Source: a virus. From it: a stretch of 58,848 nt of DNA. The notes under the pieces were generated by a model. That model was not told the DNA's origin. It worked only from the letters and a program-made list of their open reading frames with translations, and made no database searches. This document shows, one piece after another, positions 1 through 58,848 of this stretch. The DNA lies in IMG/VR virus record IMGVR_UViG_3300045974_000247, positions 1 through 58,848 of that record. One strand, given 5' to 3'. Each line of letters starts with the position of its first letter. Position 1 is the stretch's first letter. The position numbers and the translations under genes are program-made.

Positions 1-127
1 CGTGGCAGGGACGCACCGTGTCGTGGTGAGACGCGCTTTCGCGTATTCGATAGCTCAGAAGCTCGGAAGGTCACCGCTGACCTTGCAGAGAATCGAAGAC
101 CGCCATTCGTACTCAGCCGCCTCTCGG
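1..127. repeat. Left copy of 127-bp terminal direct repeat
   Basis: Identical to 58722-58848. 127 is a common maximal k-mer length of short-read assemblers, so this is probably the overlap of a circular assembly and not a biological terminal repeat. It shows that the contig is closed. Confidence 0.95.
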
Positions 128-320
128 GCATCGCGCGTTCGCGCTTGGCTTCGTACCGTCGGCATCGCGCTAACGCGCGTGGCTCCGGCTCCGCTTGCTT
201 CGTTCGCCTGTCCTACAAGAGGAACCCTACTCCCATCCCCGGCGCAGAGTAAAGCGTTTGCCCGGCAGGTAGAAGAAGGATAGGGCAGTTCCGTTCTGGC
301 AGACATCCTGGCAGCGGAAC

Positions 321-415
321 CGCCAGCTGGCGACTCAGGAATCTGCCAAAACTCGAGCCTCTAGCAGTAGCAGGTCGGGAGGCTCGGCTGCGGCCGCAGC
401 TGGCAGATTCCTGAG
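321..415. repeat. Palindrome cluster, possible three-way cruciform
   Basis: Perfect 12-bp palindrome at 321-332, then 14-bp arms at 334-347 (CTCAGGAATCTGCC) and 402-415. Inside that loop lie a 7-bp hairpin (354-360 with 380-386) and a perfect 14-bp palindrome GCTGCGGCCGCAGC at 387-400. Together they can fold as a stem carrying two side hairpins. The clustering is unlike anything in the coding parts and suits an origin or protein-binding site. Confidence 0.7.
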
Positions 416-520
416 GAGTTCTGTGCCAAACCAAGTCCAGGGTCGATTTCCACGTCCCTTGCGGGACTTTGTTTCATGAGTAACGGCGCCAGGTTGGCAA
501 CCCCCGAAAGGGTACCATTC

Positions 521-548
521 TCTATTAGCCGCTATACGGGCTAATAGA
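521..548. repeat. 10-bp inverted repeat
   Basis: Arms TCTATTAGCC (521-530) and GGCTAATAGA (539-548) flank an 8-base loop. The arms are AT-rich in a GC-rich genome, with no gene on either side. Operator or origin-associated site are both possible. Confidence 0.6.
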
Positions 549-772
549 ACGGACATGGCAAAAACTGGTCATACCGAGAGTCGAAATCCGGAGCACTTTT
601 TTGGCAGGTTTTCACGATTCACGCAAAACGTGGCTGCTGCTTTCTGGCGCCTGTCACTGAAAGCGTGCGAAAATGCCATCGTTTTGTTTTGCCTTTGTGG
701 TCGAAGTATGGCCGGAACCCATCACTTTGGCTGCGATCAACCAGGGCTCAACACAACCGCTGGCGCCGCTCG

Positions 773-856
773 GGGCCCCCGGGAGGCTCGGGGGCCTAGG
801 GCCCGGCACAGCGAAACAGGCCTGCCCAGCTGTGCCGGGCCCCCGGGAGGCTCGGG
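773..856. repeat. 20-bp exact direct repeat pair
   Basis: GGGCCCCCGGGAGGCTCGGG occurs at 773-792 and again at 837-856, either side of the terminator hairpin. Related GC-rich words (for example GGAGCGTCAGCC at 871-882 and again near 50459) recur in the noncoding block at 50060-50620. Confidence 0.8.
799..842 (-). terminator. Hairpin ending the left minus-strand operon
   Basis: Perfect 14-bp stem GGGCCCGGCACAGC (799-812) with its complement at 829-842 and a 16-base loop, 40 bp beyond the stop codon of the helicase gene. No U-run follows, so termination could be Rho-assisted or act by stabilising the mRNA end. Confidence 0.65.
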
Positions 857-882
857 AGGAGGGACCCCCGGGAGCGTCAGCC

Positions 883-2274
883 TCAGCGGGCCCGGGAGCG
901 TGGGCGCTTGGACCCTGCCGCGCGCTCCCGGAGAGCTTCCAGCAGGGCCCTCTGCGTGCGGTCCTTCTTGGCGACCCCTCGCATCACGACCTCATCGACG
1001 GTCCCGCGCGCGACCACGTGGTGGACCACTACGCGCTCCCGCTGACCCTGCCGCCAGATGCGTCGGATGAGCTGCTCGTAGTTCTCCAGGTCCCACGTGA
1101 GCGAGTGCCAGATGACGGCGGCTCCGACCCCCTGGAGGTTGAGCCCGTGTGCGACGCTCTGCGGCTGCGCGAGGAGGACCGGGAGCCCGCCAGCGTTCCA
1201 GGCATCCTCGACCTCACGCGCCTTCTTCGCAGTCACCCCGCCCCCAAGGTACGGTGCGCCGGGGAAGGCGCGCTGGAGCCGCTCCAGGTCGTGCTGGAAC
1301 TCATACGCGATGAGCGCGGGCTTCCCCGACAGCTCCTCGACCAGCTCCTGGACTGCCTCGGTCTTGGCCTCGTGGAGGTGGTGGAGGGTGCGGACCTTCG
1401 GGTCGGACCCGTACAGCCCGCCGTTCGCAATCTGCCGGCACTTGATCGTCGCAGCCCCCACGTTGGCGGCGGTGACGATGCCCTCCTCGACCTGCGCCAG
1501 CAGGAGCTTCTCCATCTGGTCGTATGCCTTGCGCGCCTCGGGGGGCAGCTCGACCTCGACCGTGTTGTTGATCAGCGGCGGCAGCTTGAGGTAGTCCTCC
1601 CCCCGCATGCGGAGGACGAGGGGCCGCAGCCGTGCGTAGATGCGCTCAGCGGCATCCTCCTTCGGCACCCAGGTGTAGCCCCCGTACCCGGTGGCGTCGA
1701 AGTAGGCGTTGCGGAAGTGGGTGATGTAGGAGCCGAGCGCGTTGCCCTGGTCGAGGAGGTAGACCTGCCCGAAGAGGTCCATGAGCCCGTTGGGCGCTGG
1801 GCTCCCGGTGAGGATGACCCGCCGGTTGAACTCGTGGAGGTGCGGCCGGAGCGCCTTGAACCGCTGCGTGTTGGTGTGCTTGAACCGGGTGGACTCGTCT
1901 ACCACGAGCATGTCCCACTTGATGCGGAGCCGCTTTGCCTCCTTGAAGAGCCAGCCAAGCCCCTCGGGGTTGATCACGCTGACGTGGTGGGGCTGCTCCA
2001 GGAGCATCTGCTTGTCCTTGCCGTGGAGGACGTGGACGTTGAGCCCCCGGAACTCGTCCCACTTCTGCGCCTCGCGCGGCCACGTGCTCTCAGCGGGCCG
2101 GAGCGGGGCGATGACCAGCATCCTCTCGGCCATCCCCGATTCCAGCAGGACCTTGAACGTGGCGTAGGTGATGCTGGTCTTCCCCAGGCCCGGGTCGAGG
2201 AACAGCCCCCCACAGGCCTGGCCCAGGAGGAACTTGATGGCCTGGTCCTGGTATGCGTGCGGTTGGTACTGCAT
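883..2274 (-). CDS. SNF2/DEAD-type superfamily 2 helicase
   Basis: A 463-residue ATP-dependent helicase or DNA translocase. Motif I is PGLGKT at 28-33, motif II is VVDES at 124-128 (DES in place of DEAD), motif III is LTGSP at 155-159, and a C-terminal motif VI (RRIWRQGQ) lies near 410. The RecA-like pair ends in a basic tail (KRPRSRAR). Such helicases commonly accompany a VRR-NUC nuclease in phage replication/recombination modules, and that nuclease is three genes upstream. It is the last gene of the minus operon, starting 1 bp before the end of its upstream neighbour's stop codon. Its exact substrate (fork, D-loop, protein-coated DNA) cannot be told from sequence. Confidence 0.9.
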   Translation of the reverse strand: MQYQPHAYQDQAIKFLLGQACGGLFLDPGLGKTSITYATFKVLLESGMAERMLVIAPLRPAESTWPREAQKWDEFRGLNVHVLHGKDKQMLLEQPHHVSVINPEGLGWLFKEAKRLRIKWDMLVVDESTRFKHTNTQRFKALRPHLHEFNRRVILTGSPAPNGLMDLFGQVYLLDQGNALGSYITHFRNAYFDATGYGGYTWVPKEDAAERIYARLRPLVLRMRGEDYLKLPPLINNTVEVELPPEARKAYDQMEKLLLAQVEEGIVTAANVGAATIKCRQIANGGLYGSDPKVRTLHHLHEAKTEAVQELVEELSGKPALIAYEFQHDLERLQRAFPGAPYLGGGVTAKKAREVEDAWNAGGLPVLLAQPQSVAHGLNLQGVGAAVIWHSLTWDLENYEQLIRRIWRQGQRERVVVHHVVARGTVDEVVMRGVAKKDRTQRALLEALRERAAGSKRPRSRAR

Positions 2275-2670
2275 TCAGATGCCCTCCCCGTCCACACCAT
2301 CGGTGAACCGGAGGACGCACGCGACCCGGATGCCCCGGTCGAGGACGATGGGACGCCTGGTGCCGGTGAACGCCTTGAACTCCTCCTTGAGCCGCTCCAG
2401 CTGCTGGATGTTGAGGGGCCGCTCCGACTCCAGCACGACCTGGTCGAAGGGCCCCAGCTCCAGGACCCTCGGGGTGATGACAATGGGCGGCTCGCTGTCC
2501 GGGTACTTGCCCCGGAGCACCACGGTCATCGCGCGCTCCCGCTCCAGCTCCTCCCGGAGCCGCGCGTTGGCGGCGGCTTGGACTGCAGCTTGCTCGAGCG
2601 CCTCATCCATCCGCATCTGGATGAGGGTCAGGCGCGCGAGGCAGTTGGGGCACAACAGCGTGTCGGTCAC
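2275..2670 (-). CDS. Hypothetical protein, Cys pair and coiled coil
   Basis: 131 residues from a GTG start that overlaps the upstream stop (GTGA). A longer in-frame extension to 2784 is Pro/Arg-rich antisense-like sequence and is rejected. The N-terminus has a CPNC pair (LLCPNCLARL) followed by an alpha-helical, Glu-rich segment (about 20-55), then a mixed alpha/beta part. Only one Cys pair is present, so a full zinc site would need a partner or dimer. No function recognised. Confidence 0.6.
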   Translation of the reverse strand: MTDTLLCPNCLARLTLIQMRMDEALEQAAVQAAANARLREELERERAMTVVLRGKYPDSEPPIVITPRVLELGPFDQVVLESERPLNIQQLERLKEEFKAFTGTRRPIVLDRGIRVACVLRFTDGVDGEGI

Positions 2671-2888
2671 GGGGACACCTCGGGGGGTCGGTGGTAGTTG
2701 TTGCGGCAGATGTCGGAGCAGAACCTGCGCCGGGTGCCGCGCACGCGCCGGTCCCGGAGGAAGGTTCCACCGCAGTGGACGCACGTGGCGGCGTAGTTCC
2801 CGGGCTGGATGTTGAACAGCTCCTTGACCGGGAGGCTCATGCGCTCCTCGTGCGCCTGGAGGCAGCGCAGCTCGATGCGTCGGGCCAT
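2667..2888 (-). CDS. Small zinc-finger protein
   Basis: 73 residues with CVHC near 36-39 and CSDIC near 57-61, a treble-clef or zinc-ribbon arrangement with several basic residues between the pairs (RDRRVRGTRRRF). The ATG at 2888 lies 5 bp after the VRR-NUC stop codon. An internal ATG (MSLPVKEL) is an alternative start. Probably binds DNA, RNA or a replication protein; no specific role can be assigned. Confidence 0.65.
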   Translation of the reverse strand: MARRIELRCLQAHEERMSLPVKELFNIQPGNYAATCVHCGGTFLRDRRVRGTRRRFCSDICRNNYHRPPEVSP

Positions 2889-2893
2889 GTCCC

Positions 2894-3232
2894 TCACAGC
2901 ACGTCCCCCAGGTCGAACTTCGTGGGCGCGTACCGCACCCGGTCCGCGATGATGGCGTCGATGATGTTGCGACCCGTGGCCTTGTCGTCGATGACGAACA
3001 CCCACTGGCCCAGGTCGATGAGCTGGTTGATCATCATCTTCTGGAGGGGCGTGGGCTCCTCCCCCACGCGCTTGTACTCGATGAGGAAGTGCTTGCCGTT
3101 GGGCGCCCAGAACCCTCGGTCAGGCCAGCTCCTCGCGCCCAGCCCGTTCATCTTCCGGACCAAGCAGCCGAGCCGCTTGGCGTACTGGACGTTGTCGTTC
3201 TCAGCGATGCGCTCCGGCTTAGTCTTGGCCAT
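2894..3232 (-). CDS. VRR-NUC domain nuclease
   Basis: 112 residues, the usual size of a stand-alone phage VRR-NUC, a PD-(D/E)XK nuclease that cuts branched or flapped DNA. The catalytic residues are visible: Asp38 in RSWPDRG, then the E-x-K pair in FLIEYKR (Glu52, Lys54), with an N-terminal Glu helix (ERIAEND). It sits with the SNF2 helicase and a zinc-finger gene in one overlapping operon, so it probably processes replication or recombination intermediates. Confidence 0.88.
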   Translation of the reverse strand: MAKTKPERIAENDNVQYAKRLGCLVRKMNGLGARSWPDRGFWAPNGKHFLIEYKRVGEEPTPLQKMMINQLIDLGQWVFVIDDKATGRNIIDAIIADRVRYAPTKFDLGDVL

Positions 3233-3344
3233 GTCGGTCCCTGTTGTGTCGGTCGAGCGCCCGGAGGAGGAGACACCCCGTCAGGGCAGAGATGGAGAGG
3301 CTGAGTAGCCCAGCCGCTGCGAGGCGCAGTATGGAGCTAATCAT
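3219..3344 (-). CDS. 41-residue membrane microprotein
   Basis: ATG overlaps the end of the preceding gene (ATGATTAG). The peptide has one hydrophobic helix (LAAAGLLSLSISALTGCLLL) followed by a charged tail (RALDRHNRDRHGQD), so N-out/C-in insertion is plausible. The hydrophobic part holds an LTGC tetrad that resembles a lipobox. It overlaps the VRR-NUC start by 14 bp. It fills an otherwise empty gap in a gapless operon, which is the main support. Confidence 0.45.
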   Translation of the reverse strand: MISSILRLAAAGLLSLSISALTGCLLLRALDRHNRDRHGQD

Positions 3345-3618
3345 CGAACACCCGCAGGGACGGTCCCATGCCGAGCGACTTGACCTCCAGCTGCTCGAAG
3401 GACACGACCTCGATGCGGCTCCCGTTGACGAGCCGGATGACGTGCCGCGCTCGGGTGGAGCCCCCGACGTGCTGGGCGAAGACCCAGAGCGCGTCAGCGT
3501 TCCATCGGACCCGCTGCACGTTGGGCACGACGATGAGCACCACGGCCCCAGCGGTCTCAGAGGCCATGAGGATGGCCCTGAGGCAGGCTCGGGTTGTCTT
3601 CCCCGTGGACCGGCTCAT
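3337..3618 (-). CDS. Short P-loop protein that stops at Walker B
   Basis: 93 residues. Starts almost directly with a Walker-A-like SRSTGKTT (2-9), has a hydrophobic strand VVLIVVPN, and ends LRVFDD, which looks like the aspartates of a Walker B strand. The chain therefore seems to hold only the first half of a RecA-like fold. No continuation of a helicase or terminase is seen in other frames downstream. It could be a truncated ATPase or a small inhibitor/NTPase family. ATGA overlap with the upstream gene. Confidence 0.6.
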   Translation of the reverse strand: MSRSTGKTTRACLRAILMASETAGAVVLIVVPNVQRVRWNADALWVFAQHVGGSTRARHVIRLVNGSRIEVVSFEQLEVKSLGMGPSLRVFDD

Positions 3619-3821
3619 CGCGCCCCTCCCTTCCGGCGGGGAGGGCGCGCAGAGGGCTGAGGCAGCGGCTCCTCAAGCGTCGGCCACGCGGGGTTGGGGG
3701 GCGTGTACCCGATCAAGAGGGTCGCGCGGCAGGCGCTGTTGGAGCACTCCCAGCGACCCTTCGGGTTGGTGGAGGTTAGTGTCCCCGCCACGCAGATTGG
3801 ACAGGTGTAGCTCGCGCTCAC
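3615..3821 (-). CDS. Zinc-ribbon protein
   Basis: 68 residues from a GTG start overlapping the hemerythrin stop (GTGA). CPIC and CSNSAC form two Cys pairs about 20 residues apart, a rubredoxin-like zinc ribbon, followed by a Pro-rich tail. No specific function recognised. Confidence 0.6.
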   Translation of the reverse strand: MSASYTCPICVAGTLTSTNPKGRWECSNSACRATLLIGYTPPNPAWPTLEEPLPQPSARPPRRKGGAR

Positions 3822-4219
3822 GACAAGACCCCTTCCTTGATCCAACGGGTGACCTTCTGGTCCTCCTCCTTCAGGTGGTACTCTACCCAGGCGCGCAGCC
3901 GCTTGACGAACTCACGCAGCTCCGGCTCCCCGCCCCGCGCCACCCGCGCGGAGTAGTGCGTCCAGACATCGAAGAAGCGCACATGCTCGCGTCGATGCTC
4001 TGCGAGAGCACTCTCTGGGTAGCGGACCTGCTCCATGAGCAGCTCCTCGTCCAGGAAGTGGGTGGTGAAGTGGGACCGGAGCCTGAGCATGGCCACCGCG
4101 ATGCGCCCATCGCTCAGTACCTCGGTCCCTTCCAAGTCGTCCAACACGTCACAGACAGTCTCGTGCTGCCGGTCGATGAGCCCGTTGCCGGTCCTCAGCG
4201 CCTCATTCCATGTCCGCAT
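3818..4219 (-). CDS. Bacteriohemerythrin
   Basis: A 133-residue four-helix-bundle protein that binds O2 (or senses O2/NO) at a non-haem di-iron centre. All seven ligands of the family are in place: His19 (IDRQH), His54 and Glu58 (HFLDEE), His75 and His79 (HRREH), His115 and Asp120 (HLKEED). Spacing and length match bacterial single-domain members (130-150 aa). It sits inside the minus operon between a zinc-ribbon gene and a Cas4-like nuclease, with no signal peptide, so it acts in the cytoplasm. Possible jobs are oxygen delivery, sequestration of iron/O2, or protection of iron-sulphur enzymes; these are inferences. Confidence 0.93.
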   Translation of the reverse strand: MRTWNEALRTGNGLIDRQHETVCDVLDDLEGTEVLSDGRIAVAMLRLRSHFTTHFLDEELLMEQVRYPESALAEHRREHVRFFDVWTHYSARVARGGEPELREFVKRLRAWVEYHLKEEDQKVTRWIKEGVLS

Positions 4220-4247
4220 CCCACGTCCCCCTCCCCCGCCCGTACTG

Positions 4248-4991
4248 CTAGAATCGGCAGGGGCCTCCGTTGTTGGCGCTGAACGCGCACCAGCGACAGT
4301 AGTTGCCGGGGCGCGGGTTGAACTTCGGGTCGTTCATCATCTTGGACGCGCGCTTGTCGAGCGCCTTCTGCGCCTTGGGCAGCTGCACCAGCGTCAACTC
4401 CCCGGCCTCAGAGGTCACCGTCTGCCCCTGGTCCGTGAAGATGAGCTCTGCGCGGGTCCGCTCCCCGAAGCCAGCCGTGAGCGAGGCCACCGCGTAGCCC
4501 ATCAGCTGGTCGTCGAAGACCTCTCCGGGACGCAGTTTCCCGGTCTTCCAGTCCTTCACCACGGACAGCTTCGGCTCGGGGAAGTGGAGCACGTCCACCT
4601 TGAAGCGCACGTACACGTCCTCATCGGTCCAGCCGGTCATCTTCCAGTCCTGAGTGAACGCCAGGTTGAGCTCCACGCGGACCTTCTGCTTGGCGTAGTC
4701 GGCCTTGAGCAGGCGCAGCTCCTTGGCGACCTTCTTGAGGTCGGGGTGGATGGTCTTCCGCTGCCCCCGGATGTACATCTCTGCCTCCTCGTGGAGGGCT
4801 GTCCCCCGGGCGAGCGCGGGAGCCTCGGGGGGCTTCTCACGACCGCACTTGTCGCAGGTGCCCCGCTTGTTCAGCCGCCCCTTGAAGCACTTGGGGCAGA
4901 GGTAGTCCACGCGCTCATACTTGGTCCTGCGTGGGCACTCCTCATACGCCTTCAGCGCGGAGGGGGACCACGTCTTGATGACCGACGACAT
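4248..4991 (-). CDS. Cas4/RecB-like PD-(D/E)XK exonuclease
   Basis: About 247 residues from the ATG at 4991, which has AGGAG 7 bases upstream; a GTG one codon earlier is the alternative. The N-terminus WSPSALKAYEECPRRTKYE is typical of the family, as are the catalytic strands with VDVLHF and VKDWKTGK (Asp and Lys of the D-x-K signature). Cys in the N-terminal ECP motif and a C-terminal YCRWCAFS...GGPCRF could hold a Fe-S cluster as in Cas4/AddB. An extra Cys4 zinc knuckle (CPKC, CDKC) is inserted at about 32-50. Likely processes DNA ends in replication or recombination. It overlaps the polymerase stop codon. Confidence 0.85.
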   Translation of the reverse strand: MSSVIKTWSPSALKAYEECPRRTKYERVDYLCPKCFKGRLNKRGTCDKCGREKPPEAPALARGTALHEEAEMYIRGQRKTIHPDLKKVAKELRLLKADYAKQKVRVELNLAFTQDWKMTGWTDEDVYVRFKVDVLHFPEPKLSVVKDWKTGKLRPGEVFDDQLMGYAVASLTAGFGERTRAELIFTDQGQTVTSEAGELTLVQLPKAQKALDKRASKMMNDPKFNPRPGNYCRWCAFSANNGGPCRF

Positions 4992-6823
4992 CACTTGACT
5001 CCTTTCAGGTCGCCCCAGTTGGGGCCTTGCTTCGCATCGCTGAGCATCGGGACATCGAACTCAACAGACTCCATCGCCTCCCGGAGCACCTCCAGCTCCT
5101 TCGCCATGGCGCCCTTGGGCGCGCTGACGTTGATCTCGTCGTGGACCGTGACCAAGAACCGGCCATCCTTCCGCACCTCGTTGTACCTGATGACTGCCTC
5201 CTTGGTGCAGTCGGCAGCGGAGCCCTGGATGAGGTAGTTGAGGAGCTTGTACTCAAACGTCTGCTCCCGTCCGTTCCGTACCACCGGCTCCTCGCAGTAG
5301 TACAGCCTCCCGCCCCACGTGCGGATGGGCTTGTCCTCCTTGGCCTTCCTCCGGAGCCCCTGCTCCAGGGCCCGGAGCCCGGGGATGGCCGAGCGCTGAG
5401 CGCCCTTGAGGAGCCGCGCCTGCTCGACCGAGACACCGAGCGCCTTGCTCAGCTTCCCCATCCCCATCCCGTAGAGCATGCCGAAGTTCAGGACCTTGAC
5501 CGCGCGACGCTCCAGCTGCGTGCCGGTGATGCCGGCGATGGACGCCTTCACGAAGTCATGCACGTCCATGCGCGGCTCCTCCCGGTACGCAGTCAGGAGG
5601 AGGTCATCCTCAAAGTGCGCCAGGATGCGCAGCTCCTGCTGGTTGTAGTCCCGGTGACCGAACAGCTGACCCTTGTCGGGGAGGCAGTAGCGTCGGATGA
5701 GCGGCAGCTCGGGGAGCTTCGGGACCTTCGGGTGGCTGTACCCGTCACCCTTGTCGTCCCACGTCTTGGGGATGTTCTGGAAGTTGGGTGAGCAACTCAG
5801 TCGCCCAGTCCGCGCGCCAGCGCCTCCCCCCGCGTGGTAGCTCTGCCGCACCTGGTTCCAGTTGGTGAAGATGTAGCCGTTGTTCCTCTCGGCCACCTCG
5901 GCCCACGGCCCCATGAACGTGCGCATCGCAGTGCCGAGCCGGGAGCGGTACTGAAGCGCCACGTACACGCGCGGGTCCTTGAACATCCCCACGCTCAGGT
6001 TCTCCTTCGCCACAGAGGGCTTCCCCGTGTCCGTGGGCACGAAGTCCTCCTCAGCGACGTGCCCCCGCTCGATGAGCGCTGCGGCCAGCGACTGGTCGGA
6101 GTCGATGTTGATGTCTCCGAGCTGCTTGGCGAGCCAGCGGTCCACGCTCGCCTGGGCGAGGGTGTACGCCTTGATGTCGGCCTGGAGCTTGGGCAGGTCC
6201 ACGCGGATGCCCTCCGACTCGTTGGCGAGGAGGACGGGGAGCAGCCGACGCTCCCGGTCATACGCCAGCTTCATCTCCCGGTCCAGCTTGGGGTACAGCT
6301 TGTCGTGGAGCTTCTTCGTGCGGACCACGTCACCGATGGCGTAGGGCCCGACGATGGACGCGGGGACCTTGGAGATGAACGCTCCGGCTCCCTTGCGCCC
6401 CTTCGTGAGCCCGTGGGCGATGACCCAGTCGGCCACGGCATCCTGCTCCTCGGGCTCCATGCCGAGCAGCCGCTTGGCGCTGGGCTTCAACGAGAGGTTG
6501 GGGGCGTGGGGGTCGGAGAGGAACAGGCTGAACATCGTGTCGTGGAACCGCTCCCAGGGCGGGAGCGCGAGCCCCAGATGGGCCTGGGCCACATCGAGGT
6601 CGAACTTGGCGTTGTGGAAGAGCAGCTCCTTGGTCTTCCAGAGGTCGGTGAGCACGCGCTTGGCCTTGGCCAGCGTCGTGTTGTTGCCCTCGGGGTGCCC
6701 CCACGCCAGGTACACCGGCTTGCGGCCGGGCTCCAGGATGGCGACTCCAACGGGCTTGGGAGGGTAGTTGGGACGCCCCTCGATGGCGTCGGTCTCAAAG
6801 TCCACGACGGTCACAGCGGCCAT
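4991..6823 (-). CDS. polA: Family A DNA polymerase with 3'-5' exonuclease
   Basis: 610 residues, the usual size for a phage Pol I-like replicase without the 5' nuclease domain. Exonuclease motifs: DFETD (8-12), HNAKFD (70-75), Y161..D165. Polymerase motifs: TGRLS..NFQNIP near 339-352, motif A DYNQQE from Asp392, motif B RRAVKVLNFGMLYG (439-452), motif C VHDE (560-563). Phe447 occupies the position of E. coli Phe762; in viral ecology Tyr or Phe there is linked with virulent phages. If the base-modification proposal is right, this enzyme would also have to accept the altered dNTP. Confidence 0.95.
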   Translation of the reverse strand: MAAVTVVDFETDAIEGRPNYPPKPVGVAILEPGRKPVYLAWGHPEGNNTTLAKAKRVLTDLWKTKELLFHNAKFDLDVAQAHLGLALPPWERFHDTMFSLFLSDPHAPNLSLKPSAKRLLGMEPEEQDAVADWVIAHGLTKGRKGAGAFISKVPASIVGPYAIGDVVRTKKLHDKLYPKLDREMKLAYDRERRLLPVLLANESEGIRVDLPKLQADIKAYTLAQASVDRWLAKQLGDINIDSDQSLAAALIERGHVAEEDFVPTDTGKPSVAKENLSVGMFKDPRVYVALQYRSRLGTAMRTFMGPWAEVAERNNGYIFTNWNQVRQSYHAGGGAGARTGRLSCSPNFQNIPKTWDDKGDGYSHPKVPKLPELPLIRRYCLPDKGQLFGHRDYNQQELRILAHFEDDLLLTAYREEPRMDVHDFVKASIAGITGTQLERRAVKVLNFGMLYGMGMGKLSKALGVSVEQARLLKGAQRSAIPGLRALEQGLRRKAKEDKPIRTWGGRLYYCEEPVVRNGREQTFEYKLLNYLIQGSAADCTKEAVIRYNEVRKDGRFLVTVHDEINVSAPKGAMAKELEVLREAMESVEFDVPMLSDAKQGPNWGDLKGVK

Positions 6824-7056
6824 GACTCTCCTCGCAGCAGTGCGGCGCGCTCTTGCTGGGCGCGCAGTTTGGTGTAGCGTCCGTGGAGGCGGCTGATGAA
6901 GAACACCCGTCGCCTCCCGCGCATCTCCGACTGCAACAGCTGGCGGAGCGCGGTCAGCGACAGGGTCTTCAACTGCTCGTTGAGCAGCTCCTGGGAAGCG
7001 AGGAGCTGCTCAACGGCCACCGCCGACAGGAGGAACTTGTCGGTGGTGGCGGGCAC
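6811..7056 (-). CDS. Hypothetical helical protein
   Basis: 81 residues from a GTG start that overlaps the upstream TAG by one base, and overlapping the polymerase start by 13 bp. Predominantly helical, with a Leu-rich first half (VEQLLASQELLNEQLKTL) and a basic second half (MRGRRRVFFISRLHGRYTKL). Position suggests an accessory protein of the polymerase, but no family is recognised. Confidence 0.6.
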   Translation of the reverse strand: MPATTDKFLLSAVAVEQLLASQELLNEQLKTLSLTALRQLLQSEMRGRRRVFFISRLHGRYTKLRAQQERAALLRGESWPL

Positions 7057-7904
7057 TAGAACTTGCCCTTGCCCTTCTTCGCGGCGGGGGCCTCGGCAGC
7101 GGGCTCCTCGTCAGCCTGCTTGTACTCCTGCTCGATGGCGGCCATGGCCTCCTCGCGCCGCGCCTCCAGCCCGTCGATGAGCACGGGGCTGATCGGCTCG
7201 CGCGCGGCCCAGGTCACCTTGAACTGGGACCGCTTGTCCTCGACGCAGTCCACGTCGCTGATGGTGAGGAGCGGGTGGAGGCTGTTGCGGGCGAGGTTGG
7301 TCACGTAGTCGGTCCAGCCCTTGCCGCTCGTCACCGGGAGCTTGAGCAGCGCCCAGCTGGCCGTCTTGACCGTGTCCTCGTCCACGTCGGCGGGGAGCGC
7401 GAGGAGGCGCCACCGGTTCTGGCACGCCTTGCCCTTGCTGTCCTCCTTGGCTCGAGCACCCAGCAGCTCCTCGGAGGCAGCGGACCCCCACTGGTTCATC
7501 GGGCACTCGGAGCAGCTCTCCGGCTTCGTGTACTCCCCGCTGGGCTTGCCCTTGGCGTTGAGGACCGGGTAGCCCTTGGCCGACTCGTGCGGCCGCATCT
7601 CCCCCTCCGTGCGCCCGAAGGCGTAGCAGCACGGCGGCGTGCGGTCGTCGGGGTCGAACTTCTTGTCGTACATGTCGTTCTCACGGATGTAGTCGAGGAC
7701 GATGAGGCCCACGGGCCCGTCCACCTTCGTGCCGCCGAGCTTCATCCCCGTCTGGGAGAAGCTCATCACGTTGGACGTGGGCGGTGGCACCGACTCCGCT
7801 GCCATCTGGGCATACTTGGCATACTTCTCCTCCAGGCTCCCCGGCTTGGCGAGAGTCTTGCCCTTGACGGGCACTGCGAGCGCTGCGGTTTTCTTGGTCG
7901 CCAT
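7056..7904 (-). CDS. Conserved phage Cys-rich protein, possible ssDNA-binding protein
   Basis: 282 residues. A three-part Cys pattern, PPCCYAFG (about 90), SCSECPMN (about 130) and KACQNRWRLLAL (about 160), defines a family found beside phage replicases, sometimes annotated as ssDNA-binding protein. The C-terminus is low-complexity (acidic then KKGKGKF), like the flexible tails of SSBs although basic at the very end. Immediately upstream of the polymerase gene. The SSB role is an inference from context; the presence of a metal site is likely. Confidence 0.6.
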   Translation of the reverse strand: MATKKTAALAVPVKGKTLAKPGSLEEKYAKYAQMAAESVPPPTSNVMSFSQTGMKLGGTKVDGPVGLIVLDYIRENDMYDKKFDPDDRTPPCCYAFGRTEGEMRPHESAKGYPVLNAKGKPSGEYTKPESCSECPMNQWGSAASEELLGARAKEDSKGKACQNRWRLLALPADVDEDTVKTASWALLKLPVTSGKGWTDYVTNLARNSLHPLLTISDVDCVEDKRSQFKVTWAAREPISPVLIDGLEARREEAMAAIEQEYKQADEEPAAEAPAAKKGKGKF

Positions 7905-7907
7905 GTG

Positions 7908-8138
7908 TTACTCCTTCTCGTGGTACTCGATGGATGCGATGATGCTGCGTTCCGGGAGGCGAGAGCTGTCCCCCCGGCTGTTGATGAACGACGGGGGGAG
8001 GACATCGACGTTGAGCAGCTCAGCTCCCTCCTCCCGGAGGAGCGCGAGGGCACCGTTGATGGCGTCCTCCAGCTGCTTGATGTCCGCTCCCTCGACCAGC
8101 TTGATCTTGTACTTGGCCATGATCTTGTACCACCCCAT
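7908..8138 (-). CDS. Hypothetical protein
   Basis: 76 residues, ATG 2 bp after the upstream stop; an internal ATG (MAKYKIKL) is an alternative. Pattern strand-helix-strand (YKIKLVEG, DIKQLEDAINGALALLREEG, SIIASIEYHEKE), a small alpha/beta fold. No family recognised. Confidence 0.55.
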   Translation of the reverse strand: MGWYKIMAKYKIKLVEGADIKQLEDAINGALALLREEGAELLNVDVLPPSFINSRGDSSRLPERSIIASIEYHEKE

Positions 8139-8140
8139 GG

Positions 8141-8527
8141 TTACTTGCTCGCCTTGGTGAGGGAGAGCGTGGTGATGACGAACGGCACGACCCCAGGCAC
8201 GGTCTTCTTCGCGTCCAGCCGCTCCCGGAACGCAGCGTCATTCACGCGGCGCTGGAGCAAGTCGAACGCACCTGTCTTCTTGATGTACTTCTGCAACGCC
8301 TCCCAGTCCTCCACCTGGGCCACGGTGCGCGGGGAGAGGCTGGCTGTGGCGACCTTCCCCCGGGCCCCGTCGATGTTGACCTTGTCGAAGCTGTTCATGA
8401 TGTGCTGCTTCAGCGCTGCCTCCTCCTCCTTGAGCTTCTCGACCTCCTTGTCCAGCTCCAGCCGCTCGGAGCGCATCTTGTACGCGAGGTCGATGCACGC
8501 GCCCAGCGTCTTGGGGTACTTGATCAC
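8141..8527 (-). CDS. Conserved phage coiled-coil protein
   Basis: 128 residues from a GTG start (GTGA overlap). N-terminal coiled coil (about 10-45: ELDKEVEKLKEEEAALKQHI), then a conserved part with VEDWEALQKYIKKTG and DLLQRRVNDAAF. Proteins with this layout are widespread in podoviruses and siphoviruses next to replication genes; their role is not known to me. Confidence is for a real gene of that family. Confidence 0.7.
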   Translation of the reverse strand: MIKYPKTLGACIDLAYKMRSERLELDKEVEKLKEEEAALKQHIMNSFDKVNIDGARGKVATASLSPRTVAQVEDWEALQKYIKKTGAFDLLQRRVNDAAFRERLDAKKTVPGVVPFVITTLSLTKASK

Positions 8528-8745
8528 AGCTCGACCCGCTTGGGGAAGTTGAAGCTGAGCTGCTCGGGCACGCGCTCCGCAGCGAGCCCCTGGGCCGACT
8601 TGAGGACCTCGACCAGACGCACGTCCAGGACCGACTTGAGGCTGGCCTTGGCGACGTCAAACGTCACCTCGGCGCAGGCGCGCTCCTCCTCCCAGATGAC
8701 GTGCGTTTCCTCCCGCGTGACGACCACGACTGCGAAGCGACTCAT
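8524..8745 (-). CDS. Hypothetical protein, first gene of a sub-operon
   Basis: 73 residues. Preceded by an 87-bp gap, the largest within this stretch, carrying CAACCAACCGAGGAGGAGTGCC just before the ATG, so a promoter may lie there. Nearly the same leader precedes the gene at 50890. Beta-strand start (FAVVVVTREETHVIW) then helical. No family recognised. Confidence 0.6.
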   Translation of the reverse strand: MSRFAVVVVTREETHVIWEEERACAEVTFDVAKASLKSVLDVRLVEVLKSAQGLAAERVPEQLSFNFPKRVEL

Positions 8746-8832
8746 GGCACTCCTCCTCGGTTGGTTGACATCTTGGCAACGACTCCGATTGTACGCTCAC
8801 GCGGGCCAGCGTAAAGGCAGGACTTTGCCGCG

Positions 8833-9069
8833 TTACTTGGGCACCCCGGGTGGCTGAGCGATGCGCTCTGTCTCGACCTCGATGAGCTTGTCGAGGAAGT
8901 GCCGCGCCTTGGCGAGGTCCTGGAGCCCGTTCTTCTTGCGCCAGCGGTACACGTACTTGATGATCTGGGCCTCCATGTACGGGATGTCGTTGGCGAGCAC
9001 GAAGTCCCAGTGCTGAATCTCGGAGCGGTAGTGCTCCCCGCCCACCTGCGTCTCATTGGCCTTGCTCAT
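8833..9069 (-). CDS. DUF3310 protein (SaV-like nucleotide kinase family)
   Basis: 78 residues from the ATG at 9069 (ATGA overlap); the upstream extension is Pro/Arg-rich and rejected. Shows the family signature: GGEHYRSEIQHWDFVLAN, then helix IKYVYRWRKKNGLQDLAKARHFLDKLI. Members are annotated as nucleotide kinases, but the chain has no P-loop and direct evidence is thin. The neighbours (nucleotidase, TS-like enzyme) fit a role in DNA precursor supply. Confidence 0.88.
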   Translation of the reverse strand: MSKANETQVGGEHYRSEIQHWDFVLANDIPYMEAQIIKYVYRWRKKNGLQDLAKARHFLDKLIEVETERIAQPPGVPK

Positions 9070-9593
9070 CGGAGCTTCTCCCATTCGTAGCTGAGGTGTT
9101 CGCACATCGACGACACTCCCTTGATCTCGTGCCGCGCGGTCTCCAGGTAGCTCAGCGCGCGGATGAACATGAGGCTGAGCCTCTGGGTCTTGTTCCCCAG
9201 CCGACGCTCCCGGAGGCACGTCCAGACCAGGTCGAGGGTGTCCGCTGTCTTGACGATGAACCCCTCCAGGTCCCCCAGCATCGGGATGGGGAGGGAGTGC
9301 TCAGCCACGAACACCTCCTCCATGCGGTCGAGGAGCGCGGACATGTCGGGGCTGGCGCGCTTGACGGGAGCGGGGATGTCCCCCGTGTCCACCTCTGGAG
9401 CGTCGTGGTAGAGGAGTGCCTGGAGCACGGGCCCGGGAGCTACCCCGTTGAGCTCGCACAGCTCCATCGCCACGACCATCGAGCCGTACACGTGGCGGGC
9501 GATGGTATGCTGCTCCACCGTCCGCACCGTGTGCAGGCGCACGAGGTCCCCGGCTTCGTACAGCGCCTCCATCCGCTTCAGGTTGGCCTTCAC
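9066..9593 (-). CDS. HD-domain 5'-deoxynucleotidase, YfbR-like
   Basis: 175 residues from a GTG start (GTGA overlap). HD metal site: His29 (TVEQHTIAR), His63-Asp64 (LLYHDAPE) followed by the YfbR hallmark DTGDIPAPVK, and a later Asp in KTADTLDLV. YfbR removes the 5' phosphate from deoxynucleoside monophosphates. Phages use such enzymes to drain unwanted dNMPs or provide dUMP precursor. It directly follows the TS-like gene, fitting a joint role in pyrimidine pool control. Confidence 0.88.
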   Translation of the reverse strand: MKANLKRMEALYEAGDLVRLHTVRTVEQHTIARHVYGSMVVAMELCELNGVAPGPVLQALLYHDAPEVDTGDIPAPVKRASPDMSALLDRMEEVFVAEHSLPIPMLGDLEGFIVKTADTLDLVWTCLRERRLGNKTQRLSLMFIRALSYLETARHEIKGVSSMCEHLSYEWEKLR

Positions 9594-10609
9594 TTGCCCC
9601 TCCTCGACAGCCACTCCAACGCTGCGTGACGCCAGTCGAGGGCAGAGCACTTGCGCGCCTCGGGTGGACTCTTGAGTCGCCAGGCTTTCCACAGGGGCTT
9701 GACGACGTTGTCCCAGAACGGGGTCTGGTACTCCTCCACGCTCGGGTCGATGCCGTGGTCCCAGAGCCGGAAGAAGTGCTGCATGTCGAGGTCCCACTCG
9801 ATGCAGTCCGCGGCCATCGGGTAGTGCGCGGCCAGCCCGCGCGTGTAGAGGTCCGGGGCAGGCTTGACGAGCTTGGTCGCTTCGTAGACCGGCCCCCGCT
9901 CCTTGACGCGGCTGTACACGGCTCCCCCGGGCCCCTCGGTGTAGACGTGGAGGCTGTCGCTGACCTGGGTGTAGGGCCCGACCTCGATGCCGAGCTTGTT
10001 GGCGATGTACTCCTGGAGCATCGACATGTGCACGACGTTGGCCCCGTAGGCTCCCCAGAGCATGTCGTTGGAGCGGTTGCACACCGTCATGTGCAGCTGG
10101 TCGGCCCGCACCTTGAAGTAGATGTGCGTGTTACAGGGCAGGTCCCGACTGGTCGAGCCGCCTGCCCCCTCCGAGCTGACTGCGTCCCCGTTGGGCGACC
10201 ACATCGCCACGACTGCGCGCCGGTCCTCCGGGTTCTTGAACAGCGCGTGGGTGACGTGGGTGAGCTGGTCGAACCCGAACCACTCGCGCCAGCGGAACCC
10301 GTAGGCTCCGTGGAACAGCTCCCCATCGTCGCTGAACTCCGCCATGCGGGGGTTGAAGACCCGGAGGAACCCGACATCGTTGCGCCCCTCCAGCATCCAG
10401 AGCCCCTCAAAGAAGTGGAAGAAGGGGTTGGCGTCGCGCTCCGGGGAGAACAGGACCCGTTCCTGGGGCCGGCTGTACACGGTGCTGACGGGCTGAGGGA
10501 CCTCGATGACTGGGCCTCCCCGGGAGTGACGCTCCACCCCCTGCTCGGCCATGAGCGCCATGCCGAGCGGGAGGGCTTCGTTGACGTTGCGGACGTTGAG
10601 GACGATCAC
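9590..10609 (-). CDS. Thymidylate synthase-family enzyme (TS or dUMP hydroxymethylase)
   Basis: 339 residues from the GTG at 10609 (GTGA overlap); the ORF extends to 10759 without a better start. Core of the TS/pyrimidine hydroxymethylase family: FEGLWML (Glu68, Trp71), RRAVVAMW (Arg130-131), catalytic Cys159 in DLPCNTH, CNRSNDMLWG (Arg179, Asp182), and Asn191 where TS binds the uracil ring. The Asn argues for dUMP rather than dCMP as substrate. Both TS and dUMP hydroxymethylase fit; the adjacent hypermodification-type gene makes the second worth testing. Confidence 0.85.
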   Translation of the reverse strand: MIVLNVRNVNEALPLGMALMAEQGVERHSRGGPVIEVPQPVSTVYSRPQERVLFSPERDANPFFHFFEGLWMLEGRNDVGFLRVFNPRMAEFSDDGELFHGAYGFRWREWFGFDQLTHVTHALFKNPEDRRAVVAMWSPNGDAVSSEGAGGSTSRDLPCNTHIYFKVRADQLHMTVCNRSNDMLWGAYGANVVHMSMLQEYIANKLGIEVGPYTQVSDSLHVYTEGPGGAVYSRVKERGPVYEATKLVKPAPDLYTRGLAAHYPMAADCIEWDLDMQHFFRLWDHGIDPSVEEYQTPFWDNVVKPLWKAWRLKSPPEARKCSALDWRHAALEWLSRRGK

Positions 10610-10830
10610 TTGGTCTCCTGGAACCCGTCGCACGAGCAGTCGCCGCACGGACCCTTGTCCCCGCGCTGGCGGGTGTAGAGGTGGTCCCCGAGCCGGTGGC
10701 CGCACTCGCACGTCTTCGCGCACGTCGCGCACTTGGCCGGGTCCTCGGCATGTGAGCACTGGACCGGCTCGACAACGGGGGTGGTCTGGGGCACTTCGGA
10801 CACTGCGTCAGGCTTCGTGATCTTGGCCAT
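10606..10830 (-). CDS. Small Cys/His zinc protein
   Basis: 74 residues with two parts: CATCAKTCECGHRLGDH and GDKGPCGDCSCDGF. The C-x-CGH...H...G-x-C-x-C arrangement recurs in the lysis-region gene at 49054-49233. Lies between the TS-like gene and the glycosylase-fold gene, overlapping the former (GTGA). Probably a zinc-binding accessory protein. Confidence 0.65.
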   Translation of the reverse strand: MAKITKPDAVSEVPQTTPVVEPVQCSHAEDPAKCATCAKTCECGHRLGDHLYTRQRGDKGPCGDCSCDGFQETK

Positions 10831-10832
10831 CG

Positions 10833-11693
10833 CTACTCCTCCTTGGGGGGTTGGTACTTGGAGCGTGGGCGACCCTCCCCGAGTCGCACGCGCTCATACT
10901 TGTCCAGCTCACACAGGCAGAACTGAATGTCGTGGGCAGTGAGCCGCCCTCCTCCTGGGAATGTCTCGAGCCACCGTGGCTGAATCTTCTCCAGCAGCGC
11001 GCGGATGAGGACCACGCCCTCGTCTGTACGGATGCCCTTCGTGAGCGGGGCCTTGCGCAGCCGGTTGAGTCCGCGCCTTGCCCCCGGGCCGGTGGGCGTC
11101 CAAGTCTCTGCGTCCTTCACCGGGTGGCGCCGCCAGAGCAAGTAGTCCTGGAGCACCTCCTTCGCCATGAACCCAGCGCCACCGAACCCGTGGACCTCCT
11201 GCATGACGTTGAAGCCAGCCTCCCACGTGTTGGTTGCCTCGATGGTGCTGACGATGTCCTCGGCACGGTCCCAGAGCGGCGCCAGGTACTCGTCCCCGAC
11301 CACCTTGTACTTGCGGACGCCTGCGTCACCGCCCCTGATCATGTACGCGCCGGTCCAGAACGTCTTGCCGGCGCGCTCGCACTCCTCCTCCGCGCGCTTG
11401 ATGCGAGCGGTCGAGTGAGCGCCCAACCAGCCGAGCGCGTCAGACGCCGCCACCGTGCCCGTGAAGCGTCGGAGCGCGCAGTTGTAGAGGGCCACGTGGA
11501 GCGGGGCCTCGCTGTACTTCTGATACACCTTGAGGAAGGCCTGCGTGGTCCGGTCGTGGACGCGCTGGACGTTGGTGAACTTGTACGTCTGGAGAATCTT
11601 GTCCTTGGTCCACGGCGCTGCCTGACCTCCGAGCTTGCGGAGCCGGATGTGCTCGCGCTCCTCGATGTACTTCCACAGTGGCTTGGCGTTCAC
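10833..11693 (-). CDS. Thymine-hypermodification type DNA-glycosylase-fold protein (aGPT-Pplase / HMUDK-helical-like)
   Basis: 286 residues. N-terminal signature EREHIRLRK..G..APWT (12-29) then YKFTNVQRVHDRTTQ (37-51), a helix-hairpin-helix segment VHGFGGAGFMAKEV (167-180) as in DNA glycosylases, and C-terminal LCELDKYERV.LGEGRPR. This is the pattern of the families linked to alpha-glutamyl/putrescinyl thymine synthesis, which transfer a group to activated 5-hydroxymethyluracil in DNA. No P-loop is present, so any kinase step must be elsewhere. Starts the 11693-to-883 gene block, 17 bp from a palindrome. Family assignment is from remembered patterns; substrate unknown. Confidence 0.65.
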   Translation of the reverse strand: MNAKPLWKYIEEREHIRLRKLGGQAAPWTKDKILQTYKFTNVQRVHDRTTQAFLKVYQKYSEAPLHVALYNCALRRFTGTVAASDALGWLGAHSTARIKRAEEECERAGKTFWTGAYMIRGGDAGVRKYKVVGDEYLAPLWDRAEDIVSTIEATNTWEAGFNVMQEVHGFGGAGFMAKEVLQDYLLWRRHPVKDAETWTPTGPGARRGLNRLRKAPLTKGIRTDEGVVLIRALLEKIQPRWLETFPGGGRLTAHDIQFCLCELDKYERVRLGEGRPRSKYQPPKEE

Positions 11694-11713
11694 GTAAACG
11701 TCCTTTCTCTGGC

Positions 11714-11729
11714 TAGGGGGTTCCCCCTA
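11714..11729. promoter_or_regulatory. Palindrome between divergent genes
   Basis: TAGGGGG-TT-CCCCCTA, perfect 7-bp arms, in the 70-bp gap between the minus gene ending its start at 11693 and a plus-strand small ORF at 11764. Its position fits an operator or a promoter element for one or both. Confidence 0.5.
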
Positions 11730-11763
11730 TAGTGGTTGGTGCGGGCAGGCGTAGTCTTTCTCA

Positions 11764-11913
11764 ATGACCTACCAAGTTGTTGTCGCCGCCCAGAACAAGA
11801 ATGTTGTCGTCAAGGTTGACGCCTCCAACGAGCAGTCCGCGAAGGAGATTGCGAAGTGGCTGGTGGCGCACGCCCAGCACCTCCAGGCGCACGGGGTCCA
11901 AGCGAAGAAGTAG
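11764..11913 (+). CDS. 49-residue plus-strand ORF inside the minus operon
   Basis: Starts MTYQVVVAAQNKN and ends QAHGVQAKK. Composition is balanced and protein-like (Val, Ala, Lys, few Pro/Arg), with GC3-rich codons like real genes here, and a strand-helix layout. No clear ribosome binding site (CTTTCTCA before ATG). It overlaps the 3' part of the minus gene 11810-12208 tail-to-tail, so at most one of the two is well constrained there. Confidence 0.45.
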   Translation: MTYQVVVAAQNKNVVVKVDASNEQSAKEIAKWLVAHAQHLQAHGVQAKK

Positions 11914-12208
11914 CGTCACGGGGCGCCAGAGCCTCCTTGAGCCTGAGCAGGGGTACGGCCAGGTGCGCTACCATACCAAGCGGGTCATCAGGAGCAGCCG
12001 CCACCTCGTCGAGCACGTCCTGTGCCGCCTTGCGCAGTCGAGTGATCTCCTTGCTCGCGCAGTCGCAGTCGGTGTATCCCTCGCAGCCCTCCTCGTGGTA
12101 GCTCTCGGGGGGCGCTCGGTTGCGCGCGTCCTCCACACACCCCGGACAGGGCAGCTCCGAGCCCGGGGGCCGGTTGTGTCGGGTGCAACCGTACACGCTC
12201 TTGGTCAC
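11810..12208 (-). CDS. Cys-rich hypothetical protein with poor C-terminus
   Basis: 132 residues from a GTG (GTGA overlap with the upstream stop). The first half looks real: CTRHNRPPGSELPCPGC, then CEGYTDCDC, a possible two-zinc module, and a helix KEITRLRKAAQDVLDEVAA. The last about 35 residues (SLGPRAPGGAGRAPPATSQSPS) are antisense to the plus-strand ORF at 11764 and look non-native, so the true 3' end or the reality of that tail is doubtful. Confidence 0.5.
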   Translation of the reverse strand: MTKSVYGCTRHNRPPGSELPCPGCVEDARNRAPPESYHEEGCEGYTDCDCASKEITRLRKAAQDVLDEVAAAPDDPLGMVAHLAVPLLRLKEALAPRDATSSLGPRAPGGAGRAPPATSQSPSRTARWRRQP

Positions 12209-12402
12209 GACATCACCAGGGGCCGGTCCTTGCGGTCCGGGTGCTGCCCGCACCACTCGGTGGGGCGCGCGGGGATGCGGATGGGGATGATCTGGACCTG
12301 TCCCGCCCCCTGCGGGATGGGCATGGCTCCGGGAGGATTGAGGCGGCACTCGCCCCCGCCCAGCGGGTAGAAATACGGGCACGTCTGGCACGTTGCGGAC
12401 AT
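12205..12402 (-). CDS. Small Cys-cluster protein
   Basis: 65 residues: CQTCPYF, GECRLNPP, then EWCGQH, four Cys in the order C-x2-C...C...C that occurs in a common group of small phage and proteobacterial proteins and could bind zinc or Fe-S. Stands 3 bp after the dehydrogenase stop codon. Function unknown. Confidence 0.65.
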   Translation of the reverse strand: MSATCQTCPYFYPLGGGECRLNPPGAMPIPQGAGQVQIIPIRIPARPTEWCGQHPDRKDRPLVMS

Positions 12403-12405
12403 GGG

Positions 12406-13134
12406 CTACCTCGATGCGTCGAACATCGACGCGATGGTCTCATCGATCAGGCGTGCGTTCTCGCGCACGCAGTGCCCCCCAATGGGGCCCGGCATGTAGC
12501 TCAACCAGGGGCGCGCGACCTCGGGCCGTCCGAGCTTCGCATACCCCTCGTTGTACGTCTGGTTGGCGTGCGTGTAGACATCGGCCAGCTCCACGCCGTG
12601 CTTCTTCGCCTGCTCGGCGCACCAACGGTTGACGAGGATCATCATCCCGTACTGCGTCGTGTCCATGAGCTTCAGAAGCTCGGTGGTCTCGGTGTTGGGC
12701 ATGATGTACGTCGTCACCCCCACGACCTGGAACGCTCTGGCGATGTCCTCAGCCTCCGGGCCCGCGATGTACTTGACGAAGCTCTGGATGCCGCGCGCGA
12801 GATGCGGGTGCGTCCCCCTGATGGGGGAGTGGTTGACTCCGAGCTTGCGACACGTACCCACCGGCACCGACGAGTGGATGACGGTGCGGTGCGGCTGGAA
12901 CAACTCCTCGTACAAGCGGACCTGGTCGAGGAACTGCGGCCCGTGGTACGGGAAGCAGATGTGCAGCTCGTCAGCCAAACCCTTCACGCGGATGCCCTGC
13001 GGTGGGTCATGTAGCACCCCCCCAATGACTGCCTGGAGCCCCCGACCAACCTCCCCCGCTCCCACGATCACTCGCTCCATGACCCACCCTTTCTCATCCG
13101 TGACCCTGCGTGTCTCTTCCGTGTGCAGACTCAT
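12406..13134 (-). CDS. Nucleotide-sugar dehydrogenase-like protein (UDP-Glc/UDP-ManNAc DH family, short)
   Basis: 242 residues from the ATG at 13134 (GGAGG 4 bases upstream); ATG at 13080 is an alternative. Rossmann start GAGEVG at 25-30, substrate-domain helix NTETTELLKLMDTT (147-160), and GPIGGHC with Cys222, the catalytic Cys motif of UDP-ManNAc dehydrogenases. Cellular enzymes are 400 aa or longer; here the chain ends soon after the Cys, so the C-terminal domain is missing. It may be a trimmed phage form oxidising or reducing a sugar nucleotide. A 199-bp gap separates it from the epimerase gene. Confidence 0.72.
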   Translation of the reverse strand: MSLHTEETRRVTDEKGWVMERVIVGAGEVGRGLQAVIGGVLHDPPQGIRVKGLADELHICFPYHGPQFLDQVRLYEELFQPHRTVIHSSVPVGTCRKLGVNHSPIRGTHPHLARGIQSFVKYIAGPEAEDIARAFQVVGVTTYIMPNTETTELLKLMDTTQYGMMILVNRWCAEQAKKHGVELADVYTHANQTYNEGYAKLGRPEVARPWLSYMPGPIGGHCVRENARLIDETIASMFDASR

Positions 13135-13333
13135 GTCGCCTCCCAGCCTCCCGGTTCCCCCGGGGGCTTCGTTCGATTCCCGCCCCGACCCTCCGAGAGG
13201 CCCCTGGCGCTCAGCCTCCCCGCAGCCCCGTAGGCTGGCAGAGGGCCCTACCCCCTCCACGAGGACCCTCAGACCCCCATCCGCACAGTGCCTAGGGGCT
13301 CCGGATGGGGGGTAGACCCCCCCGAAAGGGTAC
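13135..13333. promoter_or_regulatory. GC-rich spacer with a 19-bp element shared with 50277-50295
   Basis: The only large gap between 12402 and 18519 in the minus operon. Bases 13281-13299 (CCGCACAGTGCCTAGGGGC) match 50277-50295 exactly in inverse orientation. Both copies read GCCCCTAGGCACTGTGCGG along the direction of transcription of the adjacent genes. Other related words (GGGGCCTCTCGG, GCCAGGGGCC) also occur in both. It may hold a processing site, terminator or promoter. Confidence 0.55.
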
Positions 13334-14278
13334 TCACGCCAGCCCGGTCTTCCGGTACCAGCGCACCGTCTCTCGCAGACCCTCTCGCAGGCCGACTCCT
13401 GCCTTGAGACCGAGCCACTTGCGAGCACGCGTCACGTCAGCCACCGAGAGCCTGATGTCTCCGCCACGGAATGCCTCCTGCTGGCACGACGTGCGCTTGC
13501 GCTCGCTGGGCGTCAGCTGCTCCTCCAAGAGGTCGGAGAGCTGGAGGAGCGTCGTGCCCTTGCCCATGGCGACGTTGTACACGAGGTTGACGTGCTTGGT
13601 CGTGGCGGCGAGGAGGTTGGCGGTGACCACGTTGCTGACGTACGTGAAGTCACGCGTGGTCGTCCCATCCCCATAGATCACATACGGCTCTCCCGACAGC
13701 ATCCTCTTGATCCACCGGGGGATGACGGCGCTGTAGCTGCCGTCCGGGTCCTGGCGCGGACCGTACACGTTGAAGTACCGCAGCCCGACCGTGTCCATGC
13801 CGTAGCTCTTGCCGTAGGCCAGCGCGTAGCTCTCCACGCACTGCTTGCTCGCTGCGTAGGGCGACAGCGGGGCCCCCACGATGACCTCGCGCCGCTTGTC
13901 CCCCAGAGCGTCCCCGTACACGGAGGAGCTGGAGGCGTACACGAAGCGGCGCACCCCGTGACGCCTGGCGTGCTCGAGAACTCGCAGGGTCCCATGCGTG
14001 TTGTTGAGGTGAGTCGTCATGGGGTCCGCGATGGACCGCGGCACGCTGGGGAGCGCGGCCTGGTGGAAGATGACGTCCACGCCGCTGAGGTCGAAGTTGT
14101 CGTGGACGATGTCGAGCGGGAGCACGTGGAGCCGCGCGTTGCCCTCGTGACCCGTGAGGTTCTCCTTCCTCCCGGTCGAGAGGTTGTCGATGACGATGAC
14201 CTCCCAGTCGCGCGCGAGGCAAGCGTCAACGAGATGCGACCCGATGAACCCGGCACCGCCGGTGATGGCGACCCTCAC
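13334..14278 (-). CDS. NAD-dependent sugar-nucleotide epimerase/dehydratase
   Basis: 314 residues from a GTG (GTGA overlap). Extended short-chain dehydrogenase: GGAGFIG (7-13) for NAD, ASSSSVYG (115-122), and the active-site Tyr141-x3-Lys145 (SPYAASK). The SVPRSIADP...N...GTLRVLEHARR stretch resembles UDP-GlcNAc/UDP-Glc 4-epimerases of the WbpP type. Likely converts a UDP-hexose or UDP-N-acetylhexosamine. Clustered with a PIG-L deacetylase, a dehydrogenase and a glycosyltransferase, so the product is probably a donor for that transferase (inference). Confidence 0.88.
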   Translation of the reverse strand: MRVAITGGAGFIGSHLVDACLARDWEVIVIDNLSTGRKENLTGHEGNARLHVLPLDIVHDNFDLSGVDVIFHQAALPSVPRSIADPMTTHLNNTHGTLRVLEHARRHGVRRFVYASSSSVYGDALGDKRREVIVGAPLSPYAASKQCVESYALAYGKSYGMDTVGLRYFNVYGPRQDPDGSYSAVIPRWIKRMLSGEPYVIYGDGTTTRDFTYVSNVVTANLLAATTKHVNLVYNVAMGKGTTLLQLSDLLEEQLTPSERKRTSCQQEAFRGGDIRLSVADVTRARKWLGLKAGVGLREGLRETVRWYRKTGLA

Positions 14279-14637
14279 TTGGCACGCTCCTTCTTGCAGG
14301 CCGGCTGAGCCGGTGGGTTGAGGTTGAGACAGCTGATGCCGAAGCTCGTGACGTAGCAGACGATGCCGGGCCGGTTGAGGTCCTGGACCCGGTAGACCTG
14401 ACCCACCACGCCATCCGAGAAGATGACGTGCGCGGCTCCCGGGGGCCCGTCGTCCAGCGTGGCCTTGGAGCAGCCGATGAGCCCGCCCAGCAGGACGAGG
14501 AGGCAGAGGAGGATGAAGAGGAGCGCGGGCCAGTTGGGGCGCGCCCTCTGCCGGATGAGCTTGTCGATGCACACGGGGCAGGTCCCCGCCGTGCCGCAGA
14601 CGAGGCAGTTGGGCTTGATGACGGTCTTGTCGCTCAT
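14275..14637 (-). CDS. Membrane protein with N-terminal zinc ribbon
   Basis: 120 residues. CLVC and CPVC at about 11-22 form a zinc ribbon, followed by one strong membrane helix (ALLFILLCLLVLLGGLIG) and an outside/inside domain of about 70 residues with two Cys (VCYVTS, ISCLN) that could pair. ATGA overlap with the deacetylase gene. Function unknown; it might anchor the sugar enzymes, but nothing proves it. Confidence 0.6.
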   Translation of the reverse strand: MSDKTVIKPNCLVCGTAGTCPVCIDKLIRQRARPNWPALLFILLCLLVLLGGLIGCSKATLDDGPPGAAHVIFSDGVVGQVYRVQDLNRPGIVCYVTSFGISCLNLNPPAQPACKKERAK

Positions 14638-15215
14638 CGCGCCTCCACGATCAACTCCGGGTTGTGCTTGAGGCTCTCTGGCGGGTTGAAGTGCCAGAAG
14701 CGCCCCTGGTCCTTGAAGAGTCGGATGTGCTTGTACTTGTGGATGGTCGGCTTGAAGTAGCTCACCACGCGCATCCCCGACAGCAGGCGGTTGATCTCGG
14801 GGCTGTTGACCGTCATGGCGGCATACGGCTGGTCGAGGTAGTACTGGAGCCAGAAGTGCTGCGCTCCCGTGTGCCAGGCCTCGACAGCCTCGCGCACCTC
14901 GATATGGTCCGGGTGCTTGGGGGCGAGTGGAAGGAGGATGTGGCCGTGGTCCCCGCTGAGGTGGCTTGAGAGGAAGCAGCGGATGGCCTTGGTGCCGTCC
15001 CCCGGCTTGCCCCCGCCCCTCCGCTCCTTCGCCTCCAGGCCGCTCCACGAAGCCCCCATGGCCTTGGCGTATGCCTCTGCCTCGGGGCCGCGCTTCCTCG
15101 TGCCGGAGTAGACGGTGATGATGTGCACCGGGATGTTGTCCTTGATCCAGTTGGCGATGTGACCGCCCAGCGACAGGAAGGCGTCGTCAGCGTGAGGCTC
15201 GATGATGTGGATCAC
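14634..15215 (-). CDS. PIG-L/LmbE-family deacetylase
   Basis: 193 residues from a GTG (GTGA overlap). Zinc site: PHADD at 7-11 (His8, Asp11) and HPDH at 101-104 with His104. PIG-L enzymes remove N-acetyl groups from GlcNAc-bearing substrates. With an epimerase, dehydrogenase and glycosyltransferase around it, an amino-sugar pathway is suggested. The substrate might be a UDP-sugar or sugar already on DNA or protein. Confidence 0.88.
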   Translation of the reverse strand: MIHIIEPHADDAFLSLGGHIANWIKDNIPVHIITVYSGTRKRGPEAEAYAKAMGASWSGLEAKERRGGGKPGDGTKAIRCFLSSHLSGDHGHILLPLAPKHPDHIEVREAVEAWHTGAQHFWLQYYLDQPYAAMTVNSPEINRLLSGMRVVSYFKPTIHKYKHIRLFKDQGRFWHFNPPESLKHNPELIVEAR

Positions 15216-15664
15216 GAGTCATCCTCCGTGTCGAAGGGGATCAACGACAGGTTGGGGGTGTAGGGGAGCTGATGCACCGCCAAGCCCAGTTGACGAGCGG
15301 CAGCGACCAGTCTCTGCATCGGGTTGCGTTCCAGCTCCTTCTTTGCGTCGCTGAGGGCGCGTCGGGTGCCGTTGAGTTCATCTCGCAGCCGGTACACCTC
15401 GCTGATCAGCGCGCCCACCACGGACCCTCCGCGCTCTGCCCAGATGGCCAGCTGTGCGTCGTTGAACTTCTCCGGCGCTGCCGAGAGGGGGGCGAAGACA
15501 ACCGTGCCCTGTTGCAGCTCCAAGACCTCCTCAGGGGTCCAGTCCCCGTATGCTTCCAACGTCAGCTGAACCGGGCCAGAGATAACAGTCGCCTTCTGGC
15601 CCGCAGCGGTTCGCACGACCTGTGTGGGGCGGTTCATCCGCACCATGTCGATGACGCCCCTCAT
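15212..15664 (-). CDS. Hypothetical protein
   Basis: 150 residues, ATGA overlap with the glycosyltransferase gene. The middle carries a helix-rich region with a predicted coiled coil (EVYRLRDELNGTRRALSDAKKELER). The segment TPEEVLELQQGTVVFAPLSA is mixed alpha/beta. No family recognised. Its place between the deacetylase and the glycosyltransferase links it to the sugar cassette only by position. Confidence 0.55.
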   Translation of the reverse strand: MRGVIDMVRMNRPTQVVRTAAGQKATVISGPVQLTLEAYGDWTPEEVLELQQGTVVFAPLSAAPEKFNDAQLAIWAERGGSVVGALISEVYRLRDELNGTRRALSDAKKELERNPMQRLVAAARQLGLAVHQLPYTPNLSLIPFDTEDDS

Positions 15665-16491
15665 AGCCCCTCCGCGCCGAGCTTGAACGCCTTCTTCCAT
15701 GCGACCTTGACGTCGTTCATCGTGTCGCTCTCCATCCCGCCCCACGCCTTCTTCTGCACCACCGTCACGACCTCGGGGTACAGCGCGCCGAGCTTCGCTG
15801 CCGTGTCGCTCTGGAGCTGGGCCGTCCGGGCCCCCGCGCACCCTCCCGGAGCGTTGGCCGGTCCCGGGCTCGCGCGGTAGACGAGGGACACGACGTTGGG
15901 CTCGCCAGCGAGGAGCAGCTGGAGCGTCATGTTGAAGTCGGACATGGGCGACCCCTTGCCGATGCCCCTGGTGAACCGGGCCCCCGTGTTCATGACGGTG
16001 GGCACGTTGTAGGCCAGGCAGCAACCGAGCGCGCGGCCCACCTCGATGCTGTCGTGGAGGTTGGTGTCGTAGTCCCAGTGATGCTGGCGCATCCCCCACG
16101 CCGCGTGCGCGTAGTCCTTGAGGGATGTCTCGAGCCAGCCCAGCCCATCCAGCCACTGCTGCTCAGAGGTCGCAGTGAGAAAGCGCGGGTTGACCCCAGG
16201 GGTCATCGGCTGGCGGACGAGGAGCGTCGTGTCGTCATCGAGGAGGACGATGTGCTTGTGGCGCTGCTTGACTGCGTACTCCAGCATCCAGTCGCGCGTG
16301 GCGGCGAGCGTCATGCCGGTGGGGCGGTTGGCGGGGCACTCGATGGCCCCGAACCTTCCCTGCGCGAGGTGCGCCTTGACCTCCTCCTTGGGAACGAACA
16401 GCGTGGTGTTCTTCTTGGCGAGCGCGGGGAGGCTGTCCCACGTCTTCTGCTTCGACACTCGGCCCCTGGTAGCAATGTAGACTTGGATCAT
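15661..16491 (-). CDS. TAGT-like GT-A glycosyltransferase
   Basis: 276 residues from the ATG at 16491 with GAGAG upstream. Starts MIQVYIATRGR as in the TET-associated glycosyltransferase (TAGT) family. NRPTGMTLAATRDWMLEYA leads to the metal-binding HIVLLDDD (Asp85-87), a region with the GRALGCCLAYN stretch, and MSDFNMTLQLLLAG (183-196), the family's second acidic motif. TAGT enzymes are associated with sugar transfer onto modified bases in phage DNA; relatives also act elsewhere. Here it would use the product of the neighbouring sugar-nucleotide enzymes. Family match is from remembered pattern, not a search. Confidence 0.72.
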   Translation of the reverse strand: MIQVYIATRGRVSKQKTWDSLPALAKKNTTLFVPKEEVKAHLAQGRFGAIECPANRPTGMTLAATRDWMLEYAVKQRHKHIVLLDDDTTLLVRQPMTPGVNPRFLTATSEQQWLDGLGWLETSLKDYAHAAWGMRQHHWDYDTNLHDSIEVGRALGCCLAYNVPTVMNTGARFTRGIGKGSPMSDFNMTLQLLLAGEPNVVSLVYRASPGPANAPGGCAGARTAQLQSDTAAKLGALYPEVVTVVQKKAWGGMESDTMNDVKVAWKKAFKLGAEGL

Positions 16492-16498
16492 GGCACTC

Positions 16499-18550
16499 TC
16501 AGAACTTCCCGCCGTGGAAGAAACCATCCCAGTGCTCGGCGCACGCCTTGGGACCTTGCTTCAGCCAGTGCTCGCTGTTGCGGACAATCCAGAGCTTCTG
16601 GTTGCCCTGCTTCGTCATGACGGGGAGCCCGTCCTTGTACGCTCTGCGGAACCCGGCTGACTTGAGCTCCCGGGCGAACCCGTTGATGGTGGAGCGGTGG
16701 AAGTCCCCCATCGGATTGAAGAGCGTGTGGAGCTGCGTGGTCGTGAACAGACAGCACTTCTCTGCCGCCAGCGCGTTGCCGAGCGGCATGAGGGTGCGGT
16801 GCGGGTCCTCCTTGAGGTCGTGGACCCAGCGGCCCAGGTCGGACTTGTTGTCCACGATCATGTCGCGCTTGGCCTTGGTCTGGAAGGCGGGGCCCTTGGG
16901 GTTGAAGTCGGAGATGTCGAGGTGTTCCAGGTAATACCTCAGGTGGGCGGTGCCTCCGCGCTTGAACCGCCACGTGTCGAACTCATGGTAGAACCGGAGG
17001 GGCGCGGGGTGACTGGTGACCTCGTGTACGAAGAAGCGGCGGTCAGAGTCCTGGAGGAAGAAGGCGTTGGGCTCGTTGGACGTGAAGAAGTAGTTGATGC
17101 AGTCAGGGATGGTCACCAGGGGCATGTACTTGGCGTTGATGTTGACGCGCTCCTGGGTGATCAGCGCCTTGAGCCGGTTGGTGTCGGTGCGCCGGTCCGT
17201 GCCCGTGATCTCCTCCCCCACGATGAACTGTTTGTTCCTCGCCCACTCGTTGAAGCTGCCGTGAATCTCGGCATCCCCGATGACTCCCCCGTTCGTACCA
17301 TAGATGTCCTTGAGCGTCAACCCCAGGAGCGTCTTCCCCGTGCCGTGCGACACGCCCCAGACGAGCACGCCGCTGAAGAGCTTGACGCCCGGGTGCTGTA
17401 GCGGGTACGCTGCCCACTTGAGGAACCACTCGCGCGCTCCCGGCTCCGCTCCCGCGAAGATGTGGTCCAGGAGGTCGTGGAAGGGCGTGACGTCCCCCTT
17501 GACTGACTCAACCCCCCAGCCGCGCCAGAGATTGCAGTCACGCGCCTCCGTCACGAGCGGCTGGCCGGGGGCGTAGGTGAGGTGGTTGAGCGTGAAGCGA
17601 CCCGGCCACTCCAGCCACGCCTTGGCGAGGGGCTTGGTCTTGACCTTCCCCTCCGAGTCGCGCGTTGCGTACTTGCGGTCAGCGTAGGACACCGTCAGGA
17701 AGTCATGGACCGACAGCATCTCGTTGGTCTTGCGCTCCAGCAGCAGCGGAGGATAGCGGATAAGCAGCACCTCCTCGTTCATCGACCAGAGCGCCGCAGC
17801 CTCTTCGTACACGGGGGCTTCCTCGACCAGCGACTCCAAAGCCTCAACCGAGTGCTGGAGGAGGAAGTCATCGAGCCCCACCTTGGCGCCGTCAGGTCCG
17901 GGCGGGAGGGCCAGGAGCTTCGGGAGGGCTCCGCGCCGCATCAGCTCATACGCGAGCTTGCGCTGAGCGGTCAGCGCATCCGGCTTGGTGCCCACGTCGC
18001 TGTCCCAGATGATCGCAACGGGTCGCTGGTTCCACCTGGCCTCCTGGAGCACCGGGAGCAGCTCGGGCATGCCGCGCTTGGCCGCGCGAAACACGTCCAC
18101 TCCCCCCAAGCCGATGCACGCGACCCCCCGAGCGCATGCGACTGCCGCCTTGATCTCCCCCTCCGTGATGTAGACGGTCTTGGTGGGGTCCTGGAGCACC
18201 GCGTGCCACCTCTCCTTGAGCAGCGGCGGCAGGTAGACCTCGTTGAGCGTGCCGCCCGGTTGCCAGTAACGTGGAGGGCGCGCGAGGTTGGCGGCGAAGC
18301 CCGTGGGCGCGCCTAGGTAGCGGACCCGGAAGAAGGAGGTGCGCTTGCCCTGGTCATCGAAGTAGGGGATGCGCATGGACGGGCGGTTGTCTTGGGAACC
18401 GAGCCGCTGGGTTTCTGCGCTGCTGAGTTCCTCGAATCCCAGGAGCTTGGCCTGGGCATCGGTCAGGCCTGACTCGGCAAGCCGGACCCGCATCAGGGCG
18501 CGCGACCCTGCTGCCGCGTTACGTGCTCCGCTTGTCATTGCCACGCCCAT
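16499..18550 (-). CDS. Primase-helicase (DUF3854 TOPRIM plus DUF5906 helicase)
   Basis: 683 residues. N-terminal DUF3854 TOPRIM: YITEGEIKAA (Glu130) and IIWDSDVG (Asp183, Asp185), used for primer synthesis or DNA cleavage. C-terminal helicase: Walker A GVSHGTGKT (399-407), then IVGEEITG as Walker B and INYFFTSNEPNAFFL as sensor. The two-part layout matches phage primase-helicases that act with a family A polymerase. The start at 18550 is preferred because GGGAGG precedes it; it overlaps the regulator gene by 32 bp. A start at 18538 is possible. Confidence 0.88.
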   Translation of the reverse strand: MGVAMTSGARNAAAGSRALMRVRLAESGLTDAQAKLLGFEELSSAETQRLGSQDNRPSMRIPYFDDQGKRTSFFRVRYLGAPTGFAANLARPPRYWQPGGTLNEVYLPPLLKERWHAVLQDPTKTVYITEGEIKAAVACARGVACIGLGGVDVFRAAKRGMPELLPVLQEARWNQRPVAIIWDSDVGTKPDALTAQRKLAYELMRRGALPKLLALPPGPDGAKVGLDDFLLQHSVEALESLVEEAPVYEEAAALWSMNEEVLLIRYPPLLLERKTNEMLSVHDFLTVSYADRKYATRDSEGKVKTKPLAKAWLEWPGRFTLNHLTYAPGQPLVTEARDCNLWRGWGVESVKGDVTPFHDLLDHIFAGAEPGAREWFLKWAAYPLQHPGVKLFSGVLVWGVSHGTGKTLLGLTLKDIYGTNGGVIGDAEIHGSFNEWARNKQFIVGEEITGTDRRTDTNRLKALITQERVNINAKYMPLVTIPDCINYFFTSNEPNAFFLQDSDRRFFVHEVTSHPAPLRFYHEFDTWRFKRGGTAHLRYYLEHLDISDFNPKGPAFQTKAKRDMIVDNKSDLGRWVHDLKEDPHRTLMPLGNALAAEKCCLFTTTQLHTLFNPMGDFHRSTINGFARELKSAGFRRAYKDGLPVMTKQGNQKLWIVRNSEHWLKQGPKACAEHWDGFFHGGKF

Positions 18551-18770
18551 ACCCCCTCCCGATGCCCGCCTTCACGACAGCGCTCGCAACCTCTGCGTCA
18601 GTTCGGCTGCTCAGTAGCTGGGTCATCCCAGCCTCGATACAGAGACGCAGCAGCGCTGAGAGTGTCAGCATCGAAGCGTTCTCACCTGGCATGAAGAGGC
18701 GCAAGCGGCCCTCCCAGAGGGTCAGCCGCTGGTACAGATCAGCGGGTACTTTGAGGTAGATGACACGCAC
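18519..18770 (-). CDS. Small possible ribbon-helix-helix protein, first gene of the left operon
   Basis: 83 residues from GTG 18770. Begins with a beta strand and helix layout (VIYLKVPADLYQRLTLWEG) and LSALLRLCIEAGMTQLL, which resembles ribbon-helix-helix DNA-binding proteins. No clear ribosome binding site, so the start is uncertain and the chain could be leaderless. Next to the divergent control region, it is a candidate regulator of both operons. Confidence 0.5.
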   Translation of the reverse strand: MRVIYLKVPADLYQRLTLWEGRLRLFMPGENASMLTLSALLRLCIEAGMTQLLSSRTDAEVASAVVKAGIGRGYGRGNDKRST

Positions 18771-19185
18771 GGGAACACCCCACTGTTGAGTAGAAGCGCG
18801 CCAGGTGGCGGGAAGCAAGCCGCCACCTGGCGCCGGATTGAGCCGCCATTGCCGGGCGGGAGGTAGAGGATACGCGGCGGGGGCCCAAGGTAAAGGGATT
18901 CTAAAATCACGAACAATCAAAGGGACTTGATCGGCGTTTGGTTGACTGCCAACCAGATTCACTACGACTACGCTACTACGCCACGTTTGAATGTACTTAG
19001 GCGAGAGGGGAGAGGGGAGGTGTATATTTATATTCTGAGATTATTCCGTAGAAGAGTAGTGAAGCCTCTGCCTTTTGGTGATAGCCGCCAGTTCCCACCC
19101 ACTACGCACAGTGAGTAGTGACCATAGTGTCCCATAGTAGCGTGGTTTGGATGGCCTGAACCTGAGCGTATGGTTGCTCTTGTCA
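18771..19185. promoter_or_regulatory. Divergent control region between early and late operons
   Basis: No convincing gene. Bases 18980-19180 are clearly AT-richer than the genome, including GTATATTTATATTCTGAGATTATTCC near 19021. A plus-strand ORF (18927-19118) lacks a ribosome binding site and looks like chance. TTGACT at 18942-18947 and, on the minus strand, TTGATT with TAGAAT near 18900-18920 are possible promoter pieces, none with ideal spacing. An origin or the divergent promoters are expected here. Confidence 0.6.
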
Positions 19186-19578
19186 ATGGCAATCCAACCA
19201 CCACGTCCTTGCACATACCCATTCTGCAAGACGCTTGTGCAGAAGGGCAGGTGCCCCAAGCATGCCGTGGTGGTTGATCCCCAGTACAGGGCGCGGCACG
19301 AGGCCACCCGCCCGAGCGCCTACGCGCGAGGGTACACGAGCAAGTGGAAGCGTGAGTCTGCTACCTACCTGCTGACGTTCCCTTGGTGTGCCGAGTGTCA
19401 GCGTCAAGGCAAGCAGACGCGCGCCAACGTGGTGGACCATATCACCCCCCATCGAGGAGACCAGCCGCTGTTCTGGAACCGTCACAACTGGCAGCCACTC
19501 TGCAAGCAGTGCCACGACAGCAAGACGGCACGTGAGGATGGCGGCTGGGGCAAGCGCCAAGCAGAGGTGCGCCCGTGA
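19186..19578 (+). CDS. HNH endonuclease
   Basis: 130 residues from ATG 19186 (a TTG at 19147 would add 13). Zinc Cys pair FPWCAEC, HNH core ANVVDHITPH, then FWNRHNWQPLCKQCHDSKT. Stand-alone HNH proteins beside the small terminase are common in HK97-type phages and assist packaging nuclease activity or maturation. No clear ribosome binding site. First gene of the plus operon, followed by a 330-bp gap with repeats. Confidence 0.9.
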   Translation: MAIQPPRPCTYPFCKTLVQKGRCPKHAVVVDPQYRARHEATRPSAYARGYTSKWKRESATYLLTFPWCAECQRQGKQTRANVVDHITPHRGDQPLFWNRHNWQPLCKQCHDSKTAREDGGWGKRQAEVRP

Positions 19579-19580
19579 TG

Positions 19581-19757
19581 GTACTCTCAGAGTACGTGTG
19601 TCGAAAGCAGACACCCACTTGCCTGCTGCTCGAGGCGCTGCTTTACCAACAGAGACTGCGAGTACGTGTGGCGAAAGCAGACAATGCTGCTTTCCCATCC
19701 ACGACTGCCAGTACGTGTGTCGAAATCGGACAGCGTGCTGCTTTCGCCACACGTACT
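19581..19757. repeat. Four-copy repeat of about 22 bp before the terminase gene
   Basis: Consensus AGTACGTGTGKCGAAAKCRGAC. Plus-strand copies at 19591-19612, 19661-19682 and 19710-19731, and an inverted copy at 19738-19757. Copies 3 and 4 face each other and can form a long imperfect hairpin. Copy 1 overlaps the palindrome GTACTCT-C-AGAGTAC (19581-19595); copy 2 is followed by CTGCTTTC, forming an 8-bp hairpin. Placement between HNH and terS suits late-gene activation, or a cos/pac recognition site. Confidence 0.8.
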
Positions 19758-19908
19758 CGTAGCGAACCAGCGCCATTGGTGGGTAGGGGGGGTCGATTTC
19801 TTAGAGGGCACCAGAGCTACCGTTGCCTTTGGCATGCTTGGAACACGCCATCAAAACAGGCCCAAAACACGCCAGACCGCCAGCCGGTAGCCCCCCGGGA
19901 GGGGTAGC
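19758..19908. other. Noncoding spacer before terS
   Basis: Together with the repeats this makes a 330-bp gene-free stretch (19579-19908). A spanning 110-aa frame exists but reads through the repeats and has unnatural composition. The end carries the terS ribosome binding site GGGAGGGG. I see no terminator. Confidence 0.5.
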
Positions 19909-20400
19909 ATGGGACGTTCGCCAGTACCTTCAGCCATCCGACTGGTCCGAGGCACCCAGGACCCCAAGTCCCGCCCGAAGGAGCCACGGCGTGCCTTCGC
20001 AGTGCCGCTGCCCGCCAAGGGAGTCAAGCTCACCCCCGCTGAGAAGGATGCGTGGGCGATGTTCGGTGAGCTGGTGGGCGAGATGCGCGTCACGAACAAG
20101 TCGGACACCGTCGCCTTCCGGCTGATGGTCTCGACCTACGTGGATGCCGAGATACTGCGCGCCCAGATCAACGAGCTGGACGGCAAGGTGACCTACGACT
20201 GCCCGACAGCGAGCGGGGCGATCATGGTCCGGCCGCACCCCCTCCTCGCGCTCCTCGACAACGCAGACCTCAAGCTCGTGAAGCTCATGGCGCGCTTCGG
20301 GCTCACCCCGAGCGACAGGGCGCGGGTACACGATCAGGGAACAGGCAACGGCGGGAGGGCTCCGGGTAGTGGCGACGACGAGTTCACGCAAGCGGGCTAG
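19909..20400 (+). CDS. terS: Terminase small subunit, P27 family
   Basis: 163 residues with GGGAGGGG before ATG. Conserved layout: basic N-terminus, LTPAEKDAWAMFGELVGEM helix, SDTVAFRLMVSTYVDAEILRAQI, G..V (substrate-contact turn) and HPLLALLDNADLKLVKLMARFGLTPSDRAR, the family's C-terminal signature. Recognises the packaging site and hands DNA to the large subunit, with which it overlaps by 32 bp. Confidence 0.9.
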   Translation: MGRSPVPSAIRLVRGTQDPKSRPKEPRRAFAVPLPAKGVKLTPAEKDAWAMFGELVGEMRVTNKSDTVAFRLMVSTYVDAEILRAQINELDGKVTYDCPTASGAIMVRPHPLLALLDNADLKLVKLMARFGLTPSDRARVHDQGTGNGGRAPGSGDDEFTQAG

Positions 20401-22204
20401 CAACGCCGGCAAGGCGATGCCCACGCCCCCCGTTCCTCCCACGGAGCGGGACCACGTCGCATTGGCACTCCAGTACGCCAAGGACGTGGTCGCCAAGCGC
20501 AAGCCCGCGTGCAAGCAGGTCCGGCAGGCGTGCAAGCGCCAGCTCGATGACCTCGTGCGGTTCAAGGCCGGGGACAACCTGTACTGGGACGCTGCGCTCG
20601 CCGGCAAGGCGTGTCGCTTCATCGAGCGCCTTCCCCACGTCAAGGGTCCGAAGGCGAAGGCTGGCGAGCTGATCATCCTGGAGCCCTGGCAGTGCTTCAT
20701 CGTCACGACCATCTTCGGGTGGCGCCGGAAGGACACCGGGGGCCGCAGGTTCCGCAGGTCCTACGTGGAGGTGCCGCGAGGCAACGCCAAGTCCACTCTC
20801 TCCTCCGCCATCGCGCTGTACTGCCTGACGGCTGACGGGGAGGAGGGCCCCGAGGTCTACTCCGCTGCGACCACGCGTGACCAGGCCAAGATTGTCTTCG
20901 GTGACGCCCAGCAGATGATGCGCAAGCGGCGGGACTTCGCTGCCAAGCTGGGGGTGTACGTCAACCAGCACAACATCATCTGCCCCGTCGTCAACGGTTC
21001 CTTCTGGCCGCTCTCCCGGGAGTCGGGGACGATGGACGGCAAGAACGTCCACTGCGCCATCATCGATGAGCTCCACGCGCACAAGGACCGGGGCATCTAC
21101 GATGTCATCGAGACAGGCGCGGCCAAGCGGTTCTCCTCCCTCCTCTGGGTGATCACGACAGCGGGCTCCGACACCGCCGGCATCTGCTACGAGCTCAGGA
21201 CGTATGTCCACCGGGTCCTCGATGGAGTCATTGAGGATGATAGCCAGTTCGGGGTGGTGTACACGCTCGATGAGGACGACGATTGGACCGACCCGTCCAA
21301 CTGGGAGAAGGCCAACCCCAACTGGGGCATCAGCGTCATGCCGGACGCCTTCGCCCAGCTCGCCAAGAAGGCGATGCAGGTGGCGTCGGCCCAGAACAAC
21401 TTCAAGACCAAGCACCTCGACCTCTGGGTCAACGCAGATGTGGCGTGGATGGAGATGAGGGCGTGGGACCGCTGCGGTGACCCAGACCTTTCCCCCGAGC
21501 TGTTCGCTTCTGGCGACCCCTGTGTGCTCGCGCTCGACCTCGCGACCAAGACCGACATCTGCTCCAAGGCCAAGCTCTTCAAGAAGATGCATCCCAAGTG
21601 GACCGAGGGGTGTACGAAGCACGAGGGGGCTGGCGCGCTCGACTGCGAGGTGTGCTACCCGCCCACCGCCGAGCATGAGGCCCACTACTACCTGTTCGTG
21701 GACAACTTCCTCCCCGAGGACGCCATCCACGACGGGCGCAACAGCCAGTACCAGGGCTGGGCCATTGAGGGACACCTCATTGAGACTCCGGGGAGCGTGC
21801 TGGACTTCGGGTACGTGAAGCAGTCAATCATTGAGGACTTCGCCCAGTTCAATGTGCGCGAGGTCCCCTATGACCCGTGGCAGACCGCGCAGCTCGCGCA
21901 GGAGCTTCAGGAACAGCAGGGCATCCCCGTCATCGAGTACCGCGCCACCGTTCTCAACTTCTCCGCGCCCATGAAGGAGCTGGAGGCGCTCGTCCTCCAG
22001 CGTCGGTTGCACCACAACGCCTCCCCCGTCATGCGTTGGATGGTGTCCAACGTCGTGTGCCACCTCGATGCGAAGGACAACATCTACCCCCGGAAGGAGC
22101 AGCCCCAGAACAAGATTGACGGCGTGGTCGCCACAATCATGGCTCTGGGCCGCGCGCTCCTTCTGGACGACCCCTACTCTGACCGGGGATTCCTCCAGCT
22201 ATGA
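20369..22204 (+). CDS. terL: Terminase large subunit
   Basis: 611 residues from GTG 20369. N-terminal ATPase: Walker A PRGNAKST (136-143) and Walker B AIIDELH (Asp233, Glu234), coupling motif WVITTAGS. C-terminal RNase H-like nuclease: LALDLATKTD near 390 and further Asp residues (VPYDPWQ; QNKIDGVVA). Packages DNA into the prohead and cuts it. The first about 15 residues are uncertain; ATG 20417 is an alternative. Confidence 0.95.
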   Translation: MATTSSRKRASNAGKAMPTPPVPPTERDHVALALQYAKDVVAKRKPACKQVRQACKRQLDDLVRFKAGDNLYWDAALAGKACRFIERLPHVKGPKAKAGELIILEPWQCFIVTTIFGWRRKDTGGRRFRRSYVEVPRGNAKSTLSSAIALYCLTADGEEGPEVYSAATTRDQAKIVFGDAQQMMRKRRDFAAKLGVYVNQHNIICPVVNGSFWPLSRESGTMDGKNVHCAIIDELHAHKDRGIYDVIETGAAKRFSSLLWVITTAGSDTAGICYELRTYVHRVLDGVIEDDSQFGVVYTLDEDDDWTDPSNWEKANPNWGISVMPDAFAQLAKKAMQVASAQNNFKTKHLDLWVNADVAWMEMRAWDRCGDPDLSPELFASGDPCVLALDLATKTDICSKAKLFKKMHPKWTEGCTKHEGAGALDCEVCYPPTAEHEAHYYLFVDNFLPEDAIHDGRNSQYQGWAIEGHLIETPGSVLDFGYVKQSIIEDFAQFNVREVPYDPWQTAQLAQELQEQQGIPVIEYRATVLNFSAPMKELEALVLQRRLHHNASPVMRWMVSNVVCHLDAKDNIYPRKEQPQNKIDGVVATIMALGRALLLDDPYSDRGFLQL

Positions 22205-23859
22205 CCATCCGTGAGCGCATGTCCAAGCTGTTCAACTTCGGGCGGGTCGCGCCTGATGTTCCGCAGCGGTACGCAAGCTGGTACCCGGCCCAGTACCTCC
22301 CCGAGAACCTGCAGATCACCATGGACGTGGCGCTCCAGTTGAGCGTCGTGTGGGCGTGCGTGGACGCCATCGCCAAGGCCATCGCGTCGTGCCACTGGCA
22401 CGTCTACGCACTGAAGGGGGAGCAGCGCAAGTTCCTGGCCGAGGACCCGCTGGACTACATCCTCAATGTGCGGCCCAATGCCGAGATGACGGCCATTGGC
22501 TTCCGGGAGTCGTTGCTGTACGCAGCGCTGACCTGGGGCAACGCCTACGCTGAGATTGTCCGCGATGGTCGAGGCGCTGTTGCGGAGTTGTGGCCGCTCC
22601 TCCCCGAGCGGATGCAGGTGGCGCGGGACACCAACGGCGTGCTCCACTACGTCTACACCCAGTGGGATGGCGGGCAGATCAGGTTGGAGCAGTCCGACGT
22701 GTTGCACGTGCGCGGCCCCTCCATCAACGGGCTCCTGGGCGAGAACATCGTGGCGCGTGCCGTCAAGTCCATCGCGCTCGGAGTCGCGGCAGAGCGGTTC
22801 TCCATCTCCTTCTTCTCCAACTCCACGGTGGTGGGCGGCGTGCTGGAGTTCCCGCGCACCCTCGACCAGAAGACGTATGACCGGCTCAAGAAGGACTGGG
22901 AGGACAAGCGCCAGGGCCCCAACAATGCGCACAAGCCGATCATCCTGGAGGGCGGCGCCAAGTTCACCAGCATCGGCTCCAACCCCCAGGAGAGCCAACT
23001 CATCGAGGTGCGCAAGTTCCAGATGGAGGAAATCTGCCGCTGGTACGGGGTGCCGCTGCACAAGGTCCAGCACATCGACCGTGCCACCTTCAACAACATC
23101 GAGCACCTGGGCATCGAGTTCGTTCGTGACGCGCTGAGCCCGTGGGCGCTCCGGCTGGAGCAAGAGGCCAACTGGAAGCTGTTCCCCGCGCGCGGGCCCG
23201 GAGCCCGGAAGATGACGCGCATCGACACCTCCTGGCTCAGCCAGGGCGACTTCAAGAGCCGCGCGGAAGGCTACAGCATCCTCCGGAACATCGGGGTGTA
23301 CTCCGCCAACGACATCCTCGCCAAGGAGGGGGAGAACGGCATCGGGCCGGAAGGCGACATCCGCATCGTGGGCGCGAACATGCAGCTGCTGTCCGGTCTA
23401 CCGGACAAGGCCGAGGCTGAGCTGAAGAAGCTCAAGGAGCCTCCCGCGCCCAAGCTTCTGCCACCCGGGCAGTCTGGGGAATCTGACCTCCCTGACGAGA
23501 AGACCCCCGCTGCCCGGGTGGTGGTTCGTGAGGCTATCTGCGCGCTGTTCGCATCGGCCATGGAGCGGTACGCCAAGCGCCTCTCCAACCGCGAGCAGGA
23601 CCTGCGCCGGCGCAACCTTCCGGAGAGCCAGGTGGCCGGGAACCTTGCCCAGGAGCGCGAGCGGCTGCGCCCCTGGCTCCTCGATGAGTGCAGCAACGCG
23701 ATGGCCCTCATTAGCAAGGTGGGCGGCGGGGAGCCGCTCGGCGACACGGTGGTGCTGATCGCGGCAGACCAAGTGGACAACGGGGCCGCGCCCCGTGATG
23801 TGGCAGGACAACTCGTGGCGCAGTTCCTTTTGACCGGAGGCACCAATGTCGAAGTCTGA
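22201..23859 (+). CDS. Portal protein, HK97 family
   Basis: 552 residues overlapping terL (ATGA). Typical portal start (VWACVDAIAKAIASCHWHVY), middle LEQSDVLHVRGPSINGLLG, and clip/wing helices KFQMEEICRWYGVPLHKVQHI. The last about 120 residues (from VVVREAICALFASAMERYAKRLS) are a helical extension beyond the common 400-aa core. Forms the dodecameric DNA channel. Confidence 0.93.
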   Translation: MTIRERMSKLFNFGRVAPDVPQRYASWYPAQYLPENLQITMDVALQLSVVWACVDAIAKAIASCHWHVYALKGEQRKFLAEDPLDYILNVRPNAEMTAIGFRESLLYAALTWGNAYAEIVRDGRGAVAELWPLLPERMQVARDTNGVLHYVYTQWDGGQIRLEQSDVLHVRGPSINGLLGENIVARAVKSIALGVAAERFSISFFSNSTVVGGVLEFPRTLDQKTYDRLKKDWEDKRQGPNNAHKPIILEGGAKFTSIGSNPQESQLIEVRKFQMEEICRWYGVPLHKVQHIDRATFNNIEHLGIEFVRDALSPWALRLEQEANWKLFPARGPGARKMTRIDTSWLSQGDFKSRAEGYSILRNIGVYSANDILAKEGENGIGPEGDIRIVGANMQLLSGLPDKAEAELKKLKEPPAPKLLPPGQSGESDLPDEKTPAARVVVREAICALFASAMERYAKRLSNREQDLRRRNLPESQVAGNLAQERERLRPWLLDECSNAMALISKVGGGEPLGDTVVLIAADQVDNGAAPRDVAGQLVAQFLLTGGTNVEV

Positions 23860-24727
23860 GAAGATGTCGCTCCCTCCCGCGCTCGCGCGGGCCCGGGAGA
23901 TGCGGATGTCGGCAGTACCCCAGGCGCGCACGATGGCGCGCATCAACGCGGCCACGGCCACGGGGGAGCTGTACCTGTACAACCTCATCGGCCAGGGCTT
24001 CTTCTCCGACGGCATCACTGCCGAGTCGGTCCAGGCCGCGCTGGCGGGGATGAAGGGCGCCAAGGCGCTCAACGTCTTCATCAACTCCGAGGGTGGCGAC
24101 GTTTTCGAGGGTAAGGCCATCCACAACGTCATCAAGCGGTTCGATGGCAAGAAGACGGTGTATGTGGACGGCATCTGCGCGTCCATCGCCACCCACATCG
24201 CCATGGCCGGTGACGAGATCATCACCGCCGCCAACGCCACGTGGATGATCCACGACGCGTGGACCATCGCCATGGGGAACGCCAGCGACCTCCGCGCGGC
24301 AGCGGACATCATCGAGCGGGAGACCCAGAGCCTGGCCGAGGCATACGCTGCCCGGACGGGGAAGAAGTGCAACCTGGCCCAGCTCCGAGGCATGATGGCC
24401 GAGGAAACCTGGCTCCAGCCCAAGGATGCCCTCAAGTACGGGTTCACCGACAAGGTCGAGGAGCGGCTGTGCCCGGAGTGCGGCGAGGACCCGTGCGCGT
24501 GCGAGGACGAGAGCAACAGCGCGCGCTACGCAGCCGCCACCCACCGACCCCTCATCGCTGCCTACAAGAACGTCCCCGAGCGGCTCAAGGGCAAGCGCGC
24601 CACCAACGCCTCGCGCATCGCCGCCATGGACATGCGCATCCTCCAGACCTCGCAGCGTCGGGCCTGCCCGCCGCTGCCTTCCCCGGAGGGCCTGCCCGCC
24701 GGGAACAGCAGCAGCCGTACTAAGTAG
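23846..24727 (+). CDS. ClpP-like prohead protease
   Basis: 293 residues. ClpP fold (S49/S14-like): INSEGGDVFEG, VDGICASIATHIAMAGDEI with Ser113, WMIHDAWT with His136; an Asp near 185 would complete the triad. Trims the capsid delta domain during maturation. A CPECGEDPCACED zinc-like knuckle and a basic tail of about 70 residues follow, unusual for the family. Overlaps the portal gene by 14 bp. Confidence 0.9.
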   Translation: MSKSEKMSLPPALARAREMRMSAVPQARTMARINAATATGELYLYNLIGQGFFSDGITAESVQAALAGMKGAKALNVFINSEGGDVFEGKAIHNVIKRFDGKKTVYVDGICASIATHIAMAGDEIITAANATWMIHDAWTIAMGNASDLRAAADIIERETQSLAEAYAARTGKKCNLAQLRGMMAEETWLQPKDALKYGFTDKVEERLCPECGEDPCACEDESNSARYAAATHRPLIAAYKNVPERLKGKRATNASRIAAMDMRILQTSQRRACPPLPSPEGLPAGNSSSRTK

Positions 24728-24771
24728 TGAACCGACGCAGCACCAACCCAATCGCAGCAAGGAGAGAGAAG

Positions 24772-26136
24772 ATGCCGACACCCAACGGAACCGTCACCAT
24801 CGAGGACCTGGAGAACAAGCTGACCCAGCTCCGAGACCAGGCCAACTCCATCCAGGCCACCGGCGATGCCGAGAGCCGGGACCTCAGCGAGCAGGAGCAG
24901 CTCGACTTCAACGCGGTCATGGACGCCTTCGAGGCCACCGAGAAGGAGATCACCCGGCGCCGCAAGCTCCAGGACCTCGACAACCGGCTCGCTGCCCCGC
25001 AGCCCCGGCGCATCCAGGAGGAGCCCACCGTGGCCGCTGCCGCTCCCATCGAGCGCGTGCCGGCCGGCAGCGCCGCGCGCTCCACCCCCGTCGCGTCCCA
25101 GTCCGGGTCGTGGGGCTGGCGGACGTTCGGTGAGTTCGCCAACGGCGTGCGTAAGGCTGCGCGCGGCATCATGGACCAGCGGCTCGTGGTCAACGCCCCT
25201 GCCTCCTTCGGTGGCGAGGGCACCAACGCGGATGGCGGGTACGCGGTGCCGCCCGACTTCCGCGCGGAGATCATGAAGTTCGTCCAGGGCGAGGACTCGC
25301 TGCTCGCGATGACCGACCAGCAGACCACCTCGAGCAACCAGATGACGGTCCCGACCGACGGCACCACGCCGTGGGGCAACTCGGGCGTCAACGCGAACTG
25401 GACCGACGAGGGCACGGACATCACCCTCAGCAAGCCCGCGCTCGGCCAGCTCACCGTCAAGGCGTACAAGCTGGCGGCGCTCGTGCCGATGACCGAGGAG
25501 CTGCTGGAGGACGCGGGGGCGATGAGCAACTACCTCCGCACGAAGGTCCCCCAGAAGTTCATCTCCGCCATCAACACCGCGCTGTACTCCGGCAACGGGA
25601 CCGGCAAGCCCACGGGCCTGATGACCTCCGGGTCGAAGGTCGTCCAGGCCGCCGTCACGGGCCAGGGCGCGGGCACCGTCGTGGCGACCAACATCGTCAA
25701 GATGTGGGGCCGGATGTACGCGCCCCTCCGCTCGGGTGCGGTGTGGCTGATCAACCAGGACGTGGAGCAGCAGCTCCAGCTCCTGGCGATGCCCGGCACT
25801 GCCCCGCAGGTCCCGCTGTACCTCCCGCCCGGCGGCTTCAGCGGCGCTCCCTACGGGACGCTGTTCGGCAGGCCGGTCATCTCCCTGGAGGCCTGCTCGG
25901 CGGTGGGCACCGAGGGTGACATCATGCTGGTGAACCCCAAGAGCTACCTGTCGGTGCTCAAGGCCAGCGGGATGCGCCAGGACGTGTCGATGCACGTGTA
26001 CTTCGCCAGCGACATCACCGCGTTCCGCTTCGTCATGCGGGTCGGCGGGCAGTCCTGGTGGAGCGCTGCCCTCACCCGGCAGAACGGCAGCAACACGCTG
26101 TCCAACATCATCACGCTGAACAGCACCCGGACCTAG
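24772..26136 (+). CDS. Major capsid protein, HK97 fold
   Basis: 454 residues. Start chosen at ATG 24772, with AAGGAGAGAGAAG just before; upstream GTG 24727 lacks this. N-terminal 1-80 is a coiled-coil delta domain (LENKLTQLRDQ...). The HK97 fold begins at about 130 (GGYAVPPDFRAEIMKFV) and includes KAYKLAALVPMTEELLED (E-loop/spine region) and FGRPVISLEA. Forms the capsid shell; the delta domain is presumably removed by the upstream protease. Confidence 0.95.
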   Translation: MPTPNGTVTIEDLENKLTQLRDQANSIQATGDAESRDLSEQEQLDFNAVMDAFEATEKEITRRRKLQDLDNRLAAPQPRRIQEEPTVAAAAPIERVPAGSAARSTPVASQSGSWGWRTFGEFANGVRKAARGIMDQRLVVNAPASFGGEGTNADGGYAVPPDFRAEIMKFVQGEDSLLAMTDQQTTSSNQMTVPTDGTTPWGNSGVNANWTDEGTDITLSKPALGQLTVKAYKLAALVPMTEELLEDAGAMSNYLRTKVPQKFISAINTALYSGNGTGKPTGLMTSGSKVVQAAVTGQGAGTVVATNIVKMWGRMYAPLRSGAVWLINQDVEQQLQLLAMPGTAPQVPLYLPPGGFSGAPYGTLFGRPVISLEACSAVGTEGDIMLVNPKSYLSVLKASGMRQDVSMHVYFASDITAFRFVMRVGGQSWWSAALTRQNGSNTLSNIITLNSTRT

Positions 26137-26147
26137 TGGCGGCGGCG

Positions 26148-26181
26148 GGGGAAGTGGGGGCTGAGAAGCCCCTGCTTCCCC
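26148..26181 (+). terminator. Hairpin with GAGA tetraloop after the capsid gene
   Basis: 15-bp stem (26148-26162 with 26167-26181, including two G-U wobbles in RNA) closed by a GNRA-type GAGA loop, in the 64-bp gap after the capsid stop. TGCTTCCTT follows, a weak U-tract. Probably a partial terminator or an mRNA-stabilising hairpin that keeps capsid mRNA in excess. Confidence 0.75.
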
Positions 26182-26200
26182 TGCTTCCTTCGGAGCCCGA

Positions 26201-26596
26201 ATGGACAACGCAAAGGACAGCCCCACCAAGGGACAGATCAGCCCGCAGTTGGTGGCGGCAGCAGCCACTGTCAGCAGCGGGTGGGTCAACGCTGGCGACG
26301 CACTGACCTTCGCCGCAGCGGTCACGGCTGGCGCGCTGGGCGGCGCCACCAACGTGGTCAGCTCCTGGCAGCAGGCGACCAGCGCCGCTGGCGCAGGCGC
26401 CAAGGCTCTCACGGGCAACGGCACCACGAACATCGCCATGCCCACGGCAGACAGCACGCAGGACATCGACCTCGACCCCAGCGACATGGACGTCAACAAC
26501 GGGTTCGGATTCTTCCAGCTTCGCCTGACGGTGACCGGCGGCACGGGTTGCTTCCTGGCGACGACCATCCGGGCTCTCTACCCCAAGGTGCAATAA
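26201..26596 (+). CDS. Small head-region structural protein
   Basis: 131 residues. Ala/Thr/Gly-rich beta-like sequence (ATVSSGWVNAGDALTFAAAV..), no Cys but one, no charged core. Follows the capsid gene, where decoration proteins or head fibres usually lie. Function is by position only. Confidence 0.6.
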   Translation: MDNAKDSPTKGQISPQLVAAAATVSSGWVNAGDALTFAAAVTAGALGGATNVVSSWQQATSAAGAGAKALTGNGTTNIAMPTADSTQDIDLDPSDMDVNNGFGFFQLRLTVTGGTGCFLATTIRALYPKVQ

Positions 26597-26850
26597 TGCG
26601 CGCGACACCGACTCCCTCAGCAGCCCTGTCACAGCCCTCCGTGGCCGAGGAGGCCATCCCCGTGGAGGCCCTCGTCCCCGCGTCAGCCCCTCAGGCTGCG
26701 GCAGCGCCCAGCGCCACGGTTCCGACCGTGGAGGAGGCGCTCAAGACCCTCGTGGAGGTGTTCCACGACCGCTGTTGCCACGGCGGGAGCGGCGGCTGGG
26801 CCGCGTGCCGTAACCCGGAGTGCGCAGCAGTCCAGCAGGTCCTCAAGTAG
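26596..26850 (+). CDS. Hypothetical small protein with C-terminal Cys/His cluster
   Basis: 84 residues, TAATG overlap with the previous gene. N-terminal half is an Ala/Pro-rich linker; the C-terminal half has HDRCCHGGSGGWAACRNPEC, a likely zinc knuckle. It may tether to the head; no function recognised. Confidence 0.5.
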   Translation: MRATPTPSAALSQPSVAEEAIPVEALVPASAPQAAAAPSATVPTVEEALKTLVEVFHDRCCHGGSGGWAACRNPECAAVQQVLK

Positions 26851-26906
26851 GCGCATGGGAGGAGGGGGCCTGCCCCGCCCCTCCTCCTCGCGCTGTGGAG
26901 AGCACG

Positions 26907-27491
26907 ATGCTTCTGACGACGCTCGACAACGTGAAGAGCTGGCTCAACATCGAGCTGAGCGACGCCACAGCCAATGAGAAGCTCCAGCGGCTCATCGCGG
27001 CAGCGTCCGACTGGCTGGAAGCCCAGATGCGGCGCACGTTCGACCCGGTGGAGCAGACCGAGCGGTTCAGCGGCAACGGCTCGCGCGGGTACTCGCCCAA
27101 GCGCACGCCAGTCATCGACGTCATCGAGGTCATCATCGGCATCGGCACGACTCCGGTGACGCTCGTCAAGGACGTGGACTACATCCTGGTGGACGACCGG
27201 GTGGAGCTGCTTGGGGACGTCAACCGCTTCGACACCTTCCTCCCCGGCAAGTTCTTCAACCACGGGCGGTTCAACTGCTCGGTGAAGTACACGGCGGGCT
27301 ACGTCACGGTGCCCCCGGCGGTGGAGCAGGCTTGCATCACCCTCGTGGCGGAGTCGTTCCGCGGCAAGGACCGCATCGGACTCATGAGTCGCACGCTCGG
27401 CTCCGGTGAGACCACGACTTTCCGGCCCGACCAGATTCCTCTCACGGTCCAGCAGACCATCGACCTGTACCGCGCGGCGGTGGTGCCGTGA
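26907..27491 (+). CDS. Head-tail connector, HK97 gp6-like
   Basis: 194 residues from ATG 26907 (the ORF extends to 26820 with Pro-rich, non-native residues). Signature LLTTLDNVKSWLNIELSDATANEKLQRLI, SDWLEAQMRRTF, and C-terminal VPPAVEQACITLVAESFR..; a stacked ring adapter on the portal. Position after the capsid fits. Confidence 0.85.
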   Translation: MLLTTLDNVKSWLNIELSDATANEKLQRLIAAASDWLEAQMRRTFDPVEQTERFSGNGSRGYSPKRTPVIDVIEVIIGIGTTPVTLVKDVDYILVDDRVELLGDVNRFDTFLPGKFFNHGRFNCSVKYTAGYVTVPPAVEQACITLVAESFRGKDRIGLMSRTLGSGETTTFRPDQIPLTVQQTIDLYRAAVVP

Positions 27492-27997
27492 GCAACAAGA
27501 TCATCGAAGCCAAGGTGGTGGGCGGCGCTGAGACGGCGCAACGCTTCGCCATGGCCGGCACGCGCTTGCGCGAGTCGATGAAGGGGACCATCCACACGCT
27601 CGGGGAGGAGCTGCGCGACAGCGCCCAGGGTCGCGCTCCCGCCCGCAAGGGCAAGCTGCGCAAGTCGTTCCGTGCTCGAGATTTTGAAAAGGGTCTGGTG
27701 GTCGGCACGCGCGTGTCTGCCAAGAAGTATTATGCACGCTTCGTGGAGCAGGGCATCGGGCCGGTCACCGCCGCAGTCAAGACCTACGCGCGCCGCACCA
27801 AGAGCGGGTCGGTCCGGGCCGGAGAGCCCGGTCACAAGAAGAAGGTGGCTCAAGGCATCGTGTTCGTCAAGGCTCACCCGCGCAAGATGTTCTCCAAGCC
27901 GCGCCCCTTCCTCGCCCCTGCTGTCGAGGGGATGCGGCAGGCGATCATGGCGCGCATCGAAGGCACCATCGCGCTGGCCATGAAGGAGGGCAGCTAG
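27488..27997 (+). CDS. Head-tail joining / neck protein, HK97 gp10-like
   Basis: 169 residues from GTG (GTGA overlap). Family layout: amphipathic helix (TLGEELRDSAQGRAPARKGKLRKSF) then YYARFVEQG and RPFLAPAVEGMRQAIM. Forms the neck ring between portal and tail. Confidence 0.85.
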   Translation: MSNKIIEAKVVGGAETAQRFAMAGTRLRESMKGTIHTLGEELRDSAQGRAPARKGKLRKSFRARDFEKGLVVGTRVSAKKYYARFVEQGIGPVTAAVKTYARRTKSGSVRAGEPGHKKKVAQGIVFVKAHPRKMFSKPRPFLAPAVEGMRQAIMARIEGTIALAMKEGS

Positions 27998-27999
27998 TC

Positions 28000-28524
28000 A
28001 TGGGCATCCAGGGAGGTCGGGAGCGGTACTACAGGGCGCTGTACGACCGGCTGGCTGCGAACACGCCCAGCGTCAAGTGGCGGGGACGCTCCATGGCCGC
28101 CTACGCCAACTTGCCTGCGGAGCAGCAGCCTGCGCTTGTCTTCAACGTGGCGGGCCAGACGCCTGAGCAGCAGCCACGTATGCCGCCCAAGTGGCTCTTG
28201 GGCACGGTCCTCGTCCTGATGGCCCGTGATACGAACGCTGCCCCGGGCGAGGTCGTGCTGAACGCCATGATCGATGAGGTGGAGTACGCGCTGGAGTGGC
28301 AACCGGGCGAGCCCGTCCCTGGGAACGGGGAGCTGTGGCACACGACGCTCGGCGGCATCGTGCAGCGCTGCTACATCGATGGGGTGATCGAGTTCCCGTC
28401 AGCAGGAGAGGCATCGGAACAGGCGATGGCCCTCGTACCTGTCGTGATGGAGGTCGTTGGTACGGGCCGCAGAGTCTCGGAGCGTCCCACGGGAGTGGGA
28501 GTGGCAGTGGACGATGTAACGTAG
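28000..28524 (+). CDS. Tail terminator / completion protein
   Basis: 174 residues, 3 bp after the previous stop. Mixed alpha/beta (YRALYDRLAANTPSVKW, QPALVFNVAG, VLVLMAR, NAMIDEVEYALEWQPGEP), position directly before the tail tube gene. Most phages place the tail terminator here; the assignment is by order and shape rather than a firm motif. Confidence 0.65.
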   Translation: MGIQGGRERYYRALYDRLAANTPSVKWRGRSMAAYANLPAEQQPALVFNVAGQTPEQQPRMPPKWLLGTVLVLMARDTNAAPGEVVLNAMIDEVEYALEWQPGEPVPGNGELWHTTLGGIVQRCYIDGVIEFPSAGEASEQAMALVPVVMEVVGTGRRVSERPTGVGVAVDDVT

Positions 28525-28548
28525 TTCAACAGCAACGGAGGCACAACC

Positions 28549-29289
28549 ATGTACATGTTCGGCGCAGGCAACGTCTACCTCACTCCCCAGGTGGGAGCGG
28601 GGGTGGTGGCAACCCCGCAGAAGGTCGGCACGCTCCAGGAAGTGTCGTTCGACATCTCCTTCGAGTCCAAGGAGCTGTACGGCAACAAGCAGTTCCCGGT
28701 CATGGTCGCCCGGGGCAAGGGCAAGATCAGCGGCAAGGCCAAGACGGGCGAGTTCAAGGGCGCGCTCATCCTCTCCCTCCTCTCCGGCGCCACCCAGGCC
28801 ACGGGGCGCAAGGTGGGCGCGTCGGAAGTGGGCGTGGTGCCCTCTCCGAGCGGCCCGTACACCATCAGCACGGCGCACTCGGCCAACTTCTCGGAGGACC
28901 TGGGCGTCATCGACTCCGCCACGGGGCTCTCCCTGACGCACGTGGCGAGCGGGCCGACCACCGGGCAGTACAGCGTGACGGCGGGGGTCTACACCTTCGC
29001 TGCCGCCGATGCCGGGCACTCCGTGCAGATCAACTACGCCTGGACCGATGCCTCGACCGGCAAGACCATCAGCTACAGCAACCAGTTGATGGGCGCGCAG
29101 TCCATCTACACGCTCGGCCTGTACAACACCAACCCGGACGGCTCGCTGTTCGGCATCAAGTTCAAGAACGTCGTCATCCCGAAGCTCGCGCTGGGGTTCA
29201 AGTCGGACGACTTCACCATGCCCGACCTCGACCTGTCGGCCTTCGCGGGCACGGACGACAGCATCCTGGAAGCGTACACGCCGGAGTAG
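28549..29289 (+). CDS. Major tail (tube) protein
   Basis: 246 residues, GGAGG before ATG. Beta-rich: NVYLTPQVGAGV, VSFDISFESKELYGNKQFPV, ARGKGKISGKAK as in the core sandwich of phage tube proteins. Two Ig-like stretches (about 85-170) can be insertions on the outside of the tube. Its place before the chaperone pair and tape measure is the standard order. Confidence 0.88.
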   Translation: MYMFGAGNVYLTPQVGAGVVATPQKVGTLQEVSFDISFESKELYGNKQFPVMVARGKGKISGKAKTGEFKGALILSLLSGATQATGRKVGASEVGVVPSPSGPYTISTAHSANFSEDLGVIDSATGLSLTHVASGPTTGQYSVTAGVYTFAAADAGHSVQINYAWTDASTGKTISYSNQLMGAQSIYTLGLYNTNPDGSLFGIKFKNVVIPKLALGFKSDDFTMPDLDLSAFAGTDDSILEAYTPE

Positions 29290-29319
29290 TCCAACCTGTA
29301 ACGCACTGGGGGCGTTCAC

Positions 29320-29655
29320 ATGGCGATTCTCGATGGAGTGCGGGTCAAGCTGGGGGGCGCGGAGTACATTGTCCCGCCCCTCAGCCTCCGCTCGCTGAAG
29401 AAGCTGGGGAAGAAGATTCAGGAGCTGTCCAACATCAACAGCGTGCCCACGGAAGAGCAGACCGATGCGTTGCTGGAGGTCATCCATGCCGCGCTCGTTC
29501 GCAACTACCCCGACATCACGCTGGACGACCTGGCGGACCTGGTGGACCTCGGCAACATGCTGGAGGTCTTCCCTGCCGTGCTGGCGGTGTCCGGCCTGAA
29601 GCAGAACGTCGTGCCGGGCGGTTCCCCGGGGGAAGCTCCAAGCCCGAGGAACTAG
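29320..29655 (+). CDS. Tail assembly chaperone, short form (G-like)
   Basis: 111 residues. LRSLKKLGKKIQELS, then helices. Standard position between tail tube and tape measure. The longer product made by a -1 frameshift near its end is listed separately. Confidence 0.85.
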   Translation: MAILDGVRVKLGGAEYIVPPLSLRSLKKLGKKIQELSNINSVPTEEQTDALLEVIHAALVRNYPDITLDDLADLVDLGNMLEVFPAVLAVSGLKQNVVPGGSPGEAPSPRN

Positions 29656-29909
29656 ACTGGGACACGCTGCTCGGGCTGCTGTGCTCAGGTCTCAAGAAGC
29701 TCCCCGACGAGGTGCTGGACGGGATGGACTTCGCCCAGGCGACGATGCTGTCGAAGTACTGGGCGAAGCACCCCCATATGCTCTTCGGAGCGGGGGTGGG
29801 CGGGGAGGGGAGGGTAGCAGAGTCGGTGGCGCAGGCGCAGCCGACTAAGTACGCAACGCAGGAGGAAGTCCAGCAGCTGCTCGGTCAGTACGGGCCCAGG
29901 AGGGCGTGA
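29320..29909 (+). CDS. Tail assembly chaperone, frameshifted long form (GT-like)
   Basis: A -1 shift at CCCGGGG (29625-29631) moves ribosomes into a frame that runs from about 29625 to 29909 and reads SSKPEELDWDTLLGLLC... DFAQATMLSKYWAKH... EEVQQLLGQYGPRRA, a composition unlike a chance frame. The long form has a second helical domain. In lambda-like phages such G/GT pairs recruit tape measure and tube subunits. The tape measure starts 1 bp after its end. Confidence 0.8.
29625..29631 (+). other. -1 ribosomal frameshift site CCCGGGG
   Basis: In zero frame TCC-CCG-GGG-GAA, giving X-XXY-YYZ = C-CCG-GGG; after slip, CCC-GGG-GGA. Both tRNAs can re-pair at their first two positions. The 0-frame stop lies 21 bases later (TAG ending 29655). 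The end of the short form and the start of the coding -1 frame coincide here. Confidence 0.75.
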
Positions 29910-29910
29910 C

Positions 29911-32900
29911 GTGGCGAATGACCTACAGGTAACCATCTCTGCCAGCGTCAAGGGGCTCATCGACGGGCTTCAGCAGGCTTCATCTGCCGTCAAGGAGAAC
30001 ACGGCGGTCATGGAGGGGACGTTCCACCATCTCGTTGAGACGGTGGAGAAGCTCAAGGCCCCGTTCATGACCATGGCCGCCGTGGTGGGCGGTGGCGCGC
30101 TGTTCAAGGAAGCCATCAGCGAGGCGAACAACTTCACCGGGGAGGTCTTCCGGCTCTCCCGCGCGCTGGGCGTGTCCACGGAGGAGGCATCGGGCCTCAA
30201 GGTTGCCATCGGCAAGCTCGGCATCGACTCCGACACGTACATCACGGCGGTGTACAAGCTCCAGATGGCGCTGAGGACCAACGAGGCAGCACTCAACGCC
30301 AACGGGGTTGCGACACGCAACGCCAAGAACGAGCACCTGGCCATCCAGGACGTGATGCAGAACGGTCTGGGGCGCATCAAGCAGCTCAAGTCGGGCTACG
30401 ATGCGAACGCGCTCAGCCAGTTGATGTTCGGGCGCGGCGCCAAGGAGATGGCTCAGCTCCAACTCCTCACCAACGAGCGGTTGGCGGACGGTGCGGAGGA
30501 AGCCCGACACCTGGGCTTGGTCGTGACGCAGGATGGCGTGCTCTCCATGCGCGCCTACAAGGACGCAGTCCACGACGTCCACGAGGTGTTCGAAGCACTT
30601 CAGATCAAGCTCGGGCAAGCGGTCCTCCCGCTCCTGACCAAGCTCGCCCACCTGTTCAGCTCGATGGGCGGGGCCATCGTGAGCGGCATCGGGGCTGCGC
30701 TCAAGGGCCTGTTTGAAATCCTGGGCTACACGTCCATCCAGCTGTCCATCCTGGCGGCGGTGCTCTACGGGCCCCTCAAGGCAGCGTTCGTGGCGGGCTC
30801 CACGGCGGTGCTGGCCTTCGTGGCGTCGCTCCAGAAGCAGTACTCGCTGGCCCTCGCCACGGCCATGATGCAGACCAACAACCTCGCTGCGACCTTCGGG
30901 CTGTCGGCCAAGGAGGCAGCGAAGATGGGTCTGGCTGTCGGCCCTTCGCTCGGGAACCGTCTCACGGCGCTCGGGAGCGTCGTGGGGTCGATGATCAACC
31001 CCCTGACGCTGGTGATTGCGGCGCTCGTGGGCGGGGCCTTCGCGCTGGAGCGGTTCATGAGCTCCAACACGCGCGCGGCTAAGGAGGCTGCGGAGGCGTC
31101 ACGGGCCTTCAAGTCCCAGACCACGGAGTACATGACGCTGGCGGAAGAGGCCAAGCGCCTCGATGCCATCACGGTCAAGAACGGGTACTCCACGAGCCAG
31201 GTTGAGCTGGCCCAGAAGAAGCTCCACATCGTCCTGGAGCAGCTCAACAACATGTACCCGGGCTTCAACAAGCTCCTGGAGGGGGAGGACGGGCATCACC
31301 GGAGCATCACCGAGGCTCTCAAGCTCCAGACGGCTGAGCTGGAGAAGCAGGCCAAGTCCAAGCTCGACTCGGCCACCGCTGAGATGAAGCGGCTGGAGCG
31401 CGCCCAGGATGCGTACGATGCTGAGAAGGCCCAGCGCGAGGCGCTGGAGAAGCCCGTCACGACCCCCTCCACGGCGGGGCTCTCCGCGCTCACCGCCCAG
31501 GAGCAGTCGGCGGCACTCGGGGCGCAGCTCCTCCACGGGTGGCTCGCCAAGGGTGTCAACGCGATGTCGGCCTGGCGCAACACCGACGTGTCCAACGCGC
31601 TCAAGGAGCAGCGTCAGGCCGTGCTCGACCTCACCACCTCCTACCAGTCTCTGCTCGGAGAGGTGGGCAAGCCTGCGGCGAGCTTCGTGGACGCGGTGGG
31701 AACGGGTCGGTTCAAGACCTGGGAGAAGGAGCTGGAGCAGATCAAGGGCGCAGAGGAGAACTGGTTCAGCTGGGACGTGGACCGCGAGTCGAGCTTCTGG
31801 CAGGCGAAGCTCGCCATGTCCCAGAAGGGCTCCGGGGAGTACGAGGCCACGCTGGTCAAGGTCAACGCGCTCCGGAAGGCGACGCAGCTCAAGGAGCACG
31901 AGGAGCAGCTCCAGGCGCTCGGCCTGCAGCTGGACGCGGCCAAGTATGACGGACAGCGGCGCATCGACCTTGCCAACCAGATGGTCCAGGAGGAGGTGCG
32001 GCTGCACAAGGAGGGCTCCAAGGAGGTCATCGCGGCGCAGCGCAAGGCGGCAGAGGTACAGCGCGAGGTCCAGCGCGACCTGCTCGCGTCGTGGCGGTCC
32101 TATCACCAGGGGAAGCGCGACCTGGAGATGGACGCGCTGAAGGTGTATGAGGACGACCTCGCCTTCCAGGTCGAGATGGGGGAGCTGACCACGGGCCAGA
32201 TGCTGGAGATGACTCGAGCCAGCCTCGACCGGAAGTATGAGCTGGAGCGCCAGGGCAACGCTGAGGCACTCGCCAACGAGGAGCTGACGATGGATCAACG
32301 TCGGAAGCTCCTCAACAAGGGTGAGCGCGACTACCAGCAGTACCTGATCGCCGTCCACAAGCTCAACCAGGCCATGGCCGCGAACCAGATGGCCGTGGCG
32401 ATGGAGTTCATCAACCCCTTCGTTAGCGCGTTTCAGTCGGGCCTCCAGAAGATGCTGCGCGGGCAGATCAGCTTCGCCAAGGCTGTCTCGGGCATCTGGT
32501 CCATCACCTTCGACGCCATCACCCAAGGGGTGAGCCAGCTCGTGGCCGACTGGGTCAAGGCGGGGCTCAAGATGCTGTCCTCGTGGATCAGCACGAAGAT
32601 GGCCGAGCTTGGCATCGCCAACGCGGTGGAGGGGGGCAAGGCAAGCGCGGCGGTGGCGGGCGCAACCGTGGCGGGCGCAGCGGACTTCGCACTGTTGGAG
32701 GAGCAGCTTGCCGCAGCGGAGGTGCGCTCTGTAGCTGCGACCGGACAGATTGTTACCAACGCTGCCGTGGCCGGGTCGGGAGCGGCAGCAAGCGCCTCCT
32801 CCACCCCCGGCATCGGCTGGATTCTCGCCATCCCCGCGATGGTCGCTGTCGTGGCCGGGGTCATGGCGCTCCGCTCGATGGTCGGCTCGGCCGCAGGCGG

Positions 32901-33159
32901 CTGGGACATCGGCAACGAGAACCCCATGGGCCAGCTCCACGCCAAGGAGATGGTCCTGCCCGCGCGGTACGCGGAAGGGTTCCGGCAGATCATTAACAAC
33001 CACGGCAACGTGGAGGGTTCCTCCGGCGGGGGCCCGACCGTGATCAACATCCACGCGACAGACTCCGTAGGCATCGACCGGGTTCTGCAGAACCGTAAGG
33101 CGACCATCATCAAGATTGTCGAAGAGGCGTGGCGCAATGGGCGCTACCGCAAGGCGTAG
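29911..33159 (+). CDS. Tape measure protein
   Basis: 1082 residues from GTG. Long helical protein: coiled N-terminal part (DGLQQASSAVKENTAVMEG), hydrophobic stretches near 245-330 (GAIVSGIGAALKGLFEIL; LSILAAVLYGPLKAAFVAGS) and a second near 930-990, helical middle. By the usual 1.5 Angstrom per residue it implies a tail about 160 nm long. Sets tail length and is ejected into the host envelope. Confidence 0.93.
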   Translation: MANDLQVTISASVKGLIDGLQQASSAVKENTAVMEGTFHHLVETVEKLKAPFMTMAAVVGGGALFKEAISEANNFTGEVFRLSRALGVSTEEASGLKVAIGKLGIDSDTYITAVYKLQMALRTNEAALNANGVATRNAKNEHLAIQDVMQNGLGRIKQLKSGYDANALSQLMFGRGAKEMAQLQLLTNERLADGAEEARHLGLVVTQDGVLSMRAYKDAVHDVHEVFEALQIKLGQAVLPLLTKLAHLFSSMGGAIVSGIGAALKGLFEILGYTSIQLSILAAVLYGPLKAAFVAGSTAVLAFVASLQKQYSLALATAMMQTNNLAATFGLSAKEAAKMGLAVGPSLGNRLTALGSVVGSMINPLTLVIAALVGGAFALERFMSSNTRAAKEAAEASRAFKSQTTEYMTLAEEAKRLDAITVKNGYSTSQVELAQKKLHIVLEQLNNMYPGFNKLLEGEDGHHRSITEALKLQTAELEKQAKSKLDSATAEMKRLERAQDAYDAEKAQREALEKPVTTPSTAGLSALTAQEQSAALGAQLLHGWLAKGVNAMSAWRNTDVSNALKEQRQAVLDLTTSYQSLLGEVGKPAASFVDAVGTGRFKTWEKELEQIKGAEENWFSWDVDRESSFWQAKLAMSQKGSGEYEATLVKVNALRKATQLKEHEEQLQALGLQLDAAKYDGQRRIDLANQMVQEEVRLHKEGSKEVIAAQRKAAEVQREVQRDLLASWRSYHQGKRDLEMDALKVYEDDLAFQVEMGELTTGQMLEMTRASLDRKYELERQGNAEALANEELTMDQRRKLLNKGERDYQQYLIAVHKLNQAMAANQMAVAMEFINPFVSAFQSGLQKMLRGQISFAKAVSGIWSITFDAITQGVSQLVADWVKAGLKMLSSWISTKMAELGIANAVEGGKASAAVAGATVAGAADFALLEEQLAAAEVRSVAATGQIVTNAAVAGSGAAASASSTPGIGWILAIPAMVAVVAGVMALRSMVGSAAGGWDIGNENPMGQLHAKEMVLPARYAEGFRQIINNHGNVEGSSGGGPTVINIHATDSVGIDRVLQNRKATIIKIVEEAWRNGRYRKA

Positions 33160-33181
33160 TACACCACCAGGAGGCAGTGCA

Positions 33182-33943
33182 ATGAACCAGGAGCTGGAGG
33201 CGAAGTCGAGGACGTGGCGCAACATGGGCATCGGGGCCACGGTCGTGGCGGTCGTGGCGGCGGCATTCGCTGCGTTCTCGTTCCACAAGGCAGCGGTCTA
33301 CCACGAGCAGGCGATGGAGGTGTCTCGCCCGGGTGACGGCGTGGACGCGCAGGTCAAGACCGCCCCCAAGGGCGCAGTGTCCGGGCACGAGGCTGGCCAG
33401 TGGCTCGTCCAGGTCGTGCGCGATGGCAAGGTCATCAGCGAGGAGGTGGCGCAGAACTTCCTGGCGGACGAGGGGGAGGCAGACCTTCTCGCGTGCTTCT
33501 ACCAGAGCGCGACCGCTTCCACGGGCAATCCCGGGTGCCCCACGGGCGGGTTCACGGGCGGACTCCTCTCCACCACTGCTACTCCGGCGGAGAACTCCAC
33601 CTGGGCGTCCCTCTCTGCGACGGAACTCGTGACGGGCACTTCAGCGGGCTACGCCAGCTGGACCATCGCGCGAGCGAACACGGGTTGGTTCGGCACGTCT
33701 TCAGGGACCGCCCCCACGACCGTGGCGAGCGGCACGGGAGGCTGCACGGAAACCTCGTGCGCCCAGGTGAGCACGGCGCAGACCACCATCACCGCGTCCG
33801 GGAACTGGACGGTGGGCGCGCGCTACATCGTCATCCGGGGGACCACGGGCAATCGGCTCATCTCGGTGGCCCAGCTCTCGGCAGACCGCACGCTGCAGAG
33901 CGGAGACCAGCTGAACCTGACGTACCGCCAGGCGATGCAGTAG
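33182..33943 (+). CDS. Tail-associated protein with N-terminal membrane helix
   Basis: 253 residues from ATG 33182, with AGGAGG upstream; the preceding in-frame part is not native. One membrane helix (ATVVAVVAAAFAAFSF) at about 18-35, then a beta-rich Ser/Thr/Gly domain (STASTGNPGCPTGGFTGG...TVGARYIVIRG). Unusual for a tail gene to carry a membrane anchor; it may act at the host membrane or be a structural protein with a hydrophobic tip. Confidence 0.55.
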   Translation: MNQELEAKSRTWRNMGIGATVVAVVAAAFAAFSFHKAAVYHEQAMEVSRPGDGVDAQVKTAPKGAVSGHEAGQWLVQVVRDGKVISEEVAQNFLADEGEADLLACFYQSATASTGNPGCPTGGFTGGLLSTTATPAENSTWASLSATELVTGTSAGYASWTIARANTGWFGTSSGTAPTTVASGTGGCTETSCAQVSTAQTTITASGNWTVGARYIVIRGTTGNRLISVAQLSADRTLQSGDQLNLTYRQAMQ

Positions 33944-33974
33944 CTGCTCTGCTTCTGTCCTCTGGGGGTGGTCT

Positions 33975-35033
33975 ATGGCGACGCTGCGCTTCCATACCTT
34001 GTTCTGTATGGACGAGGAACGTGGTGACCTAGACATGCAGCGGCGTGTATGGGCGGGAGAGGGCAATCCGATGCTGGAGGCCCTCCCCCGCTACTCGCGC
34101 TTGAACACCAACTGCTTTGGGAAGCACTCCCACGCCACGGCCCCCGCCTACGCCAGCGCAGACCCGGGAGCGGGGTACATCGACAGCGGCATCAAGAACG
34201 CAAAGCCCCTCACGAGCGCGATGCTCTCCACCACCCCCACGGTGACGTACACGCACAACGAGGGGGCGCATGAGCGCGCTAGCGTGTTCGTGTTCCAGGT
34301 AGGTCTTACCGCTGCTCAGGCAGCGACCATCTCGTCAGCGGTGCTCTACTGCGCTCTGGCGAGTCAGGGAGTCAATCAGTTTGCGGGTAGGTTGCCCATG
34401 CCTCACAAGGACGGCACCTACAAGTGGGCTTGGAAGATTTATGGGGTCGCGGAGGATGACTTCCACCCGGAGCGCGAGACACAGCCGAACGGGTACGACT
34501 GGACGATGATGACGGAGGCGTACCACCACATTCCGTACAAGTGCTTTGCAGGGCAGAAAGACCCCAACCTGTCCGGACTCAACGGGAGGTTTTACCTGGC
34601 GGATTCGCTTGCTTGCTACCGCGAACACACGGTAGCGGTGACGGCCTGGGAGTGGCCCTTCAGCTTGACCGCACCTGGGTTTGCTACGCAGGGTTCTGCG
34701 GCTGTGCCCCCTCCCGGGGGGACCACCACGGCTCCGTGGACGAGCCCCGACATCACAGAGATCATCAAGGAAATCTGCGGCAGACCGGGGTGGGTCGCTG
34801 GGAACCGGATTGCGCTGGTGTTCGCTCCCGATGGAATCTGGAATGACATGAGCGATACAATGATTGCCGTGAGCAACCAGGACTACCCGTCAGACCCTAA
34901 CCCCGCGCTTGCTGCCCAGTACTTGGCCGAGCTTGTACCGCTAGGCTTCAACCACGACTACTTCGTCAACGCAGGAACAGATCAACCTCAGTTTCAGATG
35001 GCGCAGGTTGAACTCAGGATCACGGTGCCCTAA
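33975..35033 (+). CDS. Tail structural protein, unknown
   Basis: 352 residues with GGGGGTGG before ATG. Beta-rich, with Cys and aromatic residues (CFGKHSHATAPAYASADPG; WTMMTEAYHHIPYKC). The last base overlaps the next start (TAATG). Placed after the tape measure and before the giant tail protein. Fibre or tip accessory by position; no family recognised. Confidence 0.55.
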   Translation: MATLRFHTLFCMDEERGDLDMQRRVWAGEGNPMLEALPRYSRLNTNCFGKHSHATAPAYASADPGAGYIDSGIKNAKPLTSAMLSTTPTVTYTHNEGAHERASVFVFQVGLTAAQAATISSAVLYCALASQGVNQFAGRLPMPHKDGTYKWAWKIYGVAEDDFHPERETQPNGYDWTMMTEAYHHIPYKCFAGQKDPNLSGLNGRFYLADSLACYREHTVAVTAWEWPFSLTAPGFATQGSAAVPPPGGTTTAPWTSPDITEIIKEICGRPGWVAGNRIALVFAPDGIWNDMSDTMIAVSNQDYPSDPNPALAAQYLAELVPLGFNHDYFVNAGTDQPQFQMAQVELRITVP

Positions 35034-38000
35034 TGGCTGGCTCATTCATCGGCGCAGGCGCAACGGTCACAGGGGCAGGGGTCACCTCGTTGTCGGTTCC
35101 GGTCCCTTCCGGCAACTCCGGTGACCTGCTCTACCTGCAAACGTCTTTGAGCGTGGCCAGCACCCCGGCGGGCTGGACGGTGGTTGTCGCGGGGCAGCTG
35201 TACCGCAAGACGGCTACAGCAGCGTCTGAGGGCAACGTCGCGCTGGCCACGTTGGACGGTGACTACTTCGGGGGGGAGGACTGGACTGTTTACAACTCCA
35301 GCGCGCGCGTCACACGCTGGCGCGGCATCGACGCTGCTCCGCTGGGGTCACAGATTCAGCTTGTGGCGCAGACCGTTGACATCGTGTTCACCTTCACGCA
35401 GTTGGCGGCAGGAAGGGCCGTCCTCGTCTTCTTTAACACGCCCTGGGACTCCATAACTCCGGGGACGACGTGCTCGGGCAAGTACAATGGCGTCGCTTTC
35501 GAGGGCTCGGTTGCCCTAGCTGGTAGCACGATTTCCAAGGCGGGCGCGGCGTACACGTTGTCGTGCGCTGCAGGCACGAGCAGTAACCAGTTGCGGCTGT
35601 CCGCCAACGGGGACACTTACGCGACCATCGTGTGGCACAACGTTCCTGCGGGCTCCTCGACTTACACGCACGAGGGGGCGGACGCGGGAGTGGCCCAGGA
35701 TGCGGTGGCTGACAGCATTCACCAGGCGGTGACCACCGAGGTCGTCACTGATGTTGCGGTTGTGAAGGAGTCTGAGACTGACACCGCGCCGCAGCACGCG
35801 GGGCTCGTCAGCTACAACGTGAAGGCGGGGAATGGTGTCTTGGAGTATGCGACGCTCCCGTCAGGGCTCCAGGCTGGCGACGTTGTCATAGCCATCGACC
35901 CGGGTGTACTGATGGCGGGGGCGTTCTCTGGTTGGTCGCAGGCGACTTGCTCGCCTACTTCTGGGAATGGTTCGTACTTCCAATGGCGCAGGTACACGGG
36001 GGTTGGCGAGGAGCGCATCTATGCGAACGTCCCGTCTGGGCAGCAGTTGATTCAAATTGCCCTCCGGGGCGTGCCGTTGACGGGGACGATTGTATCGGGC
36101 AGCACTCAGCGAGTTGGAGGTGTCGGGGCTAGCGGTAGCGTGGCGGGGTTTCTCGTCAAGTCAGGGGCTCCCCTCATCGCGTTCCTCTCCGACTACAAGA
36201 GCAGCAACGTCACGCTCCCGCCGACTCCCACGGGCCCGGTCACTACCAAAATCGCGGAGGGCATCGGGTCGGTAGGACAGTACTCCTGGAGCTTGTATCT
36301 CGACTTTGCCTCTGCGACTGGTGTGGTTGGGGCAGAGTCCTACTCCGGAACGTCCAGCAATCTCAACCTGAGGTACATCGGGTTGGTGATGGCGGCGGAT
36401 AGCTACTCTGACGCAGCTACGGACACGAGCGTTGCCGCTGATGCGGTCGCGGACACCTTCCACGACGTCAACGTGTCGGAGGTCGTGGCCGACGTTGCGC
36501 AGGCCAAGGAGGCCCCGCCCGCAGACCCGGAGCGCGACCACGTCCCCGGTCCTCTTTCGGAGGTCGTTACCGGCGCAGCCACTGCCCCAGGCGTCGTGGT
36601 GACGCAGGCTCCGGCGGTACAGCTTGACCCTCTCGTCGGCTGCTACGGTGGCGGCGACGCCTACTCTGGCGAGGTGAAGGGCAAGTTCACGTCGCCCACG
36701 GACGGGTACATTGGGCGTAGGCGGCAGCTCGGCAAGGCTGTCTCTCCGGACGCGCGCGGGGACCGCGCGTTGTTCTTCGTGCCGCGCGCGCAGGTGCCCA
36801 AGGATGGCAGCGGGACCGTAGGGCGCGCCACGCTCATCCTGACCCCGGTGACGGTGGGCACCTACGATGCCAGTGACCCGGTGGCGGGGACGCTCGCCAA
36901 GGTGCAGGCGGCTCCTGCTTCGTTGAATCCCAACACCTGTACGCTGGAGGACGTGCTCAGCGCCGCGCTCTCCGGGGACTATGGGACGTTCGCCATGCGA
37001 GCCCTCTGGTCCGATGGCGACCCCGTGGTGACGCGGGTCGGCCCCGGTGTGACTGGTAGTGTTGGTCCGGTCTGGCTGTGCGGTGGACGCGGATACTTCA
37101 CGACGCTCAAGGCACGCCCGCAGAACCCGTGGGAGATCAACCTGACCTCCCTGGTCAACGCGCGTGTCGCAGCAGGACAGGACATCGCGGCGGTGCTCGA
37201 CTTCTCCCCCAGCGGGCGCGCAGACACGAAGGTCGTGGCTGAGTTCTACGGACAGGCCGTGCCCGAGCTGCGCCCCCGGTTGGAGGTGGACCCCTTCGGT
37301 GCCAGCGACTTGGTGTTCTCCGACCTCGACACCTGCACCCCGACGTTGTCGGTGACGACTCCCGCCGGAGCTACGCTCAAGGAGATTGCCTGGGGGTATG
37401 ACTCCTCTTGCGAGCAGGGGTACACGACCGGCGTCACGAAGGTGGACCACTTCAAGGATTTCTCCCCGTATGAGTTCCCGATGCTGGAGACCTCTGCGCG
37501 GGTGTTCGTGAAGGTGACGCTGGACTACGGAGGCCCCGACCGCACGGTCACGTTTGAGCGCAGCTTCTTCACGCCCAAGTCGCATCGTCCGAAGATGCTG
37601 GCGAAGGACTCCACGGGGATTGGGCTGTCGGCTGCGCGTTCGTTGCACCCGTACATCAGCCACCCGGCGGGGGTGTCGACTCTGTGGGCGCAGCTCAACA
37701 GCGCTAGTTCGTTCACCATCTGGGGGCACACCAGTCAGCCCGTGACGATTGATGAGAACACGGGCGCGCGGGGCTACAACTTTGGCCAGAGTGCCGGCAG
37801 GGGTTCCATCGGAGGGGACTCTTGGCAGGACATTGGCGGCTGCTTCACGGACTGGGCAACGGCGGCGCACTACACGATGCTGTCGAACTTGCGGACGGCA
37901 GACAGTCGGTACAACGTCGTGCTCTACCGGACCACAGGGGCGTTCTCCTACGCCTGGAACATCTGGGACATGATCTACATTGGCCCAGACTTCAGCGTGG

Positions 38001-41000
38001 GTACGTCGGCTGACGTTGGCGTCGGGGGGTTGACCTTCGCGGCTCCGCTGGATGGGCGTCTGTTTGCGACTACGCGAGCGGAGGATTGGCGCAAGGGCGC
38101 GCCGTCCCCTTCCCTCACTTCGATGCTCGTGGCCTTCGTGGGCGACGGCAAGCTGTACGTCTACTCTTCGCGCAGCTATGATGCGAAGGGGTTTGCGCTG
38201 GCGGGTAACATCTGGACGCTGGAGATTGGTCCCACGGGCTCAGGGGCTGCGACTGTCGTTGACGTGAACCCCGACGCAGAGGTGGCCTTCCTCCACGGTC
38301 TCACGCGGGACCGGCAGCACCGGACCATCCTCGTGGCGCGCACCTCTAGCGGGAACTGCGTGCTGGGCTCGCGCACGGACGATGTCATCACGACCGCATC
38401 GGACGGTTCCGCGCCCACGACGACTCCTGGAACGTGGACGACGCGCAGCGTGCCGAACTTCGCGCAGGCGTACATGGGGAGCCCCGGCATCAAGTTGACT
38501 GGGGTGGCTGACGAGCCCGACTTTGAGACGGCCAGTCTCGTGCTGGTCAGGCCGGCAGCGCCCCACATGGAGTTCCTCCGCATCGACAGCCTCAACCCGG
38601 GTAAGCCCGATGGGCGCTCGTCTACGAACCTCAACACCTCGCACAGCAGTTCCGAAGCGGTCATGTGCAACCCCCCGCCGTGGGGTCCGTATGACGCGCC
38701 CAACACCATCTCGCCCAACACGCAGTGGTACGATGGTCGGTTGGTGGATGACTGGCCTGCCTGCACCCAGGTTATCATGCGAACTGCCCACGGCGGGGCG
38801 ATGGGCTTCGACCTCTCCGGGGGGAAGCTCCGCGCGCAGCGTATCTATGACCGTGCACGCCTGTCCGAGATCAGCAGCATCGACGCGCCTACGGGAGCGA
38901 CGACCATCCGCGTGATCTCTGAGCGCGCGCCTGAGGGCGCGGAAGTGGCGGTCATGGTCGGTGGGGGCGCGGGTGCCTGGGCGATGTTCACGGTCACGGC
39001 GGGCATGGACATCAGTCGCATCGACGCACCCACCCCCGACCTCAAGTGGCGCTTGACGACGGGCACGCTGGAGGCGGGCACCAACGTCGTGCTCCAGCAG
39101 GACTCAGGTCTTCGCGGGCTCACCAAGCTCCCCGGCTACAACACCTTCGGCGCAACGTGGCAGTGGGACTCCTGGAGCGCCGTGCCCGCAGGCCTGATGA
39201 ACCACGCGGGCACGGCCAAGGTGAAGGTTCTGGGCGGCAAGGGGCAGAGCGTGCGCCTCAAGATCACGAACACCTCGCTGGGAGGTGGCGCGTGGATTGA
39301 CGGCACGTTCTACCCGTATGGCTACGAACCGCACATCGGATACACCGGGTCGCCAGAGCTCATCGGTGGCTTGGAGTTCCCGATGATTCGGTGGCAGGCG
39401 TGGTACATCAGTCAGGACGGGGGCAAGACCTTTGACCGGTGCTACGCCACCCAGTGGATTCCTTGCGGAGAGTCGCCCAGCAACGGAGAGGTCATCATCC
39501 AGACGCCCACGCTCACGGGCGACGAGGTTTGGATTTGCAAGGAGGCGCCCAACGACTACGAAACGTGGCAGCTCAAGGTGACTGAGGTGCTGTCTCGCGC
39601 GGCCAACCCGCTCGATACTGCCTACCACAAGGTCAAGTGCGTCGCTTCCAATGGTGACCTGCTCTACTTGGGCAGCGACCCGGCCAAGATTGGCCAACCA
39701 GTCTCGCAGGTCGAGACTGATGGGGTGCGCAAGCTCGTGACGTGGGAGCCCAATCTACCGGGTAACGCCACGGGAGTTGGCTGCGACAACTGGAAGGGGA
39801 TGCTCATTGACTGGGAGTTTGCGGACGGGGGCAAGCCTCGCGCGGAGAAGTCCCTCATCGTCTGCTACGGTGACGACGATGCGTCGGAGCAAGGCCCCGG
39901 TCGCAACCTGTTGTTCATGATCGACTTCCTCTTGTCGGGGGCAGTGCGCGCTCGGTCGCTGCTCAAGAAGTTCTCATTCCTGTTCATCCCGATGTCGTCG
40001 CAGGCAGGCGTCAAGTATGGCCAGGCTCGCTTCGCGCTGGACGGCATAGGGAGCGGAGGCAGCTACGATCACGTCACCCCTGCACAGTGGGTCACGGGCA
40101 GTCAGTACCGCGTGTGGGGCGGGGGCTCGCGCATCGGTGAGTTCGTCATCACGGCGGCGCAGGAGGAGTGGCGCTCCTCCATGCCCGTGGAGCGACAGGC
40201 TGATGCAGTGTTTTGTGAAACGTCGTGGCACGCCGACACCCACAACCGCGATGCCGCAACTCCGTTGGTGCCTCCGTTCCTCGTGGTGGGGTTCCCTGGG
40301 TTTGCTACTCCTGAAGCAGGCGTGGCCGCGTTCAACACGCGCTACCTCCCCACCGTGTGGCCGGAGGTTCATGCAAGGCAGACAGGCTACTCCTCGCCCG
40401 TCACCCCGGGGTCAACGAACTTCACACTGGAGCTTCCTTGGAACGGTCCCAGCCCCAAGCTGACGTTCTGGGGTGCCGACGACTCCGCGAAGAACTGGGC
40501 AGCTGCGTTCCTCGATGGCATCAGCATCGCGGGTGGCGCGTTCGATGTCTACGATGAGACAGGCGAGGATGCCTCCATCGCCAGCGACGTGGTCAAGGAC
40601 CAGCTGATCTTCACGGAGGCCCCCGCTGGCGCCGCCAAGGGGCCTGCTACTGCGACCGACCAGGCCATTGGACGGGAGACTCCCGCTGAGCGGGTCGTTG
40701 CCCCGGACAGCAGCGTCGCTCAGATGCAGGCGGCTGAGGTCGCGGCTCAGGCGGCTCAGTCGCGCGAGCAGGCCAGCGCTGGTCTGTCGCTCACCGACGT
40801 GACTGCCGGCGGAGCGCAGGCCGGGGACGTTGCCGAGGCTCACCCCGCCTACACGGAAGCCCCTGCCGGCGGTGCACAGACCGGGGACTCCACGGGAGCC
40901 TCCCGGGTAGCCCCCGAAGCTCCCTCAGGGGCGGGGCAGGCCCCCGGAGCGGTCACGGGGGCCTTGACCGGAGTAGCGGCCCCCTCCGGCGCTGCACAGG

Positions 41001-41488
41001 CCCCGGGCACTGTGCTCGATAGCTTGAGCGGCACGCCCCAGCCGAGCGTCGTGACGGAGGCTCTCTCAGGCGCGGGGCAAGCCACAGGCGTGGTCGTGGA
41101 TACGCAGCTCCGCGATGGGCAGACGGTGGTGGGGGCCTTCCCCGCGCTGCCTGGCCTCAGCATCGCGCTCACGCGCATCCCCCTGTACAAGACCTACGTG
41201 GGGACCTCGGTGACCGGGCATGAGACTCGACACGCGCGCCAGGGAAGCCCCCGGTACAGGTACTCGCTGGAGATGGAGATGCTCCGCAAGAACCTGACGG
41301 TGGATGAGGCCCAGCAGCTCGCTGACTTCATCATGGCCCAGCTCGGGCGGTATGGGCGCTTCACTTTCTTCGACCCCTACGACAACCAGCCGCGCACCTG
41401 CCGCTTCGACACAGACGAGACCACCTTTGAGCGACTGGTCTCGGACATCTGGCAAGTGCGGGCCCTCGACATCATCACGGTGAAGTAG
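35033..41488 (+). CDS. Giant tail protein: beta modules, peptidase-like domain and C-terminal DUF2460-like domain
   Basis: 2151 residues. N-terminal part has two similar beta domains separated by acidic Ala/Val linkers (DAVADSIHQAVTTEVV at about 220 and DAVADTFHDVNVSEVV at about 475). A region at about 1590-1830 resembles M14 carboxypeptidase: LLFMIDFLLSG, FSFLFIPMS, GVKYGQARF, and TSWHADTHNRDA, but the usual HxxE is replaced by DDASE, so it is degenerate or divergent. After an Ala/Gly-rich linker (about 1860-2035) the last 115 residues (FPALPGLSIALTR..., RYRYSLEMEML, GRYGRFTFFDPYDN) match the distal tail protein encoded next. Probably a host-contacting spike fused to a distal-tail ring domain. 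Confidence 0.75.
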   Translation: MAGSFIGAGATVTGAGVTSLSVPVPSGNSGDLLYLQTSLSVASTPAGWTVVVAGQLYRKTATAASEGNVALATLDGDYFGGEDWTVYNSSARVTRWRGIDAAPLGSQIQLVAQTVDIVFTFTQLAAGRAVLVFFNTPWDSITPGTTCSGKYNGVAFEGSVALAGSTISKAGAAYTLSCAAGTSSNQLRLSANGDTYATIVWHNVPAGSSTYTHEGADAGVAQDAVADSIHQAVTTEVVTDVAVVKESETDTAPQHAGLVSYNVKAGNGVLEYATLPSGLQAGDVVIAIDPGVLMAGAFSGWSQATCSPTSGNGSYFQWRRYTGVGEERIYANVPSGQQLIQIALRGVPLTGTIVSGSTQRVGGVGASGSVAGFLVKSGAPLIAFLSDYKSSNVTLPPTPTGPVTTKIAEGIGSVGQYSWSLYLDFASATGVVGAESYSGTSSNLNLRYIGLVMAADSYSDAATDTSVAADAVADTFHDVNVSEVVADVAQAKEAPPADPERDHVPGPLSEVVTGAATAPGVVVTQAPAVQLDPLVGCYGGGDAYSGEVKGKFTSPTDGYIGRRRQLGKAVSPDARGDRALFFVPRAQVPKDGSGTVGRATLILTPVTVGTYDASDPVAGTLAKVQAAPASLNPNTCTLEDVLSAALSGDYGTFAMRALWSDGDPVVTRVGPGVTGSVGPVWLCGGRGYFTTLKARPQNPWEINLTSLVNARVAAGQDIAAVLDFSPSGRADTKVVAEFYGQAVPELRPRLEVDPFGASDLVFSDLDTCTPTLSVTTPAGATLKEIAWGYDSSCEQGYTTGVTKVDHFKDFSPYEFPMLETSARVFVKVTLDYGGPDRTVTFERSFFTPKSHRPKMLAKDSTGIGLSAARSLHPYISHPAGVSTLWAQLNSASSFTIWGHTSQPVTIDENTGARGYNFGQSAGRGSIGGDSWQDIGGCFTDWATAAHYTMLSNLRTADSRYNVVLYRTTGAFSYAWNIWDMIYIGPDFSVGTSADVGVGGLTFAAPLDGRLFATTRAEDWRKGAPSPSLTSMLVAFVGDGKLYVYSSRSYDAKGFALAGNIWTLEIGPTGSGAATVVDVNPDAEVAFLHGLTRDRQHRTILVARTSSGNCVLGSRTDDVITTASDGSAPTTTPGTWTTRSVPNFAQAYMGSPGIKLTGVADEPDFETASLVLVRPAAPHMEFLRIDSLNPGKPDGRSSTNLNTSHSSSEAVMCNPPPWGPYDAPNTISPNTQWYDGRLVDDWPACTQVIMRTAHGGAMGFDLSGGKLRAQRIYDRARLSEISSIDAPTGATTIRVISERAPEGAEVAVMVGGGAGAWAMFTVTAGMDISRIDAPTPDLKWRLTTGTLEAGTNVVLQQDSGLRGLTKLPGYNTFGATWQWDSWSAVPAGLMNHAGTAKVKVLGGKGQSVRLKITNTSLGGGAWIDGTFYPYGYEPHIGYTGSPELIGGLEFPMIRWQAWYISQDGGKTFDRCYATQWIPCGESPSNGEVIIQTPTLTGDEVWICKEAPNDYETWQLKVTEVLSRAANPLDTAYHKVKCVASNGDLLYLGSDPAKIGQPVSQVETDGVRKLVTWEPNLPGNATGVGCDNWKGMLIDWEFADGGKPRAEKSLIVCYGDDDASEQGPGRNLLFMIDFLLSGAVRARSLLKKFSFLFIPMSSQAGVKYGQARFALDGIGSGGSYDHVTPAQWVTGSQYRVWGGGSRIGEFVITAAQEEWRSSMPVERQADAVFCETSWHADTHNRDAATPLVPPFLVVGFPGFATPEAGVAAFNTRYLPTVWPEVHARQTGYSSPVTPGSTNFTLELPWNGPSPKLTFWGADDSAKNWAAAFLDGISIAGGAFDVYDETGEDASIASDVVKDQLIFTEAPAGAAKGPATATDQAIGRETPAERVVAPDSSVAQMQAAEVAAQAAQSREQASAGLSLTDVTAGGAQAGDVAEAHPAYTEAPAGGAQTGDSTGASRVAPEAPSGAGQAPGAVTGALTGVAAPSGAAQAPGTVLDSLSGTPQPSVVTEALSGAGQATGVVVDTQLRDGQTVVGAFPALPGLSIALTRIPLYKTYVGTSVTGHETRHARQGSPRYRYSLEMEMLRKNLTVDEAQQLADFIMAQLGRYGRFTFFDPYDNQPRTCRFDTDETTFERLVSDIWQVRALDIITVK

Positions 41489-41490
41489 CC

Positions 41491-41844
41491 ATGGCCCAGT
41501 TCCCTACGCTGCACGCAACGATCAACGTCAGGCGCACCCTCGTGCACGCCACGTCCCTGTACGAAGGGGACTCCGGAAAGGAGCAGGCCACGTCGTGGCT
41601 CGCGGCCCCGCGCGTGAAGTACGAACTGGAGATTGAGTTTCTCGATGCGACTCAGGGGCAGGACATGGAGGTGTTGCTCGCCTTCGTGGACGCGCACCGG
41701 GGCAGGCTGGGGAGGTTCACGTACACGGACGAGTGGGATGGGCAGGACCGCTGGGTGCGTCTCGACATGGACGACCTGGCCTATGAGCGCTTCATGTCGA
41801 AGCTCTGGACGATTACCACGCTGACGCTCCTCACGGTGTCCTGA
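41491..41844 (+). CDS. Distal tail protein, DUF2460-like
   Basis: 117 residues, 2 bp after the giant gene. FPTLHATINV, VKYELEIEFL, GRLGRFTYTDEWDGQDR...YERFMSKLW; same plan as the last domain of the previous protein. Equivalent to RcGTA g12, which forms the distal ring of the tail and holds the hub. Confidence 0.82.
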   Translation: MAQFPTLHATINVRRTLVHATSLYEGDSGKEQATSWLAAPRVKYELEIEFLDATQGQDMEVLLAFVDAHRGRLGRFTYTDEWDGQDRWVRLDMDDLAYERFMSKLWTITTLTLLTVS

Positions 41845-42695
41845 TGAAGACCGCATCTCCCACGCTCGTTGCGTACCTCCAGGCGAACAACACCGCGTTC
41901 ATCGCGGAGTTGTTCCGCTTCACCCTCCACGACGGGTCCGTGCTCCGCTGGACCACGTATGACTCCGACCTGCTGGGCTACTCCTCCGATGGGCCGGTGA
42001 TCGCCTACGAAGGCGGGGTGCTCCGTCAGACGGTGGGCTCCGAGACTTCGACGCTGGACGTGCTGCTCGGGGTCGCGCCTTCCTTCCGGCTCCCCAACGG
42101 CAAGCGCCTCCCCGCCGCAGCGGCCGCAGGGGACTTCGACGGCGCAGACGTTCAGATTGACCGGGTGTACATGGCGACCCCCGGGGACACCTCCATGGGC
42201 ATCGTGCCCTGGTTCACGGGCATCGTGGGGCCGGTCCGACCCGCCTCCACGGGGGTCGTGCTGACGATCAACAGCGCGCTCGACAAGATGAACCGCAAGC
42301 TCCCCCGCCGGGTGTTCTCGCCCACGTGCCCGTTCAGCATCTACGATGCCGCGTGCGGGCTCGCGCGGACCTACACCAGCGGAGCCGTCCTCACGTCCGG
42401 GAGCACGGTCAACGCGGTGTCGGTGAACGTCGCCACGGGCTTCTGGGCGCGCGGGTCCATCGAGTTCCTCTCCGGTGTCTGCGTGGGCGTGCACCGGACC
42501 GTGTCGTTGCAGTCCTCGGTGGCGGGCGGGCTCCGCTTGCAGTTCAACGTGCCGCTCCCCTTCGCGCCGTCGCAAGGCGACTTGCTCCAGCTCCTCCCGG
42601 GCTGCGACAAGACGTATGCCGCGTGCATCGCCCACGCCAACCAGACGCGCTTCGGGGGCTTCCCCTTCGTGCCCAAGCCGGAGTCTGTCCGATGA
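41844..42695 (+). CDS. Tail hub, DUF2163 (RcGTA g13-like)
   Basis: 283 residues. N-terminal ring domain, then the C-terminal Cys pattern SPTCPFSIYDAACG and PGCDKTYAACIAHANQTRFGGFPFVP that is conserved in the family. In the Rhodobacter gene transfer agent this hub carries an Fe-S cluster with corresponding Cys. Overlaps the previous stop by one base. Confidence 0.88.
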   Translation: MKTASPTLVAYLQANNTAFIAELFRFTLHDGSVLRWTTYDSDLLGYSSDGPVIAYEGGVLRQTVGSETSTLDVLLGVAPSFRLPNGKRLPAAAAAGDFDGADVQIDRVYMATPGDTSMGIVPWFTGIVGPVRPASTGVVLTINSALDKMNRKLPRRVFSPTCPFSIYDAACGLARTYTSGAVLTSGSTVNAVSVNVATGFWARGSIEFLSGVCVGVHRTVSLQSSVAGGLRLQFNVPLPFAPSQGDLLQLLPGCDKTYAACIAHANQTRFGGFPFVPKPESVR

Positions 42696-43168
42696 GCCCG
42701 GAGGTTGAGCTAGCCATACCGCCCCACGAGGTGGAGGCCATGCAGCGCAGGGCCGTGGTCGAGGAGGCGCTGACCTGGCTCGGCACTCCCTGGCACCACG
42801 CGGCTCGAGCCAAGGGCCACGGCGTGGACTGCGGACAGTTCCTCATCGGGGTGTTCGCCAACGCGGGGGTCATCGAGTCGTTCCAGGTCCCCCACTATCC
42901 GCAGGACTGGGCGCTGCACCGGGGCAGCGAGGTCTTCCTGGGCATCGTGGAGCGGTACGCGCGGGAGCGCGTGGTTGGGTGCCCTCGCCCGGGGGACGTG
43001 CTGCTGTTCAAGTATGGCCGCTGTCTGTCGCACGCAGCGCTCGTGGTGACGTACCCGCGCATCATCCACGCCTACCTGGGCGCAGCGGGAGTGGTGCTCG
43101 ACGACGTGGTTGCCAATGCTGATCTCGCCACGCGCTACATCGGTGCGTGGAGCTGTTGGAGGGCGTGA
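42692..43168 (+). CDS. NlpC/P60-type cell wall peptidase of the tail tip
   Basis: 158 residues (ATGA overlap). Catalytic Cys47 in GVDCGQF and His114 in CLSHAALV, then a polar partner downstream. Matches RcGTA g14 in position and size. It cleaves peptide stems of peptidoglycan so that the tail can pass the wall. Confidence 0.88.
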   Translation: MSPEVELAIPPHEVEAMQRRAVVEEALTWLGTPWHHAARAKGHGVDCGQFLIGVFANAGVIESFQVPHYPQDWALHRGSEVFLGIVERYARERVVGCPRPGDVLLFKYGRCLSHAALVVTYPRIIHAYLGAAGVVLDDVVANADLATRYIGAWSCWRA

Positions 43169-46100
43169 TGGGTGGCGGGGCAAAGGTCGCTGAGATTGCT
43201 GGGGAAGACATCTTCGGGATGCAGCTGGGCACCTCATGCTACGGTGACCCGGTGCCCATTGTCTACGGACGCAACCGGCTCGCCGGCAACATCATCTGGA
43301 TGCCCACGGAGTTCTGGGAGCGGGTTCCCGGAGACCAGGCTGGCGCGGGCAAGGGAGGCGACTCCGGAGCGGGCTCTCAGGACACGTACTACCAGGGGCT
43401 GATGATCGCGCTCTGCGAGGGCCCCGTGCTCGCGCTGGGCGGTGTCTGGCGGGACAAGGACTACTTCCCTGACCTGGCTGCGTTCGCGGAGTCGGGAGCG
43501 GGCCCGCTCGTGGCCGCGCTCGGGGGCAGGCCGCAGACCGTCTGGGACTTTCTCCTCTCCACCCCCGCCACGCGGGTCCAGGGGCTGCGCTTCGTGGTGC
43601 CGTCCAACGCCACGTATGAGATTGTGGACCCGTACTTTCACGACATGGAGACGCGCCCTGACCCGCGCGTGCCCGCCTCCAACCACCTGACCGTGTACAT
43701 GGAGCGCGGCATCATGTGGGTGGGAACCAACACGGCTGACCAGTACTGGTTCACCATCACGCCGCAACCGGGTGTCGGAGCCACGCTGACGTTCTCGGCC
43801 AACCTCATCGGTCGGACCGTGGCGATCAGCTACAACCAGCAGCCTGACTACACCAGGTATGGCCTCGCCTACTCCGGCACGGCGCACGTGGACTCCCCGC
43901 GCTTCGCGCTGGGCAACTCCAACTCGATGAAGAACCTGTCGTTTGAGGTGATGGGGTTTCTCAACTCCGGGGCGGGAGCGGACCCGGCATCGGTCATCCT
44001 CGACCTGTTGACCAACGCCTACTACGGGTGCGAGTGGCCGACCTCGATGGTCGAGGTGGACAAGGGGCAAGATGGGCTGACTCAGTCGGGCTACAGGACA
44101 TATTGCGCCGCGATGAACTTCGTGGTGTCTCCGATGTTCCAGGAGCAGAAGCCCGTCATGGAGCACGTGGCGGAGGTGCTGCGCGCGACCAACTCCGAGA
44201 TGGTCTGGTCGGAGGGCAAACTCAAGGTCATCCCGTTGGGCGACACGGCGGTGGGCGGCTTCGTGCCGTTCCTACAGCCGATGTTCGATGTCCTCCCCGT
44301 CCACCTTCGCCCCCTCTCAGGCGACGTGGTGGACGGGGTGGCCGGGGGGCCCATCACCATCGAGCGCGTGCGCGAGAGCGACACGTACAACGACTGGCCC
44401 GTGGAGTACATCCAGGCCGTGGGCGCGGACCCCTCCAGCGGGTACAACACCAACGTCACTTCGGGCATCGACCAGGCCGACGTGGAGTTGACGGGTGAGA
44501 CGCGCTCCCACGATCCGGAGCAGCTCCACTGCATCACGAGCGCGGAGCACGCTCAGGTCATCTCCAAGCTGTTCGCGCAGCGCTCGTGCTACGTGCGCAA
44601 CACCTACACGCTCAAGTTGGGGCTCCAGTTCGGACTGCTGGAGGCGTTCGACATCGTCACCATCACCGACCCGCTGCTGGGCTTCGACCGACTCCCCGTC
44701 CGCATCCGCACGATTGAGGAGGACCCGGTTGAGCAGCAGATCACCATCACGGCAGAGGACTGCCTCATCGGGGTTGCCCAGGCAGCGGCGCACTCGACCA
44801 CCGCCGGAGAGGGCGTGGGGCAGGACTACGGGTCCGACCCCTTCATCGCGAACAGGCCCATCATCTTCGCACCTCCGCTCACGGCCACGGAGTCGGGCAC
44901 CCCGGAGCTTTGGATTGCGACGAGTGGCATCGTCAAGGACTGGGGCGGCGCCAAGGTCTGGCTGTCCTGGGACGAGGGACAGAGCTACACGTACATGGGC
45001 GACATCCAGGGCGCGGTGTATGGGGCCCTGACGGATGCCTGCACGGCGGGGCCGCTCCTCGACTCGACCACGGTGCTGGGCGTGGACGTGCGCGCGAGCA
45101 AGGGCGCGCTGACGACCTACAACCAGAGTGACTTCGACGCCAAGGTGTCCGCGTGCTGGCTGGACGGGGAGGTCATCGCCTTCCGCGATGCTGCGCTCCA
45201 GGGGGACGGGTCCTACCACCTCACGCAGCTCGCGCGCGGATGCCGTGGGACGCTCCCGGCTTCGCATGACCTCGGGGCCTCCTTCCTGCTCCTGAACCGC
45301 AACGTCCTCCGGGTGCCCATCGACCCCTCGCGCTTCGGACAGACGGTGTTCGTCAAGCTGACGAGCTACAACCTGACGCGCTCGGTGATGCAGTCCCTCT
45401 CCGCTGCCGCCGTCAACACGTACATCCTCCCCGGCCAGCGCCAGACGCTCGACACCGCCGACTCGCTCAAGCTCTCCTTCGATGACTTCGTGCGCGAGGA
45501 CTGGGACGTGCTCGTCGGCAGCGGCGTGCCCTCGCTGACGACCGGCGGCATCGATGGGGGGCGCGCGCTCCGGGTGCAAGGTGACCTGGTCATCGCGCAC
45601 CGCACCCTCATTCCCGTGGACGTGGCCCGGCCCTACGGCCTGGCTGCGACGTTCCAGCAAGTCGCCAACCCCACGACTGGGGGGCGCGGCTTCTGGGCTG
45701 GCCTCGCTGGCGTCGGAGCGGATGGCGTGACCCCCGTCAACGCCAGCGGCGCTGCGGACTGGATCAACGGTCAGCACATGCTCGCGGTGGGCGATGTAGA
45801 CCCGGGGACCTGGCACGGGCTCCTGGGCTACTGGGCGGGCCGCGCGACCCCCGGCTCCCAGGCCGGGCCAGCGAGCGGCCCGGGGGCCTTCCACGCCAAC
45901 GTGCGCTACGTGCGCCTGCTCCTCGGGTTCAACCGCACGGCGGGGGACGGGACGCAGGACATCGACAGCGTGTCGGTGTACGATGCCACGGGAGACATCG
46001 CCATCGCGCAGGCAGGGGCCGGGTCGAGCGGCTTGTCGTCCCACCTGACCAACGAGGGCATCACGCTCCCCGCAACCTCCGGAGGGGTCGTGACCTCGGG

Positions 46101-47661
46101 CCTCCCGCTCACGACCACGATGAAGGTGACGCGCGGCATCGCGGACGACACGGGATGGGCCTTCACCGCGAGCATCAACCCCTCAGGCGCGGCAGCGTTC
46201 TCGTGCGACTCCTCGACCGGTGTGCTCCAGGTGACGACCTTCCCCGCTGGGGTGGACTACGCAGAGATCACCATCACCGCCACCAAGGTCGGCAACCCGA
46301 CGCTCACGCGGAAGTTCGCCATGGCCAAGGCGCGAGCGGGGGCCCCCGGGACTGACGGAGCCCCCGGAGCTACCGGGCCGCAGGGTGCCCAGGGTACGCA
46401 GGGGCCGGCAGGCTCCAACGGGCAGGCAACCTACTTCCACGTGGCCTACGCCAACAGCGCAGATGGCGTGACCGGGTTCAACCAGGTCGCTGGTGCGTAC
46501 ATCGGGACCTACGTGGACAACACGTTGGCTGACTCCAGCAGCCCCTCCGCGTACACGTGGCGGCTCTTCCAGGGCGCGCAGGGACCGGCGGGCACCAACG
46601 GCATCCCGGGACAGAACGGAACTGACGGACAGACCAGCTACCTGCACATCAAGTACAGCAACGATGGCGGCGTCAACTTCACGGGGCACTCCGGCGAGGA
46701 CCCGGGCACTTGGTTGGGTCAGTGCGTGGACTTCAACCTCGCTGACCCGACCAGCGTGTCGGCGTACACGTGGAGTCTGATCCAGGGTCCGCAAGGTCCG
46801 CAGGGCCCCCAGGGACCTCAGGGTGTCGCGGGCCAGGCGAGCACGCGCGGCAGTCGCTGGTTCTACTTGACGCTGGGCACCCCCGGATGGGACGCGGGGG
46901 CAGCGACCACCGCAGCCTCTGTCGCTGGTGGGCCCATCGCGGGGGACACGGTCGTGGAGTCGTGGGCGGCAGGCGCGCAGACGGGAGTGTACAACGGCGC
47001 TGGCTGGGACCAGGTGATGCAGGTCATCGACGGGTCCGTGGTCGTCAACGGCACGCTCAGCGCGGACAAGCTCGTGAGCCAGCTCGCTGTGACCCAGATC
47101 ATCCGCTCCTCCGTGATCAAGGATAGCGCGGGGAACACGGTCACCCCCGTGCTCAACGGCTCGGAGGACCCGGTGCTGGGGACTGGGTTCATGCTGCGCG
47201 GGGACCGCGTGGGCGCCAACGCTACGAAGCCCGTGGCCTACTTCGCGCCCAGCGGCATCCGAGTGGGCAGCAAGACGATGAACGAAGCGTGGTTTGCGAA
47301 GCAGATCATCGGGTTCGGGCACTACACTTGGCAGGGGGGCTACCCGTCCACGAACAACGGCAACGTGATCCTGTCCCCGACGTTGTCGCGGGTGATGATC
47401 TATGACCCCCAGGTCGGGGCGAACATGCCCGTGCTCCGCATCACTTCCAGCCTCGGGCTCGGCTCCCAGGTCATGGCCGTTGTCACGCCCAACGGGTTCA
47501 ACAACGTGGGCACGGACATGCGCATCTACACGGCGGCGTTGAACTACATCGACATCCTCGTGGTCGCCGCAGCAGACGGCGCGTGGATTGAGCCCAACAA
47601 CTACAACGTGAGCTTCTCGTTGATGGTCCTCTGGTACGGGTCTGGGGGTATCGCATGGTGA
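43168..47661 (+). CDS. Tail tip / host-specificity protein with collagen-like repeats
   Basis: 1497 residues from ATG 43168, which overlaps the preceding stop. Starts FGMQLGTSCYGDPVPIVYGRNRLAGNIIW, as in central tail tip (gpJ/megatron) proteins. Middle fibronectin-like domains. Three collagen-like Gly-x-y stretches (near 1055-1085, 1135-1150 and 1205-1220, for example PQGPQGPQGPQG) alternate with small repeated domains (TYFHVAYANS, TSYLHIKYSN). The C-terminal part is beta-rich. It closes the tube and binds the host. Confidence 0.85.
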   Translation: MGGGAKVAEIAGEDIFGMQLGTSCYGDPVPIVYGRNRLAGNIIWMPTEFWERVPGDQAGAGKGGDSGAGSQDTYYQGLMIALCEGPVLALGGVWRDKDYFPDLAAFAESGAGPLVAALGGRPQTVWDFLLSTPATRVQGLRFVVPSNATYEIVDPYFHDMETRPDPRVPASNHLTVYMERGIMWVGTNTADQYWFTITPQPGVGATLTFSANLIGRTVAISYNQQPDYTRYGLAYSGTAHVDSPRFALGNSNSMKNLSFEVMGFLNSGAGADPASVILDLLTNAYYGCEWPTSMVEVDKGQDGLTQSGYRTYCAAMNFVVSPMFQEQKPVMEHVAEVLRATNSEMVWSEGKLKVIPLGDTAVGGFVPFLQPMFDVLPVHLRPLSGDVVDGVAGGPITIERVRESDTYNDWPVEYIQAVGADPSSGYNTNVTSGIDQADVELTGETRSHDPEQLHCITSAEHAQVISKLFAQRSCYVRNTYTLKLGLQFGLLEAFDIVTITDPLLGFDRLPVRIRTIEEDPVEQQITITAEDCLIGVAQAAAHSTTAGEGVGQDYGSDPFIANRPIIFAPPLTATESGTPELWIATSGIVKDWGGAKVWLSWDEGQSYTYMGDIQGAVYGALTDACTAGPLLDSTTVLGVDVRASKGALTTYNQSDFDAKVSACWLDGEVIAFRDAALQGDGSYHLTQLARGCRGTLPASHDLGASFLLLNRNVLRVPIDPSRFGQTVFVKLTSYNLTRSVMQSLSAAAVNTYILPGQRQTLDTADSLKLSFDDFVREDWDVLVGSGVPSLTTGGIDGGRALRVQGDLVIAHRTLIPVDVARPYGLAATFQQVANPTTGGRGFWAGLAGVGADGVTPVNASGAADWINGQHMLAVGDVDPGTWHGLLGYWAGRATPGSQAGPASGPGAFHANVRYVRLLLGFNRTAGDGTQDIDSVSVYDATGDIAIAQAGAGSSGLSSHLTNEGITLPATSGGVVTSGLPLTTTMKVTRGIADDTGWAFTASINPSGAAAFSCDSSTGVLQVTTFPAGVDYAEITITATKVGNPTLTRKFAMAKARAGAPGTDGAPGATGPQGAQGTQGPAGSNGQATYFHVAYANSADGVTGFNQVAGAYIGTYVDNTLADSSSPSAYTWRLFQGAQGPAGTNGIPGQNGTDGQTSYLHIKYSNDGGVNFTGHSGEDPGTWLGQCVDFNLADPTSVSAYTWSLIQGPQGPQGPQGPQGVAGQASTRGSRWFYLTLGTPGWDAGAATTAASVAGGPIAGDTVVESWAAGAQTGVYNGAGWDQVMQVIDGSVVVNGTLSADKLVSQLAVTQIIRSSVIKDSAGNTVTPVLNGSEDPVLGTGFMLRGDRVGANATKPVAYFAPSGIRVGSKTMNEAWFAKQIIGFGHYTWQGGYPSTNNGNVILSPTLSRVMIYDPQVGANMPVLRITSSLGLGSQVMAVVTPNGFNNVGTDMRIYTAALNYIDILVVAAADGAWIEPNNYNVSFSLMVLWYGSGGIAW

Positions 47662-47897
47662 GGTACTTGGTCGTGGCGGCGTTGGCGCTGGCTGGCTGCG
47701 GGGGGTCGGTGGCTCCTTGCTACAACTTCGGGGAGATCAGGTGCAGTGCGGACCGGGGCACGGTGGAGCAGTGCTCGGAGAGCGCGACGTGGGAGCTGGC
47801 CACGACCTGCCCCCCGGGCCTGTCCTGCGCTCCGGTGGCCGTGGCCGCTCCGGAGCTTGGGCTGGTCTTCACGGACCTGCGCTGCGTGGCGCCATGA
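47655..47897 (+). CDS. Cys-rich lipoprotein
   Basis: 80 residues. Signal peptide ending in lipobox LALAGC, then a six-Cys pattern CYNFGEIRC...VEQCSESATWELATTCPPGLSC. The pattern resembles small Cys repeats of Myxococcota surface proteins. Overlaps the tip gene by 7 bp. Position between tail tip and endolysin suggests an outer-membrane lysis or superinfection-exclusion function (o-spanin is possible but the length and Cys content do not fit well). Confidence 0.65.
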   Translation: MVRYLVVAALALAGCGGSVAPCYNFGEIRCSADRGTVEQCSESATWELATTCPPGLSCAPVAVAAPELGLVFTDLRCVAP

Positions 47898-48361
47898 CTG
47901 ACTACGACATCCAGCGCATCACCGACACCTTCCTCCTCGCGCTCGTGGTCTGGCGCGAGGCGCGCGGGGAGCCGCACGACTGCCGCGTGGCCGTGGCGTG
48001 CTCCATCCTCAACCGGGTCAAGCGCCCCTCGTGGTGGGGCTCGGATGTCCAGGGGGTCGTCACGAAGAAGTGGCAGTACAGCTCGATGACCGCGCCCAAC
48101 GACCCGCAGCTCACGAAGTTCCCCGCGCGCTCGGACACTACGTGGCTCGACTGCATGACCATCGCTGACGACGTGCTGCGCGGTCGTGTCGTCCCCCCGT
48201 TTCCCGGAGCGGACAGCTACCATGACATCTCCATCCCCGCCCCCAACTGGGCAACGCCTGCCGCCTTCGTGGGGCAGCTCGGGCGCATCCGGTTCTTCAA
48301 CCTCGACAACGATGTCGAGGCCAACGCAGTACCTACTCAGGAGGGAATCACCCATGGCTGA
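47894..48361 (+). CDS. SleB-like cell wall hydrolase (endolysin)
   Basis: 155 residues (ATGA overlap). Hydrolase_2 signature: LALVVWREARGEP (Glu22 likely catalytic), RVAVACSILNRVKRPSWWG, VVTKKWQYSSMT. Degrades peptidoglycan by cutting sugar linkages. No signal peptide, so it needs the holin next to it. Confidence 0.88.
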   Translation: MTDYDIQRITDTFLLALVVWREARGEPHDCRVAVACSILNRVKRPSWWGSDVQGVVTKKWQYSSMTAPNDPQLTKFPARSDTTWLDCMTIADDVLRGRVVPPFPGADSYHDISIPAPNWATPAAFVGQLGRIRFFNLDNDVEANAVPTQEGITHG

Positions 48362-48683
48362 CCCTGTCACGACCCCCGCTCCCGGAGCCGTCACCCCCGG
48401 AACCCAGACCAGCGAGTTCAAGGTGACCGTTGTCGCAACCATCCTCTCCATCCTCGCCACCGTCGTGCCGACGCTCATCTCCATCTTCGGGGACCTCCAG
48501 GCCAAGTTCCCCTCGTGGACCTGGGCGGGCCCGGTCCTCGGCATGCTCGGCATCATCGGCACCGTGCTGACCGCGCTCGGGTACCAGAGCACGCGCGCCC
48601 AGGTCAAGGAGGCAGCGAGCGCGGCGGGGGCGCAGGTGGCCGTGGCGCAGGTGGACGCAGCCGCTGCGAATCTCGGGAGGTGA
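48354..48683 (+). CDS. Holin with two membrane helices
   Basis: 109 residues. Two helices, FKVTVVATILSILATVVPTL and GPVLGMLGIIGTVLTAL, with a charged, Ala-rich C-terminal tail. Overlaps the endolysin stop by 8 bp. Typical class II holin size and placing. Confidence 0.75.
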   Translation: MADPVTTPAPGAVTPGTQTSEFKVTVVATILSILATVVPTLISIFGDLQAKFPSWTWAGPVLGMLGIIGTVLTALGYQSTRAQVKEAASAAGAQVAVAQVDAAAANLGR

Positions 48684-48685
48684 TC

Positions 48686-49057
48686 ATGCGCGTCACCGCC
48701 ATCGTCCTCGTGCTTGCGCTCCTCGCGCCCTACAGGGCGGTGGCGGATGACGCGGTGTACTCCGCGCCCTCCCCGGCCCCCACCAGCTACAGCAAGCTGA
48801 CGTGGGACTACGCGGGGCAGTTGACCGTGGGCTACTGGTACACGGGGGAGCAGGTGCAGAAGATTGACCTCAAGCTCCGGGTGCTGCAGCAACAGAACGA
48901 GTACCTCACGGACCGCGCAGCGCAAGAGTGCTTCGACAAGACCCAGGAAGCGAACAAGGAGATGATCAGCGGCTTCAGCGGGCTGTGGCTCGGCATCGGG
49001 CTCGGGGTTGTTGCCGGGCTCGTGGGGGGCTACTTCCTTGCGAGGGCCGTCAAGTGA
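48686..49057 (+). CDS. Secreted protein with coiled coil and C-terminal membrane helix
   Basis: 123 residues after GGGAGGTGATC. Signal peptide (MRVTAIVLVLALLAPYRAVA), coiled segment (VQKIDLKLRVLQQQNEYLTD) and a terminal helix (LWLGIGLGVVAGLVGGYFLA). One Cys in the middle. The layout (periplasmic helix plus membrane anchor) suits a spanin or other lysis factor, but the anchor is C-terminal, unlike a normal i-spanin. Confidence 0.6.
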   Translation: MRVTAIVLVLALLAPYRAVADDAVYSAPSPAPTSYSKLTWDYAGQLTVGYWYTGEQVQKIDLKLRVLQQQNEYLTDRAAQECFDKTQEANKEMISGFSGLWLGIGLGVVAGLVGGYFLARAVK

Positions 49058-49233
49058 GGCCGATCACCAGCCGTACTTACTGCACCAACTGCGGGCATCA
49101 CTGGGATGTTCACACAGACGAGGGTTGCGCCGCGCGACACAGTCGAGGGGGATTGTGCCCATGCAAGAGCAAGAAGGACACGAAGACGACAGCAGTCGAA
49201 CGCGGCACGGAAGGCGCAAGCAGGACACAGTAG
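49054..49233 (+). CDS. Small CGH-type zinc protein
   Basis: 59 residues from GTG (GTGA overlap). CTNCGHHWDVHTDEGCAARHS..LCPCK repeats the C-x-CGH...H...C-x-C pattern of the protein at 10606-10830. Its place in the lysis cluster is odd. Overlaps the next gene by 73 bp. Confidence 0.5.
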   Translation: MRPITSRTYCTNCGHHWDVHTDEGCAARHSRGGLCPCKSKKDTKTTAVERGTEGASRTQ

Positions 49234-49553
49234 CTCAGCGGGGGGTCCGGGAGGGAGGCCTGGATGGCGTGGCGAGGGTTGTGGGCGCGTGGCGCGCGGG
49301 GAACCGGGCAGGCGATGACGTCATCAGGGAGCGCATCAAGGAGCGCAGCGCCTGGGCTCGGCACGGACTCCTCGGCCTCGTGCTCGGGGCACTCTTCGCA
49401 CAGCAGATGATGCGGGACCGGGCAGAGTTCGCGCAGCGCGAGCAGCGCGAGGGGCAGATGGCGCAGGCGTTCAACCGGCTGGCTGATGAGCTCAAGGAGT
49501 TCCGCAGGGACCTCCGCGCGACGTTGACGGGTCATCGAGAGGTGCCGCCATGA
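49161..49553 (+). CDS. Membrane protein with coiled coil
   Basis: 130 residues from ATG 49161. Basic N-terminus, one membrane helix (GLLGLVLGALFAQQMM, about 70-88), then a charged coiled coil (MRDRAEFAQREQREGQMAQAFNRLADELKEF). Layout like i-spanins or phage membrane accessory proteins. A start inside the overlap with the zinc gene is not excluded. Confidence 0.6.
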   Translation: MQEQEGHEDDSSRTRHGRRKQDTVAQRGVREGGLDGVARVVGAWRAGNRAGDDVIRERIKERSAWARHGLLGLVLGALFAQQMMRDRAEFAQREQREGQMAQAFNRLADELKEFRRDLRATLTGHREVPP

Positions 49554-50059
49554 AGCACTTCGACGCTCGGGCTCCCTGGATTGCCGGGGTGGTGGTGCTG
49601 GTCGCTGCGGCCGGTGGCGGGTTGGAGACCATCAGCGACCCGAAGTTGTACAGCGACCACGGCTGGGCGCTGTACGTCTTCGGGGCAGACTTCATGCTGC
49701 TCATGATCATCATCCTCCGAGCGGCGCTCCAGCTGCGCGCCAACAAGAACTTCGACGCGCGCCTGGAGCACGCCGTCAAGGCCCGACTCGACCTGGCACG
49801 TCAGGTCGGGCAGCTGGAGGGTGCCGCCCGGGAGCGCAACATCCGGCTCGACCTACAGCGTCGCATCCTCGACACGCTGCGCGACCGCAGCGTCATCCTC
49901 CGGGACTGCGACGAGGACCACGAGCTGCGCCTGATGCGCATCGAGGAGAAGTTCCGGCTGTCGCATGACCAGGCGGTGGCGCGCGTGGCGCTGCGTGGTC
50001 GAGCCTTCGATGACTCGCTGGACAGCACGCTGGTGGAAGAGCTGACTCGCAAGCAGTAA
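49550..50059 (+). CDS. Membrane protein with two helices and long coiled coil
   Basis: 169 residues (ATGA overlap). Helices IAGVVVLVAAAGG and WALYVFGADFMLLMIIIL, then a basic/acidic coiled coil to the end (LEHAVKARLDLARQVGQLEGAARERNIRLDLQRR). Last gene of the plus operon. Could be a holin/antiholin or spanin-like partner of the previous gene. Confidence 0.55.
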   Translation: MKHFDARAPWIAGVVVLVAAAGGGLETISDPKLYSDHGWALYVFGADFMLLMIIILRAALQLRANKNFDARLEHAVKARLDLARQVGQLEGAARERNIRLDLQRRILDTLRDRSVILRDCDEDHELRLMRIEEKFRLSHDQAVARVALRGRAFDDSLDSTLVEELTRKQ

Positions 50060-50276
50060 CGCAGCTGCCCAACTCCGACAGGGCAAGTCTCGCAGGTTGC
50101 GGTCTTCCTGCGAGCGTCGTGGCACTCCCGGGCCCGTGGTGCCTCGGGTATGGCGGAGAGCACCTCCGAGCGGCCCCCGGCCAGCCGTCCCCAGCGGCCC
50201 GGTCCGGGGGCCTCTCGCCTTCCTCCCCCGTTCGGGGGATGAGTACCTGTCCGGGGGTAGCCTGAGGGGCCTCCGC

Positions 50277-50295
50277 GCCCCTAGGCACTGTGCGG
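50277..50295 (+). repeat. 19-bp element shared with 13281-13299
   Basis: GCCCCTAGGCACTGTGCGG, exactly complementary in order to the copy at 13281-13299. Each reads in this sense along local transcription. The GCAC-T-GTGC core is a short palindrome. Two exact copies in two noncoding spacers suggest a regulatory or processing signal. Confidence 0.7.
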
Positions 50296-50553
50296 CGAGG
50301 AGGGGGGGTCACAGGAGTGGCGGGTCGCCAGGTAGCGTCAGAGCCCGGGGCTGCCAGGGGCCTTCCCCCCACGGTCCCGGGGGCTGGTGTCCCCGGTCCT
50401 CCGGCTCCCGGGGGCTGGCGCGCCCCATGGGCCGGTAGGCTCGGGGGTCGAGCCCCCGGAGCGTCAGCCGGAGGGGCGCGAGGAGCGTCAGGCGCCAAGC
50501 CGCTCGCCAGCCCCCAGTCGAGGTCCCCCGGGAGCAACCTGCGGATGTGCGAA

Positions 50554-50595
50554 GGGCCCGACCCCCTGCGCCGTCAAGCGCAGGGGGTCGGGCCC
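50554..50595. terminator. 18-bp perfect hairpin between convergent operons
   Basis: Arms GGGCCCGACCCCCTGCGC (50554-50571) and the complement at 50578-50595, loop CGTCAA. Stops both the plus (ending 50059) and minus (ending 50621) operons; no strong U-tract on either side. Confidence 0.85.
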
Positions 50596-50620
50596 CCGGT
50601 GCTGCAGTCCTGCGCGCCGG

Positions 50621-50890
50621 TCAGCCGACGCTGATGATGCCGCGCTTCGTGTCGCCCAGGAGGTAGCCCGTGTCGCCGCCAGCCTCCACGAACTCGCCCA
50701 CGGTCATGCCCGACTTGTACAGCGAGCGGGTCTTGCTGGCGGCGCTGTCGGGCCGCTTCTCGACCTTGGCCGCGACAGCCGCCTTGTCGAGCACCTTGAT
50801 CTTCTGACCGAGCCGAGCAGCGCGGGCACCCGGCTCCTCCTTCGCCACGACCTTCTTCTCCACCTTCGTGTTCTTCTTCGCAGCAGCCAT
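50621..50890 (-). CDS. KIKVL-family lysine-rich protein, stand-alone form
   Basis: 89 residues. N-terminal Lys/Ala-rich part (MAAAKKNTKVEKKVVAKEE), then KIKVLDKAAVAAKVEKRPDS and the C-terminal domain RSLYKSGMTVGEFVEAGGDTGYLLGDTKRGIISV. The same C-terminal domain closes the proteins at 51758 and 57355. AAGGAG precedes ATG by 6 bases, and an 18-bp terminator lies upstream, so it has its own promoter. The basic tail suggests nucleic acid binding. Confidence 0.75.
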   Translation of the reverse strand: MAAAKKNTKVEKKVVAKEEPGARAARLGQKIKVLDKAAVAAKVEKRPDSAASKTRSLYKSGMTVGEFVEAGGDTGYLLGDTKRGIISVG

Positions 50891-50975
50891 CTGGCACTCC
50901 TTGGTTGGTTGGGGTACTGCCTCAGAGACAGAACCATACGCTGGTTCGCACCAAGGGGAAGGCCCCCAACAAGAA

Positions 50976-51016
50976 GGGCCCGCTGGCTCGCCTAGTCAAG
51001 GCGAGCCAGCGGGCCC
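50976..51016 (-). terminator. 18-bp hairpin terminator
   Basis: Arms 50976-50993 and 50999-51016 (GGGCCCGCTGGCTCGCCT and complement), loop AGTCA. In the minus direction TTCTTGTTGGGGG follows. Ends transcripts of the 51022-51691 genes before the KIKVL gene. Confidence 0.8.
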
Positions 51017-51021
51017 AAGGG

Positions 51022-51210
51022 TCAGGCAGGGTCGCGCGCGCAGACCACGAGCGGCTGCGGCTCACGGCGCGGGTCGGGGTCGATGTGGTGCAAGTTCCCG
51101 CACCCGCAGTGCGTCAGCGGGCAGTTGGTCGGGTCGGAGCAGCGCCGCCTGACGAAATGCATCTTGGGGAGCTTGCCGGGTCGGAACCCGGGGAACACGA
51201 CGGGGCGCAT
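51022..51210 (-). CDS. Cys-rich hypothetical protein
   Basis: 62 residues from the ATG at 51210, preceded by AAGGAGG. Carries CSDPTNCPLTHCGCGNLHH, likely a metal site. Basic N-terminus (FPGFRPGKLPKMHFVRRR). Function unknown. Confidence 0.6.
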   Translation of the reverse strand: MRPVVFPGFRPGKLPKMHFVRRRCSDPTNCPLTHCGCGNLHHIDPDPRREPQPLVVCARDPA

Positions 51211-51221
51211 CAGGACCTCCT

Positions 51222-51299
51222 TCAGCGGGTGATGAGGAACAGCACGAACGCAGCGGTGGCGAGCGCGTCCACGAGGACGTTGAGCCAGTTGTCCTTCAT
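51222..51299 (-). CDS. 25-residue membrane microprotein
   Basis: MKDNWLNVLVDALATAAF then VLFLITR: a short charged start and a single hydrophobic helix. The ATG overlaps the upstream stop (ATGA) and GGAGG lies just before it, so it is translationally coupled. Many phages have such peptides in membrane-targeted early genes. Confidence 0.55.
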   Translation of the reverse strand: MKDNWLNVLVDALATAAFVLFLITR

Positions 51300-51691
51300 G
51301 TCGCCTCCACCGGCTGGTAGTACACCTCCCCAGTCTTCTCGTCCTTGAACTTGGCGCACGCCTGGGCGCCCTTCTCTTCGTACCCGGCATCGCGGCGCCA
51401 TCCCTCGTCCCAGCGCACGTCGCCCATGTACCGGGCGCGCTTGGCGACCTCCTTGCTGACGTCCACGATGGTGGGCGTGCCGGGCTTGTCGTAGTCGGGG
51501 AGGCGCCAGGCCTTCCCAGCGGTCATCTTGAACGGCATTGGCTTGATCCTTTCGCAGTAGTGGCAGGGTTGAACGGTCCACTCGCCCAGATTGTACGGCC
51601 CCTCCCCCTCGTTGGGGAGCGAAGGAGCGTACAGGGCGAGGATGCGGTTGCACCCGGGACAACGCTCCCGGTCAGGCTGCTTCTTCGACAC
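51296..51691 (-). CDS. Zinc-ribbon hypothetical protein
   Basis: 131 residues. CPGC (about 11-14) and CHYC (about 43-46) form a zinc ribbon, with a conserved-looking WRLPDYDKPGTPTIVDVSKEVAKRARY and a C-terminal beta hairpin (FKDEKTGEVYYQPVE). No family recognised. Confidence 0.6.
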   Translation of the reverse strand: MSKKQPDRERCPGCNRILALYAPSLPNEGEGPYNLGEWTVQPCHYCERIKPMPFKMTAGKAWRLPDYDKPGTPTIVDVSKEVAKRARYMGDVRWDEGWRRDAGYEEKGAQACAKFKDEKTGEVYYQPVEAT

Positions 51692-51706
51692 GTGGCCTCC
51701 ACGCGC

Positions 51707-51742
51707 GCTCGGAGCCGGGCACTACGCCACCCGGCTCCGAGC
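51707..51742 (-). terminator. 13-bp hairpin after the zincin-KIKVL gene
   Basis: GCTCGGAGCCGGG (51707-51719) with its complement at 51730-51742, 10-base loop, 16 bp beyond the stop codon of the gene at 51758. No U-run, GC-rich like the other terminators here. Confidence 0.7.
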
Positions 51743-51757
51743 CGCTCAGCGGTTGAG

Positions 51758-52219
51758 CTACTTGACGGCGACCAGGGCGCGCACCGTTGCGTCCTTGCGG
51801 ATGTACGTCCAGTCGCACCCGTGGGTCTGGCACTTCTCCTGGAACTGCTCGACCGTCATGCCGTCCTTGTAGAAGGTCCGGCACTCATACGCCTTGGAGG
51901 ACTTGTTGCCGGTGTCCTCCAGGAACTTCTTCAGCGCCGGCAGCACCTTGATCTTGGCGCCCTCCGGGAACCCGGTCCCCTTCGGAGCCTTGGGGGCCTT
52001 CTTCTCCTTCGGGGCCGCAGCCGGGGCAGGGGTCTTCTTGGCGACCTCGGCCTTGGCCGCCTTCGGGTCGAGGGTCTTGGCGGTGGCGAGCGCGGGAGCC
52101 TCGGGGGCCTTCGCCTCCCTGGGCACGCTCGCGCGGTCCACCTTCGCCACGCCCAGCTCCGGCATGGGGAGCTTCTTGGACTGCTTCTCGGTCTTCTTGT
52201 CGTCGGTCTTCTTGGCCAT
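51758..52219 (-). CDS. Possible internal product of the zincin-KIKVL gene
   Basis: 153 residues beginning MAKKTDDKKTEKQSKK. AAGGAG stands 6 bases before the ATG, inside codons for LKEKS of the long frame. The same architecture appears in the stand-alone 50621-50890 gene, which suggests this was once, or still is, an independent gene. Whether the short form is made is untested. Confidence 0.5.
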   Translation of the reverse strand: MAKKTDDKKTEKQSKKLPMPELGVAKVDRASVPREAKAPEAPALATAKTLDPKAAKAEVAKKTPAPAAAPKEKKAPKAPKGTGFPEGAKIKVLPALKKFLEDTGNKSSKAYECRTFYKDGMTVEQFQEKCQTHGCDWTYIRKDATVRALVAVK

Positions 52220-52810
52220 GGACTTCTCCTTCAGGTAGTTGTGGACCAGCTCAGCACGGACCTGCGCCGGGAGAAACCGGAAGCCAGCGCCGTGCTCCTT
52301 CTCCAACTCGCGTAGTGCGTCGATCAACTCCACGTGCTCGATGCGAGCCGCCAGGCTCGCCACGACCTCCTTCTGCGGGTCATCCGCCGGGTGCTTGTGG
52401 TTCGCGCGCATCAGGTCGAACAGCTTCTCTGCGAACTGCCAGGCCAGCGACACGCCGCTGGTCCGCTGCCCCCGGAGCGTCAGCTTCCGCACCGGGTTGT
52501 CGCTTGAGTTGTACTTGCCCTCCGTCATGAAGTCCAGGTGGTGGTAGAACTCGTGGAACACCGTCTTGAGGTGCGCGCGCGAGTGGATGGAGATGCTCCT
52601 GCTCTTCGGGTGGTACCAGCCGTTGGCCCCCTCGTCGGGGGTCCGCTCCGTAACCTGGGGAGGCTTGATCTTGTAGACCCGGGCGAGCACGGCCAGAACG
52701 ACCCGTGCTCGCTTGCGGTCTACCTTGAACCAGTAGCCTCGGTGTATGGGGAACAGCGCTCTCAACTCTCGGGGACACCGCACGTCCCACGTCTGGGTAG
52801 CAGCGAGCAT
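51758..52810 (-). CDS. Zincin metallopeptidase-like domain fused to KIKVL domain
   Basis: 350 residues. N-terminal domain with HEFYH (86-90, HExxH zinc site) in TVFHEFYHHLDF, likely an M-type metallopeptidase or SprT/ImmA-like zincin. Then, without a stop codon, MAKKTDDKK at 198, a Lys/Ala/Pro-rich linker, and the C-terminal KIKVLPALKKF...RTFYKDGMTVEQFQEKCQTHGCDWTYIRKDAT domain shared with two other genes. An AAGGAG and ATG at the junction allow a second, shorter product. N-terminal start at 52810 is best; upstream residues to 52912 are not native. Confidence 0.75.
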   Translation of the reverse strand: MLAATQTWDVRCPRELRALFPIHRGYWFKVDRKRARVVLAVLARVYKIKPPQVTERTPDEGANGWYHPKSRSISIHSRAHLKTVFHEFYHHLDFMTEGKYNSSDNPVRKLTLRGQRTSGVSLAWQFAEKLFDLMRANHKHPADDPQKEVVASLAARIEHVELIDALRELEKEHGAGFRFLPAQVRAELVHNYLKEKSMAKKTDDKKTEKQSKKLPMPELGVAKVDRASVPREAKAPEAPALATAKTLDPKAAKAEVAKKTPAPAAAPKEKKAPKAPKGTGFPEGAKIKVLPALKKFLEDTGNKSSKAYECRTFYKDGMTVEQFQEKCQTHGCDWTYIRKDATVRALVAVK

Positions 52811-52814
52811 CGGG

Positions 52815-53342
52815 TCACCGAGCCGGGATGAGGTTGAAGTGCCGAGCGGCTGCGAGCTGCTCCACGCCGTCACCGTGGTGGTCGCGCCCCTCGGCCTCGC
52901 ACACCTCCTCATAGTCCTCGTCCTGCGCCAAGCGGTCAGCCGTCACGGACCAGCGGACCTCGCCGCACCCGTTGATGCTGACGAGGCAGAACCACCGGCC
53001 ATCGCGCTGGAAGTAGTAGTCAGCGCACTTGGGGTGGGTGAGCCAGGGGCTGTCGGCGCGCACCTCCGCGAGCACGTAGCTGTTCTTGCTGCGCGACCAG
53101 TAGATGTCGTTGGTCGTGTTCATGTCGCGGAGCGTCACGTCCACCCGGGCTCCGTGCTGCGTGTCCTTCCAGCCGAAGATGGCCGGGGGCCCCGCGATGA
53201 ACCGCTCGGGGATGCCCTTGGCGCACTCCTCGCAGAGCCGCGTGCCGTAGATGGTCTTGACCTTCCCCCTCGGGGAGGGGCACCCGTCAGGGTGCACGGT
53301 CCGGCAGCGGAGAGCTTCGCATTCGCAGGTACGGGTGGTCAT
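52815..53342 (-). CDS. Cys-rich hypothetical protein
   Basis: 175 residues from ATG 53342 (ATGA overlap with the upstream gene). N-terminal CECEALRCRTVHPDGC and CEECAKGIPERF form a possible double zinc site. The central part has beta strands (YWSRSKNSYVLAEVRA) and a further Cys. Start MTTRT resembles the MTTKT starts of neighbouring genes. Function unknown. Confidence 0.6.
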   Translation of the reverse strand: MTTRTCECEALRCRTVHPDGCPSPRGKVKTIYGTRLCEECAKGIPERFIAGPPAIFGWKDTQHGARVDVTLRDMNTTNDIYWSRSKNSYVLAEVRADSPWLTHPKCADYYFQRDGRWFCLVSINGCGEVRWSVTADRLAQDEDYEEVCEAEGRDHHGDGVEQLAAARHFNLIPAR

Positions 53343-53596
53343 GGCTTCCTCTTCGCAGGCGTCCAGCCCGCGCGCTTGAGTAGGTTGAGAACATCGGTGG
53401 GCTTGGTCGGCGGGCTGTACCCCTCCACGAGGGGCTTCCCATCGAGGCTGATCCAGTACTGCGGGCGGGAGGACGAGCGCCCCCCACCCAGGTAGGTCCA
53501 GGAGTACCGCAGGCTCACCTGGACGCGGTTGTCTTCGGAGCGCCACTCCTGGAAGCGGAGCGGCTTGAGGGTCCGGTCGAGGAGCTTGACGCCCAT
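53339..53596 (-). CDS. Hypothetical protein
   Basis: 85 residues. Beta-rich (RVQVSLRYSWTYLGG, PQYWISLDGKPLVEGY) with a C-terminal helix (KPTDVLNLLKRAGW). No known family. ATGA overlap. Confidence 0.55.
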   Translation of the reverse strand: MGVKLLDRTLKPLRFQEWRSEDNRVQVSLRYSWTYLGGGRSSSRPQYWISLDGKPLVEGYSPPTKPTDVLNLLKRAGWTPAKRKP

Positions 53597-53598
53597 GG

Positions 53599-54108
53599 CT
53601 AGTCTCCAATGCCGTGGTACTCTTCCGTCACCACCAGGCCCTTGCCGGCCCCCAGGTCGATGACGTACACCTGGTTGAGCTTCATCCCCTGGCCCCACGT
53701 GGACTTCGGGAACCAGCGCTGGTCGCGCCAGTGCCACACCTCGTGGAACCGCTGGCTGATCGCCTCCCCCATCAGCGGGGTCAGCGCCGCGCCCTGGTAC
53801 GTCAGGTCGTGGGCGTACCAGCAGCGGTCATCGTAGGACATCTGCTTCTCGTGGACGAAGGTTCGCGTGGCGAGGTGGACGACGCCAGCCGACTGGCGGG
53901 TGACCCGGAGCGTGATGCGGGGCTCCAAGCGGAGCTCACCAGCGTCGGTGGTGTACACGTACAGGTTGAGCTCCTCCTTGAAGGTGCCGCCCCGGATGAC
54001 CTCGGGGAAGGCCAGCGCCTCCACCCGGTTGCGGCGCACGTATGCGACCACGGTGTCGCCGGGGAGGAGCTGGGAGCTGGACACGTCGGTCTGGTAGGTC
54101 GGCTGCAT
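53599..54108 (-). CDS. Hypothetical beta-rich protein
   Basis: 169 residues from ATG 54108, behind leader TCAACCTACCCTCTGGAGACCAACC. Beta strands throughout (GDTVVAYVRRNRVEALAF, EELNLYVYTTDAGELRLEP, RITLRVTRQSAGVVHLATRTF). No family recognised. Preceded by structured element copy 1. Confidence 0.55.
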   Translation of the reverse strand: MQPTYQTDVSSSQLLPGDTVVAYVRRNRVEALAFPEVIRGGTFKEELNLYVYTTDAGELRLEPRITLRVTRQSAGVVHLATRTFVHEKQMSYDDRCWYAHDLTYQGAALTPLMGEAISQRFHEVWHWRDQRWFPKSTWGQGMKLNQVYVIDLGAGKGLVVTEEYHGIGD

Positions 54109-54125
54109 GGTTGGTCTCCAGAGGG

Positions 54126-54198
54126 TAGGTTGAGCATCGGGTCGAGGGACCCAGCGAGAGGAGCGAGCAGCGCTCGCCCCCCTCAAGTGCTCCTCGAC
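54126..54198 (-). ncRNA. Repeated structured RNA element, copy 1
   Basis: On the minus strand GTCGAGG...CCTCGAC closes a conserved frame (AGCACTTGAG and CTCGCTGGGTC) around a variable hairpin, here GCGAGC-AGC-GCTCGC. Outer stem, flanks and position are the same in three copies while the core hairpin changes sequence but stays paired, the mark of a structured RNA or processing signal. Confidence 0.65.
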
Positions 54199-54235
54199 AG
54201 AGCCACGGAGCCTACCGTGGCTGGCGGTGGTGCGA

Positions 54236-54427
54236 CTAGTCAGCCTTCCTGTTGTGCGGCCAACGGAGGGAGTGCGTCCATCCTCCGGGGAGCGGCTCAG
54301 CCCAGCGCTCGTTGTCGAGCACCCCGGCGCAGCGCTGCCCGGGGGAAGCGTCGCACGTGGGGCAGCGGAAGACGAGGGAGCGCGCGACCTGGGCCGCGTG
54401 CCACTCGGACATCGGGAGCGACTTCAT
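54236..54427 (-). CDS. Zinc-finger protein
   Basis: 63 residues from ATG 54427. CPTCDASPGQRCAG with later His/Arg (THSLRWPHNRK) is the C-P-x-C-x-A-x-x-G-x-x-C...H...R pattern common in phage and actinobacterial zinc fingers. Probably DNA or RNA binding. ATGA overlap. Confidence 0.7.
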   Translation of the reverse strand: MKSLPMSEWHAAQVARSLVFRCPTCDASPGQRCAGVLDNERWAEPLPGGWTHSLRWPHNRKAD

Positions 54428-54705
54428 GGTGCCCTCCTTCGGGCGGGGAGTCGAGCGGTTTGGGAGCAGCGGGAGCCGTGAGCGGTCTGGACGTAGACGA
54501 TGGCGGTGAGCGGCCACTCACGAGGGTTGTACGGCATGACCTCCAGCGGGACGATGTCGAAGCCCAGCTTGGCGGCGAACGCTTCGATGCGGTCCGGGTC
54601 TGCGTGCTGCGCGAGCGGGTGGCGCGTGGTCCCTTCGTACATCGGGGCCACGTCCTCCTTCTCGCTGTCCTCTGCGCGGGTGATGCGGAAGTAGAGCTTG
54701 GCCAT
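54424..54705 (-). CDS. Hypothetical protein
   Basis: 93 residues. MAKLYFRITRAEDSE begins with a beta strand, then helix DPDRIEAFAAKLGFDIV, basic tail. Overlaps the next gene (ATGA) and the previous gene's stop by 1 base. No family recognised. Confidence 0.55.
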   Translation of the reverse strand: MAKLYFRITRAEDSEKEDVAPMYEGTTRHPLAQHADPDRIEAFAAKLGFDIVPLEVMPYNPREWPLTAIVYVQTAHGSRCSQTARLPARRRAP

Positions 54706-55085
54706 CACACGCTCCAGTTGAAGATGACTTCGTTCGTGCGCGGCCACATCGTCGTCATCATCGCGGAGGGCCCGCCGTCATCCGCGCCCATCACCATCTC
54801 CTCCACGTGGGCCCGGGTCCAGAAGGAGGGGCTGAGGGAGGAGTCGTTGAGCATGTCGTTGTCGAGCGCGGCGCGCAGCTCCCGGCGCAGCTCCAGCTGG
54901 TCGTGCTTCGGGACCGCGCCGTGCTCAGCCACGTAGCAGCCGACCAGGTTGTCCAGGACGACTGCGAGGAGGTCAGGCGTGGCCGTGTAGCCGCAGCCGT
55001 GGCACTTCGTTCCCAGCTCCAGGAGGAGGGACCGGCGGGAGCCGTTCATGTCGGGCGGGCAGCGGGGGCAGTAGTGGGTGGTCAT
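54705..55085 (-). CDS. Zinc-ribbon hypothetical protein
   Basis: 126 residues from ATG 55085. MTTHYCPRCPPD and CHGCGYTATPD form a Cys4 ribbon, then a helical region (QLELRRELRAALDNDM). Looks like a small adaptor or inhibitor. Function unknown. Confidence 0.6.
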   Translation of the reverse strand: MTTHYCPRCPPDMNGSRRSLLLELGTKCHGCGYTATPDLLAVVLDNLVGCYVAEHGAVPKHDQLELRRELRAALDNDMLNDSSLSPSFWTRAHVEEMVMGADDGGPSAMMTTMWPRTNEVIFNWSV

Positions 55086-55087
55086 GG

Positions 55088-55372
55088 TCACTTCTCCTCG
55101 CAGGAGCAGAGCCCCTGGCACTTCGGGCAGTCGCACTCCCCGTAGATGGCGGCGGTGCAGGGTCGGTTGGTTGCCGCCCACTCGACGCAGGCGGGGCACT
55201 TCGGGGTCGCCAGGTGCCAGAGCTTCTCGCGCCACTCGATGAGTCCCGCCTTCTCCATGTCGCGGAGGGAGGCGCGGCAGTTCAGGAGCAGCTGGTCAGC
55301 GGTGGCGGGGCCGGTCTGGAGTCGGGCCAGGACGAGCGCCTGGCCGGTGAGCTTCCTGTTCTTGGTCGTCAT
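55088..55372 (-). CDS. Winged-helix-like protein with Cys-rich tail
   Basis: 94 residues from ATG 55372. VLARLQTGPATADQLLLNCRASLRDMEKAGLIEWREKLWHL is the layout of a winged-helix DNA-binding domain, followed by a multi-Cys tail (CPACVEW, CTAA, CDCPKCQGLCSC). Likely binds DNA with a metal-stabilised tail; possible regulator of the right arm. Confidence 0.6.
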   Translation of the reverse strand: MTTKNRKLTGQALVLARLQTGPATADQLLLNCRASLRDMEKAGLIEWREKLWHLATPKCPACVEWAATNRPCTAAIYGECDCPKCQGLCSCEEK

Positions 55373-55374
55373 GG

Positions 55375-55587
55375 CTAGCCTCGGGCTGCGTAGGTGAGGA
55401 GGGAGTTGGCGAGGTGGAGGGCCTGCTTCTTCGTGAGCCGGATAGACTGGGTGGCGAAGCCGCGCCGCCACTTGCCGTCGGAGCCCAGCACGGAGGCGCG
55501 GTTGCCGACGATGAGCTCCAGCTTCGGCTCTCCGTCACGGCAGGTCACTGCGAAGGGGCGCTTGGTCTTGCGGACGAGGGGGATCAT
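55375..55587 (-). CDS. Hypothetical protein
   Basis: 70 residues. Basic start (VRKTKRPFAVTCRDGEPKLELIVG) then a helix (KKQALHLANSLLTY). No family recognised. Leader CACCCTACCTGGAGACACCA precedes ATG. Confidence 0.55.
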   Translation of the reverse strand: MIPLVRKTKRPFAVTCRDGEPKLELIVGNRASVLGSDGKWRRGFATQSIRLTKKQALHLANSLLTYAARG

Positions 55588-55617
55588 TGGTGTCTCCAGG
55601 TAGGGTGAGCGGTTGGA

Positions 55618-55854
55618 CTAGCTGCGGCGGGTGATGACGACAACGGCGTGGCGGGCGAAGTGGACGTGGACGCGGGGCAGGTCGGAGCCCTCGGCGATGA
55701 GCTTGGGCTCGCAGGTGAACGTGAAGGACTCGCCAACCTCCAGCTCGTCCAGCTGCGCTTCGCGGCGCACGGAGCAGGCCAGCGCTGCGAGGCTGAGAGC
55801 GGTCTTGAGCTTGCCGGTCCCGGAGTTGTAGCTGTCGAAGGTCTTGGTCGTCAT
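55618..55854 (-). CDS. Hypothetical protein
   Basis: 78 residues from ATG 55854. MTTKTFDSYNSG, helical middle (LKTALSLAALACSVRREAQL) and a beta-rich end (GESFTFTCEPK; VHVHFARHAVVVITRR). The N-terminus repeats the MTTKT motif of other right-arm genes. Preceded by structured element copy 2. Confidence 0.55.
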   Translation of the reverse strand: MTTKTFDSYNSGTGKLKTALSLAALACSVRREAQLDELEVGESFTFTCEPKLIAEGSDLPRVHVHFARHAVVVITRRS

Positions 55855-55872
55855 GGCGGTGTCTCCGAAGGG

Positions 55873-55949
55873 TAGGGTGAACGGGTCGAGGGACCCAGCG
55901 AGCAAGAGGAGCGGCCGCAGCCGGTCCTCCCGCTCAAGTGCTCCTCGAC
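55873..55949 (-). ncRNA. Repeated structured RNA element, copy 2
   Basis: Outer stem 55885-55891 with 55943-55949. Same conserved flanks as copies 1 and 3. The core is AGGAGCGGC-CGCA-GCCGGTCCT, one mismatch in a 9-bp stem. Its end overlaps the stop codon of the upstream gene. Confidence 0.65.
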
Positions 55950-56188
55950 TAGCTGCGGGTGCTCCAGTGCAGCAGGGAGCCGGAGGGGAACCCCTCGCCC
56001 GGGACAGCGGCGACAGGCTCGGTGAACCAGGCGTTGAGGACGTCAGCGGAGGCCTGGTTGTCGAACACGTCCAGGATGACGTGGCCGACGTGCGCCAGGA
56101 CGTTCCGGACCCGCGCCCCTTCGATGCCGCGCTTCTGGGTCGCTGCGATAGCCTGGTCGGCGTTGCCCTTCACGATCAGCGTGTACAT
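55949..56188 (-). CDS. Hypothetical protein
   Basis: 79 residues from ATG 56188. Ferredoxin-like beta-alpha-beta layout: MYTLIVKGNADQAIAATQKRG, VGHVILDVFDNQASADVLNAWF. The sequence resembles small ACT- or muconolactone-like folds only in outline. No function recognised. Confidence 0.55.
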   Translation of the reverse strand: MYTLIVKGNADQAIAATQKRGIEGARVRNVLAHVGHVILDVFDNQASADVLNAWFTEPVAAVPGEGFPSGSLLHWSTRS

Positions 56189-56190
56189 GG

Positions 56191-56373
56191 CTAGTTCCTC
56201 TCCAGTCGGTCGATGTCGTTGATCATCATGATCGCGTTCTGCGCCGCGTGGCTGTTCAGGCACCAGTCGCGCACCGCCTTCTTCTGGTCCCGGTCCTCGG
56301 CCTCTCGCAGCGCCTTGTTGGCCATCGCGAGTGCAGCGAGCAGCGCCTTCATGTTCTTGTTCGTGAGCTTCAT
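56191..56373 (-). CDS. Hypothetical helical protein
   Basis: 60 residues from ATG 56373, with AAGGAG close before and the leader CACCCTACC. All-helical and charged (KNMKALLAALAMANKALREAEDRDQKK). No family recognised. Confidence 0.5.
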   Translation of the reverse strand: MKLTNKNMKALLAALAMANKALREAEDRDQKKAVRDWCLNSHAAQNAIMMINDIDRLERN

Positions 56374-56399
56374 GGCAGCTCCTTCAGGTAGGGTGAGCT

Positions 56400-56858
56400 T
56401 CAGTACTCCACGCACTGCGTCATGACCTTGCGCCAGCCCTTGACCATCTTGGCTCCCTTGGCGAAGGAGGTCAGCCCCCCGGCCCGCCGGATGAGGACGT
56501 GGAGCCGGTTGCGGCAGAACACGGAGGAGAGCTTGCCGGCGTCGTTCGGCATCCCGGTGACGATGGTCAGCCAGAGGTCCCCGTGCTCCGTCATCTTGGT
56601 CTCCTGCTCCTTGACCTCGTAGCGGTAGGAGCCGTCAGACTGCGGGGCGCGCATCCGGTTGACGATGCGCTCGACCATCGCGGTCTGGGCAGGGGTCTGC
56701 TTCGTGCCGCGCTTCAGGACCTTTCGAGCGGCCCGCTCACCGCAGTTGGGGCACTCATACGTCGGGACCATCTTCGCCAGCTCCTCGCTCCACGTGGTCG
56801 TCTTCTTCCAGAAGTCCACGCCGCATCCGCAGTTCACTCCGCGCTTGATCTCGGCCAT
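56400..56858 (-). CDS. Zinc-ribbon protein
   Basis: 152 residues from ATG 56858. CGCGVDFW, CPNCGERAARK and later Cys; second half mixed alpha/beta (YRYEVKEQETKMTEHGDLWLTIVTG, FCRNRLHVLIRRAGG). Probably nucleic acid or protein binding. Function unknown. Confidence 0.6.
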   Translation of the reverse strand: MAEIKRGVNCGCGVDFWKKTTTWSEELAKMVPTYECPNCGERAARKVLKRGTKQTPAQTAMVERIVNRMRAPQSDGSYRYEVKEQETKMTEHGDLWLTIVTGMPNDAGKLSSVFCRNRLHVLIRRAGGLTSFAKGAKMVKGWRKVMTQCVEY

Positions 56859-56860
56859 GG

Positions 56861-57052
56861 TCAGCTCCTCTTGAGGGGGGCGAGCTTGAACAGCTTCTGC
56901 GAGCACTTCAGGCACCGCCCGACCTCGGGCTGGTTGCGCGGGGTCTGAGGGCGGATGGTATGGGAGCAAGCTTCGATGCCGCAGTCCACGCAGTGGTAGA
57001 TGCGGCCGCAGCGTCCCGCACGGCACGAGCGACAGGCGATGGTCTTCTTCAT
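56861..57052 (-). CDS. Zinc-binding protein
   Basis: 63 residues from ATG 57052. CRSCRAGRCGRIYHCVDCGIEACSH and CLKCSQK make up to three metal-binding Cys pairs. Lys/Arg-rich end. Small RING/zinc-knuckle-like. Function unknown. Confidence 0.6.
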   Translation of the reverse strand: MKKTIACRSCRAGRCGRIYHCVDCGIEACSHTIRPQTPRNQPEVGRCLKCSQKLFKLAPLKRS

Positions 57053-57054
57053 GG

Positions 57055-57261
57055 TCAGCTCCTTGCGGCGTCGTTCTGGAGGCACATCGAGCAGGTCACG
57101 GAGCCGTCCTCTGCCTCGTCGCAGCAGGCGCGGCACACGGGGTCGAGGCAACGGTCGCAGGTGAGGATCATCACCTGGTTGTCGCCGCAGCGGAAGATGA
57201 CGGGAACCTTCTTCTTGTCGCAGCAGCAGCAGGTGCGGTCGGGCTCGTTCGTGGCGGCCAT
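57055..57261 (-). CDS. RING/B-box-like zinc protein
   Basis: 68 residues. CCCCDKKK, FRCGDNQVM, CDRCLDPVCRACC and CSMC give ten or more Cys in a cross-brace-like order. Unusual Cys density; could be a protein-interaction module. The sequence could also fold as two simple zinc ribbons. Confidence 0.6.
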   Translation of the reverse strand: MAATNEPDRTCCCCDKKKVPVIFRCGDNQVMILTCDRCLDPVCRACCDEAEDGSVTCSMCLQNDAARS

Positions 57262-57277
57262 GGTCGGCTCCAGTGAG

Positions 57278-57355
57278 TAGGTTGAACGTCGGGTCGAGGG
57301 ACCCAGCGAGCCCAGCGAGTCCCGAAGGGCTCGCCAGGCTCAAGTGCTCCTCGAC
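57278..57355 (-). ncRNA. Repeated structured RNA element, copy 3
   Basis: Outer stem 57293-57299 with 57349-57355, same flanks, core GCGAGTCCC-GAA-GGGCTCGC with one bulged T. Ends at the stop codon of the gene at 57355, so it begins in its 3' end and leads into the next gene. Confidence 0.65.
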
Positions 57356-57798
57356 TACTTGACGCTGATCAGGCCACGGCGGATGTCGCCGTGGAGGTAG
57401 CCCATGTCCAGCTCGGCCTTCGCCATCGCCTTCCGCCACTCGCCCACCGTCTTGGACTTGGCGTACAGGTCGAAGATGCGGCGAGCGTTCTTGCCGCGCT
57501 TCGGGTTCTCGGTCACGAGCACCTTGATCTTCGACTCGTTGGAGATGACCTCGGCGCGCTCGGCCTTGGCGGCGGGCTTCGTGGCCTTCTTGGACTCGAC
57601 CTTCTTGGCGGCGGGCTTCGTGGACTTCTTGGCGGTGGTCTTCACGGTGGTCTCCTTCTTCGTGGCGGGGGACTTCGGGGTGGTGACCTTCGCAGCCTTG
57701 GGGGCGGCCTTGCGGGCCTTGTCCTCGGCAACGGTGCGGTCGAGGGGGTGCTTCTCGGTGGCAACGGGGGCAGCGACAGCGGCGGTCTTGGTCGTCAT
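57355..57798 (-). CDS. Possible internal product of the 57355-58164 gene
   Basis: 147 residues from ATG 57798 (MTTKTAAVAAPVATEKHP). AAGGAG lies 6 bases before the ATG, inside KKESA codons of the long frame. Mirrors the junction at 52219. The short form would be a Lys-rich KIKVL protein. Confidence 0.5.
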   Translation of the reverse strand: MTTKTAAVAAPVATEKHPLDRTVAEDKARKAAPKAAKVTTPKSPATKKETTVKTTAKKSTKPAAKKVESKKATKPAAKAERAEVISNESKIKVLVTENPKRGKNARRIFDLYAKSKTVGEWRKAMAKAELDMGYLHGDIRRGLISVK

Positions 57799-58164
57799 GG
57801 CAGACTCCTTCTTGGGGTTGGACTTCTTGGACTGCTTCACAGCGGTGGACTTGTCGTTGAGGACATCGAAACCGAGCTTCGTGATCCAGCAGGTCGAGGG
57901 GTCCTGGTTGGTCCCCATGAACATCTCGTTGGTTCCCTCCTGCACCCCGACCAGCCCCTTCTTCTGCAGCGAGTTGAGCACGCCGCTGTAGGACTTGGCG
58001 GCACCGGAGAAGTCGAGGAGGGAGGAGTCGGACCAGACCGCGTTGTCGATGATCTCGGGGTTGGTCCCGTCCCCGCCGTTCAGGCAGTTGTAGAGAGAGG
58101 TGGCGATGCCGAAGAGAAGGTTGCGCTCCATCGAGGTCAGGGTCATCGAGGTCTTGGTCGTCAT
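57355..58164 (-). CDS. N-terminal helical domain fused to histone-H1-like linker and KIKVL domain
   Basis: 269 residues. First 122 residues: MTTKTSMTLTSMERNLLFGIAT..., a winged-helix-like domain with SYSGVLNSLQKKGLVGVQEG. Then MTTKTAAVAAPV at 123 without a stop, a Lys/Ala/Thr-rich region of about 90 residues like histone H1, and C-terminal KIKVLVTENPKRGKNARRIFDLYAKSKTVGEWRKAMAKAELDMGYLHGDIRRGLISVK. AAGGAG-ATG at the junction suggests a second product. The Lys-rich part predicts DNA coating or binding. Confidence 0.75.
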   Translation of the reverse strand: MTTKTSMTLTSMERNLLFGIATSLYNCLNGGDGTNPEIIDNAVWSDSSLLDFSGAAKSYSGVLNSLQKKGLVGVQEGTNEMFMGTNQDPSTCWITKLGFDVLNDKSTAVKQSKKSNPKKESAMTTKTAAVAAPVATEKHPLDRTVAEDKARKAAPKAAKVTTPKSPATKKETTVKTTAKKSTKPAAKKVESKKATKPAAKAERAEVISNESKIKVLVTENPKRGKNARRIFDLYAKSKTVGEWRKAMAKAELDMGYLHGDIRRGLISVK

Positions 58165-58202
58165 GGCGTTGCTCCTTGGTAGGTAGGGAAGGGGTTGAAC
58201 GA

Positions 58203-58421
58203 CTAGGCGTTGCGGATGTTGTAGAAGACGCCGCAGGTCGCGCAGCGGATGACGTTGCCGGAGCCCAGCTGTCCGGACTGGGCGATGTCCTCGCCGCAGC
58301 CTTCGCACTGATTCGACTCGACCATCCGGAAGGTCTTGCCGTTGGTCCAGAAGTACAGCGCCTCTCCTCCGACGCGGATGTACAGCTCAGCGGGCTTGCT
58401 CGTGTCGATCATCTTGGCCAT
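58203..58421 (-). CDS. Zinc-ribbon protein, first gene of the right arm
   Basis: 72 residues with ACCAGGAGCGAAC before ATG. Beta-rich (YIRVGGEALYFWTNGKTFRMVE), then CEGCGEDI and CATCGVFYNI as a Cys4 ribbon. First gene of the minus right arm; its promoter should lie in 58422-58721 or beyond the contig junction. Confidence 0.65.
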   Translation of the reverse strand: MAKMIDTSKPAELYIRVGGEALYFWTNGKTFRMVESNQCEGCGEDIAQSGQLGSGNVIRCATCGVFYNIRNA

Positions 58422-58721
58422 GTTCGCTCCTGGTAGGTTGAACGGGTTTGCTTCGGGACTTCGATCAGCCCACCCTCCGAGAGGAGAGGAGGCTGACCGA
58501 AGGGGCGAGTGATCTCACCCCAGGGGTCTGGCGCGGCTGAACTCCCTTGCGAGGAGTCTGACTGGCGCCCAAGGTCTTGCGGGTCAACGGTCACTCCGTT
58601 GAAGCCCTGCTCTGGATCATCCTCCGTAGCTCTGTTGCGAACCGCTGACTGGTCGGCTGAGCTTGACGCTCACCGTTTCAGAAGTCCATACGAGGATGCG
58701 AGCAACCTTGCCTGCCGCTCT
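58422..58721. promoter_or_regulatory. Right-arm leader and noncoding junction region
   Basis: No gene. Contains TAGGTTGAAC at 58434-58443, a leader word repeated before other right-arm genes; a hairpin whose minus-strand RNA pairs over 11 bp with a G-U (58460-58470 with 58491-58501, inner hairpin 58475-58486); and a second hairpin TCAACGG/CCGTTGA at 58584-58602. Leads across the junction into 1-882. No consensus promoter seen with confidence. Confidence 0.5.
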
Positions 58722-58848
58722 CGTGGCAGGGACGCACCGTGTCGTGGTGAGACGCGCTTTCGCGTATTCGATAGCTCAGAAGCTCGGAAGGTCACCGCTG
58801 ACCTTGCAGAGAATCGAAGACCGCCATTCGTACTCAGCCGCCTCTCGG
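58722..58848. repeat. Right copy of 127-bp terminal direct repeat
   Basis: Exact copy of 1-127. Marks closure of the circular contig and should be trimmed from counts of unique sequence. Confidence 0.95.

Follow-up and report, generated by a model that had tools for sequence, protein, structure and literature searches.

The window, by which we mean the whole 58,848-nt stretch of viral DNA analysed here (IMG/VR record IMGVR_UViG_3300045974_000247), encodes a genuine bacterial-type hemerythrin, located on the minus strand (positions 3818..4219) within the replication operon of a phage. We tentatively propose that the gene is an acquired accessory and that its product buffers or scavenges O2 in the infected cell. 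The identity of the protein as a hemerythrin is near certain, and its function is one that we infer.

The open reading frame starts with ATG and, as delineated by the reading frame itself, profile matches and a structural model, encodes a single-domain protein of 133 aa. Its codon-position GC (0.67/0.39/0.85) indicates a real gene in a genome of 66% GC, and its codon use lies inside the range of the genome. All of the di-iron ligands can be read in the translation (H19, H54, E58, H75, H79, H115 and D120), at exactly the seven positions listed by the sequence-only reading on which this analysis builds. Membership of the hemerythrin superfamily is borne out by scores, ligands and predicted four-helix bundle alike, with Pfam PF01814 giving 44.2 bits (E 3.2e-11; cut-off 25.3 bits) and NCBIfam TIGR02481 giving 72.6 bits (cut-off 51.75), each over nearly the full length of the protein. 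The bacteriohemerythrin subfamily model NF033749 also matches along the full length (E 2.8e-18), but at 66.3 bits the score misses the cut-off of 84. Because of this shortfall, the profile scores place the window hemerythrin within the domain family as a divergent protein, outside the NF033749 model. The previous designation as a complete bacteriohemerythrin is thus upheld as a complete hemerythrin with every ligand at the level of the superfamily profiles, the subfamily model being missed.

An AlphaFold model computed from a six-sequence input (pLDDT 81.7) retrieves bacterial hemerythrins as all eight of its best eight PDB matches (Z 14.2–15.2), above animal hemerythrins and unrelated helical bundles (Z 10–12.6). 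The DcrH-Hr and Methylococcus McHr structures are also found by sequence alone using phmmer against the PDB (E 1e-7 to 1e-6). DcrH-Hr shares with the window protein the fold (Z 14.8–15.2 over 126–128 residues), the seven ligands and a hydrophobic residue directly after the first histidine of the HxxxxD motif, where L116, following H115, occupies the position of DcrH I119. However, the two are only 22–23% identical, and DcrH-Hr is one domain of a sensor, whereas the window protein stands alone in a phage operon. Similarly, the Methylococcus capsulatus bacteriohemerythrin McHr (4xpx) is a single domain of ~130 aa with the same fold (Z 14.3), but is 20% identical and is a cellular protein from a methanotroph.

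The two ends of the record carry an exact direct repeat of 127 bp (1..127 and 58722..58848), and we therefore treat the record as a complete genome, circular and 58,721 bp long. Besides a replication module, its genes comprise those for a terminase, portal, protease and major head protein and for the tail; neither a Pfam integrase, which bears on the lytic-type label given by the sequence-only reading, nor a tRNA was found in the record. Judged by PolA, its nearest annotated relatives, ~45% identical, are Stenotrophomonas phage AXL3, Pseudoxanthomonas phage PW916 and an uncultured siphovirus. Elsewhere in the genome, we note a likely DNA hypermodification cluster (9066–16527) with a thymidylate-synthase-like protein, a 5-hmdU DNA kinase domain, a YfbR-like nucleotidase, a TET-associated glycosyltransferase, an NDP-sugar epimerase and a PIG-L deacetylase. 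A 2151-aa ORF in the tail region (35033–41488, plus strand), with a C-terminal glycoside-hydrolase-like match (phrog_2913), is perhaps a tape measure carrying a cell-wall enzyme domain. The longest listed frame (28296–29909, plus strand) is probably non-coding, with a third-position GC of 0.51, compared with 0.96 and 0.88 for the frames at 28549–29289 and 29320–29655.

The hemerythrin gene is embedded within a run of minus-strand genes. Upstream lie a conserved 282-aa replication-module protein of unnamed function (phrog_27714; 7056..7904), a DNA polymerase I family protein (PolA; 4991..6823, from profile matches) and a Cas4/RecB-like PD-(D/E)XK exonuclease (4248..4994), which has a PF12705 match and a Cas4-type cysteine motif (C20; CRWC...C) that may hold a 4Fe-4S cluster. 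Just upstream of the hemerythrin ATG, the sequence contains a purine-rich, Shine-Dalgarno-like stretch, GGGGGAGGGGG (4227..4237, minus strand), graded as a strong ribosome-binding site. At the other end, the hemerythrin TGA stop overlaps the GTG start of a gene for a small CxxC/C...C zinc-ribbon-like protein (3615..3821; 68 aa from this GTG, or 76 aa if translation begins at a TTG upstream), and because of this GTGA overlap the translation of the two is probably coupled. Further downstream follow a 93-aa protein that starts MSRSTGKTT (P-loop-like) and has no family match (3337..3618), a small endonuclease (phrog_93; 2894..3232) and an SNF2-like DNA helicase (phrog_62; 883..2274), which ends the replication module. 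The location of the hemerythrin gene in this operon suggests that it is expressed together with the replication genes.

Comparison with 80 IMG/VR relatives chosen by PolA indicates that the surrounding module is conserved and the hemerythrin accessory to it. Where complete enough, these relatives keep the order phrog_27714-like gene, polA, cas4-like nuclease, small endonuclease and helicase, with the endonuclease forming the conserved downstream edge of a variable slot whose extent, measured from the nuclease in 67 loci, ranges from an overlap to 2.5 kb (median 332 bp). No hemerythrin was found in the fetched loci of the 80 relatives, nor in 50 whole records that include AXL3 and PW916; the Axeltriavirus AXL3 and PW916 share the polA-cas4-endonuclease-helicase module with the window phage (PolA 45% identity), but neither genome has a hemerythrin. 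In one relative (L031), the counterpart of the zinc-ribbon-like gene directly follows cas4 with no hemerythrin between, an arrangement that we read as the state of the slot without the insertion. The hemerythrin gene is best described as accessory, acquired by the phage and housed in a variable slot within the replication operon, and it has the character of an auxiliary metabolic gene or moron, namely a host-type gene in a phage that is not conserved among its relatives.

Within a tree of 54 sequences, viral hemerythrins are scattered among bacterial ones, with 10 label changes, so that repeated acquisition by phages is likely, although not proven, owing to long branches and unsettled bootstrap values. 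The sister of the window hemerythrin (support 99/93, 34% identity) comes from an 83.6-kb phage contig (L128; IMGVR_UViG_3300045974_000167), where the gene likewise lies beside replication genes and overlaps a neighbour, in this case its upstream gene; after the hemerythrin come genes for an AAA ATPase, for replication initiation and for a DnaB-like helicase. The replication module of this contig is, however, unrelated to that of the window. No bacterial donor closer than 36% identity was found among ~300 genomes of one phylum and in a pattern scan of genome contigs, and a closer bacterial relative may exist since the bacterial sample is mainly from that phylum.

Catalogued phages yielded no counterpart. 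Using tblastn, six hemerythrin queries matched only three of 50,697 phage records, none of them a genuine phage with hemerythrin. The genes around hemerythrin in the two records examined are those of a bacterial chromosome: MT837110 has rpsF/ssb/rpsR, rplI and dnaB as neighbouring ORFs, and of two Acinetobacter contigs that share one match (CAKLQH020000030 and CAKLQF020000028), the one that was read has fur, argB and sbcCD. In addition, no PHROG family matched the hemerythrin, and Foldseek retrieved nothing from the viral structures of BFVD at E ≤ 0.001, a result that still allows for relatives. Phage hemerythrins are also undescribed in the literature searched, which left out most subscription papers and all preprints.

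Uncultured viruses present a different picture. A single-protein scan of viral contigs for hemerythrin found no relative, and a search with profile A2 added one further viral hemerythrin (L091), from a T4-like phage that also encodes ribonucleotide reductase and in which a 4Fe-4S ferredoxin gene comes after the hemerythrin. Scanning IMG/VR with a fixed-gap DNA motif for HFxxEExLM...HxxxH recovered 27 loci, all 27 matching a hemerythrin profile, and the same motif with the two-residue-longer spacing of the window protein recovered five more hemerythrins, giving 32 in total. Of the 27 motif records that were tested, 24 score above the Pfam cut-off and a terminase match, weak in one case, is present in 12, which places a terminase on at least 11 contigs; the largest records reach 313 kb, and the terminase-less contigs may include bacterial fragments. 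All seven ligands are kept in 27 of 31 viral rows, although only H19, H115 and D120 are independent tests because the motif itself fixes H54, E58, H75 and H79; the losses affect H115 (L118 and L125) and D120 (L113/L117). The statement of the sequence-only reading that oxygen-binding proteins are rarely reported in phage genomes therefore holds for annotated phages but not for uncultured viral contigs, where the search of viral metagenomes that it proposed reveals recurrent hemerythrins.

The neighbours of these other viral hemerythrins are mixed and point to no one pathway, with Fe-S or O2 genes appearing as scattered single cases among 90 neighbours. On a 208-kb contig with a terminase (L131:685-2125; IMGVR_UViG_3300020048_003360), the hemerythrin gene overlaps by 14 nt that of a 344-aa protein with an intact GGDEF motif, possibly forming a split O2-sensing diguanylate cyclase. 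On an 81-kb contig (L133:2636-4395; IMGVR_UViG_3300002026_000014), two tandem hemerythrins are directly preceded by a 2OG-Fe(II) oxygenase-like gene and have tail-like genes on their downstream side, with a third hemerythrin elsewhere on the contig (L124). From the genes read at L129, the hemerythrin adjoins a B12-binding protein. Together with the L091 ferredoxin, these single cases are suggestive only. An apparent pairing of hemerythrin with IMPDH in large phages was rejected, as the direct neighbours are a phosphoesterase, a GGDEF protein and others, and IMPDH-like genes are only nearby (L140 and L144).

Because the phage copy keeps its ligands, O2 binding is the likeliest activity, in line with the earlier expectation, which is likewise a prediction from the intact ligands. 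Bacterial hemerythrins of this kind reportedly bind O2 in vitro, and their expression in the O2-hungry Gluconobacter is reported to give faster growth (PMC12753109). Methanotroph hemerythrins have been connected with O2 delivery under low-O2 conditions (PMC12607906). In Campylobacter, the hemerythrins HerA/HerB, which are cellular genes likened here by reported function, are said to prevent Fe-S damage by O2 (PMC4257069). We suggest that the phage hemerythrin would be produced together with the replication proteins, take up two ferrous irons out of the host pool and bind O2 reversibly, catching it when it is scarce or surging and so acting as a buffer or scavenger. The energy metabolism of the host, and those iron proteins that oxygen harms, could thereby keep working during phage replication. 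Buffering or scavenging heads our ranking of functions, at somewhat less than even odds, ahead of a repurposed role, sensing and protection of the Cas4-like nuclease, in that order. As to an O2-dependent enzyme in the window phage, a search for 2OG-Fe oxygenases found none, and a Tet/JBP search gave no match, with its control also silent everywhere.

Intact ligands are no proof of O2 carriage, given that the Ferrovum Bhr-HD-GYP forms no O2 adduct (PMC8846402). The protein might instead be a repurposed four-helix protein that stores iron, removes NO or peroxide, or binds a host or defence protein, which we regard as unlikely but as the strongest of the alternatives to O2 buffering. The loss of a ligand in a few viral copies suggests that viral hemerythrins may include some with other roles, and the window protein is no more than 34% identical to its best match, but its retention of all ligands and of the hydrophobic residue by H115 would be needless for a mere scaffold. 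Somewhat less likely again is an O2 or redox sensor, in which oxidised iron in the hemerythrin would switch a host regulator or phage partner, as in DcrH-Hr or Bhr-DGC. Hemerythrin domains do sense redox in c-di-GMP enzymes such as VcBhr-DGC (PMC8846402), and the overlapping hemerythrin and GGDEF genes of the 208-kb contig would fit such a role; the window, however, has no fused or adjacent signalling domain, and the gene that overlaps its hemerythrin encodes the small zinc-ribbon-like protein.

The sequence-only reading had also suggested that the hemerythrin might protect an Fe-S cluster in the Cas4-like nuclease, and a dedicated role of that kind now appears improbable, whereas O2 supply to host metabolism and sensing, its other suggestions, may yet apply. 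The hemerythrin does adjoin, within one operon, a nuclease with Cas4-type cysteines, the T4-like phage places its hemerythrin before a ferredoxin, and HerA is reported to protect Fe-S enzymes in Campylobacter (PMC4257069). Yet the idea fails its simplest test because the nuclease, cysteines included, is retained in relatives that have no hemerythrin: a strict cysteine-pattern test is passed by 70 of 79 of their nucleases, the other nine being close variants, and none is accompanied by hemerythrin. Moreover, insertion into the variable slot explains the adjacency, and other viral hemerythrins seldom have Fe-S genes as neighbours. An assembly error joining host and phage DNA, or a useless passenger gene, has very little to commend it, for although phage-labelled hemerythrin records proved to be bacterial chromosome, the complete circular genome with its exact terminal repeat, the Shine-Dalgarno stretch and GTGA overlap, the conserved phage replication genes on both sides and the viral sister sequence all argue against the host chimera that had been named as a possible refutation.

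Phages carry host-type metabolic genes. The hemerythrin is a known kind of protein whose recurrent setting in tailed phages appears undescribed in the literature searched, and the searches made found no catalogued phage isolate that carries one. More broadly, and with greater reserve, hemerythrins may be recurrent, repeatedly acquired O2-handling genes of uncultured tailed phages, among them jumbo phages, that buffer, deliver or sense O2, with at least one 208-kb phage perhaps forming a split O2-sensing diguanylate cyclase. Their recurrence in many uncultured phages suggests that oxygen handling in the infected cell is something that certain phages do. With more than 30 viral loci carrying a hemerythrin, intracellular oxygen would become a target of phage manipulation, and one that is directly testable, since the optical signature of hemerythrins is simple and their ligand-dead mutants are easily made.

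Follow-up and report, generated by a model that had tools for sequence, protein, structure and literature searches.

Genes at the locus

The window, the 58,848-nt stretch of IMG/VR virus record IMGVR_UViG_3300045974_000247, carries a 127-bp direct terminal repeat and was therefore regarded as a complete genome. Every gene that a first-pass annotation had named between 9066 and 16491 was recovered in place on the minus strand, and together these genes run in a single direction, neighbouring ends overlapping or nearly touching (Table 1). The TAGT gene sits in the replication operon, with HMUDK_hel and TS on one side and the primase on the other, and PolA is a conserved neighbour throughout the class of related loci.

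Table 1 Features of the phage genome that bear on the predicted modification pathway
Feature	Position	Strand	Evidence
Direct terminal repeat, left copy	1..127		identical to 58722-58848
Replicative DNA polymerase of the PolA family, in the operon's direction	4991..6823	-	PF00476 3.7e-56
YfbR-like HD 5'-deoxynucleotidase	9066..9593	-	PF12917 2.8e-16
TS-family dUMP 5-hydroxymethylase (predicted)	9590..10609	-	PF00303 9.5e-20
74-aa Cys-rich ORF, translationally coupled	10606..10830	-	4-bp overlap with TS
HMUDK_hel protein, predicted 5hmU-DNA handling partner	10833..11693	-	PF18723 2.4e-34
Putative short NDP-sugar dehydrogenase (weak)	12406..13080	-	motifs; TIGR03026 E 0.006, under cut-off
NDP-sugar epimerase, UDP-GlcNAc(A) 4-epimerase class	13334..14278	-	PF01370 7e-66
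PIG-L/LmbE-type N-deacetylase, phage subfamily	14634..15215	-	PF02585 4.4e-7
TAGT-family DNA glycosyltransferase, GT-A fold, invariant DDD	15661..16491	-	PF20691; phrog_842 2.4e-28
Direct terminal repeat, right copy	58722..58848		identical to 1-127

Inspection of the TS-family protein located the annotated uracil-reading Asn at N177, together with the catalytic C146 and all of the dUMP-binding residues R126/127, R166, D169, H207 and Y209. The protein is 43-47% identical to the M6, Yua and CN2 enzymes, and its residues C146, N147, D143 and N177 form a pattern also seen in SPO1 and ViI-like enzymes but not in ThyA or T4 gp42; the N147/N177 HMase signature recurred in 90/90 TS of the class and in the SPO1 and ViI-like enzymes. 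These HMase-type residues and the homology support the earlier proposal that 5hmU is produced by a TS-type hydroxymethylase, and we read the protein as a thymidylate synthase homologue of the HMase type, with N147 typical of HMases and N177 reading uracil, predicted to make 5-hmdUMP. The YfbR nucleotidase, also correctly named, probably starts at the GTG at 9593, overlapping the TS stop; it is the same neighbour as in M6-like phages and probably drains dTMP pools.

The profile and Foldseek comparisons suggested by the first-pass annotation placed 10833-11693 in PF18723 and 15661-16491 in PF20691 with a GT-A fold. For the former, membership of a hypermodification family stood, whereas the DNA-glycosylase fold was weakly backed: the sole meaningful structural neighbour of the AF2 model (pLDDT 94.3) was the PaMx11 5-PmdU glycinyltransferase (TM-score 0.32, E 0.02), and PDB sequence searches with the single sequence and the profile gave no matches. 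HMUDK_hel as a transferase itself was ruled out by ADDT, which is a separate family and, in M6-like phages, a gene separate from HMUDK_hel.

The TAGT-like glycosyltransferase held as annotated, scoring 29.1 bits for PF20691 against a cut-off of 27.5 and matching phrog_842 over its full length. Its AF2 model (pLDDT 93.1) found TarP and GnT-I at ~1e-5, and the residues R11, D85-87, R93, R153, D185, G216-217 and R222 are invariant, with a conserved acidic metal site. The protein had looked like a near-orphan in single-sequence tblastn (one phage record), an impression overturned by alignments and HMMs; scanning contigs of prokaryote genomes for TAGT gave no matches. By family and setting, TAGT is predicted to transfer a sugar to the hydroxymethyl of 5hmU in DNA. 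To our knowledge, the TAGTs proven so far use glucosylated 5hmC as substrate, not 5hmU, which counts against 5hmU glycosylation.

Among the sugar genes, the epimerase call was borne out by WbgU (1.7e-73) and WbpP (1.1e-69) as nearest solved structures, with GalE at only about 1e-24 and TviC as the best NCBIfam match, under cut-off; by homology the enzyme is a WbgU/WbpP/TviC-class UDP-GlcNAc epimerase of the N-acetyl-sugar class. The PIG-L deacetylase likewise passed the Pfam cut-off (30.9 versus 28.2 bits), has the metal-site motifs PHADD and HPDH with H8, D10, D11 and H104 invariant across the subfamily, and by profile matches teicoplanin pseudoaglycone deacetylase (1.5e-6). In five other viral contigs its relatives have a GT-B on one side and HMUDK_hel on the other, and 5/6 related viral loci combine the subfamily with both a GT and HMUDK_hel. 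For the short UDP-sugar dehydrogenase, only the motifs held (GAGEVG, VIHSSVPVG and GGHC): there was no Pfam match, NCBIfam NDP-sugDHase (TIGR03026) fell far under its cut-off, E. coli Ugd gave no significant BLAST match, and the viral contigs searched contained no relatives. The TAGT, epimerase and PIG-L genes support the proposed sugar branch. PIG-L and epimerase are missing from most of the related TAGT clusters, which makes the amino-sugar part specific and less certain, and these two enzymes could serve another function.

Kinase absence and the survey of viral HMUDK_hel loci

Neither the 5-hmdU DNA kinase (PF18748) nor ADDT, the amino acid:DNA transferase (PF18724), had a match in the complete genome, whereas an identical search detected both in the control MP1412. 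The terminal repeat rules out an incomplete genome as an artefactual cause, and the report of no kinase was right genome-wide. On these absences the amino-acid branch was rejected; the amino-acid-like group envisaged in the first pass is not supported, 10833-11693 being HMUDK_hel and separate from ADDT. An M6-like amino-acid-type thymidine hypermodification, made by a divergent kinase and transferase that either come from the host or escaped recognition, would suit the HMUDK_hel, TS, YfbR and PolA order common to M6-like phages, but given the PF18748 and PF18724 results, and as neither a PLP enzyme nor radical SAM turned up next to the locus, we consider it very improbable. The TET/JBP thymine oxidase PF12851 had no match, in a search where no positive control rang.

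A census of viral contigs yielded 88 non-redundant HMUDK_hel+HMase (TS) loci. TAGT occurred in 43, one of three GT-B types in 31 and a kinase in 15, with both a kinase and a glycosyltransferase in 1 and neither in 0, and every HMUDK_hel (88/88) had a GT or kinase as its partner. The GT lay on the HMUDK_hel strand in 75/75 loci, at a median gap of 212 bp; the HMUDK_hel-seeded subset alone comprised 14 kinase-only loci, 41 GT-only loci and 1 with both. The kinase is not oddly missing in one phage: most of the HMUDK_hel loci sampled have a glycosyltransferase in its stead, and this supports the earlier surmise of a route other than the described kinase route. The kinase-free, GT-based layout was found again in several dozen environmental viruses and in a single cultured phage, Brevibacterium phage LuckyBarnes, whose minimal set is HMUDK_hel-TAGT-TAGT-TS with no kinase; its presence in a cultured phage makes the layout testable.

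Kinase- and GT-bearing loci were interleaved in the HMUDK_hel tree, with about 13 partner changes by parsimony: kinase-bearing L093 fell within a starred clade whose members mostly bear a GT, and L169, with a GT-B, fell beside M6-type kinase phages. Phylogenetically independent kinase/GT pairs on starred branches numbered only 3, too few for significance, and L140, with kinase and GT-B in one locus, counts against a swap. That HMUDK_hel is a universal 5hmU-DNA adaptor for exchangeable enzymes acting on the 5hmU hydroxyl, that GT-A or GT-B enzymes have replaced the P-loop kinase in phages again and again, and that glycosyl-5hmU genomes form a widespread class, here with a de-N-acetylated hexosamine, is to our mind close to an even bet, if anything slightly below.

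Bacteria and other phages use such epimerases and GTs to make polysaccharides, and the GT, epimerase and PIG-L might act on host surface polysaccharide or a virion protein, leaving plain 5hmU in the phage DNA. The placement of TAGT in the replication operon between HMUDK_hel/TS and primase, its membership of a family with known action on DNA and its company of HMUDK_hel and HMase in 43 non-redundant viral clusters make this improbable.

In nearly all loci no gene lay nearer to the GT or kinase than HMUDK_hel, which suggests joint work, and HMUDK_hel appears to be a general factor for 5hmU-DNA and not a component of the kinase. Several observations would fit a TAGT that glycosylates 5hmU alone, with HMUDK_hel an unrelated 5hmU-DNA reader, protector or repair factor and with PIG-L, epimerase and dehydrogenase supplying or trimming a neutral or acidic sugar. 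Purified M6 5hmdU DNA kinase is reported to be active in vitro without HMUDK_hel (PMC6449724, citing an unpublished result), so HMUDK_hel may be dispensable. TAGT and TS occurred with HMUDK_hel not found in the stretch covered for L037 and L039, nor anywhere in the whole record of ctUhy936. A scan of prokaryote genome contigs gave 23 HMUDK_hel loci, and 5 bacterial chromosome loci had HMUDK_hel and TS with no kinase or GT, counting against the partner model; L199 is similar to these, with a weak TS. The weak dehydrogenase signal could also give uronic acid. Against this stand the proximity of HMUDK_hel to its partners and the recurrence of PIG-L beside GTs, and we hold a TAGT acting alone to be unlikely.

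Proposed route and comparison with known systems

We put at roughly two in three the probability that the locus makes glycosylated 5hmU in phage DNA by a kinase-free route, with HMUDK_hel partnering TAGT and an amino sugar as product. Judged from sequence, it apparently carries genes for swapping some thymine for 5-hydroxymethyluracil and then adding an amino sugar, the usual kinase being absent. The TS-family enzyme, on the homology and residues observed, would turn dUMP into 5-hmdUMP while YfbR lowers dTMP, and 5-hmdUTP would enter DNA via the phage PolA polymerase. HMUDK_hel, present in nearly all 5hmU clusters sampled, would then engage 5hmU in DNA and cooperate with whatever enzyme for the 5hmU hydroxyl the phage encodes; the observed pairing is with a P-loop kinase in M6-type phages and with TAGT here, which would attach a sugar to the hydroxymethyl oxygen. 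The UDP-GlcNAc/GalNAc-class epimerase would supply the donor and PIG-L would remove the N-acetyl, to yield an amino sugar; through its primary amine it would converge with the M6, ViI and phi W-14 DNA amines. 5hmU would probably be incorporated at replication and glycosylated in DNA, base-J-like, with a sugar that is probably an N-acetylhexosamine de-N-acetylated by PIG-L.

This route resembles the Pseudomonas phage M6 and Salmonella phage ViI pathway (HMase, 5-HMUDK, ADDT, PLP/radical SAM) in its dUMP hydroxymethylase, YfbR, HMUDK_hel and PolA neighbourhood, at 30-47% identities, but lacks the 5hmdU DNA kinase and ADDT and has the glycosyltransferase, PIG-L and sugar genes. The T2/T6 beta-glucosyl-HMC-alpha-glucosyltransferase, which acts on DNA, belongs to the same family and GT-A fold (TAGT, PF20691; PMC13216743); the T-even context is 5hmC with a dCMP hydroxymethylase and a first GT, whereas this phage has a uracil-type hydroxymethylase. 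T4 beta-GT had no match in this phage, in a search run with no positive control. Kinetoplastid base J, glucosyl-5hmU made by JBP and JGT, shares glycosylated 5hmU in DNA, here predicted, but here the TS-type enzyme would make 5hmU at the nucleotide level, in place of an oxidation of T within DNA, and an amino sugar is predicted.

Yersinia phage YerA41 has a measured ~1 kDa oligosaccharide-like substitution on thymidine, and its genome shares TS, 5'-deoxynucleotidase and epimerase, plus a polysaccharide deacetylase; its masses are not hexose or hexosamine, and structure and pathway were unsolved there (PMC9023294, PMC7354516). Bacillus phage SP-15 likewise has a sugar-bearing uracil derivative and sugar-nucleotide genes, but its base is 5-dihydroxypentyluracil with glucose and phosphoglucuronolactone (PMC5977210). 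The HTVC023P-type pelagiphage cluster described in 2022 has TS, aG/PT-PPlase1, a 5'-deoxynucleotidase and a putative beta-glucosyl-HMC-alpha-glucosyltransferase near PolA; the portion of that paper available to us reads it as M6-like, possibly of broader function, and neither notes PIG-L or epimerase nor states a kinase replacement (PMC9599517). Earlier papers, in the portions available, describe TS+aGPT-Pplase1+TAGT in pelagiphages and 'solitary TAGTs' without a GT-for-kinase explanation; some of the neighbourhoods may already have been drawn in other publications.

The survey suggests that '5-hmdU DNA kinase, helical domain' is a misleading name for the Pfam family. It also points to a large set of phages probably with glycosylated 5hmU, and offers a candidate role for part of the 'solitary' TAGTs that a 2026 paper left unexplained (PMC13216743). 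Enzymatic DNA labelling and the study of type IV restriction would both benefit from new 5hmU glycosyltransferases. If phages do swap the kinase for glycosyltransferases, glycosyl-5hmU genomes would be a widespread, chemically undescribed class.

Genome context and the predicted 5hmU pathway

The window spans an entire virus genome, because its first bases recur identically at its end as a terminal repeat, leaving 58,721 unique bases. The pathway region lies within one co-directional minus-strand run extending from primase down to the early genes, in which many gene ends overlap or nearly abut, such as TS/YfbR and 74-aa ORF/TS. The structural module is of other origin than the replication module (TerL nearest Marinobacter phage AS1, 49%), and the genome is therefore mosaic. 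A hemerythrin HHE-domain gene (PF01814, 3.2e-11) was found in the early region, and a 93-aa ORF with a Walker-A-like GKTT and a terminal DD, which resembles a truncated terminase/helicase ATPase, had no match in the Pfam search.

Coordinates of features in the window and in surveyed loci
Feature	Record	Position	Strand
Terminal repeat	window	1-127; 58722-58848	
93-aa ORF	window	3337-3618	
Hemerythrin HHE-domain gene	window	3818-4219	
YfbR	window	9066-9593	minus
TS homologue	window	9590-10609	minus
74-aa ORF	window	10606-10830	minus
HMUDK_hel	window	10833-11693	minus
Putative dehydrogenase	window	12406-13080	minus
Epimerase	window	13334-14278	minus
PIG-L	window	14634-15215	minus
TAGT	window	15661-16491	minus
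Primase	window	16499-18550	minus
Structural module	window	19909-50059	
APS-kinase-like and sulfotransferase-like genes	L166 (IMGVR_UViG_3300033143_001775)	2034-3019	
HMUDK_hel/TS pair	L179	7881-9910	
YGxSWxxRG...RKxDRIE/L domain	L166	4775-5167	
YGxSWxxRG...RKxDRIE/L domain	L179	9921-10742	
YGxSWxxRG...RKxDRIE/L domain	L202	gp41 C-terminus	

The Pfam search bore out the TS, HMUDK_hel, YfbR, epimerase, PIG-L and TAGT genes, confirming the locus recognized in the first-pass annotation; the dehydrogenase is only weakly called. Sequence comparison placed the TS homologue nearest the M6/Yua/CN2 phage enzymes (43-47% identity), followed by SPO1-type and ViI-type enzymes; ordinary ThyA is much more distant. 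In E. coli numbering, C146 and N177 are kept and N147 and D143 are present; the same combination occurs in SPO1 and ViI-like enzymes, whereas ThyA (H147, L143) and T4 gp42 differ. N147 and N177 are common to 90/90 TS of the surveyed class.

In the M6-like phages MP1412 and CN2, HMUDK_hel adjoins a separate 5-hmdU DNA kinase gene (PF18748), and the amino acid:DNA transferase (ADDT) is a third gene. Neither kinase nor ADDT was detected in the complete window genome by the search that recovered both in MP1412, indicating that the locus lies outside the M6/ViI pathway, as the earlier proposal of a different route had anticipated, while the amino-acid-like group proposed alongside it is not supported. 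In contrast to that pathway, the locus is predicted to be a variant of phage 5hmU-derived hypermodification that works by glycosylation instead. The AlphaFold2 model of HMUDK_hel was confident (pLDDT 94.3). Structural comparison gave a single suggestive hit, to the PaMx11 5-PmdU glycinyltransferase 8z2n (E 0.02, probability 0.91, TM-score only 0.32), which would imply remote kinship at best.

The sugar branch

The window TAGT passed the Pfam cut-off narrowly and matched PHROG 842 (beta-glucosyl-HMC-alpha-glucosyltransferase) over its whole length (2.4e-28). Structural comparison of its confident AlphaFold2 model (pLDDT 93.1) showed a GT-A fold and similarity to TarP and GnT-I (about 1e-5), both of which use UDP-GlcNAc. 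This GT-A likeness fits the GT2-like position given to T6 TAGT (PMC13216743).

The window epimerase belongs to the WbgU/WbpP class, whose substrates are N-acetylated UDP-sugars; the epimerase of locus L127, by contrast, is of the GalE type. The PIG-L protein is a member of a phage subfamily; in 5/6 related viral loci a GT-B glycosyltransferase, PIG-L, HMUDK_hel and TS are clustered together, and the sixth is divergent and near an epimerase. The PIG-L profile matches teicoplanin pseudoaglycone deacetylase, which removes acetyl from a sugar already on its acceptor. Together with TAGT, these assignments support the sugar branch suggested at first pass, and the PIG-L evidence and epimerase class taken together favour an N-acetylhexosamine, later de-N-acetylated, as the sugar we infer for this phage.

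PMC9599517 (2022) describes a TS/aG/PT-PPlase1/nucleotidase/TAGT association in pelagiphages and suggests that it may broaden M6-type function. A later survey counted 288/753 phages with TAGT but without alpha- or beta-GT and left the function open (PMC13216743, 2026). According to PMC6449724 (2019), there was by then no report of glucosylated 5hmdU in a phage, and T in YerA41 is reported to bear an unidentified oligosaccharide-like group (PMC9023294).

Partner enzymes of HMUDK_hel and TS

Viral contigs were scanned with TAGT and HMUDK_hel as seeds, and PIG-L-seeded loci were added later. Removing redundancy left 100 clusters, which were screened with custom HMMs. Among the 88 clusters with HMUDK_hel and TS, TAGT occurred in 43 (window counted), one of three GT-B types in 31 and kinase in 15; kinase and GT coincided in one (L140), and none had neither. 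The most frequent GT-B type, found in 25 clusters, lies between HMUDK_hel and TS in loci examined in detail, and the GT shares the HMUDK_hel strand in 75/75 loci, within 1.5 kb in 70. The half seeded with TAGT is inherently biased; the HMUDK_hel-seeded half alone gave 14 kinase-only, 41 GT-only, 1 with both and 0 with neither, with a tiny Fisher p from a test that ignores relatedness. Only three independent kinase/GT pairs lie on well-supported branches, and almost all of the pairs drawn agree with expectation, a result that alone does not reach significance.

A cultured example is Brevibacterium phage LuckyBarnes, in which HMUDK_hel (gp38), two TAGTs (gp39 and gp40) and an HMase-type TS (gp41) stand in a row near PolA (gp45), with kinase and ADDT absent from the whole record.

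Several loci carry additional genes. Radical SAM/SPASM proteins inserted in HMUDK_hel-GT-TS clusters (L007, L018, L041, L050, L060, L089, L092, L123) hint at further sugar or base tailoring. The APS-kinase-like and sulfotransferase-like genes of L166 lie between HMUDK_hel and TS, with PIG-L and GT-B alongside, and possibly yield a sulfated sugar on 5hmU. A recurring YGxSWxxRG...RKxDRIE/L domain is encoded behind 5hmU-pathway TS genes or as part of them. In Hyphomicrobium-type and other alphaproteobacterial contigs (L179, L180, L181, L187, L194), HMUDK_hel and an HMase-type TS are adjacent, and in L179 the pair has recA and a UDG-like gene as neighbours. Neither kinase nor GT was found, and the pair may represent cellular 5hmU metabolism or a remnant.

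On a quickly built HMUDK_hel tree with several long branches, the window's included, parsimony requires about 13 changes of partner label. L093, which has the kinase, is nested in a starred clade whose members mostly carry a GT, and L169, which has a GT-B, adjoins MP1412 and CN2. The simplest reading of these sequence relationships would be that enzymes were exchanged while the HMUDK_hel-TS core was conserved.

Follow-up and report, generated by a model that had tools for sequence, protein, structure and literature searches.

Internal in-frame starts are usually found singly, gene by gene, through ribosome profiling, and for most of the products that they give no function is known to us. In Cas10d and Cas11d, two CRISPR subunits, the small protein comes from internal translation of the large-subunit gene. 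Cas11b is made by internal in-frame translation within the Cas8b gene (PMC11899642), and the internal start of RpnA is abolished by the substitutions K240R+E241D+M244L (PMC10327210).

The locus described here carries a small, previously unlisted phage domain, KIKVL, that seems to draw internal starts repeatedly behind different N-terminal domains. The reading considered probable is a recurrent gene-within-gene that would give the KIKVL protein in two forms, domain-tagged and free. Gene callers would record the long protein only and miss the short one, and KIKVL genes offer a route, open to sequence comparison, to the origin of two-product genes by fusion and the reasons for their persistence.

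Genomic setting

The DNA analysed, called the window, is the whole length (58,848 nt) of virus record IMGVR_UViG_3300045974_000247. Genes for terminase, portal, major head, tape-measure, DNA polymerase and helicase are all present, which indicates a tailed phage. The end between 50.6 and 58.4 kb is, according to the gene map, a series of short genes, all on the minus strand, with three KIKVL copies that are related to each other by sequence and profile comparison (Table 1). The same block holds, at 56400-57261 (-), genes for several very short proteins that are Cys-rich and resemble zinc ribbons. Perfect inverted repeats were identified after the stand-alone KIKVL gene (50554-50595, 18 bp arms), before it (50976-51016, 18 bp) and after the zincin-KIKVL gene (51707-51742, 13 bp); bracketed by the first two, the stand-alone gene looks as if it were a transcription unit of its own. 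A protein of PHROG 2396, a family with no function assigned, is common to the window (10833-11693, -) and to contig G007 (L119, 14241-15218, -), where its gene is close to KIKVL fusion genes.

Table 1. KIKVL genes, domains and internal start signals in the window and in other KIKVL-bearing contigs (window coordinates or contig and gene; a slash precedes the internal Met)
Feature	Location	Strand	Signal	Residues at joint	Remark
Stand-alone KIKVL protein, 89 aa, pI 10.0	50621..50890	-	AAGGAG-N6-ATG at 50902-50888		own start signal
KIKVL domain of stand-alone gene	50621..50806	-			profile match iE 1.5e-20
Long ORF 2, 350 aa from likely ATG	51758..52810	-			coding frame continuous
Internal SD and ATG (AAGGAGAAGTCCATG) in long ORF 2	52217..52231	-	AAGGAG-N6-ATG		ATG at 52219
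KIKVL domain of long ORF 2 (divergent)	51758..51970	-			profile match iE 1.8e-11
Long ORF 1, 269 aa	57355..58164	-			single open frame; coding frame continuous
Internal SD and ATG (AAGGAGTCTGCCATG) in long ORF 1	57796..57810	-	AAGGAG-N6-ATG		ATG at 57798
KIKVL domain of long ORF 1	57355..57534	-			profile match iE 6.7e-18
Internal SD and ATG at joint	G004, L108		AAGGAG-6	TKKESI/MAKN	
Internal SD and ATG at joint	G007, L110		AAGGAG-9	GRKETRS/MSEA	
Weak internal SD at joint	G011, L105		AAGGA-7 (AAGGAA, not AAGGAG)	NRKERA/MAEE	
Internal SD and ATG at joint	G010, L086		AAGGAG-8	EGAED/MAGKK	
Weak internal SD at joint	G002, L004		GGAG-6	HTEID/MATA	
Weak internal SD at joint	G001, L006		GGAG-9	ESKR/MTEQ	
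Internal SD and ATG	G005, L103		AAGGAG-6-ATG at residue 83		before longer KIKVL protein

The KIKVL genes of the window

Long ORF 1 is composed of an N-terminal domain of unassigned kind (aa 1-122), a Lys/Ala-rich linker and the KIKVL domain, and its own start has AAGGAG 7 nt ahead of the ATG. The short product predicted from its internal start is of 147 aa with pI 10.4. The 18-mer GCCATGACGACCAAGACC (MTTKT) at the internal site is an exact copy of that at the ordinary gene starts 58164 and 55854 (copies at 55840, 57784 and 58150, all on the minus strand), and a copy with one mismatch stands at the start of a third gene, at 55372; by this exact repeat the 57798 site looks like the phage's own stereotyped gene start. 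A chance AAGGAG with GTG in place of ATG lies at about 57640. The N-terminal domain had been labelled winged-helix-like in the earlier note, a label that the single-sequence model (pLDDT 45) did not confirm, and no close relatives of this domain were identified in IMG/VR.

Long ORF 2 is composed of a domain with the HExxH (zincin) motif, a Lys/Ala/Pro-rich linker and the KIKVL domain. Its likely ATG, at 52810, is immediately 3' of the stop of the upstream gene, and the frame is open to 52912; the predicted short product is of 153 aa with pI 9.7. The zincin proposed for this gene stands as far as the motif goes, present as HEFYH in the translation, but the domain had no match by sequence among named peptidase families or solved structures (Pfam, PHROG, NCBIfam and PDB). 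Close relatives of it were absent from IMG/VR, GenBank phages and the KIKVL contigs, and the searches with the two upstream domains yielded no separate-gene ancestors for the window. The stand-alone gene, which starts with AAGGAGTGCCAGATG, had been taken for a third family member with the same start signal, and this was borne out.

Both AAGGAG motifs were found six bases before the ATG codons at 52219 and 57798, where the earlier note had placed them, and both sites lie inside single ORFs without a stop, the upstream gene reading straight into KIKVL as had been proposed. The frame-0 codon score, taken from a profile of the phage's own codon usage, is the best one across both joints. A sequencing frameshift is unlikely at either of them because the coding frame is continuous. 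The coding-frame profiles hold no sign of an indel, and on their strength a frameshift or assembly artefact at the 52219 and 57798 joints was rejected. Judged by sequence alone, both fusions are genuine.

The start signal itself is over-represented in the window, AAGGAG-N6-ATG being found 7 times against 0.3 expected from shuffles. With spacers of N5..8 the count is 12, of which ten were classed as ordinary gene starts by the gene map and two are the internal sites. Only 3 of the 350 internal in-frame ATGs of the window have AAGGAG at 5-9 nt, and two of these are the 52219 and 57798 sites. The stability of RNA structure at the internal starts was not above that of shuffles and is uninformative.

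The KIKVL domain family

Profile searches identified the pattern IKxLxxxNPKRxGSxxxxxFxLYKxGMTVGEFxxAGGxxxxLxxDxxxGxIxV in many IMG/VR phages, and KIKVL is a real domain family of about 55 aa. The AlphaFold2 model (55 residues, pLDDT 96.6) contains three helices and short strands. Its best matches to solved structures are weak (Z 4.6 to methionine aminopeptidase 204-264, Z 3.6 to PriA 115-175, Foldseek E>1) and make a winged-helix-like fold possible. No family of Pfam, PHROG or NCBIfam covers KIKVL, no meaningful match was obtained in PDB by sequence, tblastn identified none in GenBank phages, and none was confirmed among the few candidate stretches of GTDB genomes scanned.

In uncultured phages the domain is found alone, in tandem repeats within long proteins, or C-terminal to varied domains, with up to seven matches per contig. 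Stand-alone genes with their own SD include L011, L032, L045 and others. Tandem copies were identified in the long phage proteins L008, L012 and L025; L008 also presents a C-terminal ADP-ribosyltransferase domain (PF03496), and the L025 tandem genes (contig G011) adjoin scaffold and major head genes. The KIKVL fusions of contigs G007 and G004 have helicase, primase or polymerase genes nearby. These neighbourhoods do not settle the role of the fusions.

Recurrence and retention of internal starts

Nine KIKVL-bearing contigs, the window included, were analysed with genes called by one simple caller. They were drawn from twelve searched and chosen for fused or several KIKVL genes; the choice was only partly blind, internal starts having already been seen in some, and contigs without them (G003) were retained. 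The window terminase, used as query, had no match in the KIKVL contigs, which suggests that these are not close relatives of the window, although they may be fragments.

The nine contigs contain 2105 internal in-frame ATGs, 97 of them in KIKVL genes. Eight have AAGGAG at 5-9 nt and six of these eight are in KIKVL genes (hypergeometric p=2.1e-7); leaving the window out, the proportion is 4 of 5 (p=2.4e-5). A codon shuffle in 40-codon blocks, which preserves local Lys/Glu/Met richness, gave on average 0.42 genes with such a site against 6 of 17 observed, and six were reached in 0 of 2000 trials. The recurrence of internal starts in KIKVL genes is thus non-random. It is not universal: 10 of about 19 fused KIKVL proteins have no internal SD and ATG, three more have a weak one (AAGGA in L105, GGAG in L004 and L006), and L006 contains AAGGAG with GTG, and no ATG, in its Lys/Glu-rich linker. 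The residue right after the internal Met is A, S or T in 8 of 9 catalogued cases, a set assembled by hand with the weak-SD cases included, compared with 23% of internal Mets (binomial p=5e-5). This resemblance to real starts is supportive of internal initiation, as evidence that is not independent proof.

L105, L108 and L110 (contigs G011, G004 and G007) have homologous N-terminal domains, with 34-37% identity. Their linkers differ in length and sequence before the internal Met and K-E is found just ahead of it in all three, a retention that rests on three sequences, L105 having AAGGAA. The K-E...M retention speaks for two products more strongly than any other single observation, because a fused protein needs no such motif and an internal start does.

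Proposed explanation and alternatives

The earlier note had left two options, fusion by loss of stop codons or a two-product design. Fusion has clearly taken place, and two products are favoured, their translation being a prediction, because the internal start is retained more often than chance would allow by the statistics above, and in diverged homologues too. Ribosomes starting at the upstream ATG would make the long protein (N-terminal domain, linker and KIKVL domain), and those loading at the internal AAGGAG/ATG of the same message would make the free linker and KIKVL protein. The arrangement probably originated in the loss of stop codons that had separated adjacent genes, with the downstream start kept. 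With in-frame fusion, internal signal, recurrence and retention all present in the genes as read, we infer that both the long and the short products are made.

The same origin is shared by a rival account, which is unlikely though it has to be taken seriously, where stop loss joined neighbours into plain gene fusions and left the SD and ATG of the downstream gene behind as relics without a use. A fusion origin is plausible, an internal start is absent from many KIKVL fusions, and for the window there are no close relatives that could date its fusions. Relics should decay, however, yet the three homologues described above keep the motif while the linker changed, and two independent joints in one phage, with others elsewhere, exceed the codon-shuffle expectation. 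That expectation, 0.42 genes against six, also makes it quite improbable that K-E-x-x-M is a feature of the protein, such as a linker or processing site, with the SD match arising by coincidence in Lys/Glu-rich, AAG/GAG-biased coding. The linkers are Lys-rich and some hold AAGGAG-GTG coincidences, as this account would have it; against it are the A, S or T after Met and the presence at the 57798 site of the phage's own 18-nt start sequence. The contig is metagenomic, so that errors of assembly or sequencing could be thought to have removed the stop codons, but this is very hard to credit given a coding signal in one frame across both joints and the same layout in several independent contigs.

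What a long and a free KIKVL protein would do can be proposed tentatively. KIKVL might be a nucleoprotein or co-assembly module whose free form would coat or seed a complex and whose long form would add a second activity, peptidase-like or from other N-terminal domains, with the two starts setting the ratio. The basic, Lys/Ala-rich character of all three KIKVL proteins of the window (pI 9.7-10.4) suggests nucleic-acid binding. With a pI of 5.0, however, the short forms predicted for L105 and L110 are acidic; DNA binding therefore cannot be a role common to KIKVL proteins in general, and long and short forms may instead co-assemble through KIKVL. In a broader and equally speculative form, KIKVL may be a shared phage 'handle', with several long proteins of one phage bearing different working domains and free copies, begun at internal starts of these same genes, that co-assemble or compete with them, the strength of each start site setting the loading per activity on the KIKVL complex.

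Comparison with known systems

The closest resemblance is to RpnL/RpnS, which also have an in-frame internal start whose RBS lies in the K-E codons, a few codons ahead of M, and a short product that corresponds to the C-terminal part of the long protein; the K-E-x-x-M spacing (KE-N2-M) of the RpnA internal start is the spacing found here (PMC10327210). Rpn proteins are PD-(D/E)XK nuclease toxin-antitoxins of bacterial genomes, whereas KIKVL genes are phage-borne with different N-terminal domains, and in place of the N-terminal PD-(D/E)XK nuclease domain of the Rpn family (COG5464) the window proteins have no match to any nuclease family in Pfam, PHROG or NCBIfam. The toxin/antitoxin role belongs to Rpn, and the KIKVL fusions are described here from their sequences. 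Rpn has in addition an internal promoter (PMC10327210), whereas a scan here, covering sigma-70 types only, found none.

In Cas8b/Cas11b and Cas10d/Cas11d the C-terminal part of a large-subunit gene is also made as a small protein; these CRISPR subunits belong to a single gene family, whereas KIKVL is found behind several N-terminal domains that are apparently unrelated. Histone H1-like bacterial proteins (NF038053, Pfam HC2) share the Lys/Ala/Pro-rich tails. The L006 tail matches NF038053 with E=1.9e-6 and 28.3 bits, under the curated cut-off of 80, while the window proteins are unmatched and acidic short forms occur among the KIKVL proteins. The predicted structure of Gp18 of the Alphaproteobacteria phage PhiJL001 contains the KIKVL fold (TM 0.90, 30% identity), this being an uncharacterised protein of 151 aa. 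The KIKVL fusions are outside the Rpn and Cas protein families and match them in layout alone. The gene-within-gene layout is already known; new here are the KIKVL domain, the phage setting and the repeated pairing with different N-terminal domains.
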